The notes below the pieces were generated by a model that had not been told where the DNA came from, ran no database searches, and saw nothing but the letters and a program-made list of their open reading frames with translations. Position numbers and translations under genes: made by a program. Positions 1 to 31,740 of a stretch of DNA of 31,740 nucleotides are shown piece after piece (positions within the stretch are counted from its first letter, which is position 1; each line of letters starts with the position of its first letter). The stretch spans positions 1 to 31,740 of the IMG/VR virus record IMGVR_UViG_3300044993_000462; one strand, given 5' to 3'. The stretch comes from a virus.

Positions 1-63
1 ATGGATTGATTCTCCACCTAGTCCTGCTTCACCAAATACATCTTGATTTTCGTTGTTAAACAT
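1..63 (-). CDS. Start of an unidentified gene, running off the left edge
   Basis: Only the first 21 codons are inside the window. An ATG at 63-61 follows a good Shine-Dalgarno site (AAAGGAG, about 69-75 on the plus-strand numbering, spacer of five to six A residues). The peptide begins MFNNENQDVFGEAGLGGESI and is acidic and Gly-rich, with no recognisable domain. It lies just downstream of the 252-residue gene ending at 83, so it probably continues the same leftward operon. The function is unknown. The start is well supported by the ribosome site and spacing, but nothing more can be said. Confidence 0.6.
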   Translation of the reverse strand, partial: MFNNENQDVFGEAGLGGESIH

Positions 64-82
64 TTTTTCTCCTTTGTTTATG

Positions 83-841
83 TTATTTAATTTTCTTTTT
101 AATTTTCTTTAAAGCTTCAAGTACGGTTTTGTCGTTAACTTCATCTATTTTTATATCTCCGCTAACTGATGATTTGCCCGCATTTACAACAATACTACTA
201 TTTCCAAGAATTTTCAACCCTGAAAGTAAAGATTGTAAATTTTTCTCATTACTAACTTTTACAAGGACTGGATGGACTTTAGATTCAAGATCGTGTTCAA
301 AAACAAATTTGACAACATTGTCAATTATAAATATACTTGCAATCTCCTCTCCAACTTGCTCCTCGATTACTTTTTTAATCAAGTTTAGCGCTTCCTCTTT
401 TGAGGAGATTTTTCCATCGTATTTTTGGTTAAAAATTATTTGGTTGTATGATTGAATTCCGATTTCAACTGCTACTTCTTCTAATATTCTAGAAAGAACG
501 TCAATGATATAAGCATTTTGTAATCCACTAGTAAATATTTTCTCATCCATCTTGGAAATAAGATGGTGATAAAAAGCATCAGAATCTAATGATTGTAGTC
601 CCGAAATTTCAGTAGATAATTTTTCAAATTCGTCAACCTGATCGCCTATCGCGGCAATTACAAAAACTTTTGATCTAATTAAATTTCTGTATTGTAAATA
701 CAAATCTTCTAATCTAGAAATCGCACTTCTTTTTCTGCCCATTCTAGCGTTTATGGTTTGAGGGGTTGCATCTTCTAACGTATCTGCTGCAAATTTCTTT
801 TGCTCTTTAATCTCTTCTATTAATTTTTGTAAATTTTGCAT
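83..841 (-). CDS. Hypothetical protein, 252 aa, N-terminal coiled coil
   Basis: The family is not recognised. The first 70 residues are rich in K, E, Q and R with heptad-like spacing and probably form a coiled coil. The remainder alternates hydrophobic beta-like stretches (residues about 165-230, including FIIDNVVKFVF and NSSIVVNAGKSSVSGDIKI) with a lysine-rich end (ALKKIKKKIK). No signal peptide, membrane segment or cysteine cluster is visible. The ATG has a strong AAAGGAG site eight bases upstream. That site and the first 35 bases lie inside the 3' end of the subtilisin-like gene, so the two are probably translated together from the promoter at 1611-1639. The 3' part could resemble the OmpH/ATP-synthase-delta style of helical stalk followed by a beta region, but this is only an impression. 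Confidence 0.75.
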   Translation of the reverse strand: MQNLQKLIEEIKEQKKFAADTLEDATPQTINARMGRKRSAISRLEDLYLQYRNLIRSKVFVIAAIGDQVDEFEKLSTEISGLQSLDSDAFYHHLISKMDEKIFTSGLQNAYIIDVLSRILEEVAVEIGIQSYNQIIFNQKYDGKISSKEEALNLIKKVIEEQVGEEIASIFIIDNVVKFVFEHDLESKVHPVLVKVSNEKNLQSLLSGLKILGNSSIVVNAGKSSVSGDIKIDEVNDKTVLEALKKIKKKIK

Positions 842-1604
842 CTTTATCGCTCCTTTTAGTATCCTTATCTATGTATTTTATCATACATTGGTTAGGTTGG
901 TTAGGTTTGTTGTGTTTAGAAAGCATATCGTTAACCAATTTTCCAGTAGTTACAGCAGTAGCTTGGCTAGTCCCAGTAAGGGTTACTCCGCCTCCTGTTC
1001 TCTTAACACCTATTTCCCAAACATCTACAGCTTTTCCAAAATTAGAATTTTTTTCAATTTCGCCATTAGCGTTCTTATTCCCTACAACGATCACTCTTGG
1101 GTCAGCTAAAGCTGGAAAATATGGCTGTTTAGACAAATCCTTACCTTCATTTCCTGCCGAAGCCACAAAAATAATTCCTAAATCTAAAGCCTTCTTAATA
1201 AATTTTGTTTCTTCTGGATCTTCTTCTAGTCCTCCGCCGCTATAATTTATAACATTAGCACCAACATCTATCGCATATTTTATAGCCATAGCAGACATCT
1301 CTATACTAGTGCCTTTTTCACCAAAATACTTTATAACGATTATGCAATAATTTTGCAAATTTTCTTTGCTTATCTGGTCATGTATCAACCAAGACACGTT
1401 TGTTCCGTGTTTTATCTTCTTAAAATCCGATGGTGGATTTTTCATAAAAAAGGTTTTGTTTGTAATATCGGCGTGCAAACCTTCGCATAATGATACGTTA
1501 TTTTTATCTAGAAGCTCGTATCCCGTATCTATTACGGCGACCTTAATAGGCTTTGCAAAAACAAATAGTGGATATAATAACGTTATTAAAAATAATTTAA
1601 TCAT
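807..1604 (-). CDS. Exported subtilisin-like serine protease (S8 family)
   Basis: This is a 265-residue subtilase with a complete catalytic set: Asp26 in VAVIDTGYE, His66 in KHGTNVS, oxyanion Asn152 in ASAGNEG, and Ser213 in TGTSQATA. Residues 1-17 form a signal peptide (K3 then a hydrophobic stretch, ending FVFA before KP), so the mature enzyme should start near residue 18 and act outside the cytoplasm. There is almost no propeptide between signal and Asp26, which is short for the family, so folding may be chaperone-independent. The last 25 residues are highly charged. It follows the DnaE C-half gene by 31 bases and its 3' end overlaps the next gene by 35 bases. There is no Shine-Dalgarno site; a consensus promoter ends six bases before the ATG, suggesting a leaderless mRNA. 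Its role (envelope damage, exclusion or virion processing) cannot be deduced from the sequence. Confidence 0.9.
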   Translation of the reverse strand: MIKLFLITLLYPLFVFAKPIKVAVIDTGYELLDKNNVSLCEGLHADITNKTFFMKNPPSDFKKIKHGTNVSWLIHDQISKENLQNYCIIVIKYFGEKGTSIEMSAMAIKYAIDVGANVINYSGGGLEEDPEETKFIKKALDLGIIFVASAGNEGKDLSKQPYFPALADPRVIVVGNKNANGEIEKNSNFGKAVDVWEIGVKRTGGGVTLTGTSQATAVTTGKLVNDMLSKHNKPNQPNQCMIKYIDKDTKRSDKDAKFTKINRRD

Positions 1605-1610
1605 ACTTAA

Positions 1611-1639
1611 ATTTTAATATACAAAAATTTACATGTCAA
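1611..1639 (-). promoter_or_regulatory. Sigma70-type promoter for the subtilase, apparently leaderless
   Basis: Reading the minus strand, a perfect -35 hexamer TTGACA (1639-1634) is followed by a 17-base spacer and a -10 hexamer TAAAAT (1616-1611, five of six to consensus). The ATG of the protease is at 1604-1602, only six bases past the -10, so transcription should start at or beside the A of the ATG. No Shine-Dalgarno site exists in that gap. The -35 overlaps the last codons of the upstream polymerase gene. This is the clearest host-type promoter in the window; the activity is inferred. Confidence 0.7.
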
Positions 1640-2724
1640 GACAATACTTTTACGCTATAAATTTTACATTCATTTTTATTTTCTTTAAACCTCATAAACA
1701 AAAGAACAACCGAATATCTTTTAAGTTCTTTGGGGTATCTTACAACATTTTCTCCCCAATTTGGCCATATGACTCTTTCTGAGATTCTTCCGTCTATATC
1801 TACGGTCATTTTAAGAGCTTTTTTCTCGTTATCACTAAAGGAAAACTCTTTTGTATCAATGATATACGCAGGAACGCAGAAATTTATATCCTTTGAAAAC
1901 GGAGCACGTTTTTCCAGCTCAAAAAATTGATCTCCTGTCAGCATACAATACGCTATTCCTTTTTCATCTGAAAACATAGGTCTATTGGCCGTACCCTCGT
2001 TCATAAGGTTTGCAAAACGAGAAACTATAGCTGATAAGTTCATCGGCAAGGTAGGTAAAACCATCTTTTTTGCTATAAAATCTTGCAAAGGATTCATTGA
2101 TAAATATTCAGGGTCAACCTTACCTTTTGTTGGAGGCTTGGCTTTTTTACCTGCCGCTATTTTTTCTTCGTAAGCTACCTCTAAAACGGCATCTTCATAG
2201 ATCTGCATCTTTTCTAATAGGGTAGCTTCTTTAGGGAAAAGACTATCCATAACCCCAACATGGATAAGCCTTTTAGTTAAAGACGGACCTGCTACTTTTT
2301 TGCGTATAAAATCTTTTATATCAGAATAGGGAGCATTTTCTATGATAGGCTTAGCAACCGCTTCTCCAAGACCTCTCATAACAGTTAGCTTAGCTCTAAT
2401 CTTGTTTCTTTCGTAGTCAATTTCCATCTCATTTGATGAGAGGTTGATATCTGGAGGGATAACCTTGTCTTTGACGTGTTTGAATAGGGTTGTTGAGATT
2501 TCGCTTTCATCCGCGTTTGTCAATACCGACGCCCACCATTCCATTGGATAGTGATGTTTCAAATACATACAAGCGTATGTGATCATCGCATACGCAGTGG
2601 CGTGGGAGCAATTATGGGCTATTGCTCCGTTCTCTAAGATAAAATTATGATTTTTTGGCATCGATATATCATAAACTGATATTTTTTCTTTTTTTAGAAC
2701 TTTCTTCACTAAAAGCTTCTTCAT
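1636..2724 (-). CDS. dnaE: DNA polymerase III alpha, C-terminal half, with IntC of a split intein
   Basis: This gene makes 362 residues. Residues 1-38 are the C-terminal fragment of an intein: block F-like VYDISMPKNHNFIL and block G ending AHN, with penultimate His37 and Asn38, followed by Cys39 as the +1 residue. Residues 39-362 are the C-extein and begin CSHATAYAMITYACMYLK, the conserved DnaE motif usually written FNKSHxxxYA. They continue through the helix-hairpin-helix-like part (about residues 100-150, VMRGLGEAVAKPIIENAP) to a short C-terminal domain. It has its own AAGAAGG ribosome site seven bases before the ATG and lies 81 bases after the stop of the N-half gene. Trans-splicing with that product should give a polymerase of about 1190 residues, normal for DnaE. 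The gap has stops in the continuing frame, so a frameshift is an unlikely alternative. Confidence 0.93.
   Translation of the reverse strand: MKKLLVKKVLKKEKISVYDISMPKNHNFILENGAIAHNCSHATAYAMITYACMYLKHHYPMEWWASVLTNADESEISTTLFKHVKDKVIPPDINLSSNEMEIDYERNKIRAKLTVMRGLGEAVAKPIIENAPYSDIKDFIRKKVAGPSLTKRLIHVGVMDSLFPKEATLLEKMQIYEDAVLEVAYEEKIAAGKKAKPPTKGKVDPEYLSMNPLQDFIAKKMVLPTLPMNLSAIVSRFANLMNEGTANRPMFSDEKGIAYCMLTGDQFFELEKRAPFSKDINFCVPAYIIDTKEFSFSDNEKKALKMTVDIDGRISERVIWPNWGENVVRYPKELKRYSVVLLFMRFKENKNECKIYSVKVLS
2611..2724 (-). other. Split intein IntC in DnaE (38 aa)
   Basis: This encodes residues 1-38 of the DnaE C-half gene. The visible splicing residues are His37, Asn38 and the +1 Cys39. Its length is typical of natural IntC pieces (about 35-40 residues). 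The matching IntN is at 2809-3099. Confidence 0.92.
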
Positions 2725-2746
2725 ATTTTTGCCTTCTTTACCGTAT

Positions 2747-2790
2747 AATACCTCTTATCGGAATATTTGAAAGATATCTTTAGAGGTATT
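2747..2790 (-). repeat. Inverted repeat with inner palindrome between the two dnaE halves
   Basis: The 81-base gap between the split polymerase genes contains a perfect 9-base inverted repeat, AATACCTCT (2747-2755) and AGAGGTATT (2782-2790). The region between the arms holds a perfect 12-base palindrome, AAAGATATCTTT (2770-2781). The RNA could form a stem with an inner hairpin. No T-run follows, so an intrinsic terminator is not obvious. It may be a processing or stability element that sets the ratio of the two halves, or a scar of the event that split the intein. Confidence 0.5.
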
Positions 2791-2805
2791 TTATTGTATT
2801 TAAAT

Positions 2806-5706
2806 TTAGCTAATAGCATCGATTGGCAACTCTTTCTCTACAATTTCACTTAAAGTGAACCATTCGCCATTAGATAAAAATCTATGATCTGGCGTAGCCT
2901 TTATTATACTACCATCGCTAAGTTCCACTGTCCAGCATTCTTTTTCTCCCTGATACGCACCGAAATCGGGAGTTTCATATTCAACTTGTCCTGTTGCCTC
3001 ATTAAAACTTGCTACAATATGCCCAGATGGGTTTTTGGCTATTTCATCCAATCTTACTAAACCATTTTTCGTCTGGATCATTTGATCGCCCGCCAAGCAG
3101 TTAAAGGAATATCGAGAACTTGTCTCCATCTGCGACCAGATCATCTCAGCTTTTTCTTTTCCTACGGTTTTAACTGCACCTTCCATGAATAGGGGTTTCA
3201 TAGCAAGAGCTTTGGTTTTCTGTTTTTTAGAGAATACCCGACGTAGCTCTTCGGCATCGGTAGGTTGCATCTTACCGATCTCTTTAGCCACCAAAGATAC
3301 GGATTCTTGATAAACAAGTACACCGTAAGTCTCAGGTACAAGCTCAACAAGTTCAGGTAGTTTTATAGTTCCTCTACCCTTTCTACGCTCAATATATTCT
3401 TCTGCCATCGTTAATCCGGTGTCTGGGTCTACGAAGTCTAACGGACCTGGTCTAACTAGAGCTAAAATAGTAGCTAAATCAACTATCGATCTAGGCTTAA
3501 TTTTCATTACGAACGGAATCATAGATTGGGTGTTAATCTGAAATATGGTCTCTGTGTCGCCGTTCCATATTGACCTAAAAACCTCTTCCTCTTCAGGCAA
3601 GTCCCAAATATAGAGTTCTTTTCCGTTATGCATAAAATGGCCAGTTTTGAGGTTGCTTTTATTCTTTTTATTAATCCTATTTATACACCCCTCAATATCT
3701 TTTAACTGATTTACAACAAGAAAGTCATATTTGATGAGTTTGCATTTTTCAACACTCTTAGCTTCATATTGCGTAACGTTACCCATAAACACAGGGACAA
3801 CTTCGCTGATAGGTACATCAGATATGACAAAAGCCGAAGCGTGCTTTGAATTTTGACGGCTAATACCCAAACATCTTTGTACAAGCTCCCATTCTTTAGG
3901 TCTTTCGGTTGCGTACTTTTGAAGATCTGGGCTTACCTCGATAAGACCTGCCATATGGTTCCCATCAGAATCCTCAAAACCAAACACGAAATCCTTATCT
4001 GATACTCCCTGTGGAGGTGGCGGAAGGGCTTTTGAGAGTTTTTCAATTTCTGGATCTACAGTTCCATCGTTCAAATACCTATTCACATCACGAATAGCAC
4101 TTTTAAGTCTTAACTGAATTCTTGTAGATATCTGGGCTGCCTTGTCTCCCCATCGACCAAAAAGATAGCCTGAACGACCATCGGCTCCAACTAAAGGTTC
4201 GCGATCAACAAGGTCGACATCCACGTCTGGCATATCTCCGTTAAAGATACGGTTTAAAGAAAGAAAACGCTCAAAGCTAAGTTTGTACTTGATCGGGTCT
4301 ATGTTGGTAATACCCATCAAATACATAAAAAGAGATCCGCCAGCAGAGCCACGAGCAGGCCCTATAAGCCTTCCAGATCGATTGTAAAAATCTAGAACAT
4401 CACGAATAGGTAAAAAGTATGGAGTCAGATCAATCTTACCGTTCTTAGCTAGTACTGATACCTCATACTTTAATCGTCCGATATAAATCGGGTCGTTTTT
4501 AAGCCGTCCAGTATTTTTTATGATCTCCATACAGATCTGTAACGGATCTTTACCTTCTGGTACTTCAGGAAGTCGGTATTCAAATTTAAGATTAAAATCA
4601 TCAAAACGCTTCGCCCACAAGTTATTTTCTTCTAAAATTTTAGATATCTCAGCATCGCTTAGGCCAATTTTTCTCATATTAGCCACCGCTTCTTCTGAGG
4701 TTTGCATATGGCGTTTGGTGTGTTCTTTTATGTCGTCCTGTGAAAGCCTAACATCTTGTACCGCCTTATCTTCGGGAGTAGCGTAAAAAGCATAGTCAGA
4801 ATACAAAACCTTAACTCCATGTCGTTTTGCTAGCGCATACAAAAATTTATTTGCCTTTAACTGAACATCACCCTCGGGAAATTTCAAAAAACCATTGTGT
4901 GTTTTTGCTTTTAATATTTTAATTCCCGGCTCTGGGAAAGAGATGTTTGCATAATTTCGTTGATAGCTTTTTAGAAGATAGTGTTTATTAGGGTTTTCAA
5001 CAAGCTCTTTTGCTTGGGCATACCTTGCTGCGTTGGTAGAAACGCGCGTATCGGCAAATACAACGTCCTTCTTCCCGTTTGCAAGCTCAAATTCTACTAG
5101 GTTAACCCATGTGTGGGTTACTTCGTTTCCAACCAAAACAACGTAATAATTCTCGCCAAACATACTCTTAAGCTTAAGAAGTATCTTTTCTCCCAATTCT
5201 GGAGTACCAGTTAGGATATGCTTAGAGACCATATCGTGTATATCGCTTGAGCAGGCTATAAGCCCAGCGTTTGCACATTCTTTAATGTCATCCCATCCCC
5301 AAACAGGATAAGGCTCTCCGTAGTGCATAACCGTGTCGTTGCGCTCTTTTGAAGAAAGCTTGGATAGGACTTTGAATTGATCTTGGTTTTGAGCATATAA
5401 GGTCAATTTGAAGTAAGCGGCTTTTTCAGCTTTTGTTTTTTTTACAACCTCGCAATTCTTATCTTTAAAGAAGATTTCAAGCCCTGCGATAAATTGGAGT
5501 TTAGGTGTTGGTTTTCCGTTTTTGTCAGGCTTGCCATCGTATTTTTTACTGTACTCATAAGCTCTGAACAAGCTTGTCATGTAAGCAGGGTCTGTATAGG
5601 CAAAATGAGTGCGTCCAAGCTTTACAGCACGATCGATCATAGACTCTACCGTAGAGCCAGAAATAGGCGATTCGGGATGTGTGTGTGGACTAACTAAAAA
5701 ATTCAT
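2806..5706 (-). CDS. dnaE: DNA polymerase III alpha, N-terminal half, with IntN of a split intein
   Basis: This is the family C replicative polymerase, split. The gene makes 966 residues from the ATG at 5706, chosen over the in-frame GTG at 5709 because GGAG sits at a better distance. It contains an N-terminal PHP domain (SPHTHPESP, His8 and His10), the palm motif GPARGSAGGSL (449-459), catalytic Asp494 and Asp496 in PDVDVDL, the third Asp661 in KYDFLVV, ALVRPGPLDF (749-758) and ETYGVLVYQE (792-801). The extein ends SSRYSFN at 869. Cys870 starts the intein fragment CLAGDQMIQTKNGLVRLDEI, whose block B TPDHRF is intact, and the protein stops at 966 after about 97 intein residues. The insertion point lies inside the conserved FN-K-SH motif of DnaE. 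The gene overlaps the stop of the proofreading exonuclease (TGATG), so both are probably co-translated. Confidence 0.95.
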   Translation of the reverse strand: MNFLVSPHTHPESPISGSTVESMIDRAVKLGRTHFAYTDPAYMTSLFRAYEYSKKYDGKPDKNGKPTPKLQFIAGLEIFFKDKNCEVVKKTKAEKAAYFKLTLYAQNQDQFKVLSKLSSKERNDTVMHYGEPYPVWGWDDIKECANAGLIACSSDIHDMVSKHILTGTPELGEKILLKLKSMFGENYYVVLVGNEVTHTWVNLVEFELANGKKDVVFADTRVSTNAARYAQAKELVENPNKHYLLKSYQRNYANISFPEPGIKILKAKTHNGFLKFPEGDVQLKANKFLYALAKRHGVKVLYSDYAFYATPEDKAVQDVRLSQDDIKEHTKRHMQTSEEAVANMRKIGLSDAEISKILEENNLWAKRFDDFNLKFEYRLPEVPEGKDPLQICMEIIKNTGRLKNDPIYIGRLKYEVSVLAKNGKIDLTPYFLPIRDVLDFYNRSGRLIGPARGSAGGSLFMYLMGITNIDPIKYKLSFERFLSLNRIFNGDMPDVDVDLVDREPLVGADGRSGYLFGRWGDKAAQISTRIQLRLKSAIRDVNRYLNDGTVDPEIEKLSKALPPPPQGVSDKDFVFGFEDSDGNHMAGLIEVSPDLQKYATERPKEWELVQRCLGISRQNSKHASAFVISDVPISEVVPVFMGNVTQYEAKSVEKCKLIKYDFLVVNQLKDIEGCINRINKKNKSNLKTGHFMHNGKELYIWDLPEEEEVFRSIWNGDTETIFQINTQSMIPFVMKIKPRSIVDLATILALVRPGPLDFVDPDTGLTMAEEYIERRKGRGTIKLPELVELVPETYGVLVYQESVSLVAKEIGKMQPTDAEELRRVFSKKQKTKALAMKPLFMEGAVKTVGKEKAEMIWSQMETSSRYSFNCLAGDQMIQTKNGLVRLDEIAKNPSGHIVASFNEATGQVEYETPDFGAYQGEKECWTVELSDGSIIKATPDHRFLSNGEWFTLSEIVEKELPIDAIS
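2809..3099 (-). other. Split intein IntN in DnaE (97 aa)
   Basis: This encodes residues 870-966 of the N-half. Block A begins with Cys870 (CLAGD); block B is SDGSIIKATPDHRFL, with the usual Thr and His. The fragment ends with a native stop codon after LPIDAIS. It pairs with the IntC at 2611-2724; no endonuclease domain is present in either piece. Confidence 0.93.
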
Positions 5707-6338
5707 CACTTCTCCAGTACTGAAAGAATATCAAAAGAAAGTCCTCCATATCCTTCTACGTTTCTTTTCAACATCTGGATCATTTTATCATAAACTTCGA
5801 TCATCATCAAGACATCATCTTTAGCGGTATGCGCTTTTCTTTCTTGAATATTAAAATATCTAACCAAGCTTCCTAGATTTCCTACTGTTTCGGGAAGAAT
5901 CCCGATATCTTTTAGGATGTTTGTTAGTACAGATGTGCACGCAATACCATAATGAACGCTAGATTCCCATTCTTTTTGGGTCAATAGCTGCCGTGTAAAA
6001 TTTATATCAAAAGCTACGTTATGACCCAAGGGTCTTGGTTTTGATTTAGATATACCTTTAAATTCCTTAAGAAATGATTTTAGTTTAGCTGATGCCTCAA
6101 CCCTAGAAATAGTCTCAGGATCAGTATTATGTTTTTCAAGATCGATGCCGTTGACCTTCATAGCATCCTCTTCGATAAGATCAAAAGGAGCTTCAGGTCT
6201 AATCTTAAGCTCAAGATCTCCTAATATGTTTAAATTCTTATCAAGAGCAGCAAAATATCCGGTTAATATCGGGTTTTTAGATGGGTCAATCCCTCCAGTT
6301 TCAAAATCAAACGCGATGTATTTTGTTTCACTCATCAT
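5706..6338 (-). CDS. dnaQ: DnaQ-like 3'-5' proofreading exonuclease (DEDDh)
   Basis: This 210-residue exonuclease should proofread for the family C polymerase, which in bacteria lacks a built-in exonuclease and uses DnaQ/epsilon. The DEDDh motifs are all visible: ExoI AFDFETGG near residue 10, ExoII LGHNVAFDINF near residue 105, and ExoIII AHTAKDDVLMMIEVY near residue 170 with the His and Asp of the DEDDh subclass. It is close to the length of the exonuclease domain of epsilon. Two ATG codons follow a TTG at 6341; ATG 6338 or 6335 is preferred because AGGGG lies just upstream. The gene overlaps the small gene upstream by about 11 bases and its stop overlaps the dnaE start. The arrangement dnaQ-dnaE supports a polymerase-proofreader module. 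Confidence 0.93.
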   Translation of the reverse strand: MMSETKYIAFDFETGGIDPSKNPILTGYFAALDKNLNILGDLELKIRPEAPFDLIEEDAMKVNGIDLEKHNTDPETISRVEASAKLKSFLKEFKGISKSKPRPLGHNVAFDINFTRQLLTQKEWESSVHYGIACTSVLTNILKDIGILPETVGNLGSLVRYFNIQERKAHTAKDDVLMMIEVYDKMIQMLKRNVEGYGGLSFDILSVLEK

Positions 6339-6552
6339 CAACCCCTAGTAATTTTTTTAGATTTTCTATTGCTTCTTTATATATCCTATCAACTTCTTCT
6401 TTCTCCATCAAGAGAACTTTTGCGGCATGAGAAGATTCTACCCCTTCGTCGTGACGATGCATAAATTTTTCTAAAGAATTGCCGTATTTAGGACTGTATA
6501 TGAAGTCTGGTTCGGTTAAAATTCTTTCTTTTAATTTTTCTTTATTATTCAT
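6328..6552 (-). CDS. Small phage protein, 74 aa, with sigma region 4.2-like C-terminus
   Basis: This is a 74-residue protein of the pattern ILTEPDFIYSPKYGNSLEKF near the N-terminus followed by a helix-rich second half. The last 30 residues (AAKVLLMEKEEVDRIYKEAI, then ENLKKLL) resemble the helix-turn-helix of sigma region 4.2, in which a helix, a turn and a recognition helix end in a kLR-like segment. I have the impression of similar small proteins in marine T4-like phages, but I cannot verify it. The ATG overlaps the stop of isrB (ATGA), and the GGAG in front of it lies at the edge of the inserted element, so its expression now depends on the insertion junction. A DNA-binding or RNA-polymerase-binding role is inference only. 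Confidence 0.75.
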   Translation of the reverse strand: MNNKEKLKERILTEPDFIYSPKYGNSLEKFMHRHDEGVESSHAAKVLLMEKEEVDRIYKEAIENLKKLLGVDDE

Positions 6553-7589
6553 AGAAACTCCGCAAGGAAACCTCCTGTCTTTAGACAGGGGAGGAGCCGT
6601 GTCCTCCAGCTTGAATAAGCCAGAAACTTACACTCAGACGGCTTGGCGTTCTGGCACAACCTTTGACCATCCGTCAGCCTATGCAGGCTGATCCGATCTT
6701 TAAGAAATCCTCCCACATAACAGACTCCCCACTTGGGATGCTTGACCAGACTGCCGCGCTTGAGCCTCAAGCTCAGGGTGCCGCCATAGAGCCTGCGCAC
6801 CCCACCCTTGTCTGGTTTTAGGCGATGAAGCTGACGACGATGAAAACGAAGCGGCGTCACGCAAATAAGACGGGTATTGTCTGGTTGGGTGCGCCCGCCC
6901 ACCTCCGCATACGCCAACACCCAGGAATCCACACAATGGGCTTCGAAGACTTCCGCAGTTTTCTTGCCGATTTTCTTTAAGCCCAAAGCATCTCGAAGCT
7001 GTTTGGTCTCCCAGCCGCTTTTGGTTATTACAGGAGCGAGCTTGTCCAGTTCCTGATAAAACCATTGTTTCCCAACTTCAAGCGGGGAAAAGTGCACATC
7101 CCACTTTCTCTTACCCTTCGTCTTGGCTTTGATGTTCTCAACGACGAAGAGGGAAATGGGATATAGTTTGGTGAGAAACCGACTCAGTCTGAGCTTCCAT
7201 TGCCAGCGGGCTTTGGTGGAGGGCTGAATTCCTCCTCTTGCTCGGTTGAAGCGCGGCTGACGGCATGGAGTTTTACGGAAGCGGCGGCTCCTGCGCATCT
7301 GGCGGCGCTGTTCAACGTGGTCCTTGACCCAAGTGGCCGCATCGGCTTGGATGTTTAGATAGGTGTGGGTTGCCGATTTGACTGTAATACCTTCTTTCTT
7401 GGAGCCTGAGTCAATGCCCGTAACTACTTTCTGGACTTCTCGGTCAGAGGGTTCAACATTCAGTCGCACGCAGAATATTCCCCGTTTCCAAAATGGTGTC
7501 GCTTTCCCGCTCTTAATCCATCGCCTCGCCCGAGAGGGTGTCGTAGGCATCAGCGGCCTATTGTTTCGATCAACGACAGATACGAACAT
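6549..7589 (-). CDS. isrB: IsrB, HNH-lacking RNA-guided OMEGA nuclease
   Basis: IsrB proteins are IscB relatives that use an omega-RNA to nick DNA with a RuvC domain. From ATG 7589 the product is 346 residues, typical of IsrB. Visible in order: the N-terminal PLMP motif (RPLMPTTPSRARRWIKSGKA, 11-30), RuvC-I VTGIDSGSK with Asp60, an Arg-rich bridge helix (95-118), RuvC-II FVVENIK with Glu151, and RuvC-III EAHCVDSW with His218 and Asp221. Only about 65 residues separate RuvC-II and RuvC-III, so there is no room for the HNH domain of IscB. The C-terminal part has GGVRRLYGGT and the LVKHPKWGVCYVGG signature. This start has GGAGG eight bases upstream; an in-frame extension to 7688 would run into the omega-RNA region. 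The region is clearly more GC-rich than its neighbours, and the stop overlaps the next start (ATGA). Confidence 0.9.
   Translation of the reverse strand: MFVSVVDRNNRPLMPTTPSRARRWIKSGKATPFWKRGIFCVRLNVEPSDREVQKVVTGIDSGSKKEGITVKSATHTYLNIQADAATWVKDHVEQRRQMRRSRRFRKTPCRQPRFNRARGGIQPSTKARWQWKLRLSRFLTKLYPISLFVVENIKAKTKGKRKWDVHFSPLEVGKQWFYQELDKLAPVITKSGWETKQLRDALGLKKIGKKTAEVFEAHCVDSWVLAYAEVGGRTQPDNTRLICVTPLRFHRRQLHRLKPDKGGVRRLYGGTLSLRLKRGSLVKHPKWGVCYVGGFLKDRISLHRLTDGQRLCQNAKPSECKFLAYSSWRTRLLPCLKTGGFLAEFL
6571..6594 (-). repeat. Right-end hairpin of the IS200/605-like element
   Basis: CCTCCTGTC and GACAGGGGAGG flank a TTTA loop, forming an imperfect hairpin. It lies inside the 3' end of isrB, as expected for IS200/605-family right ends that overlap the accessory gene. 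Such hairpins are the binding sites of the Y1 transposase. Confidence 0.75.
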
Positions 7590-7906
7590 GCGATAAGCCT
7601 CCGTTTGGAGTATGTACATCCCTTCGGGACTGACCAACGCATAGGATGCAGACTTGGGAAGCATCCGCATCGTGCCTTGGGCTGCCACGCCCAGTTGGTT
7701 CAGTTGCCTTCAAACGCCCCACGGACACTGTTACCAGGCCGCGTTGCTCGGTTACCCTAGTCTTTCTCGCTGCTCCCAGTCGATTTTCCGATCGTTTTTC
7801 GAACTTCTCGGACAGGTCGATCCTTCTGGGCAGATTCAGCGCCTTGTAGTTTCTGGCTGGCAAAGTCGTACTCCTTTCAACAAGCCCCCGACTTAAGTCG
7901 AAGGTA
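7590..7906 (-). ncRNA. Putative omega-RNA of IsrB
   Basis: About 300 bases lie between the left-end palindrome and the isrB start, matching the known position and size of IsrB omega-RNAs (upstream of the gene, guide at the 5' end). The region is GC-rich, lacks a convincing coding frame, and can form several stems, for example GGATGC with GCATCC at 7644-7666 and GGGC/GCCC just upstream. The scaffold would run into the isrB ribosome site. The guide would be read from phage DNA flanking the element (about 7922-7907). The call rests on context and local stems, not on a covariance model, and the exact ends are unknown. Confidence 0.6.
7889..7900 (-). repeat. Left-end palindrome of the IS200/605-like element
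   Basis: CGACTTAAGTCG is a perfect 12-base palindrome next to the inferred left border, followed on the minus strand by GGGGG. It is the likely transposase-recognition hairpin and marks the 5' end of the omega-RNA scaffold. Confidence 0.65.
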
Positions 7907-8279
7907 CTTGACTGTTTTTCCTCTTAAATTCTAAAATTTTCGGTTCAGAATTTTTTTTGAGATTTTCAAGAGTATCGGTCATTTCTTTTAATTTTTTATT
8001 TAATTTTTTTATCGCAGAATCTATAGATATAAGATCTTCTTCCAGAGATTCCAGTTGTTTTTTAGCAAGGTTTTTAGATTTAACTACTTTTTGATATTCC
8101 CCAGCAATAGGAATAACATTTCTTTTCGTTAAGTATTTTAAGTTCTGTTCTGATACTTTTATAAAATGTATCAGGTCAGATTTTTTTAAATATAATCTTA
8201 CTCTAAACTTAGACGTTTCCTCTAAGTCTTTGCGAATTTTTTCTATGGCTTTTTCGATCTCGGTAATATTGTTTTTCAC
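7893..8279 (-). CDS. Coiled-coil hypothetical protein, 3' end altered by the insertion
   Basis: This gene makes 128 residues from a GTG at 8279, ten bases downstream of the end of the upstream gene's stop codon. An in-frame ATG at 8309 would overlap that gene by 23 bases and is less likely. Almost the whole protein is charged and helical (KNNITEIEKAIEKIRKDLEE, then LEEDLISIDSAIKKLNKKLK further on) and should form coiled coils. The function is unknown. The last four codons (VPST and the stop) come from the left end of the insertion element, so the native C-terminus has been replaced. Depending on the exact border, the original gene either ended a few codons later in an ATGA overlap with the 74-residue gene or was fused to it in frame. 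Confidence 0.65.
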   Translation of the reverse strand: MKNNITEIEKAIEKIRKDLEETSKFRVRLYLKKSDLIHFIKVSEQNLKYLTKRNVIPIAGEYQKVVKSKNLAKKQLESLEEDLISIDSAIKKLNKKLKEMTDTLENLKKNSEPKILEFKRKNSQVPST

Positions 8280-8286
8280 AAAACAC

Positions 8287-9879
8287 CTACAATCTCCATT
8301 TCCCCTCAATTACGTTGATAAGCTGTCTAGTGCCGTCAGAATATACGATGGCTTGGCTATTGTCCCAAGAACTAGCACCCCTGTTGTAGGATAATTTTCT
8401 ATGCGTCGAAGTTCCGACAGACCAAGCCTCATGCCACATCTCACCATAGTGACAATGACCATAGATAACCTTACCATAGGCTTTGTACATACCTTTTGAG
8501 CCGGGGTTCTTTTTACCGTTAGCTCCAAGATCTCCATGGGCTCCAAGCTCGATACCCGCAACCCGAAAATCCTGATCTCGCTCAAGCCATATAATATCTG
8601 AGCCAAACTTTACGCCCATCATTTCTAATGCCGCTTTAAGCGGATCTTTACCTTCCATCGCAAGCACTTGTAACTTTGTAGATATTACACGGTTAATGTC
8701 GTCAAATTTTCCCTCGGCAAGATAGCGATCTAAGAACTCGTCGTGGTTCGATTTTGCAAAAACAAGCTTTTGAGATGTTTTAAGTTTCTGTTTTTCTTTT
8801 ATCACCTTAGCGTTTTCTTCGAGCTCTTTTTCAAGGCTTATTCGGTTTTCGCTTGCAAGTCTTGCTCGTAAAACTTTATTTTTTATCTCATGGTGGTTAA
8901 TTGAGACGCCACTAAAAAAATCGTGGAATACCCTATATTTTGGTTTACCAAGCGCGCACATCTCATCTACCGCCTTGTCCACTAAAGGATCTGTTTCGGT
9001 TACATGATAATCCCCCTGAATAATAGCTTCACACCCTATAAAGCTTTTCTTTCCATCTGGGGAATATTTATAAAATAAATCGTTGAAAGACCCGTCTTTG
9101 CACATTTGAATAGGTCTAAAATGATAATAGACATCATCTACGATTTCGATAACTATCGCGCCCATTTTATGGTGAGCCTCAGCTAATCGGTCTCGACGCT
9201 TCGGAATCTTATCTGAAGGAATATATCTAGGTCTAGTAATTGCCCCTGTTGATTGTATGATACGGGCAAGCTTGGTATTAGAGTTTGCAACAGGAACCCT
9301 TCTCTGTTTAGGGCTACCTATGATAACAGTACCGTCAGTTTGTCCTAAGGCGTCTAAACCAACAACGGGGTCTACTTGCTTTGGATCTATTTTAATAGGG
9401 TCTATATAGATGTTAGAGTTAAGTTTTAGCGGTTTAAAAACGATATTGATATCTGAATCCATTATAAGCTCAGGGTCTATGTCGTATAGAGCATAGTTTG
9501 CAGGTATCAAAAGAAACATAGCCTTATTTATAGAACAGTAATTCTTTAAAGAATCTAAAAAATTCTTGTGAACTGGAGCCCCAGCTACAGCGGTAGTCAC
9601 TATAAATCTTTTATATTTCTTAGCTTGTTCTTTTAGATCATCAAAGACTTGAGTAGAAAAGACTTCTGGAGAGATAACGTTTTCAAAACTTTTGGGACTA
9701 AGGTTTTTAGCATACTCTTTTAGAGATTCCATATCTCCAAAATGATCTCTGATCATATCCCTAGATATGTTAGCCTTTTTTATAAGATCAGATCTTGAGG
9801 GATATGATTTTAGTTTCTTAGCAAGCTTAGCATAAGCTAAAGCTATTTGGTCTTTTCGACTCGCTGTCTTTGACAACAT
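8287..9879 (-). CDS. Calcineurin-like metallophosphoesterase, possibly T5 A1-like
   Basis: This is a 530-residue protein. The C-terminal half carries a full set of metal ligands of the calcineurin-like phosphoesterase fold: GDYH (289-292), Asp320 in FHDFFSG, SNHDEF (377-382), His448 in GAHGD, and GHCHYG (474-479). Residues 1-60 look like a helix-turn-helix or SAM-like DNA-binding segment (SYPSRSDLIKKANISRDMIR). Residues 90-240 contain an alpha/beta region of unknown type. The size and layout recall the T5 pre-early A1 protein and its relatives in other phages, which are linked to host DNA degradation, but that match is from memory and not tested. Its start is one base beyond the preceding gene's TAG. 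A nuclease or phosphatase acting on host DNA is the most reasonable guess. Confidence 0.75.
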   Translation of the reverse strand: MLSKTASRKDQIALAYAKLAKKLKSYPSRSDLIKKANISRDMIRDHFGDMESLKEYAKNLSPKSFENVISPEVFSTQVFDDLKEQAKKYKRFIVTTAVAGAPVHKNFLDSLKNYCSINKAMFLLIPANYALYDIDPELIMDSDINIVFKPLKLNSNIYIDPIKIDPKQVDPVVGLDALGQTDGTVIIGSPKQRRVPVANSNTKLARIIQSTGAITRPRYIPSDKIPKRRDRLAEAHHKMGAIVIEIVDDVYYHFRPIQMCKDGSFNDLFYKYSPDGKKSFIGCEAIIQGDYHVTETDPLVDKAVDEMCALGKPKYRVFHDFFSGVSINHHEIKNKVLRARLASENRISLEKELEENAKVIKEKQKLKTSQKLVFAKSNHDEFLDRYLAEGKFDDINRVISTKLQVLAMEGKDPLKAALEMMGVKFGSDIIWLERDQDFRVAGIELGAHGDLGANGKKNPGSKGMYKAYGKVIYGHCHYGEMWHEAWSVGTSTHRKLSYNRGASSWDNSQAIVYSDGTRQLINVIEGKWRL

Positions 9880-9880
9880 A

Positions 9881-10477
9881 CTACACCTGTGCTTGTTCCT
9901 GCGCTTGCTCTACTTTTTTATCCTCTAATGAGTTTGATTCAGAAGCTTGGCTGTCTTTTTCTATCTCAGCGTCTTTTGTTACGATATTATAAATTTCTTC
10001 GATTTCAATTACGGCAGGATTTTCCTCTACAAATTTAACAGATTCTCCTGCTTTTTTACCTAAAATCTTTTGAAGAGATTCTTCGTTCAAGATATTGACC
10101 ACAAATTGTAATCTAGGATTAATTACAGCTCCTGTTTCAGAGTTCATTTCTCGAACTACGACAAAAGATTTTTTAGTTACTTCTTCAGCCTTTTCTAGTG
10201 AGTTATTTTTAAGTAAATCTTCTACTTTCTTTTTCATTTCTTCGATACGTTTTTGTTCAACTACTTTATCTATCGAAGAATCGTTAACTAGCTGACCCAT
10301 CGATAAAAGTGTAACCATCGCGTTAACCTTCTCATTAAGAAGAGTTATCGCCTCTCGCATCGCAGCAAATTGCTGAGCTTGGTTATAGATTATCTGATCC
10401 AAAGCGGATACAGCGTCTTCTAAACGAAGAAGCCTTTGAGCTGCTGTCATTTGTTGTTTATTGTTTTCTTTAGACAT
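9881..10477 (-). CDS. Hypothetical protein, 198 aa, coiled coil plus acidic tail
   Basis: The family is not recognised. Residues 1-110 are helical with repeated hydrophobic spacing (RLLRLEDAVSALDQIIYNQA and onward) and probably form a coiled coil. Residues about 110-165 form a small beta-rich unit, NPRLQFVVNILNEE followed by LGKKAGESVKF and AVIEIEEIYNI, which loosely recalls the C-terminal domain of GreA or FKBP-like proteins. The tail is acidic and Q-rich (EDKKVEQAQEQAQV). The ATG has AAAGGAG upstream. Transcript partners are the 304-residue acidic protein before it and the phosphoesterase after it. Confidence 0.75.
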   Translation of the reverse strand: MSKENNKQQMTAAQRLLRLEDAVSALDQIIYNQAQQFAAMREAITLLNEKVNAMVTLLSMGQLVNDSSIDKVVEQKRIEEMKKKVEDLLKNNSLEKAEEVTKKSFVVVREMNSETGAVINPRLQFVVNILNEESLQKILGKKAGESVKFVEENPAVIEIEEIYNIVTKDAEIEKDSQASESNSLEDKKVEQAQEQAQV

Positions 10478-10509
10478 TTTATTCTCCTTTTCTTGTTAAA
10501 GTTATCTTA

Positions 10510-11424
10510 TCATATTCTTGAATCGTTTGAATCGTCATATTGACCGCCAACATCTTCAATTAACCCTACAGAACCTTTGTTCATCTTTGCAAGAATTGCA
10601 TTGATCAAGTTTCCTCCGCTTTGAGTCTGTATCCGATTCATATACATAGTTTGTATCTGCTGAGCATCTGGCATTGGCAATTTCTGAGTAGACGTTGCCT
10701 TTCTTCCTCGTTGTCTGTTTGACACAATTCTGTTATATTCAATAAGTTCCTCAGGAGTCATCTCAGATGGCGGTTTTTGAAGTCTTGGTTCGTCTTTTTG
10801 CAAATCTTGTTTTTGCTGAGCTTTAACTTGAGGTTTAGGCTGTGCTTTTTGTGGAGTTACTACTTTTACGTTTTTAGAATTTCCAACAACTGGTTTTATT
10901 TTTGATACTGTTGGCTGTTCGGTTTTAAATGGTTTTAAACTTGGAGCTTTGGATTGTTGCTCTACCTTACCTGTAACTTTTGCAAGAAATTCTTTAAGTA
11001 ATTGAATTTCAATATCTGAAAAAGGAAGCTGAACCTCAACCTTTTTGGGGGCAAGTTTAGGATCTTGTTTTAGGCCAACTAAAATCTCAAGTCTTTCGCG
11101 AATAAAAGCCCTTAACTCCCTTTGAACGTTCGTAATAGCTCTAGGATCAGCGTCTACACCTTCAAAAAGGTTATGTTTAAGAAGCATTTTATACAAATTA
11201 CCCTGCTCAAGACGAAGGCTTGCATCTTTTAATACTTGAAGGTCAGCTTCTAGATCCTCTTCTTGATCTTCTTCAGAATCATAAGACTCTTGATACTGCT
11301 CTTCTTGTTCGTTAGAATCTAGCTCTTTTTCTTCTTCCTCTTCTTCTTCTATATTTTGAAGAATTTGCTCAGCTTCTTCTTCCGACATAACGTCTTCTGA
11401 TTCCCAGAAATTATCATCTGCCAT
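10510..11424 (-). CDS. Hypothetical acidic, low-complexity protein, 304 aa
   Basis: No known family is recognised. The first 65 residues are extremely acidic (runs of E around residues 15-60). A helical segment follows (about 65-150). Residues 150-215 form a Lys/Pro/Gln-rich linker (KPQVKAQQKQDLQKDEP), then a short MTPEELIEYNRIVSNRQRGR motif near 220-240 and a Q-rich end. The order (acidic, helical, basic linker) suggests a scaffold or an RNA-polymerase- or DNA-mimic-type protein, but no function is claimed. The ATG has AAGGAG at a good distance and is preceded by the largest non-coding gap in the leftward operon (121 bases), so a promoter may lie there. Confidence 0.75.
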   Translation of the reverse strand: MADDNFWESEDVMSEEEAEQILQNIEEEEEEEKELDSNEQEEQYQESYDSEEDQEEDLEADLQVLKDASLRLEQGNLYKMLLKHNLFEGVDADPRAITNVQRELRAFIRERLEILVGLKQDPKLAPKKVEVQLPFSDIEIQLLKEFLAKVTGKVEQQSKAPSLKPFKTEQPTVSKIKPVVGNSKNVKVVTPQKAQPKPQVKAQQKQDLQKDEPRLQKPPSEMTPEELIEYNRIVSNRQRGRKATSTQKLPMPDAQQIQTMYMNRIQTQSGGNLINAILAKMNKGSVGLIEDVGGQYDDSNDSRI

Positions 11425-11545
11425 AAAAACTCCTTAAAAGAACTCGTTTACAAAATACTATATCACATAGTCTTTTATTTATCCTTACTGATATACTCCC
11501 ACGACTAAAGACATAGGCTTTCTTTTGGTTCCATCGTAATTTTAT
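11425..11545 (-). promoter_or_regulatory. 121-base gap with a possible extended -10 promoter
   Basis: On the minus strand the gap contains TGATATAGT (about 11465-11457), an extended -10 type sequence (TG-N-TATAGT), inside a short inverted repeat ACTAT/ATAGT, about 35 bases before the 304-residue gene. No good -35 is present at 17 bases. The sequence TATGTGATAT recurs near 12828-12837 and an allied palindrome is in the divergent region at 21121-21132. This is a weak call based on context and the recurring motif. Confidence 0.3.
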
Positions 11546-12151
11546 TTATTTTATCCTTTTCTTTTTTGCAGTTTTTTTCTTCTTTTTAAGAAGACGTTCT
11601 AGCTTACGAGCTTCTTTAGCCTTTCTTTCCTCTTCCTTTTGTTTAAGGTAGGCTTCATACGCAGCCTCAGCCTCTTCCAAATATGTAAAAAGTTTAAGAT
11701 ATTCCTTATTTTTGGCTATATAGTCGCGAATAAAATTTTCTTTATTAGTTTTTAGCCTATGGCAGCTTGGTTTTCCACCGTTTAGTTTGGTAGGTATTGA
11801 GCAAAGCACTTGAAGGTTTGATTTGTCGCAAAAAATACCCCTTACAATATCATCATACTTCAATTCATCTTCAGACATATTTAAAGGCACAACAGGCTTT
11901 ATATGATCAACCTGCACATGTTTTTGAGGAAACAATCCACCGCAACAAGCACATCGGTACCTTACTTGTTTTTTTAAACCGGGTGTGCCGTCCTTTTTTA
12001 GTGCTGGAGGAAGCTCAACGCGTGCCGCTTGAAGAACTTCCTTCATTTGCGGCGAAAGCCTAAAAACTCGACGAATCGCACCTTTTATCCTAGCTCTTTC
12101 TTCTACCCATCGACCATTTTCGTCATAGGGTGATTTATCTTTTTTTGACAT
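11546..12151 (-). CDS. HNH endonuclease
   Basis: This gene makes 201 residues from the ATG at 12151, which begins directly after the TAA of the upstream gene. An upstream in-frame GTG at 12187 has no ribosome site and would overlap by 35 bases. The HNH core is clear: a CxxC zinc pair (YRCACCGG), VQVDHIKPVV with the catalytic His, FCDKSNLQVLC, and CHRLKTNKEN. The C-terminal 40 residues are a Lys/Arg-rich tail (LLKKKKKTAKKKRIK) that probably binds DNA. In phages, HNH proteins work as homing-type nucleases or packaging nucleases. This one is not next to the terminase, so a free-standing homing or host-DNA nuclease is possible. Confidence 0.88.
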   Translation of the reverse strand: MSKKDKSPYDENGRWVEERARIKGAIRRVFRLSPQMKEVLQAARVELPPALKKDGTPGLKKQVRYRCACCGGLFPQKHVQVDHIKPVVPLNMSEDELKYDDIVRGIFCDKSNLQVLCSIPTKLNGGKPSCHRLKTNKENFIRDYIAKNKEYLKLFTYLEEAEAAYEAYLKQKEEERKAKEARKLERLLKKKKKTAKKKRIK

Positions 12152-12152
12152 C

Positions 12153-12446
12153 TTATACAGAACCTGAAGTGTTTCCGCCTTTTTCACCGAGGAGCATAAT
12201 CAAATATTTCGTTTTTTGCTCATTAATTTTAAGGTTTTCTCGATAGGGCGCACCTAGCTCTTTTACAAGCTCTTTTACTCTATTTAACTCTTCGTCTTTT
12301 TCGCGAGCTTCTTTAATCTCTTCACGATATTTGGCATATCGCAAAATCATCTTGTCAAGCTCTTCTACAGAAAGACCTTGCACCGTAGAAACCCAATCTT
12401 GATGTTGTTCTTCAACTATTTCACGAAAACTTTTTTTCTTAGCCAT
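12153..12446 (-). CDS. Hypothetical helical protein, 97 aa
   Basis: This is a small charged protein, mostly alpha-helical (ELDKMILRYAKYREEIKEAR), with a motif GAPYRENLKINEQKTKYLIM before the end. It looks like a conserved small phage protein, but I cannot name the family. GGAG lies seven bases before the ATG, and that ribosome site is formed by the last codons of the gene upstream, so the two are coupled. The stop is one base before the ATG of the HNH nuclease. Confidence 0.75.
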   Translation of the reverse strand: MAKKKSFREIVEEQHQDWVSTVQGLSVEELDKMILRYAKYREEIKEAREKDEELNRVKELVKELGAPYRENLKINEQKTKYLIMLLGEKGGNTSGSV

Positions 12447-12449
12447 TTT

Positions 12450-12800
12450 TTATCTCCATTTTTTAAATACTGGAAGCTTTTTTAGCGCTTCCTTTTTGTT
12501 TAATAAACATATCACACTTTCCATGAGACAATAATGCCCAACTTCTGAAGGCGGCACTTCGCGCAAAACTTTTTTGTCGTCTTCTATTTTTATAGGGAAG
12601 GATTCTTCTGAATAGATTTTCTTTGCTAAGTTTAAAACGTATTGAAAATCATTATAAGAAATCATTACGTTACTTTTATTTAAGATCAAATGCTTATTAA
12701 ATAAAAGCATAAGCAATTGTTTTCTGTCGTTGTCTGATAGGTTATCAACTTTTGATAAAAAGTCTAAAACATCCTGTTCGATTTCTTCTAATTGCGACAT
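12450..12800 (-). CDS. Hypothetical protein, 116 aa
   Basis: The family is not recognised. The N-terminal half is helical and acidic (EEIEQDVLDFLSKVDNLSDN), the middle has a basic/hydrophobic segment, and the end is KKLPVFKKWR. There are two Cys but no zinc pattern. A strong GGAGG site is present six bases before the ATG. It sits immediately after SbcC and may be a partner of the recombination genes, but nothing in the sequence proves it. Confidence 0.75.
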   Translation of the reverse strand: MSQLEEIEQDVLDFLSKVDNLSDNDRKQLLMLLFNKHLILNKSNVMISYNDFQYVLNLAKKIYSEESFPIKIEDDKKVLREVPPSEVGHYCLMESVICLLNKKEALKKLPVFKKWR

Positions 12801-12814
12801 TATCGCCTCCGTTA

Positions 12815-14869
12815 CTAAGATACGATATCACATATCGTACTTTCTTGTCCATCTCTAATTACACGAATAGTTTCATGTACCATTTCTTTTGTTTCGTTTG
12901 AATGGTCTACGATTACGATTCTTTTTCCTGTAATATGAGATTGTAAAATTTGCAAACATTCTTCACGGCAAATAGAGTCTAAGCCATCGAACGGCTCATC
13001 TAAGATAAAAATATCTAACCCCTTACCTGCTTGCTCCTCAATCATGTCGATAACAGCAAGGTCAACGGCAAGGTCAATAGAAGTTCTTTCTCCGCCGCTC
13101 ATACTTTTTATAGGTATGTTAATTTCTCCGTCCATAGTAAGAATGGCCGTAACCTCATCTTTAATAGACCCTGATTTTGTTTCTTTGAAACCCTCAAAAT
13201 ATATTGAAGCGGTAGCCATATTTGGAATTCTAGAAAGAATTTGTGTGGCCTTTAAAGCGATGTTGTCAAGAGCGTCTTGGAAAAGGCTGTTCATATAACT
13301 TCTTATGACTTTTACAGCTTCTGTAGATATAGCTCTCATCTCAACAGCTTTTTTATTTTTCTCTGTAAGTTCAACAATTTGCTGTTCTTGGGTTTTAATT
13401 GCTTGTATCAAGGCTTGTTTATTTTTTGTAAAAAGTTCCATGTTTTTCTGAAAGCTTTCGTACTCAGAAGATTTTTGAAAATAAAGACGTCTATGCTCAT
13501 CTCTATTATATGAAAGATTTGTAATAATTTCATTAAATCTTGCTCTGATAGCCAATTCCTGCTCTTTTATAAGCTCTAAAGATTTATAGTAAGCCTCGTT
13601 CAAAAGCTGCTGCTCTTTTTCTAGTTTTTCAGTTTCTATTTTGAGCTCCATCTCAGCAGCCTGAATGAGAGCCGATATTTTGCTTGTGGACATTTCAGAT
13701 CTTGCAGCTTCAACTTCTTTCTTTTTTTCTTCGATTAAATTTAAGATACTCGGTATCTCTTTTTTTAAATCCTCAGCTTGTTGAATCTCGGCAGTTTTCT
13801 TTTTTGCCTCAACAATCAATACGTTAATTTCTTCATGCCCATTGTGCCATGACTGTTTACAGGTAGGGCAAACCCCATTTTTGATGGTTAGTATTTTAGA
13901 CTTAATTTCTTCTAATTTAGAAGAAGCTAGCTTACTATTATCAACAACTCTCCTGTACTCAGAAACCTTAGATTCAAGCTCAGAAAGTTCTTTGTTTTTA
14001 AGGTTCCATTTATCCATCGCTATTTTTCGCTCAGCGTTTTCTTGAGCTTTAAGCTGTGTAATTCTTTCATATAAAGGTTTAAGCAAATCTTTTGAAACGC
14101 TAGGTGGAGGATTAGGTTTTTCTATGGAAGATAAGGCCTGTTCAAGCTTTAGGTTTTCGTCTTTAAGTAAATTTTCCGATCTTTCTAAATTGTTTTTAAG
14201 AACAGGAAGTATTGACGTATCCCAGTCAAGAGATGGTTCTTGCAACATGGACAGGCTGGTTTTAGAAGCTTCTAAAGCAGACCTTGCGGCCTCAAGAGCT
14301 GACTGGGTACTTTGAGCTTCCTGATCAAATTTTTTAGCGTCTTGATCTGCTGCTAACAGCCTCTGGCTCCATGTTTTAAGATCTAAAACTTCAGCCAAAA
14401 AGGCGTGACATTCTTTAGGCGTTAAACTTAAAAAGAAGCCGCCTTCTTTCTGTCTTTTATGAATCATTTTCCTTAATAATTCTCTAGGGATACCTAAAAT
14501 CTCATCCAGCCTCTCCTCAGCAGCCTTATTGCTTCCGCTTACGATTTCAACCCCATCAAGAACGATGGAAAGACCTTCTGATTTTGATCTTTTTATGGTA
14601 AGGTTTTTGCCATCATAATCAAACTCTCCTTGTACGGACATGGGGGTTTTTGTCAATCTGGATTGAAGAACTGTGGCAGGCAAAGAATTAGTACCAAGGA
14701 GATATTCTAAGGAATTGAAAATCGTACTCTTTCCAGAACCTGAAGAACCGTTTGTGTTCTTGTTTAGGGCATCGATCTGAATAAGGTTGGATCTACCCTC
14801 AAAAGTAATTTCATGTAAGCCTACAAAACGACCCACGTTTGATATGATAAGTTTCTTTAATTTAAGCAC
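12815..14869 (-). CDS. sbcC: SbcC/Rad50-like ATPase (T4 gp46-like) recombination subunit
   Basis: This is a 684-residue SMC-type ATPase that with SbcD forms a DNA-end-processing nuclease. It has a Walker A in GSSGSGKSTIF (41-51), long coiled coils (about 175-330 and 345-525) meeting at a zinc hook CPTC (Cys334, Cys337), the ABC signature SGGERTSIDLA (591-601), Walker B and D-loop ILDEPFDGLDS (622-632) and a switch His656 (VDHSNE). The length is close to T4 gp46 (about 560) and shorter than E. coli SbcC (about 1050), because of shorter coiled coils. The start is a GTG at 14869 with GAGGGG upstream. The partner SbcD gene lies about 2.3 kb upstream in the same operon, with five genes between. 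Confidence 0.95.
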   Translation of the reverse strand: MLKLKKLIISNVGRFVGLHEITFEGRSNLIQIDALNKNTNGSSGSGKSTIFNSLEYLLGTNSLPATVLQSRLTKTPMSVQGEFDYDGKNLTIKRSKSEGLSIVLDGVEIVSGSNKAAEERLDEILGIPRELLRKMIHKRQKEGGFFLSLTPKECHAFLAEVLDLKTWSQRLLAADQDAKKFDQEAQSTQSALEAARSALEASKTSLSMLQEPSLDWDTSILPVLKNNLERSENLLKDENLKLEQALSSIEKPNPPPSVSKDLLKPLYERITQLKAQENAERKIAMDKWNLKNKELSELESKVSEYRRVVDNSKLASSKLEEIKSKILTIKNGVCPTCKQSWHNGHEEINVLIVEAKKKTAEIQQAEDLKKEIPSILNLIEEKKKEVEAARSEMSTSKISALIQAAEMELKIETEKLEKEQQLLNEAYYKSLELIKEQELAIRARFNEIITNLSYNRDEHRRLYFQKSSEYESFQKNMELFTKNKQALIQAIKTQEQQIVELTEKNKKAVEMRAISTEAVKVIRSYMNSLFQDALDNIALKATQILSRIPNMATASIYFEGFKETKSGSIKDEVTAILTMDGEINIPIKSMSGGERTSIDLAVDLAVIDMIEEQAGKGLDIFILDEPFDGLDSICREECLQILQSHITGKRIVIVDHSNETKEMVHETIRVIRDGQESTICDIVS
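12821..12839 (-). repeat. Inverted repeat at the 3' end of sbcC
   Basis: TACGATAT and ATATCGTA flank a three-base loop (CAC on the plus strand), a perfect 8-base stem within the last codons of sbcC, just before the next gene's ribosome site. It could be an RNA hairpin that slows translation or decay, or an operator. No T-run follows. It shares TATGTGATAT with the gap at 11425-11545. Confidence 0.4.
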
Positions 14870-14871
14870 AT

Positions 14872-15126
14872 CTAGTCCCCTCTATTGGGCGGCTTAATTC
14901 GATCTTCTTGAAGCTCCATTATATTGGAATATACCTCAACAGCTCGAGGTTGGCCGTTATCTATAACTATTTTAGACGAAGATGTAGGGGCTGACAAGAG
15001 TCTTTTTGCTTCCGAACCACATTTTTTACAAGGAGCGGATTCGTTAATATCCTTTCCCGATTTGTATAAAATCGGGAAGGTTTCGTTACATTCTTTATTT
15101 GTGCATTGATATTTAATCAATGGCAT
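14872..15126 (-). CDS. FmdB-like small zinc-ribbon protein
   Basis: This gene makes 84 residues from the ATG at 15126, which follows the stop of the trypsin-like protease by two bases. An upstream in-frame start would overlap that gene. The N-terminus MPLIKYQCTNKECNETFPIL, with a later CKKC pair, is the zinc-ribbon pattern of the FmdB/putative regulatory protein family (two Cys pairs spaced by about 25 residues). The rest is basic and unstructured (PTSSSKIVIDNGQPRAVEVY). These proteins are small nucleic-acid-binding or regulatory factors of unknown mechanism and are common in phages. Confidence 0.8.
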   Translation of the reverse strand: MPLIKYQCTNKECNETFPILYKSGKDINESAPCKKCGSEAKRLLSAPTSSSKIVIDNGQPRAVEVYSNIMELQEDRIKPPNRGD

Positions 15127-15128
15127 TA

Positions 15129-16133
15129 TTAATTTATCTCCATTATCATTCGACAAAAATTGTCGATCTCGGCTTCTTTAGTATCTTCAGAATTGATTTC
15201 TAAACATTTTTGTAAAAATAAAGCTACCGCCTCTTTTGAGCTCATTGTCTCTTCCTCAGAATTCTCGTTTTCACTTAGCAGCCAAGGTCTATTTTTAACT
15301 CCTGAAGATATCATCTCAATTCCTTTTTGGGTAAAGTTTTTTACATACTCAAAAGGGACAATATAAGCGTAGCTTAATCCCCTAGCATTTCCTGCAAAAA
15401 CAAGTCCAGATAGTTCGCCGTCACTATTAAGAACAGCACTTCCAGAAGAACCGCCCATAATCGTGGCAGATACTACCTGAGATTCGTAGTCCCTAATAAT
15501 AGGAGCCATATTAAAAAACCTACAAAAAGGTGCGATATCTGGATCTTTAAGATCTGATTCTTTACATTTTCTAGCACCTATGATTATTCGTATGATTTGT
15601 TTTCCTCCAAAATGTCCTTTTGTGATTATGTTGGGCATAAGAGCAGGGTGTCCTGTAATCGTGGCTTCTGAATAAATTTCGGGAGCTTTGCTAGCCAATT
15701 TGATACTATTTTTTAAATCAGCAGCAACTGTTAAGACGCAAAGATCATGCTCAACGTCTGTGATGTATCCTGTTACTACATGCTCTTCTCCGTTTACCAA
15801 TCTAATTTTACCACCCTTTTTTAAAACACCTTCACAAACGTGTGTGTTAGAAAGTATAACAGATTCGCTTTCTGTATTTTTTACAATAACGCCAGAACCT
15901 CCGCCCGTTCCCTTCATATTTGTAACCATTACAGTGTAGCTAGAAGGATGGGAGCTTTTACCTAAATAATACATATAAACAGCCAAAATAATCGGAGCTA
16001 TTCCTAATAGGATAGCCAAACTAGTCCCTATCGAAGGGGGAAGCTTACTAAACAATATCTCTTCGGCTTTTTTGTAAACTGATTGTACAGCTTTCTTTGT
16101 TTTGTTCAGGCGTTTTTTGAGAACAGGGTTCAT
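15129..16133 (-). CDS. Membrane-anchored trypsin-like serine protease
   Basis: This is a 334-residue protein with a basic N-terminus (residues 1-30), one membrane helix at about 37-57 (GTSLAILLGIAPIILAVYMY), and a chymotrypsin-fold domain. The catalytic triad is visible: His98 in ILSNTHVCEG, Asp130 in HDLCVLTV, and Ser230 in MGGSSGSAVLN. GTGGGSGVIV in front of the His strand is typical of DegP/HtrA-like proteases, but there is no PDZ domain. The C-terminal 60 residues are helical and acidic. With the positive N-terminus inside, the protease domain should face the periplasm or exterior. It lies in the replication/repair operon, so it is not obviously a prohead protease. A different role, such as superinfection exclusion or envelope lysis, is only a guess. 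Confidence 0.88.
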   Translation of the reverse strand: MNPVLKKRLNKTKKAVQSVYKKAEEILFSKLPPSIGTSLAILLGIAPIILAVYMYYLGKSSHPSSYTVMVTNMKGTGGGSGVIVKNTESESVILSNTHVCEGVLKKGGKIRLVNGEEHVVTGYITDVEHDLCVLTVAADLKNSIKLASKAPEIYSEATITGHPALMPNIITKGHFGGKQIIRIIIGARKCKESDLKDPDIAPFCRFFNMAPIIRDYESQVVSATIMGGSSGSAVLNSDGELSGLVFAGNARGLSYAYIVPFEYVKNFTQKGIEMISSGVKNRPWLLSENENSEEETMSSKEAVALFLQKCLEINSEDTKEAEIDNFCRMIMEIN

Positions 16134-16156
16134 TTTTACTCCTTATGTTATTTGTT

Positions 16157-16819
16157 TTATTTTTTCTCTTTTTCTTCTCTTAGCTTTGCTAACATCTCAA
16201 GAACTTCCCCAAGTTTTGAAGATTTGTTATCTGGCATAGAAGATAAGGGAGATACTTCTACTGTAGTATCATCAATTTTCTTTAAAATGCCGCCATTCGG
16301 TAAATTTAGACCCATCTGTGGAACTTTTATATTTCCAGAAGAATCTGGGTTTTTCATTTTTTGTAAAATTTCCATACATTTTAAATACATTTTAAAATTT
16401 TCAAAATCTGCATTTTCTATAATTTTGGGATCTTTACTGATCGCGTAACGATTAAAGATATTTCTATAATAACTTTCTAAAGACATCATCGTATCCACGA
16501 TCAAATTAATACTACGATTTTCGGCTATATCCATCTTTTCTTTTAGGTGTTTAATCATGTTTTCGTAGTGCTCAAGCTTACTTTCATAGAATTTGTGTTT
16601 ATAAGAAATATAAAGAACTATATTTTTTTTAATCCCTAGTTTTAGGGATATATCTTGGTAGCTTTGGCCGTCAAAATACATCTCGATCATGCGGTGTATC
16701 TTTTCAGGTGTGACGCTAAGTATTCCGGGAAGTCCATCCTCGATGAACTCCTCAAGAGATCTTATCTCTTTTTCTGACATATCTAATGGGTATTCACCCT
16801 TCTTCGCTATATTTGACAT
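16157..16819 (-). CDS. HTH protein, possibly small terminase-like
   Basis: This gene makes 220 residues. A helix-turn-helix is visible at about 40-75 (IHRMIEMYFDGQSYQDISLK followed by a recognition helix), followed by long helices (75-160) and an acidic/basic tail. That order (N-terminal HTH, central helical oligomerisation part, tail) is the layout of phage small terminase subunits, which recognise packaging sites. However, the gene is in the leftward operon, far from the large terminase at 22928, so a regulator is the alternative. It overlaps the preceding gene by 26 bases. Confidence 0.6.
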   Translation of the reverse strand: MSNIAKKGEYPLDMSEKEIRSLEEFIEDGLPGILSVTPEKIHRMIEMYFDGQSYQDISLKLGIKKNIVLYISYKHKFYESKLEHYENMIKHLKEKMDIAENRSINLIVDTMMSLESYYRNIFNRYAISKDPKIIENADFENFKMYLKCMEILQKMKNPDSSGNIKVPQMGLNLPNGGILKKIDDTTVEVSPLSSMPDNKSSKLGEVLEMLAKLREEKEKK

Positions 16820-17159
16820 CTTTTAAATTATCCCCGTCGTTATCTACAACAGATACTTCAACTTCTGGCCATAAGATGGTGTGAACCGTCTTTATAAGAG
16901 CCTGAAGCCTTTTTTCGTGATGTTGATCAGGTTTATATTTTTCTTTAAAGGTTAAGGTAAACTTTACTTTAGAGCCAAGGCCAACAACTAAAGCTTCGGA
17001 ATCTGTTACAAGATTATAAGAAACGGAAACCTCCGCAAGATCATCAAAAAATATAAAAGGGGCTGTTTGTAACGTTTTTACGTGTACCTCGCTAAGCCTT
17101 CCACTTAAAATTGCGCCTTTTTTTAAATCTTTAAGTATATTAGGATCTATCTCGCGCAT
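16794..17159 (-). CDS. Hypothetical protein, 121 aa
   Basis: The family is not recognised. The predicted content is mixed alpha/beta, with a central beta-rich stretch (DDLAEVSVSYNLVTDSEALV, then KVKFTLTFKEKY) and an acidic end (VVDNDGDNLKDVKYSEEG). The ATG overlaps the end of sbcD by 13 bases and its stop overlaps the next gene by 26 bases, showing tight translational coupling. Position suggests an accessory to SbcCD, without proof. Confidence 0.75.
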   Translation of the reverse strand: MREIDPNILKDLKKGAILSGRLSEVHVKTLQTAPFIFFDDLAEVSVSYNLVTDSEALVVGLGSKVKFTLTFKEKYKPDQHHEKRLQALIKTVHTILWPEVEVSVVDNDGDNLKDVKYSEEG

Positions 17160-18106
17160 AATTCCTCCAGATAAGATTTTACACCTTTTTTGTCGGTTAT
17201 TCCAGAATAATTTTCTAGGTACTCAAAAATAGTTTTGGTCAACTTAGCCTGTTTTTTTCTTTCTGAACTATCGGTAGGCCTTGCTACAATTTTACATCTT
17301 CCTTTAAGTTTTTTGCTTGTTTGGCCTATCCATGTAGAAGGGCCTTCTAATTCTACGAAAGTTTTAGAGCCTAATTTTAAAGAAGAGATATCCGTATCGG
17401 GCGTAACCTTATAAGTTCTAATTGGCTCTAAAACTATAGAAGAATCTACAAAATCCCATTTATCGCCATCAAAAGTCCAAATACCCTTAGCTTCATTAGC
17501 ATCAGATAGGCTGTCCCATTTAGGTGTACCCGGATAAAAAACCTTCCCTATTGTTTGGCGTTTGTGTATATGTCCTGAAATTATATGGGTAAAATTTAGA
17601 CGGTTCTGGTCAACTCCATGCGGGGCATAAAATCCGTTTTCAAATTCAGAACCATCAAAAGTTTGATGGCAAAAAAGTTTTTTGGCTCCAAAATCGGCAA
17701 GCTTGTTAGCTTCTTCAACAAATTTTTCGTTATCTGAGAAATAAGGCATAAAACCAAATTCTTTATAATTTTGAGGTTTGTCAATTACCATTACGTTTTC
17801 AATGCCCATTTTAAGGGTATCAAGAGAAGACATTTGTCCCTCTCTTTGTTTGTCCCCAATCTGATCATGATTGCCAACCAAAAGAATAACCTTGTTAAAA
17901 AGGTTAGACATCCTCACGATAGTTTTTTGCCAAAAACTTACAACCTCAAGCCTGATAACCGCATGGGTGTGGAACAGATCGCCACCGACAACAAGGGTTT
18001 CGGCTTGAAATTTTTCTTGGGTTCTTTCTACCAAAGAAAACACCTTTTCAAGATCTGAAAGGTTGTTTGGTTGACCATGCGGATCGCCGATAAAAATTGT
18101 TCTCAT
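17147..18106 (-). CDS. sbcD: SbcD/Mre11-like nuclease (T4 gp47-like)
   Basis: This 319-residue nuclease subunit partners SbcC. All the calcineurin-like metal motifs are present: GDPHG (Asp8, His10), GGDLFH (41-46), VGNHD (Asn79, His80, Asp81), the His of FCHQTFDG, and SGHIHKRQ. The length is near that of T4 gp47 (339). Residues beyond 250 form the capping and SbcC-binding region (KLGSKTFVELEGPSTW). It begins with ATG at 18106, three bases after the 101-residue gene. With SbcC it should process DNA ends for recombination-dependent replication, as in T4. Confidence 0.95.
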   Translation of the reverse strand: MRTIFIGDPHGQPNNLSDLEKVFSLVERTQEKFQAETLVVGGDLFHTHAVIRLEVVSFWQKTIVRMSNLFNKVILLVGNHDQIGDKQREGQMSSLDTLKMGIENVMVIDKPQNYKEFGFMPYFSDNEKFVEEANKLADFGAKKLFCHQTFDGSEFENGFYAPHGVDQNRLNFTHIISGHIHKRQTIGKVFYPGTPKWDSLSDANEAKGIWTFDGDKWDFVDSSIVLEPIRTYKVTPDTDISSLKLGSKTFVELEGPSTWIGQTSKKLKGRCKIVARPTDSSERKKQAKLTKTIFEYLENYSGITDKKGVKSYLEELCAR

Positions 18107-18109
18107 TAT

Positions 18110-18415
18110 CTAGTCTTCCTTTGGTTTTACAGCCGACACGTAACGGCTTTCAACAATTATAAACTCACCATCGATACCAGTAGCCTTACGGGTAAGCTTA
18201 GCCCATTGAGAAGTCATCAAAATGTCTTCGGCAACATAAGCAATAGAACCTTCTTTAAAGAGCTGGCCATCAATTTTAGTATTTGCCTTAAGCTTAAGGG
18301 GTACGAGGTTTAATTTTTGACCGGGTAAAGCAAGCCCTGCCCTAACTTCTGTTCTGATACCCTGTCCTTGCTGATAGGGTTCTAGGATAAATAGTCCGTT
18401 TAAAGTTATGATCAT
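18110..18415 (-). CDS. Small beta-rich protein, possibly GroES-like
   Basis: This 101-residue protein is mainly beta-strand. The C-terminal half reads KIDGQLFKEGSIAYVAEDIL then GEFIIVESRYVSAV, loosely matching the end of GroES-type co-chaperonins (KVGDIVIF then EVLIMSESDILAIV). The N-terminal half has a flexible stretch (YQQGQGIRTEVRAGLALPGQ) where GroES has its mobile loop, but the conserved loop hydrophobics are not clear. The size fits GroES and T4 gp31. The phage also encodes a GroEL, which makes a co-chaperonin plausible. It overlaps the sigma-like gene by ATGA. An alternative is an unrelated structural or regulatory protein. Confidence 0.5.
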   Translation of the reverse strand: MIITLNGLFILEPYQQGQGIRTEVRAGLALPGQKLNLVPLKLKANTKIDGQLFKEGSIAYVAEDILMTSQWAKLTRKATGIDGEFIIVESRYVSAVKPKED

Positions 18416-19467
18416 AACTTCACTCCTTTTAACCTTATTATTTTTTGTTGTAAAATAGGAAGCTTTTTTGTTGCGTCGATCAATTTTGATACCAAATCTT
18501 GTTTTATTAAGTTATCTTCAGGTGTGTCAGATCCATCTGAAATTCCTTCAAGATAAGAATAGATGGTTTCTCCGCTATCTGGCGAAAACGGGGCAGGAGC
18601 ATCGATAGATAATACGCTTGCTGCGTTTAAAAGATTTGAAAGCTGATCAGCAGTGATCTTTTGTTTTGGTACTTTTACTCCTTTTTTTTCATCTTCAATA
18701 TAGCTTTTGTTTATAGCTTCTGCCAACTCATTAAGATCTTGAATATCGTGTTTAAATCTTAGAGAATTGGCACGGTATAATATTGAGCTATCGGAAGGGT
18801 AGAAATGAAGTGTTGTTTCAGAGTAGCTATCTATCATATTTCCTGTCATGCGTCCAATACAAACACCGTTAAAAACCCTAGAATATTCCCCTACCCATTT
18901 ATCAACACCAGAGACTAGCCCTAAAGAAGCAATGCCGATCATATCCATTAGGCTTAGATGGCTTCTTGGAACCTTTCTATAAAAAAGCTTTGCCCTGTTA
19001 ATCGCTAACGGCAAGTTGTTTTCTATGAGTTTTCTTCTGGCATCTACAAATTTATGGTAGATCTTTTCAGATCTTTCTGGGAAAGGACCTTTCCAGTTTT
19101 CTCTTATAAATTTGATAAGATTGTAGTTTATGTGAAAAGTTTGAAGCTTTTTTATATCGCCATTTTTAATGGCAGGCGTAATCTGACTACTAAAAACTTT
19201 AGACTTTTCCCTGAAATAAGGTCTCGCGCTTAATATTTGCTTGTTTTTAACTGCGACCAAAAGTACAAATTGTTTGTAAATTTCACGGGACTGGGCAAAT
19301 ATAATAATACTTTTCCTGAAACTTTCTTCAAGTTTCATAACAAGCTCAACCTGAGTCTTTTGATCTGACCCGTCCTTATTAAAATTAAGGACAGCAGTGA
19401 CTTCTTTAGCTAAAAGCCTAAGACTATTGTCGTATTCTTGATTACTCAAAATACTCTTCCTCTTCAT
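18412..19467 (-). CDS. Sigma70-like factor lacking region 4.2
   Basis: This is a 351-residue protein with a convincing sigma region 2 at about 143-225 (ARRKLIENNLPLAINRAKLF, SHLSLMDMIGIASLGLVSGV, DKWVGEYSRVFNG), including the core-binding 2.1-2.2 helices. Region 3 is approximated at 235-315, with SIDAPAPFSPDSGETIYSYL similar to the 3.2 finger. It ends at LPILQQKIIRLKGVKL, which corresponds to region 4.1, and stops before the helix-turn-helix 4.2 that reads the -35. Residues 1-130 are an N-terminal extension without match. This resembles late sigma factors such as T4 gp55, which also lack a normal region 4 and need a partner. The stop overlaps the next gene (ATGA), so this is a true end rather than a frameshift. 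Likely role: directing transcription of later phage genes. Confidence 0.82.
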   Translation of the reverse strand: MKRKSILSNQEYDNSLRLLAKEVTAVLNFNKDGSDQKTQVELVMKLEESFRKSIIIFAQSREIYKQFVLLVAVKNKQILSARPYFREKSKVFSSQITPAIKNGDIKKLQTFHINYNLIKFIRENWKGPFPERSEKIYHKFVDARRKLIENNLPLAINRAKLFYRKVPRSHLSLMDMIGIASLGLVSGVDKWVGEYSRVFNGVCIGRMTGNMIDSYSETTLHFYPSDSSILYRANSLRFKHDIQDLNELAEAINKSYIEDEKKGVKVPKQKITADQLSNLLNAASVLSIDAPAPFSPDSGETIYSYLEGISDGSDTPEDNLIKQDLVSKLIDATKKLPILQQKIIRLKGVKL

Positions 19468-21106
19468 TTTTCCCCTTAATTAGGTCTTGCCCTCCTATCC
19501 ATTCTATCATGGTTCCAGAGGATTTATAAAAACCGACCCTAATTTTAAGATGTCTAACCATAGACTCTATACCTTTTATGTTAAAATCATAAATTATGGC
19601 TTTCTTTTTAGGTGGATGGAACTCCGCAAACTTACTAAGCTCAAGTTTTCTTACGCTCCTTCCAACGGCACCCTGTTTTGTTCTGATCTCGCTTGTTCCT
19701 CCCTGCCAATTCACGGTATGATGTGTAGGGTAGATATTGGTACCTGTGGATATACAGGAAGTTCCGATCAAAACCTTAACTTCTCCCTTGTTGAATTTTT
19801 CAACAGCCTTTATCGGATCGCTATTTTTAATCTCATCGTAAATCTTTCTTTGCTCATAGGTCATGGAGCTTATAAGTTTTTCAAGCAAATCAGGCTTTGT
19901 TTTCATAGACCTTTTAATCTTTGCCTTATCAAGACCCAAAACAACAGAAACTATACTTAACTTATCATCAGCACTTGTGGCTAACGCGTATGGGACTTTT
20001 AATAGGGGTGCCAATAAAAGTATTTGGGGTAGCTCATCTATCAAAACAAGAGTTGATTCGTTTCTAGTTTCGGCTACAGCATTGGCAAGCTTAGCCGTAA
20101 AAGCAGCGATGTTTGTATTGTTTAAAAAGTGTATTCGTTTCATTTCCAACGCATCTTGACTATAAAATGTTGGATTTGAACTCTCAACTGGTATGATTTT
20201 AAAGGAATGGTCGCAAATATACCCGCCCTTAATACCATCTTTGGTGCTTAAATTATAGACAGTTTTTCCTATGATAGCTTTTAAAAGCTTTTCGGTTCCG
20301 TCCCCTCTAGTTTGGGTTCCTGATAAAAAGAACCGATAAGGGATATCTTTTAATACTCCATGACAAACGCTTTCTAAGGTTTCAGCAGGTATAGTATGGG
20401 ATTCATCTGCAAGCAAAACTTGTGCCGACGCGATCTCTTCGTATTCTTTAGTCCCCTCTTTTAATTTTGTTAAGGTGTCCGAAATACATATCATGAAATT
20501 TTTACCAAATTTTTTTCTACCATCACCAGCTACTCCGATGGAAGAGGTTCCCAAATAATGCTCAAATCTTTCTACCATTTCTTCAAAGATAGAGGCTGAG
20601 GGCACCATAACCACGGTTTTAAGACCAAGTTTTTGAGCGATCATCAATATGATAAGAGACTTTCCTGCTCCTGTACAAAGCTCTACGTTTCCGTGTCTTA
20701 TTTCTATAAGCTTTTCAATAGAAGCGGATTGGTATTCGTATGGAACCATATCCATACGACGATACCATGGATACGGTCTAGGTCTTGGATAGTTTATATT
20801 ATTTATAATTTCTAAATCAAATTCGTTTTGAAGGTAAGGAAGGTATCCCGGTCTAATACAAGCCTGATCATTTTCATAAAACATTACGGAATTTTCAATC
20901 TTTGATCTTAACATCTCCCCATGAGCTTTCCATCCTTCTGGGTCATAAGAAGGCCAGCGTCTATTTTTTAGGTGTCTTTTATATTGAAATTCTATGGACT
21001 TATTTCTGTATTTTGTAGAATTTTCAAACCTTTTGACTTCTTCGTCCGAAGCGGATGAAAAATCTAAAATAGCCTTAGAACCAGATACAACTATTGCTTT
21101 TATCAC
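19442..21106 (-). CDS. SF2 DNA helicase, UvsW-like
   Basis: This is a 554-residue superfamily 2 helicase. Motifs in order: Q-like YEYQ (123-126), motif I CTGAGKS (144-150), motif II DESH (234-237), motif III LSGTQTR (261-267), and C-terminal motifs V-VI in GTSCISTGTNIYPTHHTVNW and QGAVGRSVR. The N-terminal 110 residues are a specificity domain. Size and motif variants fit UvsW-type helicases of T4, which remodel forks and R-loops during recombination-dependent replication. It starts with GTG at 21106 behind GGAGG and is the first gene of the leftward operon. SbcC, SbcD and this helicase form a coherent recombination set. Confidence 0.88.
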   Translation of the reverse strand: MIKAIVVSGSKAILDFSSASDEEVKRFENSTKYRNKSIEFQYKRHLKNRRWPSYDPEGWKAHGEMLRSKIENSVMFYENDQACIRPGYLPYLQNEFDLEIINNINYPRPRPYPWYRRMDMVPYEYQSASIEKLIEIRHGNVELCTGAGKSLIILMIAQKLGLKTVVMVPSASIFEEMVERFEHYLGTSSIGVAGDGRKKFGKNFMICISDTLTKLKEGTKEYEEIASAQVLLADESHTIPAETLESVCHGVLKDIPYRFFLSGTQTRGDGTEKLLKAIIGKTVYNLSTKDGIKGGYICDHSFKIIPVESSNPTFYSQDALEMKRIHFLNNTNIAAFTAKLANAVAETRNESTLVLIDELPQILLLAPLLKVPYALATSADDKLSIVSVVLGLDKAKIKRSMKTKPDLLEKLISSMTYEQRKIYDEIKNSDPIKAVEKFNKGEVKVLIGTSCISTGTNIYPTHHTVNWQGGTSEIRTKQGAVGRSVRKLELSKFAEFHPPKKKAIIYDFNIKGIESMVRHLKIRVGFYKSSGTMIEWIGGQDLIKGKNEEEEYFE

Positions 21107-21158
21107 TTGCCCTCCAAGTTTATGATATCATATTCACAAGAAGCTTGGAGGTTTTAAA
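21107..21158. promoter_or_regulatory. Divergent regulatory region between the two arms
   Basis: The 52 bases separate two divergently read operons, each starting with GTG. They hold an 8-base inverted repeat CCTCCAAG (21111-21118) and CTTGGAGG (21144-21151), which is the Shine-Dalgarno site on each strand, and a perfect 12-base palindrome TATGATATCATA (21121-21132). Each half of the palindrome reads TATGAT, a -10-like hexamer, on both strands. There is no clear -35, so a bidirectional extended -10 or phage-specific promoter, or a dyad operator, is likely. This follows from sequence only. Confidence 0.6.
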
Positions 21159-22928
21159 GTGTCTATAAGAAAAACCAAAACATCAGCTAAAATGTTTGTT
21201 TCAGACCAAGAACGTCTTCAAGAGATAGTTCTTAAAACCATGAACAGAATTAGCGATATAGTGGGAGCTACTTTTGGCCCTGGTGGGCGAAACATCCTTA
21301 TCGAAAGCGATATCCCCGGCATCCCTAACACCAACACTAAAGATGGTGTAACAGTCTTCCAAGCATTAGGAGCTGCAAACCCATACGAACACCTTATCAT
21401 CGAACAAGCTAGGGATTCGGCAAAAAGAACCGCAACAGAAGCGGGAGACGGAACAACCACCGCAACCATTCTTTCGGCAGCTCTTATTAATTATCTGTAT
21501 GATTTTTGTAACAAAAACCCTAAATTTAGCCCACAAAAAGTCGCCAGAGACGTAGCTTCCGTAGTTCGGAAAAAACTTGTACCTTTAATCAGAGAAAGCG
21601 CTATTCCTATTACCCCAGAAAACAGAGAACTTTTAAGACTGGTTGCTAAGGTTTCGGCAAACGGTGATGAGGACATGGCCGATGCTGTTATGAAGGCTTT
21701 TGAAGAACTTGGATACGGAGAAAATGCCCATGTGACAATTAAACAGGTTACAGGTCCCTATGGGTATGAAGTTGGTCTAATTGAAGGTTTTCCTATCCCT
21801 ATTGGATATGAAGAATCTATCGGAAAGTTTCATGCTGCTTTTATAAACGATCCTGCCAACCAAAGATGTCTTTTAGAGAACCCAAAATTTTTATTGTTTG
21901 ATGGTCAATTAGGAGATTTGATTTCGATACAAAACATAACAGATCAGGTAGGGCAGAAATATAACGATGGAGATACGGATTATAAAAATCTTGTCATCTT
22001 CGCTCACGGATATAGCGACTCGGTAATCAATGCTCTTGCTTATAACTTTCAAGACCCTGTTACGATCAATGTAGTCCCTATGATTACTCCCAAAGCAGGT
22101 TTTATGAATGCTCAAACACATTTTATGCACGATTTAGCAGCTTTTACTGGAGCAAAAGTTTTTGGGTTAAAAGATAGTCTAGCCAAAGCTACTCTCGAAG
22201 ATCTTGGTTCTGGGATGAAAACATTTGAAATTTATAGGTTTAGATCTACAATCGTCGGTGATCCAGATCCTGTAAATATCGAGGTAAGAGCTGACGAGCT
22301 TTCTCAGCAAAAAAAGTCCGCAGAAAGTAAGGAAGAGGCTCTTTGGCTTGAAGAGCGTTTAGGCAAACTAACTTCAGGCATTGCAAAGCTAACGATTTAT
22401 GGTGGCTCTAACGGAGAGCTTAAAGAAGCTCATGATAGATGTGAAGATGCTGTTTGTGCTGTTAGAGCTGCGATTAGCAAAGGGGCACTGGCGGGCGGTT
22501 GTCGTATGCTTTTAAATCTTTTTGACTATGTAATTTCGTCTAAAGATTTACCAGCGCACGTCAAAAACGTTCTTGCTCCGTCTCTAATGGTTCCTATCAC
22601 AAAGCTTTTAAATAATGCTGGAATTAACGAAGAGGAATCCAAAGAGATAATCGAAAAACTTTTAGCTGATAAAAATCTTGTGTATGATGTAGAAAATCAA
22701 AAATTTGGAACAGCAGAAGAACTTGGAGTTTTTGATTCGCTTCCTGCCGTAGAAGAAGCTTTAAAAAACGCAACATCTATAGCAACCGTGATGGGTACTC
22801 TTGGTGGACTTATAGCTTACCCTAGAGATGAGATATTTGAAAGACAAGAAGCGGCTGCTGATGCAGAGTTTAGAAGGATGGTAGAAAATCCTACAAGCTT
22901 TACAAATGAAGCCAACGAGAGAATTTGA
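21159..22928 (+). CDS. groEL: Phage GroEL-like chaperonin (group I)
   Basis: This gene makes 589 residues starting with GTG at 21159 behind a GGAGG site. The ATP-binding motifs are conserved: VGATFGPGGRNILIE (35-49), TKDGVTVF (60-67) and AGDGTTTATIL (95-105). Later it has DRCEDAVCAVRAAISKGALAGG, the counterpart of the C-terminal equatorial segment with its nucleotide-binding residues. The apical region (about 190-380) is highly diverged, including a stretch rich in polar residues. The usual GGM tail is absent (ends EANERI). Phage-encoded GroELs are known in a few large phages and help to fold capsid or nuclear proteins. It is the first gene of the rightward head operon and overlaps terminase at TGATG, which suggests a role in head protein folding. 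Confidence 0.95.
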   Translation: MSIRKTKTSAKMFVSDQERLQEIVLKTMNRISDIVGATFGPGGRNILIESDIPGIPNTNTKDGVTVFQALGAANPYEHLIIEQARDSAKRTATEAGDGTTTATILSAALINYLYDFCNKNPKFSPQKVARDVASVVRKKLVPLIRESAIPITPENRELLRLVAKVSANGDEDMADAVMKAFEELGYGENAHVTIKQVTGPYGYEVGLIEGFPIPIGYEESIGKFHAAFINDPANQRCLLENPKFLLFDGQLGDLISIQNITDQVGQKYNDGDTDYKNLVIFAHGYSDSVINALAYNFQDPVTINVVPMITPKAGFMNAQTHFMHDLAAFTGAKVFGLKDSLAKATLEDLGSGMKTFEIYRFRSTIVGDPDPVNIEVRADELSQQKKSAESKEEALWLEERLGKLTSGIAKLTIYGGSNGELKEAHDRCEDAVCAVRAAISKGALAGGCRMLLNLFDYVISSKDLPAHVKNVLAPSLMVPITKLLNNAGINEEESKEIIEKLLADKNLVYDVENQKFGTAEELGVFDSLPAVEEALKNATSIATVMGTLGGLIAYPRDEIFERQEAAADAEFRRMVENPTSFTNEANERI

Positions 22929-25444
22929 TGACGTTAGAAGAAAAAGAAGAGGAATTAAAAAAAAAGCATTTTTTAGATGTTTTAGAAAATGCTGAACAGC
23001 TTTCAAATTGGGTTTATACATACCTAGGCATACGTCTACCTTCAGATAATATCGATCCCGATTCAAACAGCAATCCCATAGACGCTATGTGGGAAATTTA
23101 TGAGGCTGTAAAACTCAATAAAGGGGAAGATATACCCGGCTACATAATGCTTTCGGCTCGTGAAGGGTATAAAACTCTCTCCAGCTCTATTCTTGAAGTT
23201 TTGATCTTGACTCATTTCCAGCTTTCGATCGCTCACATGGCCGCTATCTCTTCTCAGAGCAACAAGGCGATTAGTTATATCCAATCTTTTCTGGTTAAAC
23301 TGAAACCTTACTATGATTACCATGGATGGAAAAAGGTAGGAGATTCTAAAACTAAAATCCAGTTTCAAACACCACAAGGAAACTCTCCGTATATTACGGT
23401 GGTTATTTGTACGCTGCAAGGTGCGAACTGCATTTCTGGGGATTCTATTTTAGAGCTAGAAAACGGAAAAACAATAAGAGCCGCAGAGGTTTCTGAGGGT
23501 TTAAAAATAAAAACATGGGACTATAGAAATCAAAAAGACGTCTATGTTGTCTCTAAGGGTGTTTCTTTAGTAAAAAAACACGCAAGAAAACTTATCTTTT
23601 CAAATGGATCAGAAATCATACTGTCTGATGATCATCTTGTTTTTACCCAAAACGGCTGGGTATTTGCGGATTCTGTTAAACTTGGGGACAAATTTAAGTC
23701 AAGCGGTTTAGTATCTAAAAGTTTTGCAATTAAAAAAGATCATTATCAGGTTTTTGATAGCAAAAAACTGTCTTCTTATAGAGTTAAGAAGGGTCTAACT
23801 GTAGATTCTGGCGAGTGGTTTTGTTCCGATAGAGATAAAGAAGGTTTTTCCTATTCAAAAGAGCCTACCAGTAGATTAAAGAAAAATCTATTTAAGCAAG
23901 TAAGAAACTCCCTCGATATAGAAGTCACAAAAATCGAGCTATTAGGACTTCAAGAATTAGTCGATATACACATAGATAACGAAGATCCTGTTTTAAGGTC
24001 TTTTTACGCAAACGGCGTTTTTGTTCATAATTCCGAGCATGTTCCTATCATGTTCTTAGATGAGGTTGATGTCGTTCGTGATCCGCAGGCCTACGACGAA
24101 GCAAAGATGATTCCCGGCATGGAAAGAGGGTTTTATCCGATAACAGTAAAACTTTCGACTAGAAAGTTTGCTTTCGGTATGATGCAAAGAGAGCTTGAGC
24201 TTGCCAACACAACAGGCGAGATCATTAAAAGATGGAACATCTTAGACGTAGCCGAAAAATGCCCACCTGAGCGTCACCAGCCAAACGAAGATGGCAGTAA
24301 AGTTGAGCTCTATGTACACAAAAAACTACCTTTAAGATCTTCGTTTGAAAGCGATTATAAAGCCTTACCAGAGGCTCAAAAATCGGATTGGGAAAAGGTT
24401 AACGTTCATCCGGGGTGCGTTAAATGTCCCCTTGTAGCTGTTTGTAAGGGAAGACTTGCCGATAAGCCCGATAAAGCGAAATCTACAAAGTACAGTCTTT
24501 ATAAACCGATAAAATCCGTTATCAACAGCTTCAAGAAGATTCCGCCAGATATGGCGGAAGCGCAGTTGATGTGCTGGAGACCTTCAACCAAAGGTCTAAT
24601 TTACCCTAGGTTTGAGCCTACGCAACAAAATGGTAATTTGGTATCCATCTCTAAAGCGTGGGAGATAGTGACAGGAGACAAGAAGGACAATGTAAATATT
24701 ACAGAGTTAGTCACGATGCTTCACGATACGAACTCAAGATTCTACGCAGGGGTAGACTGGGGATATGCCCATGAAAGTACGATCGTGGTTATGGTCGTAA
24801 CATCTTCAGGATATTCTTTTATAATAGATACTTATGGCAGTCCGGGTCTTGAGACTCATGAGTTTGTAGAAGTTTGTGCCGATTACCAAGAAAAGTACGG
24901 GATCGAGCGTTGGTTTTGCGATAACGCGGCGCCTGCAAACATCAAAACCCTAAAAAAACGCCTTAAAATGGTAAACCCCCATATCGTAGTACCAGACTTT
25001 AAGAAAGATGTCTTAGCAGGAATAGAAGCTATTAGGAGCCAAATTTTAACCTCTTCAGGAGCTAGAAGGCTATTAGTCCTAGATACTCCTGAAAATCAAA
25101 AAATTATACAAGGATTTAAGGTACACCATTTTAAGTTAGACATGGCAGGCAACCCTACAACAACCCCAGATGACGAGGAATATGCCGATATCATGGATGC
25201 TTTAAGGTATATTGGGCAAAACGTATTTTTAAAGACCGCCCAAAAACCCCTTTCAGGGATGGATATAAACAAAAATTTAGGGGTTTATAAGGCAGCTCAG
25301 GCAGACCCCAAACTTGTTGAGGTAGCTCAGGGGGTTAATACCGAGCTTATGAAGCAAGAGGTCTCTAAAAGGATAGCTCAGCCTTCATCTCAAATTGATG
25401 ATAATATAAAAAAGAACAGAAAGATATTTTGGAACACCGAATAG
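22928..25444 (+). CDS. terL: Terminase large subunit with an inserted mini-intein
   Basis: This is the packaging motor ATPase-nuclease, 838 residues before splicing and about 637 after. ATPase: a variant Walker A LSAREGYKT (75-83, Lys82) and Walker B MFLDEVD (375-381). Nuclease: RNase H-fold Asp610 in AGVDWGY, Asp665 in FCDNA, and Asp757 in ADIMDALRY. The intein occupies residues 168-368, between QGAN and SEHVP, upstream of Walker B. Four cysteines (445, 497, 500, 506) follow the spacing C-Xn-C-x2-C-x5-C and may bind a metal. The start is ATG 22928 (TGATG overlap with GroEL); a TTG at 22925 is in frame. Confidence 0.95.
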   Translation: MTLEEKEEELKKKHFLDVLENAEQLSNWVYTYLGIRLPSDNIDPDSNSNPIDAMWEIYEAVKLNKGEDIPGYIMLSAREGYKTLSSSILEVLILTHFQLSIAHMAAISSQSNKAISYIQSFLVKLKPYYDYHGWKKVGDSKTKIQFQTPQGNSPYITVVICTLQGANCISGDSILELENGKTIRAAEVSEGLKIKTWDYRNQKDVYVVSKGVSLVKKHARKLIFSNGSEIILSDDHLVFTQNGWVFADSVKLGDKFKSSGLVSKSFAIKKDHYQVFDSKKLSSYRVKKGLTVDSGEWFCSDRDKEGFSYSKEPTSRLKKNLFKQVRNSLDIEVTKIELLGLQELVDIHIDNEDPVLRSFYANGVFVHNSEHVPIMFLDEVDVVRDPQAYDEAKMIPGMERGFYPITVKLSTRKFAFGMMQRELELANTTGEIIKRWNILDVAEKCPPERHQPNEDGSKVELYVHKKLPLRSSFESDYKALPEAQKSDWEKVNVHPGCVKCPLVAVCKGRLADKPDKAKSTKYSLYKPIKSVINSFKKIPPDMAEAQLMCWRPSTKGLIYPRFEPTQQNGNLVSISKAWEIVTGDKKDNVNITELVTMLHDTNSRFYAGVDWGYAHESTIVVMVVTSSGYSFIIDTYGSPGLETHEFVEVCADYQEKYGIERWFCDNAAPANIKTLKKRLKMVNPHIVVPDFKKDVLAGIEAIRSQILTSSGARRLLVLDTPENQKIIQGFKVHHFKLDMAGNPTTTPDDEEYADIMDALRYIGQNVFLKTAQKPLSGMDINKNLGVYKAAQADPKLVEVAQGVNTELMKQEVSKRIAQPSSQIDDNIKKNRKIFWNTE
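23429..24031 (+). other. Mini-intein in terminase (201 aa)
   Basis: The intein starts with Cys168 in CISGDSILELENGKTI and ends with GVFVHN, where Asn368 is followed by Ser369 as the +1 residue. Block B is present as SNGSEIILSDDHLVFTQNG, with Ser replacing the usual Thr. Between blocks B and F the linker (about 258-325) has no LAGLIDADG or HNH signature, so the homing endonuclease has been lost. Confidence 0.93.
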
Positions 25445-25495
25445 AGGCAATCTTTAATAAGTGTAGCCCTGTTTAAATTGTTTTAGGAGTTTTTA

Positions 25496-26434
25496 ATGTC
25501 AAAAATAAACGTATTGGTTTATTTAAATGCCTACAAAGATTCAAATCCAACCAATAACCCCTCAATGAATTCGTTTAAATGGCAGCGAGAAATTCAGGGC
25601 GTTTCTGCTAATAAATCCCAAAGTATAGAGTTTACTTTAGCGCCGGGGGAATCTAGGGTAATGTTTGATGGTCAAAGATCGCTTTCCTCAGATGCTACGA
25701 CTACGTATTCACTTACCCTAAAATCAGGCAGTACCTACACTTTAAAGCACACAGGCGGTACCGCTCCAGCTTTTAGAACATTACGAAACATCGGCTCTGA
25801 TGCAACCTCTCAGATAACAGTTACTGTTTCAGGAAGCCTTATGACCCTTCAGGGTACGGGAGGTACTATCATATCTACGACCTCGGTTGTTGTAGGAGAT
25901 GAGATCTCTATCGGAAATGTTTTTAACGCCGCAAACCGTGGCAGGTTTAAAATTTTGTCAAAAACAACCAACAGTGTTACCGTCGAAAACTCATCGGCTA
26001 TTGCTGAAGCTTCTATCACTTTAGGTTCTAACTACCAAGATCAAATTAGAATTTATTCCGCGTCAGGAGTACAGAAAGGTGACAAAATTAAACTTGGTTC
26101 TGGATTTTTTTCAACTAACCAAAGCACGTATGAAGTTACAGGAGTACAAGATAACTTGATCGAATTTTTCTCTGCTAACGTGCTAGCTACCGAAACAGGA
26201 CTTGTAAACCCTTCAGTTGTTATATATTCTTCTGCAAAAAAACTAGTTTACGTAGAAACAGATAAGCCTGTAAACGTTTCGATCAACGGCGTTACAGAAT
26301 CTAAGATAGAGCCTTTTATAGAAGGTAACAATTCCCTTCCCGGGATACTTTTAAAACGCTCCACTATGTGGGAGATGACTTTGACAAATAACGGTACGGA
26401 TATAGCAACCCTTTATTTTGCAAGTGTAGAGTAA
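25496..26434 (+). CDS. Beta-rich structural protein with an internal repeat
   Basis: This is a 312-residue protein, Thr/Ser/Gly rich and almost entirely predicted beta. It has two related blocks: about 135-185 (VVVGDEISIGNVFNAANRGR to SNSVTVEN-like) and 195-245 (VQKGDKIKLGSGFFSTNQST to NLIEFFSANV). Each runs GD-x-I-x-x-G, then a Tyr/Phe-K/E-V turn, then a strand, as in SH3- or KOW-like or virion decoration folds. There is no signal peptide. It sits between terminase and portal, an uncommon place for a decoration or fibre protein; AGGAG lies six bases before its ATG. Its function is inferred only as a virion component. Confidence 0.7.
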   Translation: MSKINVLVYLNAYKDSNPTNNPSMNSFKWQREIQGVSANKSQSIEFTLAPGESRVMFDGQRSLSSDATTTYSLTLKSGSTYTLKHTGGTAPAFRTLRNIGSDATSQITVTVSGSLMTLQGTGGTIISTTSVVVGDEISIGNVFNAANRGRFKILSKTTNSVTVENSSAIAEASITLGSNYQDQIRIYSASGVQKGDKIKLGSGFFSTNQSTYEVTGVQDNLIEFFSANVLATETGLVNPSVVIYSSAKKLVYVETDKPVNVSINGVTESKIEPFIEGNNSLPGILLKRSTMWEMTLTNNGTDIATLYFASVE

Positions 26435-26437
26435 TCT

Positions 26438-29400
26438 ATGTCAGAAGAAAAAGAAAAAACAAAAAAGAACATAATCTTTGGTGCGGGCGAAATAGACGCT
26501 GCTGTTTTAGAGGCTAATAATTTAGTAAAAAATGAAGGCGAGGGCGCTCTTACGTTTGCGATCAAAAATGCAATGGGATCTGCAAAAAAGAATAGAGCTC
26601 CACGTATCGGTTTTACTGAAGATCCGATAGGAACAGATCATTACGCTGGTGTCTATAAAGTTAAAAAGAAGCTTCTACCTGATTCGGTACTTAAACTTGT
26701 TCGTGTACAAAACCACTTGGTAGCATCGATACTAAGAGCGAGAGCAAACACTATGTCCATGTTTGGACATATTAAGAAAGATCGTTTTGATATAGGTATT
26801 GAAGTTTCTATAAAACCTGAATTCGAAGAGCATATCAGACCAGATCAGATGGTAAAGATTAGAGATCGCATTGAAAAATTTAAAAAAATTATCATCAATT
26901 GCGGTCATACTGATGGTTTACCAGAAGATGAAAAGATGACCCTTTCTGAGTTTTTATATCTTCAAACTTTAGACGGATTATCTTTAGGTCGTTTTGCTAC
27001 CGAGATTGTCTACGAAGATAATGACAACGGAATTAGCTCAGATCTAAAAGATCGTGCTAAAAAATTCCACCGTTTTAGACCTGTAGATGCGGGCACCATA
27101 TACAAAACGGTCAAAAAAGGCGAGGCTGCTCATGGTTTAAGAGAAACGGGAATCAAACTTCTTGAGCAGGTTACAGGAAAAAAAATCAACGGTGTCGCTT
27201 TTGAAAAAGATGAATATGCGTATGTTCAGGTCATAGAAGGTATGCCAAAACAGGCTTTCGCTCCTGACGAGTTGATAGTACATAATCTTTATCCTTCAAA
27301 CGATATCGATCATAACGGCTATCCTACAACTCCTATCGATACGTGTATCAGCTCGATCACTACCCATATCTCGATCGATGCGTATAACAAGCTTTATTTT
27401 CAAAACGGAAGAGCTGCTAAGGGTATCTTAGTTATCAAATCCGAAGAGCTTGATCAGAACACTCTGAATCAGCTAAAACAAGATTTCATGGCGTCTATAA
27501 ATAACGTAGGAAACTCTTTCAGGGTTCCAGTTTTCGGAGTCGGCAAAGAAGATGAGATTGGATGGACGCCGATGGTTTCAAGCGCAGGAGATGGGGAATT
27601 CCAATTTCTATATGACGCGGTCGCAAGAAATATCTTATCAACCTTTAGTATGTCTCCTGATGAACTGCCCGGCTATGGACATCTTTCAAGGGGGACGAAC
27701 GCTCAGACATTATCTGAATGTTTCGATATAGACTCTCCTTTCTTGTCCAGTCTCGGATATAAGACCGCTAGACAAATTCTTGGAGAAAAAACAGAAGCAC
27801 CTCTTATGGTGTGGACTGGTAAAAAATGGCAAGAAGGTAGGGTATTTAAAACTGGAACCAAACAATTGGCTCAAACAGTTACAACTAGCGGTTTAACCGT
27901 AAGAACGTCTCCAGACCACAGATTTTTAGCTTTAGGTGAAGACGGATCGCCTGCATGGGTTCACCAGTCAGATTTAAAAGAAGGCGATTACGTTCTAGTT
28001 AACGCTCAGCCTATAAAGGGGCACGAGGATTTCTTACCTTCTTTTAACGGCAAAAAGATCACTAAAGAACTTCTTGAAGTTTTAGGCTGGATGACAGGAG
28101 ACGGTTCTCTTATTGCTCCTCGTTTTAGAGCGGGTGGAAAGATAGTCTTATTTTATCATCACGATAAAGAAGCAGACGTACAACAAAGACATTTAAATAT
28201 ACTGACTTCTTTTGGTGTTAACGCCAAAGAAGACAATAAGCCCGTTTCTCAAGAAGAGCAAGAAAAAATTAAGGGGCGCTATGGATTTAAAAATGTAGCA
28301 GAGTTAAGAAGGCGCATAACTATCTATGATACCGATTTTGTTAGATTTTTACTAGAAAATGGATTTGAAACCTCTTTAAATGGCAAATCTATCCCAGAAT
28401 TCTTGCATCTAATACCTGCTGAATATAAGGCTGCCTTTTTAAGAGGACTATTCTCCGCCGATGGACATGCGACCACCACAGGACAGATTATTTTAACTAT
28501 ACAAGAAGATCATTTAAGAAATGAAGTTAGAGGGCTCTTATACGAATTGGGCATAAGATCTAATGGGTATAAAGGAGTCAAAAGGGATAATAGCAGATCA
28601 GATAACCTATCTGGAACTCAAGATTTTAGCCATAAAATCTCTGTAAGAGACACTGAAAAATATTGGGAAATGATCGGTTTTGTTCAAGAGCATAAAAACT
28701 CTAGGAGAAAAGAGAAAAAATGGCTATTGGATGAACTTCCTCATTCTACCGTAAATCTTTTATGCTCTACGATAAAAGAATCGGAAGGTTTCAAGCTATT
28801 AGACAAGGCAGAAAGAGATCGTTTGACCGCGGCCATTAAAGGCACTATAAACCTAAGTTTAAATACCATAAAAAAGTATGCGGCTAAGGCCGATGTTATC
28901 TTGCCTGAATGGATTAGCGAGTATAACGTAGAAAAGATAGAAAGCGCAATTATTCTTGACGAATCTTGCGAGATGGTCGACGTAGAGGTTTTTGATGATG
29001 AGCATGCGTTTATATTGAACGGGTTTGTAGTCCATAACTCTTCAAACGAGTTCAAGCTAACAGCCGCTCGAGACACAGGTCTAAGACCGCTTATTCTTCA
29101 GTTTCAGTCATTCTTAAACGAAAAACTTTTTCAGATTATAGACCCTGAGCTTGCTCAACTTTGTACGATCAAACTTTCTGGCTTAGATGCCCAGTCAAGA
29201 GATCAGGAGACAAATAGGCTTCAACAGGCGATGCCAATCCACATGGATTACGATCAGGTTTTAACTGACGTAGAAAAGAAACCTGTCGGGGAAAGAATGG
29301 CAGGCAAGGTGCCATTTAACGAGCATTGGCAAATAATAGCAGACAAATATATAGATGTGGCCGAGATCATGGCTGAGTTCATGAAAAGCCCAGCAGCTTT

Positions 29401-29575
29401 AGCTGATCCTCTCTTAAAATATAAAAGAGATCCGTTCTGGATTCAAAATATGCAGATTTTGATGCAGATTAACCCTGCTGCTGTTAAGGCTTACTATGCT
29501 ACAAAACCTTATGCTATCGAAATCTTAAAGATGATGATAGAAGATTATCTAGAAGAAGATTCGGAAAGGAAATAA
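26438..29575 (+). CDS. Portal protein with a LAGLIDADG intein
   Basis: This encodes 1045 residues, of which 428-867 (440 aa) are an intein. The spliced protein would be 605 residues, typical of a portal. Portal identity is drawn from the location between TerL and the minor head gene, the order of helical and beta parts, FRPVDAGTIYKTVKKGE, IISIDAYNKLY-like segments and the segment STFSMSPDELPGYGHLSRGT before the intein, followed after it by SNEFKLTAARDTGLRPLILQ. The portal makes the ring through which DNA enters the head. The intein sits in the conserved part facing the helical core, where a non-spliced copy could not function. Confidence 0.88.
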   Translation: MSEEKEKTKKNIIFGAGEIDAAVLEANNLVKNEGEGALTFAIKNAMGSAKKNRAPRIGFTEDPIGTDHYAGVYKVKKKLLPDSVLKLVRVQNHLVASILRARANTMSMFGHIKKDRFDIGIEVSIKPEFEEHIRPDQMVKIRDRIEKFKKIIINCGHTDGLPEDEKMTLSEFLYLQTLDGLSLGRFATEIVYEDNDNGISSDLKDRAKKFHRFRPVDAGTIYKTVKKGEAAHGLRETGIKLLEQVTGKKINGVAFEKDEYAYVQVIEGMPKQAFAPDELIVHNLYPSNDIDHNGYPTTPIDTCISSITTHISIDAYNKLYFQNGRAAKGILVIKSEELDQNTLNQLKQDFMASINNVGNSFRVPVFGVGKEDEIGWTPMVSSAGDGEFQFLYDAVARNILSTFSMSPDELPGYGHLSRGTNAQTLSECFDIDSPFLSSLGYKTARQILGEKTEAPLMVWTGKKWQEGRVFKTGTKQLAQTVTTSGLTVRTSPDHRFLALGEDGSPAWVHQSDLKEGDYVLVNAQPIKGHEDFLPSFNGKKITKELLEVLGWMTGDGSLIAPRFRAGGKIVLFYHHDKEADVQQRHLNILTSFGVNAKEDNKPVSQEEQEKIKGRYGFKNVAELRRRITIYDTDFVRFLLENGFETSLNGKSIPEFLHLIPAEYKAAFLRGLFSADGHATTTGQIILTIQEDHLRNEVRGLLYELGIRSNGYKGVKRDNSRSDNLSGTQDFSHKISVRDTEKYWEMIGFVQEHKNSRRKEKKWLLDELPHSTVNLLCSTIKESEGFKLLDKAERDRLTAAIKGTINLSLNTIKKYAAKADVILPEWISEYNVEKIESAIILDESCEMVDVEVFDDEHAFILNGFVVHNSSNEFKLTAARDTGLRPLILQFQSFLNEKLFQIIDPELAQLCTIKLSGLDAQSRDQETNRLQQAMPIHMDYDQVLTDVEKKPVGERMAGKVPFNEHWQIIADKYIDVAEIMAEFMKSPAALADPLLKYKRDPFWIQNMQILMQINPAAVKAYYATKPYAIEILKMMIEDYLEEDSERK
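27719..29038 (+). other. LAGLIDADG homing intein in the portal gene (440 aa)
   Basis: Cys428 begins the intein (CFDIDSPFLSSLGYKTARQI). Block B reads LTVRTSPDHRF, and the end is EMVDVEVFDDEHAFILNGFV with VHN (Asn867) and +1 Ser868. Two LAGLIDADG motifs are in LEVLGWMTGDGSL (546-558) and FLRGLFSADGHA (667-678), each with the catalytic acidic residue, so the endonuclease looks intact. The product should splice itself and cut intein-free portal alleles. Confidence 0.93.
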
Positions 29576-29576
29576 T

Positions 29577-30194
29577 ATGCAAGGCTATGACGGAATTGAT
29601 TATAAAAAGAAATACATGGACTTAAGAGCACGCTTCGTAGAAGCTCTTGATATCGCTTTTCGTACGGGATACGAACAAGGATACAATGAAAGTCAGGTTC
29701 AGAGCATGGCTCAACAAGCTCAGATGCAGGCTCAACAAAACGCTATGATGCAAGGGCAAATGGGAGCAGCAGATTATGGTACGCAACAGCCATCTGAAGA
29801 AGAGATGTCCGCCCCTGAAGCCAGTGGTCAATCTGCTAATCCTGAAGCAGGCGGAGATGAGATGGACGCAGCTATCGCTGAGCTAGAGCAGTTAATAAAC
29901 AAATCAGAGCCGTCAGTAGATGATATGAAAAAATCTTTAGAGGTTATAAAAAACAACCGAATGTTTCAAAAACTTCAAAAAGCCACCAAAGAAGCTGGTA
30001 AAAAAATGGGGCAACCTCCAAGACCTCTTTCACTTTCATATAAAGTGAATCTTCCTGAGGATGCGAAACAAGCGGTATCTATGCAATCTAAGATCGTTGA
30101 CGATATCTTGAAAAAGTGGGAACAAGAAGCACAAAACTCAGCAAGGGACATAACTTCTATCTTAGGTACAGAAGCTATAACAAAGAAAGAGTAG
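29577..30194 (+). CDS. Gln-rich hypothetical virion-associated protein, 205 aa
   Basis: No known family is recognised. The N-terminal 50 residues are helical with a GYEQGYNESQ segment, residues 50-95 are Gln/Met/Ala-rich and low complexity, and the C-terminal 110 residues are charged and helical (KKSLEVIKNNRMFQKLQKAT). The gene follows the portal with one base between and precedes the minor head protein. That position and composition fit a head-assembly accessory or scaffold, but this is inference. AGGAAA lies before its ATG. Confidence 0.7.
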   Translation: MQGYDGIDYKKKYMDLRARFVEALDIAFRTGYEQGYNESQVQSMAQQAQMQAQQNAMMQGQMGAADYGTQQPSEEEMSAPEASGQSANPEAGGDEMDAAIAELEQLINKSEPSVDDMKKSLEVIKNNRMFQKLQKATKEAGKKMGQPPRPLSLSYKVNLPEDAKQAVSMQSKIVDDILKKWEQEAQNSARDITSILGTEAITKKE

Positions 30195-30200
30195 GTCACC

Positions 30201-31740
30201 ATGCGTGGCATCAGCTCTTCTTCTAAAAATAAGATTCACGAACTTATAGACGATCTTTTTGATAGGATGGCTTTACAACTTGTAGGTGAGGTTCCGTCTT
30301 TAAGAAATAAAAAATCCATAATATTTACTAGCAAACCAGATTTGACTTTGGCTCATATCTTCCTAAAAACTTTAGGATCTGAAAGGCCTCTACCGCAGGA
30401 ACGAGAAGCTCTTAAAAACCTGCTATCAACAGCAGAAGAGTATATCTCTTCTTTAAGAGCAAAGACAAAGGCTCAGATGACTGAAAAGATCGATAGCTAT
30501 GTTAAGGAACAACATCTAAAAAATCAAAGACCTTCTACGGTAGATATAAAAAACATAATAAATGAAAATCTAGAAAAAGCCAAGAGTCATTTTAAAACTA
30601 TCGCAGAAGCCGAAAGCACCAAAGCTAGAAACATGGGTAAGGCTCTTCAGATTGGTAAGGTTGCAGCTTCCCAAGGAGTTAGTGATCCCAGTGTTTATTT
30701 TGTGGTAGTTAGAGACGGAAAAACTTGTAGCGAATGCGTTCGTTTGCATTTGATGCCCGATCTGGTTACACCAAGAGTTTGGAAGCTTAGTGAGATAGGA
30801 TTTGGGTATCATAAAAAAGGGGAAAATAACCCTAAAATCGCGGGGTTACACCCTCATTGTTTTACAGGAGATATGCTTTTACATACAGAAAAAGGTTTAA
30901 AATCCTTTAAAGATCTGTATGAGTCCCAAGAAGACATAAGAGTTGTGGTAGACTCTAGAATTCAAAACAGAAAGTTTCCAGCAAATCAATTTGGAATCGA
31001 AATTCCTAATACCCCTAGAATTAATCGCCACGATAATAACGGAGCAAAAGTTTTGCCTGCCACAAAGGTTTATTATACAGGTATACGGGAATGTTACAAG
31101 ATAATACTAACTTCAGGACATTCAATAGAAGTTTCTGAAGATCATGAAATGTGGGTCGATAATGATCGGGCTGGAATAAAAGTAAAGGCAAAAGATTTAA
31201 AGGTTGGCGATAAAATTCCAATCCTTCAAGCAAACCAAGGTTTTACAGGAGATAAGGATTTTCAAGAACTTGCAGAGCTTATGGGTAACCTGATGGGAGA
31301 CGGAAGCCTGTTAAAAAACAGGGCTAGTTGGAATTTCTTTGGAAACGATATTGAGTACGGTCTAAAGCTTTTTGAACTAGCCAAAAAATACGGCGCAAAA
31401 GAAACTACAAAGTTAATAATTAAAGAGCCAAATTCTAAATATAGAGTTGTTAGTGCTAGGTTTTCTAACTATGAATTAGGAAGAATTTTTACAAAAGAAT
31501 TTGGTCTTTCAAAGAAACCTAGAAGGGTGCCTAAAGCAATATTTGAAGCAAACAGGGCTACGGTTTCGGCTTTTTTAAGAGGGCTATTTGCGGCAGACGG
31601 ACATTCAGAAAATACATCTATTGTTCTCGCTCAAAACGATCTTGATTTTTTAAGGCAGATACAAATATTACTTTCTATGCTAGGTTATACGTCTAGAATT
31701 TATGATCATAGCGAGGGCGGAGAGGGCAAAATAACTTATG
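30201..31740 (+). CDS. Mu F/SPP1 gp7-like minor head protein with intein, truncated by window
   Basis: The reading frame from ATG 30201 is open to the right edge (513 codons). Residues 1-219 are helical and end in the minor-head motif: CSECVRLHLMPD, then KIAGLHPH at the intein border, matching the conserved CxxC...HPxCRC segment of phage Mu F-like proteins that sit beside the portal. Residue Cys220 starts an intein, CFTGDMLLHTEKGLKSF, with block B SIEVSEDHEMW. Two LAGLIDADG motifs follow: LMGNLMGDGSL (Asp near 368) and FLRGLFAADGHS (Asp466). The C-terminal splice junction and the remaining extein lie outside the window. Confidence 0.88.
   Translation, partial: MRGISSSSKNKIHELIDDLFDRMALQLVGEVPSLRNKKSIIFTSKPDLTLAHIFLKTLGSERPLPQEREALKNLLSTAEEYISSLRAKTKAQMTEKIDSYVKEQHLKNQRPSTVDIKNIINENLEKAKSHFKTIAEAESTKARNMGKALQIGKVAASQGVSDPSVYFVVVRDGKTCSECVRLHLMPDLVTPRVWKLSEIGFGYHKKGENNPKIAGLHPHCFTGDMLLHTEKGLKSFKDLYESQEDIRVVVDSRIQNRKFPANQFGIEIPNTPRINRHDNNGAKVLPATKVYYTGIRECYKIILTSGHSIEVSEDHEMWVDNDRAGIKVKAKDLKVGDKIPILQANQGFTGDKDFQELAELMGNLMGDGSLLKNRASWNFFGNDIEYGLKLFELAKKYGAKETTKLIIKEPNSKYRVVSARFSNYELGRIFTKEFGLSKKPRRVPKAIFEANRATVSAFLRGLFAADGHSENTSIVLAQNDLDFLRQIQILLSMLGYTSRIYDHSEGGEGKITY
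30858..31740 (+). other. LAGLIDADG intein in the minor head gene, partial
   Basis: The intein starts at Cys220 of the minor head gene, so the Cys of the conserved HPxC motif doubles as the splicing nucleophile. Block B and both LAGLIDADG motifs are visible. The C-terminal blocks F and G are past the window edge. Confidence 0.9.

What the first reader, a model, noticed from the sequence alone, without database searches (positions are those of the whole stretch)
2611..3099. Family C replicative polymerase split by a natural split intein
The two genes each end or begin in a clean intein half: Cys870 with CLAGD and TPDHRF in the N-part, and AHN followed by Cys39 in the C-part. The insertion site is inside the conserved FN-K-SH motif, a few residues from the site of the cyanobacterial DnaE split intein, and the +1 residue is Cys in place of Lys. 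The halves are adjacent, so a genome rearrangement has not yet separated them. A phage that depends on trans-splicing for its polymerase is unusual, and a fast split intein of this sort is also of biochemical interest.
Basis: partly seen in the sequence, partly recalled or inferred. Interest (0 to 1): 0.75.

Follow-up and report, generated by a model that had tools for sequence, protein, structure and literature searches.

The report
Phage DNA polymerase split by intein
This uncultured phage makes its DNA-copying enzyme as two separate proteins that a self-removing protein segment should join, and its relatives suggest the gene was cut by a selfish DNA-cutting enzyme that has since been lost here.

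Summary
On the minus strand, DnaE is encoded as an N-half (5709-2806) and a C-half (2724-1636) that end and begin in canonical split-intein halves (97 and 38 aa). The 81 bp between them carry four in-frame TAA codons. It is neither a sequencing error nor unique. Four other IMG/VR contigs carry a split intein at the same DnaE point, two near-identical contigs carry a contiguous one, and six DnaE genes examined are uninterrupted there.

In two contigs (L003, L124) a 355-358-aa putative homing endonuclease gene lies between the halves, overlapping both. In two (L106, L126) only an internally deleted remnant is left. In the window only a 32-codon mini-ORF with the same 14-nt overlap, and a 24-nt 3' footprint, remain. 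The endonuclease's catalytic domain is predicted to fold like Vsr and I-Bth0305I. The intein is younger than the extein at synonymous sites, and intein and extein trees disagree, so it has moved between phage lineages.

Best reading: a homing, HEN-fractured DnaE intein whose endonuclease was deleted here, leaving a naturally split, trans-splicing polymerase. New member of a known kind. Splicing is untested.

The parts
3100..5709 (-). N-extein of DnaE (PHP, polymerase and finger domains), 870 codons counting the GTG
   Evidence: PF02811, PF07733 and PF17657 matches; 88% identity of the N-gene to L003 and 82% to L005 (=L002)
2809..3099 (-). N-intein, 97 aa, from Cys1 (CLAGD) with block B ATPDHRF
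   Evidence: TIGR01445 E 1.7e-8 over cut-off; best PDB sequence matches are cyanobacterial DnaE inteins; dN/dS 0.068 against L003
2806..2808 (-). TAA stop of the N-half, first of four in-frame TAA
2721..2819 (-). Mini-ORF of 32 codons, read as the fused ends of the lost endonuclease gene: its ATG overlaps the N-half stop by 14 nt (as in L003, L106, L126), and its TGA overlaps the C-half ATG by 4 nt
   Evidence: The encoded peptide itself does not match the L003 endonuclease better than shuffles (3181 of 5000 shuffles reach the score)
2749..2816 (-). 68 nt without detectable homology to L003; holds a 9-bp inverted repeat (arms 2790-2782 and 2755-2747)
   Evidence: z -2.08, 3 of 200 shuffles fold as well. 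Origin unexplained
2725..2748 (-). 3' footprint of the endonuclease gene (reads LYGKEGK in its frame), directly upstream of the C-half ATG; contains GAAGG (2736-2732), a possible ribosome-binding site
   Evidence: 21 matches over 24/25 nt with one gap; its best position in the whole L003 endonuclease gene is the orthologous one, 5940. The 3 substitutions (TTG/TTA, GGG/GGT, GAG/GAA) are third-position synonymous in the endonuclease frame (sequences)
2611..2724 (-). C-intein, 38 aa, ending AHN
   Evidence: TIGR01443 E 1.9e-7 over cut-off; 97% identical to L003
1636..2610 (-). C-extein of DnaE, starts with Cys+1 (CSHATAYA), 324 aa plus stop
   Evidence: TIGR00594, phrog_405 and HHH_6 matches; 78% identical to intein-free L002
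5706..6341 (-). DnaQ-like 3'-5' exonuclease gene overlapping the DnaE start; the partner expected of a family C polymerase
   Evidence: RNase_T E 2.8e-7

Best explanation
The phage's replicative polymerase DnaE is translated as two proteins from two adjacent genes. The 97-aa N-intein on the first and the 38-aa C-intein on the second should associate, fold into one HINT domain and excise themselves: Cys1 makes the N-S acyl shift, Cys+1 takes the trans-thioesterification, and the terminal Asn cyclises. This would join the exteins between Asn870 and Cys39 into a polymerase of about 1194 residues. The split arose as a 'fractured gene': a free-standing homing endonuclease gene, nested so that its start lies inside the end of the N-half and the C-half start lies inside its end, separated the two intein halves and drove the whole cassette into DnaE genes of related phages. 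In this genome the endonuclease was then deleted internally, leaving the overlapping start codon, a 24-nt 3' remnant and the C-half's start region. Shown: the split halves, their conservation, the site, the series of endonuclease states, and the intein/extein discordance. Inferred: splicing, endonuclease activity, and the order of events.
For: Both halves are over curated intein cut-offs, and the best PDB matches are cyanobacterial DnaE inteins. The same site is split in L003, L106, L124 and L126 and contiguous in L122/L123; the site is empty in L002, L021, L022, L023, L024 and Mx1. Strong purifying selection acts on all pieces, window against L003: dN/dS 0.014, 0.068, 0.051, 0.026 (N-extein dS is saturated). 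The endonuclease is intact in L003 and L124 (46% identical). L106 keeps a C-terminal remnant (Smith-Waterman score 78, 0 of 5000 shuffles) and a weaker N-terminal one (75 of 5000). L126 keeps an 88-aa fused remnant. The start/stop overlap is 14 nt in the window, L003, L106 and L126, 20 nt in L124, 44 nt in L138. The 24-nt footprint is at the orthologous place. The endonuclease catalytic domain model (pLDDT 86.9) finds Vsr first (Foldseek probability 0.99 but E 0.056; Z 8.2 for 1cw0 and 7.3 for I-Bth0305I 3r3p). Mobility: of same-amino-acid codons, 94/120 are identical in the intein against 399/810 in the extein, window against L003 (Fisher p about 1e-9; 77/100 and p about 1e-7 without the dual-coding parts). 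The intein tree rejects L124+L126 (p-AU 0.003), while the extein tree has them as sisters (100/99) and rejects window+L003+L124 (p-AU 1e-66).
Against: No splicing or cleavage was measured. The mini-ORF's peptide is not detectably endonuclease-like, and 68 nt of the gap have no known source. Foldseek gave no match at E <= 0.001 for the endonuclease, and no sequence library recognises it. Low synonymous divergence of the intein could in part reflect unknown constraint; codons 1-30 of the N-intein are less similar (16/27) than the rest. The clade win+L003+L124+L106 in the intein tree is below the starred level (89/91). The record is a 31.7-kb fragment, so another dnaE elsewhere cannot be excluded.
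Confidence: 0.87

Rival explanations
1. The endonuclease never was in the window's lineage: the intein broke first, and endonuclease genes invaded the gap later in L003, L124, L106 and L126.
For: The window's mini-ORF peptide does not match the endonuclease; 68 nt of the gap are unaligned.
Against: L003 and L124 (intact) and L106 and L126 (remnants) share the same nested arrangement, and the window shares the 14-nt overlap and a 24-nt stretch that is endonuclease coding sequence in L003, with only third-position synonymous differences. Exteins of the window and L003 are far closer to each other than to L124. Later gain would need repeated insertion in the same register.
Confidence: 0.08
2. One polypeptide is made in cis by stop-codon read-through or ribosome bypass across the 81-bp gap, giving a contiguous mini-intein.
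For: The halves are in the same frame, and the gap holds a hairpin.
Against: There are four TAA codons in frame, no tRNA gene in the window, and a possible Shine-Dalgarno GAAGG before an ATG that is kept in all five split loci. In L003 and L124 a whole separate gene lies between the halves.
Confidence: 0.03
3. Sequencing or assembly error in a contiguous intein.
For: Single metagenomic contig; no reads available.
Against: Four TAA in frame and independent contigs with the same split point.
Confidence: 0.01
4. A dying, non-functional dnaE: the intein no longer splices and a host or second polymerase replicates the phage.
For: The conserved Lys of FNKSH is replaced by Cys; the record is incomplete.
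Against: Low dN/dS in exteins and intein halves (against L003, itself split); all splice residues kept; Leu or Arg occupy this position in intact phage DnaE.
Confidence: 0.03

Closest known systems
Cyanobacterial DnaE split intein (Ssp/Npu DnaE)
   Different: Inserted 3 residues further downstream (FN|C-SH instead of Y|CFNKSH); the cyanobacterial inteins form a separate branch (100/100); halves adjacent rather than far apart; endonuclease remnant present.
'Fractured genes' of phage metagenomes with Vsr-like endonucleases (Dassa et al. 2009, recalled; not held)
   Same: Conserved enzyme gene broken by a split intein with a free-standing endonuclease gene in between (L003, L124); Vsr/EDxHD-like catalytic fold.
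   Different: The window has lost the endonuclease. I could not check whether DNA polymerase III is among the eight enzyme types that paper lists.
Split-intein PolB with HNH endonuclease in Pseudomonas jumbo phage vB_PaeM_MIJ3 (PMC6892783, passages read)
   Same: A phage replicative polymerase fractured by a split intein with an endonuclease gene between the halves.
   Different: Family B polymerase and an HNH endonuclease, still present.
Contiguous DnaE mini-intein of L122/L123 (IMG/VR)
   Same: Same insertion site (YGFN|C, AHN|CSHATAY).
   Different: One continuous reading frame through the intein, no endonuclease.

Membership tests
Inteins (class 1, HINT) | N-terminal Cys/Ser and block A | tested here: met
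   CLAGD; TIGR01445 over cut-off
Inteins (class 1, HINT) | Block B TxxH, C-terminal block F, His-Asn and nucleophile +1 | tested here: met
   ATPDH; VYDISMPKNHNFILENGAIAHN|C; TIGR01443 over cut-off
Inteins (class 1, HINT) | HINT fold | tested here: inconclusive
   Single-sequence AlphaFold2 failed (pLDDT 36.7); sequence matches to solved HINT structures are strong
Natural split intein | Two separate genes, each with an extein and one intein half | tested here: met
   repeated in 4 other contigs
Natural split intein | Trans-splicing activity | not testable with these tools
   needs expression of the two halves
Cyanobacterial DnaE split intein allele | Insertion before the CFNKSH Cys | tested here: not met
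   Insertion is 3 residues downstream
Fractured gene (Dassa 2009) | Split intein with a free-standing endonuclease gene between the halves | tested here: not met
   Not in the window (81-bp gap); met in L003 and L124, remnants in L106 and L126. The window is read as a derivative
Vsr-like / EDxHD homing endonuclease (the L003/L124 gene) | Vsr-like catalytic fold | tested here: inconclusive
   1vsr Foldseek rank 1, probability 0.99, E 0.056, no match at E <= 0.001; Z 8.2 / 7.4 / 7.3 for 1cw0, 1vsr, 3r3p; no match to Pfam Vsr
Vsr-like / EDxHD homing endonuclease (the L003/L124 gene) | Site-specific cleavage of the intein-free allele | not testable with these tools
   needs a cleavage assay; mobility is supported indirectly
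Family C polymerase DnaE | PHP, polymerase and finger domains, catalytic Asp motif (motif recalled) | tested here: met
   PF02811, PF07733, PF17657; PDVDVDL present

The most novel reading that the evidence does not exclude
The window is a stage of split-intein evolution caught after the endonuclease is gone: the polymerase must now be trans-spliced though nothing selfish in the locus enforces it. The intein may still spread, either by copying from phages that carry the intact endonuclease (L003-like) during co-infection or by ordinary recombination. The retained 32-codon mini-ORF with its ATGA junction may now serve as a translational coupler that balances the two halves.
Probability: 0.3. 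Interest if true: 0.65.

Novelty: new member of a known kind. Interest (0 to 1): 0.52.

Why it matters
How naturally split inteins arise is mostly argued from end points such as cyanobacterial DnaE. Here one insertion site in one gene shows, in different phages, the empty site, a contiguous intein, a split intein with intact endonuclease, two split inteins with decayed endonucleases, and one with almost nothing left. That makes the route from homing element to obligatory trans-splicing testable, and adds five new split intein pairs of the size class used in protein engineering.

Tried and rejected
Single-sequence AlphaFold2 of the read-through intein gave no usable model. Sequence searches of the L003 endonuclease against Pfam, PHROGs, PDB and phages found nothing meaningful; only the predicted fold helped. 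The first DNA alignment of the gap misaligned the 3' part and was replaced by local alignment. The idea that the mini-ORF peptide resembles a middle part of the endonuclease was tested and dropped. Read-through, bypass and sequencing error were considered and rejected (see rivals). The gap's hairpin sequence has no second copy in the window. Rfam found nothing at E 0.1 in the window. The intein sequence tree does not resolve L126, L138 and L122.

Loci not used: of the 35 loci, 21 were read and 10 were already known or read; L150, L158, L161 and L162 were not read. Of the 80 cyanobacterial loci six were tried and five kept for trees (L027 gave no match to the start pattern). L007, L008 and L009 carry only endonuclease relatives. 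L022's short distance to other rows does not affect the conclusions; long branches (L024, L106, L138, L122) make deep extein branching unsure.

Literature: Dassa 2009, Taylor 2011 and Carvajal-Vallejos 2012 are not held; what I say of Dassa 2009 is recalled. Passages were read of PMC6390638, PMC3943268, PMC7090010, PMC10448857, PMC11766414, PMC6892783, PMC7765530, PMC12350094 and PMC3403396; of PMC3229294 and PMC3653736 only reference entries were seen. I found no paper on this DnaE site in phages in searches; most subscription papers are outside the library.

Full report
What is there. On the minus strand, a DnaQ-like exonuclease gene (6341-5706) overlaps dnaE-N (5709-2806), which is followed after 81 bp by dnaE-C (2724-1636). 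dnaE-N ends in a 97-aa intein N-half starting with Cys; dnaE-C begins with a 38-aa intein C-half ending in Asn, followed by Cys+1. Both halves pass curated intein cut-offs. The exteins match DnaE over PHP, polymerase and finger domains and the C-terminal HHH region. Both genes are in one frame, but four TAA lie between them. Against the PDB, the joined intein's best matches are the cyanobacterial DnaE inteins.

Where it sits. The insertion is RYSFN|CSHATAY. In cyanobacteria the DnaE intein follows AEY, three residues upstream. Six DnaE genes examined have no intein at the window's site: L002 (FN-L-SH), L021, L022, L023 (FN-K-SH), L024 (FN-L-SH) and Myxococcus phage Mx1 (FN-R-SH). L002, 82% and 78% identical to the two window halves, carries a different contiguous intein at another DnaE site.

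Relatives with the same intein site. Eight scans of IMG/VR and one of 84,980 genomes were used. L003 (UViG_3300045922_000715) has the same split intein, 91% identical in the N-half, but a 358-aa gene lies between the halves. L124 (UViG_3300048813_000140, 176 kb) has the same layout with a 355-aa relative, 46% identical. L106 (UViG_3300032053_016284) has a split intein and a gap with the two ends of such a gene: the C-terminal piece scores 78 against the L003 protein (0 of 5000 shuffles), the N-terminal piece 41 (75 of 5000). L126 (UViG_3300031788_000018) has an 88-aa fusion of the gene's two ends. L122 and L123 hold one continuous intein at this site. L138 has the same layout with an intact gene, but four residues further on (GFNRSHS|C). 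In the 50,697 phage records, the C-intein and N-intein searches found no DnaE with this intein and the endonuclease search found none.

The nested layout. The endonuclease ATG overlaps the N-half stop by exactly 14 nt in L003, L106 and L126, and a 32-codon mini-ORF does so in the window; it is 20 nt (GTG) in L124 and 44 nt in L138. The C-half ATG lies inside the endonuclease's end by 56 nt in L003 and L124, 38 in L106, 29 in L138 and 13 in L126; in the window the mini-ORF ends in an ATGA junction. The 24 nt before the window's C-half ATG match the L003 gene best at the orthologous place (21 matches; next non-overlapping place 17), with only third-position synonymous substitutions in the endonuclease frame. 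This is why I read the window as having lost the gene. Against it: the mini-ORF peptide is not recognisably endonuclease (3181 of 5000 shuffles as good), and 68 nt with a hairpin are unexplained.

The endonuclease. No library recognises it by sequence. Its C-terminal domain, modelled from seven related rows (two of them remnants; pLDDT 86.9, pTM 0.79), has E. coli Vsr as first Foldseek match (probability 0.99, E 0.056; no match at E <= 0.001) and I-Bth0305I at rank 11; by VIA-align 2 the three top rows are Vsr, Vsr and I-Bth0305I (Z 8.2, 7.4, 7.3). These Z values are near the level that unrelated folds reach, so the assignment is likely rather than shown. A recent paper describes a large outgroup of EDxHD/Vsr-like phage endonucleases with upstream CapR/DUF4379-like domains (PMC12350094, passages); L007, found here as a relative, has a weak DUF4379 match.

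Mobility. Between window and L003, codons for the same amino acid are identical in 63/85 (N-intein) and 31/35 (C-intein) cases, against 361/735 and 38/75 in the exteins; Fisher p about 1e-9 overall, about 1e-7 (77/100) when intein parts that overlap the L003 endonuclease are left out; the best of 78 extein blocks of 97 codons reaches 0.62. The extein tree makes L124 and L126 sisters (100/99) and places intein-free L002, L021, L022 and L023 between them and the window; the intein tree puts L124 with window and L003 (95/89; 95/93 in the smaller set). The intein data reject L124+L126 (p-AU 0.003) and the extein data reject window+L003+L124 (p-AU 1e-66). So the intein has moved between phage lineages. 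Whether L003's extein is closer to L002 or to the window is not settled (p-AU 0.197).

How it most likely works. Two precursors are made from one transcript; the C-half has its own possible ribosome-binding site (GAAGG, 7 nt before ATG). The halves fold together and splice by the class 1 pathway (established for such inteins; here inferred), giving a DnaE of about 1194 residues with Cys at the former Lys/Leu/Arg position. Purifying selection on all four pieces (dN/dS 0.014-0.068) fits a functional protein.

Known or new. Split inteins with an endonuclease gene between the halves are known as fractured genes (Dassa 2009, recalled), and one cultured phage has such a polymerase (MIJ3 PolB; PMC6892783, passages). 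DnaE split inteins are classic in cyanobacteria, and phage contigs with a split DnaE at the cyanobacterial site were met here as well (L127, L142, L143, L146). New here, as far as my searches go, are this insertion site in phage DnaE and the graded series of endonuclease states at one site.

Noticed in passing
23429-24031 (+), in 22925-25444: TerL carries a contiguous 201-aa intein with no recognised endonuclease domain. In both relatives (G001 = L002 record, G002 = L003 record) the protein match breaks exactly at 168|369 with no insert.
   Followed up: partly
27719-29038 (+), in 26438-29575: Portal protein carries a 440-aa intein with a LAGLIDADG domain; present in the L003 record (93% identity up to its end), absent at 428|867 in the L002 record.
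   Followed up: partly
30858-31739 (+): Head-morphogenesis-like protein carries a LAGLIDADG intein that runs off the window; matches in G001 and G004 stop at its start. With DnaE this makes four inteins in 31.7 kb.
   Followed up: partly
6549-7688 (-): IscB/IsrB-like protein (RRXRR domain; guided_IscB match only over the N-terminal part, below cut-off; no HNH recognised). It lies between the exonuclease gene and the gene at 7893; the same place in L002 and L003 has no such gene. No Rfam RNA match in the window.
   Followed up: no
21159-22928 (+): GroEL-like chaperonin gene (Cpn60_TCP1, E 5.4e-36).
   Followed up: no
L127, L142, L143, L146 and their records (G006, G007, G008, G009): Phage contigs with a split DnaE at the cyanobacterial site (ASN|CFNKAHSVSY). 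The halves lie about 2.8 kb (G006) and about 8 kb (the other three) apart on the same strand, with tail-like genes directly before the C-half.
   Followed up: partly
L138 and L159: Further inteins in the same DnaE motif: L138 split after GFNRSHS, L159 contiguous with a C-extein starting SHAVAYAMNAY. The motif looks like an intein hot spot.
   Followed up: partly
L002:2647-6984: This intein-free relative has a contiguous DnaE intein at another site (ETYGVQ|C...VVHN|CFQEQ); the window's sequence there (GVLVYQESVS) differs from L003's (GVQVFQEQTT).
   Followed up: no
L122 and L123, 2226-3468: DnaE of these contigs is interrupted a second time upstream: an ORF ends at 2226 and dnaE resumes at 3468 with small ORFs in between.
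   Followed up: no
L139/L140 and L149/L150: Other split inteins, in genes that look like ribonucleotide reductase, with endonuclease-like ORFs in the gap (L150 itself not read).
   Followed up: no
2790-2747 (-): 9-bp perfect inverted repeat with a 26-nt loop in the 81-bp gap, not seen in L003; no second copy in the window. Unexplained.
   Followed up: partly

What the first reader, a model, noticed from the sequence alone, without database searches (positions are those of the whole stretch)
6561..7906. OMEGA (IsrB) element inserted in a phage replication operon
A GC-rich IS200/605-like insert with no transposase carries IsrB with Asp60, Glu151 and Asp221 conserved and without an HNH domain. 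An omega-RNA-sized region is present between the left-end palindrome and isrB. It sits between the phosphoesterase/coiled-coil genes and the dnaQ-dnaE module of a phage already loaded with inteins. RNA-guided nickases resident in phage replication loci are, to my knowledge, poorly described.
Basis: partly seen in the sequence, partly recalled or inferred. Interest (0 to 1): 0.8.

Follow-up and report, generated by a model that had tools for sequence, protein, structure and literature searches.

The report
RNA-guided nickase element in a phage
A phage carries an intact mobile element encoding IsrB, an RNA-guided DNA-nicking relative of the ancestor of Cas9, inserted exactly in front of the start codon of a small phage gene; it is a good new example of a known family, and its relatives hint that phages use such elements the way they use homing endonucleases.

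Summary
Window 6553-7912 (1,360 bp, 53% GC in a 37% GC phage) is an IS200/IS605-like element without transposase, carrying an intact isrB (346 aa, RuvC D60/E151/H218/D221, no HNH) that matches the solved DtIsrB structure. It has a real omega-RNA: a covariance model built from 40 relatives, window excluded, finds it at E = 1e-29. Two related phages have the same gene order without the element, so this is an insertion. It lies between the ribosome-binding site and start codon of a small conserved gene. The right flank, ATGA, is the target-adjacent motif (TAM) expected for IsrB; the inferred guide is the left flank. Compared with a 91%-identical copy elsewhere, isrB is under purifying selection (dN/dS 0.17). 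About 80 viral loci hold relatives, so this is a new member of a known kind. Best mechanism: TnpA-mobilised in trans, kept and spread by RNA-guided nicking of empty alleles. Activity is untested.

The parts
6553..7912 (-). Whole IsrB element (1,360 bp), 5' GTCAAGTACC... to ...GGAGTTTCT 3' on the minus strand; left edge uncertain by 1 base (7911 or 7912)
   Evidence: The 91.6%-identical copy L003 matches to 7913 on the left and 6566 on the right; left-end consensus GTCAAC.ACC across relatives; empty sites in L039/L040
6549..7589 (-). isrB, 346 aa; its TGA stop codon is part of the ATGA of the right flank and overlaps the next start codon
   Evidence: ORF; RRXRR E 7e-35; PDB 8dmb DtIsrB, sequence E 9e-37 and fold E 2.6e-27
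7605..7709 (-). Conserved core of the omega-RNA (four helices)
   Evidence: cmsearch 107 bits, E 1.1e-29 with a model built without window and L003; 278 double-sided compensatory cells, 95% paired
7590..7912 (-). Omega-RNA scaffold region as a whole, from left end to isrB start; contains a ~60-nt variable insertion relative to L003
   Evidence: Alignment to L003; size agrees with the ~300-nt omega-RNA of DtIsrB (PMC9581776)
7913..7932 (-). Inferred guide, 5'-AGAATTTAAGAGGAAAAACA-3', copied from the phage flank; includes the AAGAGG ribosome-binding-site-like motif that preceded the ATG before insertion
   Evidence: Position immediately 5' of the left end, as in DtIsrB (PMC9581776); the exact guide end is inferred
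7889..7900 (-). Left-end palindrome CGACTTAAGTCG (guide adaptor / transposon end)
6574..6589 (-). Right-end palindrome CCTGTCTAAAGACAGG
   Evidence: same form in most relatives
6549..6552 (-). ATGA: flanking target-adjacent motif and start codon of the downstream gene
   Evidence: matches NTGA of DtIsrB (PMC9581776)
6328..6552 (-). Downstream phage gene, 74 aa, conserved in L039 and in the homologous sequence of L040; function unknown
7893..8309 (-). Upstream coiled-coil phage gene; its own sequence ends near 7913 and the element adds the codons SQVPST and a stop
   Evidence: Comparison with L039/L040
5706..6341 (-). dnaQ-like exonuclease
   Evidence: RNase_T E 3e-7
2806..5709 (-). dnaE N-terminal part with N-terminal intein segment
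8287..9879 (-). T5 A1-like DNA transfer protein
   Evidence: phrog_1745 E 5.5e-87

Best explanation
This is a non-autonomous IS200/IS605-type OMEGA element encoding an IsrB nickase and its omega-RNA. Inferred movement: a TnpA transposase supplied in trans (host or co-infecting element) inserted it next to ATGA, between the ribosome-binding site and start codon of a small phage gene. The omega-RNA would be transcribed with the operon, so its 5' guide is the phage sequence left of the element; with the ATGA on the right this describes exactly the empty allele. IsrB would nick empty alleles (excision products, sister genomes, co-infecting relatives) and recombination would copy the element back, as shown for the related nuclease TnpB on plasmids (PMC11870625). 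The insertion is probably nearly neutral because the element supplies a stop codon upstream, a GGAG six bases before the ATG, and an isrB stop that overlaps the start codon. Shown by sequence: anatomy, intact active site, omega-RNA, insertion with empty sites, TAM-like flank, purifying selection. Inferred: expression, nicking, homing, TnpA in trans.
For: Fold and sequence match DtIsrB. Catalytic residues are invariant, and TAM-reading R310/Q313 correspond to DtIsrB R323/Q326 by alignment (PMC9581776). Omega-RNA core E 1.1e-29 from an independent model, with strong covariation. Empty sites in two relatives. Right flank ATGA equals the expected TAM. A 91.6%-identical copy sits at a different locus, upstream of what looks like a terminase gene, again directly before ATGA. 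dN/dS 0.17, p 1e-13, between the two copies. Among phage loci, Gln at position 313 goes with xTGA 49 to 1 and Arg/Lys with xTGG 11 to 1, as expected if IsrB reads this flank.
Against: No expression or activity data. No TnpA in the 31.7-kb record, which is a fragment. The nearest empty relatives are only about 70-79% identical in DNA and their sites no longer match the inferred guide well, so no perfect natural target was found. Many TAM boundaries in relatives were read by eye, and only four phylogenetically independent pairs stand on well-supported branches (all or nearly all agree, sign test median p 0.125). A nickase makes a weaker drive than a double-strand nuclease.
Confidence: 0.75

Rival explanations
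1. A passenger insertion sequence that arrived by transposition and has no lasting role in the phage; isrB is intact only because arrival is recent.
For: GC 53% against 37% points to foreign origin; no transposase in the record; mixed phage and bacterial branches in the tree.
Against: dN/dS 0.17 since divergence from the L003 copy; intact omega-RNA, ends and TAM-reading residues. Purifying selection could, however, have acted in bacterial hosts before arrival.
Confidence: 0.15
2. A domesticated RNA-guided regulator or anti-competitor factor, used by the phage against other genomes rather than for the element's own spread.
For: The inferred guide is the start region of a phage gene, so IsrB would bind or nick related phages lacking the element; the operon position would give expression with replication genes.
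Against: Both transposon ends and all catalytic residues are kept, unlike nuclease-dead repressors of the TnpB family; the guide is the local flank, not a chosen foreign target.
Confidence: 0.05
3. A pure homing element that moves only by recombination after nicking and no longer by TnpA.
For: Some relatives in large phages lack the right-end palindrome and their records show no TnpA above the family cut-off (L017, L021, L025, L035, L037, L059).
Against: The window copy retains both ends, and the near-identical copy L003 is at a different locus in unrelated sequence, which recombinational homing does not explain.
Confidence: 0.05

Closest known systems
DtIsrB, Desulfovirgula thermocuniculi (PDB 8dmb; PMC9581776)
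   Same: Domain order PLMP-RuvC-TI, ~350 aa, no HNH, RuvC active site, ~300-nt omega-RNA upstream, NTGA TAM with Arg and Gln reading it
   Different: About 30% identity by structure alignment; from a bacterium, not a phage; the window copy lies within a phage operon at a start codon
K2IsrB from a viral metagenome contig (PMC9581776)
   Same: IsrB of viral-metagenome origin with a working omega-RNA
   Different: Its genomic setting is not described in the passages read; reported TAM is NTG
RRXRR gene gp171 of Microcystis phage Ma-LMM01 (NC_008562)
   Same: isrB with right-end palindrome directly before the ATGA start of gp170, beside a clamp-loader gene
   Different: 35-39% identity; repeated left-end units
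IscB / HEARO (PDB 7utn; Rfam RF02033)
   Same: PLMP, split RuvC, omega-RNA upstream
   Different: IscB has an HNH domain; Rfam models do not hit this RNA
TnpB gene drive on plasmids (PMC11870625)
   Same: IS200/IS605 guide RNA copied from the insertion site, used to cut empty copies
   Different: TnpB cleaves double-stranded DNA and is the likely ancestor of Cas12; shown on plasmids, not phages

Membership tests
IsrB (OMEGA) | N-terminal PLMP domain | tested here: met
   PLMPTTPSRARRWIKSGKA, P12-P15 conserved; RRXRR E 7e-35
IsrB (OMEGA) | RuvC I-III catalytic residues | tested here: met
   D60, E151, H218, D221 invariant in 35 sequences
IsrB (OMEGA) | No HNH domain between RuvC II and III | tested here: met
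   Pfam none; short linker; best fold match is IsrB, then IscB
IsrB (OMEGA) | Conserved structured omega-RNA directly upstream | tested here: met
   E 1.1e-29, independent model; covariation 0/500 shuffles
IsrB (OMEGA) | TAM (NTGA) in the 3' flank of the insertion | tested here: met
   ATGA flank; insertion shown by empty sites in relatives
IsrB (OMEGA) | Guide transcribed from the 5' flank | tested here: inconclusive
   Position fits, but use of the flank as guide is inferred; no RNA data
IsrB (OMEGA) | RNA-guided nicking of the non-target strand | not testable with these tools
   needs biochemistry
IS200/IS605 superfamily element | Subterminal palindromes, no target duplication | tested here: met
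   both palindromes; no duplication seen against L039/L040
IS200/IS605 superfamily element | Mobilised by Y1 transposase TnpA | tested here: inconclusive
   none in the 31.7-kb fragment; may act in trans
IscB | HNH domain | tested here: not met
Homing endonuclease-like element | Occupied and empty alleles in related genomes at one site | tested here: met
   L039, L040 empty
Homing endonuclease-like element | Super-Mendelian transfer in crosses | not testable with these tools
   needs mixed infections
Nuclease-dead guide-RNA repressor (TldR-like) | Loss of RuvC catalytic residues | tested here: not met
   active site intact

The most novel reading that the evidence does not exclude
Phage IsrB elements form an RNA-guided counterpart of homing endonucleases whose TAM is typically the start codon itself (ATG plus the next base) and whose guide is the ribosome-binding region; in several large phages they have shed the transposon right end and rely only on nick-induced recombination with co-conversion of flanks.
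Probability: 0.4. Interest if true: 0.75.

Novelty: new member of a known kind. Interest (0 to 1): 0.45.

Why it matters
[quoted passage not shown] A phage copy with an intact active site, a verified omega-RNA, an inferred guide and TAM, and natural empty relatives is a directly testable system for whether RNA-guided nickases act as gene drives in viruses. The residue-313/TAM link seen across relatives also gives a simple sequence rule for predicting TAMs of new IsrBs.

Tried and rejected
Rfam at gathering threshold and at E up to 1 found nothing, so the omega-RNA was tested with a home-made model. Folding the whole region alone was not informative (z -1.4); covariation was. A search for close relatives through dnaQ failed; the A1-like gene worked. 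An automatic rule for right-end boundaries misplaced several sites; the TAM table therefore mixes rule-based and hand-read boundaries. The nuclease-dead regulator and IscB assignments were rejected on active-site and HNH evidence. The L017 downstream gene had no relatives for an empty-site test.

Full report
WHAT IS THERE. The window is a 31,740-base viral record with T5-A1-like, SbcC/SbcD-like, helicase, dnaQ, dnaE, groEL and terminase genes. Between 6553 and 7912, on the minus strand, lies a GC-rich (53% against 37%) insert. It encodes a 346-aa protein, start ATG at 7589, stop TGA at 6551-6549. The protein matches Pfam RRXRR at 7e-35, NCBIfam IscB only partly and below cut-off, and in the PDB best DtIsrB, 8dmb, at 9e-37. 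An AlphaFold model (pLDDT 82) matches 8dmb first (Foldseek E 2.6e-27), then IscBs. D60, E151, H218 and D221 are invariant among 35 aligned sequences. The two residues that read the TAM in DtIsrB, R323 and Q326 (PMC9581776), correspond to R310 and Q313 in the phmmer alignment; I derived this correspondence from the spacing and the alignment.

OMEGA-RNA. Rfam does not recognise the region. I aligned the conserved ~105-nt core upstream of isrB from 40 relatives, leaving out the window and its close copy L003, and built a covariance model. It finds the window at 7605-7709 with 107 bits, E 1.1e-29, and L003, and nothing in the two empty relatives. The four helices carry 278 double-sided compensatory cells, 95% of cells are paired, and none of 500 shuffles reaches these values. 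This is strong evidence for a functional RNA.

INSERTION AND EMPTY SITES. Two IMG/VR contigs, L039 and L040, have the same genes at 84-87% protein identity in the A1-like gene and no element. In them the coiled-coil gene ends in a stop overlapping the start of a small conserved gene (TAATG and TAGTG). In the window the element separates the two: left flank ...AAGAGGAAAAACA, element GTCAAG...GTTTCT, right flank ATGAATAATAAA. The element thus lies between the ribosome-binding region and the start codon. It gives the upstream gene a few extra codons and a stop, places GGAG six bases before the ATG, and its isrB stop TGA overlaps that ATG. The base before TCAA is G in nearly all relatives (38 of 40), so the left edge is uncertain by one base.

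MOBILITY AND SELECTION. L003 carries the same element (91.6% DNA identity over 1,214 bases) in other phage DNA, upstream of genes that look like terminase subunits (by eye), again directly before ATGA. Between the two copies dN/dS is 0.17 (p 1e-13), so the protein has been kept functional since they split, although not necessarily in phages all that time. In a tree of 144 IsrBs phage and bacterial sequences are mixed; well-supported branches force at least five changes of label. No TnpA is in the window record; among 36 viral records searched, 7 hold one above cut-off, and all 7 carry IsrB copies with a palindromic right end.

FAMILY-WIDE PATTERNS. The residue aligned with DtIsrB Q326 (window Q313) and the fourth base of the right flank go together: in phage loci Gln with A 49 and with G 1, Arg or Lys with A 1 and with G 11 (Fisher p 3e-10, ignoring relatedness). 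Four independent pairs on supported branches all or nearly all agree, too few for significance alone. Boundaries were partly hand-read. The Q326R mutant in PMC9581776 gains activity on TTGG and ATGG, so the natural pattern has a biochemical counterpart. The boundary NTGR opens an ORF of 60 aa or more in 25 of 42 phage and 38 of 52 bacterial loci, against 28-29% background (p 1e-5 and 5e-11). Insertion in front of start codons is thus a tendency of the family, most simply because ATG plus A is both a TAM and a start, and such insertions are tolerated.

HOW IT MOST LIKELY WORKS. Shown: anatomy, RNA, active site, insertion, TAM-like flank, selection. Inferred: TnpA in trans moves the element; the omega-RNA, transcribed with the operon, begins with about 20 nt of left flank; IsrB nicks the empty allele; recombination restores the element. 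TnpB has been shown to do the equivalent on plasmids (PMC11870625), and replicating phage genomes are likewise multicopy. A case in relatives fits: L020 and L290/L291 are identical in DNA on both sides at a distance, but L020 has isrB with about 400 nt of different DNA on its left and about 210 nt of mostly synonymous change on its right, followed by about 1,000 identical bases, as co-conversion would leave. Ordinary recombination with a diverged phage would also do.

VERDICT. The element is a new member of a known kind. Phage residence is common in IMG/VR and exists in cultivated Microcystis phages; the open-access papers searched say little about it, and two key papers (Altae-Tran 2021, Kapitonov 2015) could not be read, so claims of novelty about start-codon targeting or phage homing remain provisional.

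Noticed in passing
L020 against L290 and L291 (portal gene start): Near-identical phages with and without isrB; around isrB L020 has about 400 nt of different DNA on the left and about 210 nt of mostly synonymous change on the right, then 100% identity. The portal gene's first codons occur on both sides of the element in diverged form. Looks like a co-conversion tract.
   Followed up: partly
L370 and L371 (Microcystis phages MaMV-DL01, MaMV-DL02), 1519-2189: An HTH-HNH homing-endonuclease-like gene replaces most of isrB between the two ends of the IsrB element present in Ma-LMM01 and other MaMV phages.
   Followed up: partly
L001/L025, L017, L019, L020, L021, L035, L037, L055, L057: IsrB loci, several in phages of 160-545 kb, without a recognisable right-end palindrome; isrB ends within some 45 nt of the next start codon, and no TnpA above cut-off was found in those records that were searched.
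   Followed up: partly
window 2608-3098: dnaE appears to be split by a split intein: ORF 2806-5709 ends in an intein N-part and ORF 1636-2724 begins with what looks like an intein C-part; relative L040 lacks exactly this stretch (alignment jumps from 2607 to 3099).
   Followed up: partly
L071, L074, L075, L079 (one 327-kb viral contig, IMGVR_UViG_3300023213_000432): Several closely related isrB copies in one record together with a TnpA, directly before ATGA: apparent proliferation within a large phage genome.
   Followed up: no
L002 2660-2800 (Microcystis phage Ma-LMM01): The left end of the IsrB element contains several tandem copies of a short palindromic unit (GTGTCGCTAACCCC...CCTAAGGCGAC).
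   Followed up: no
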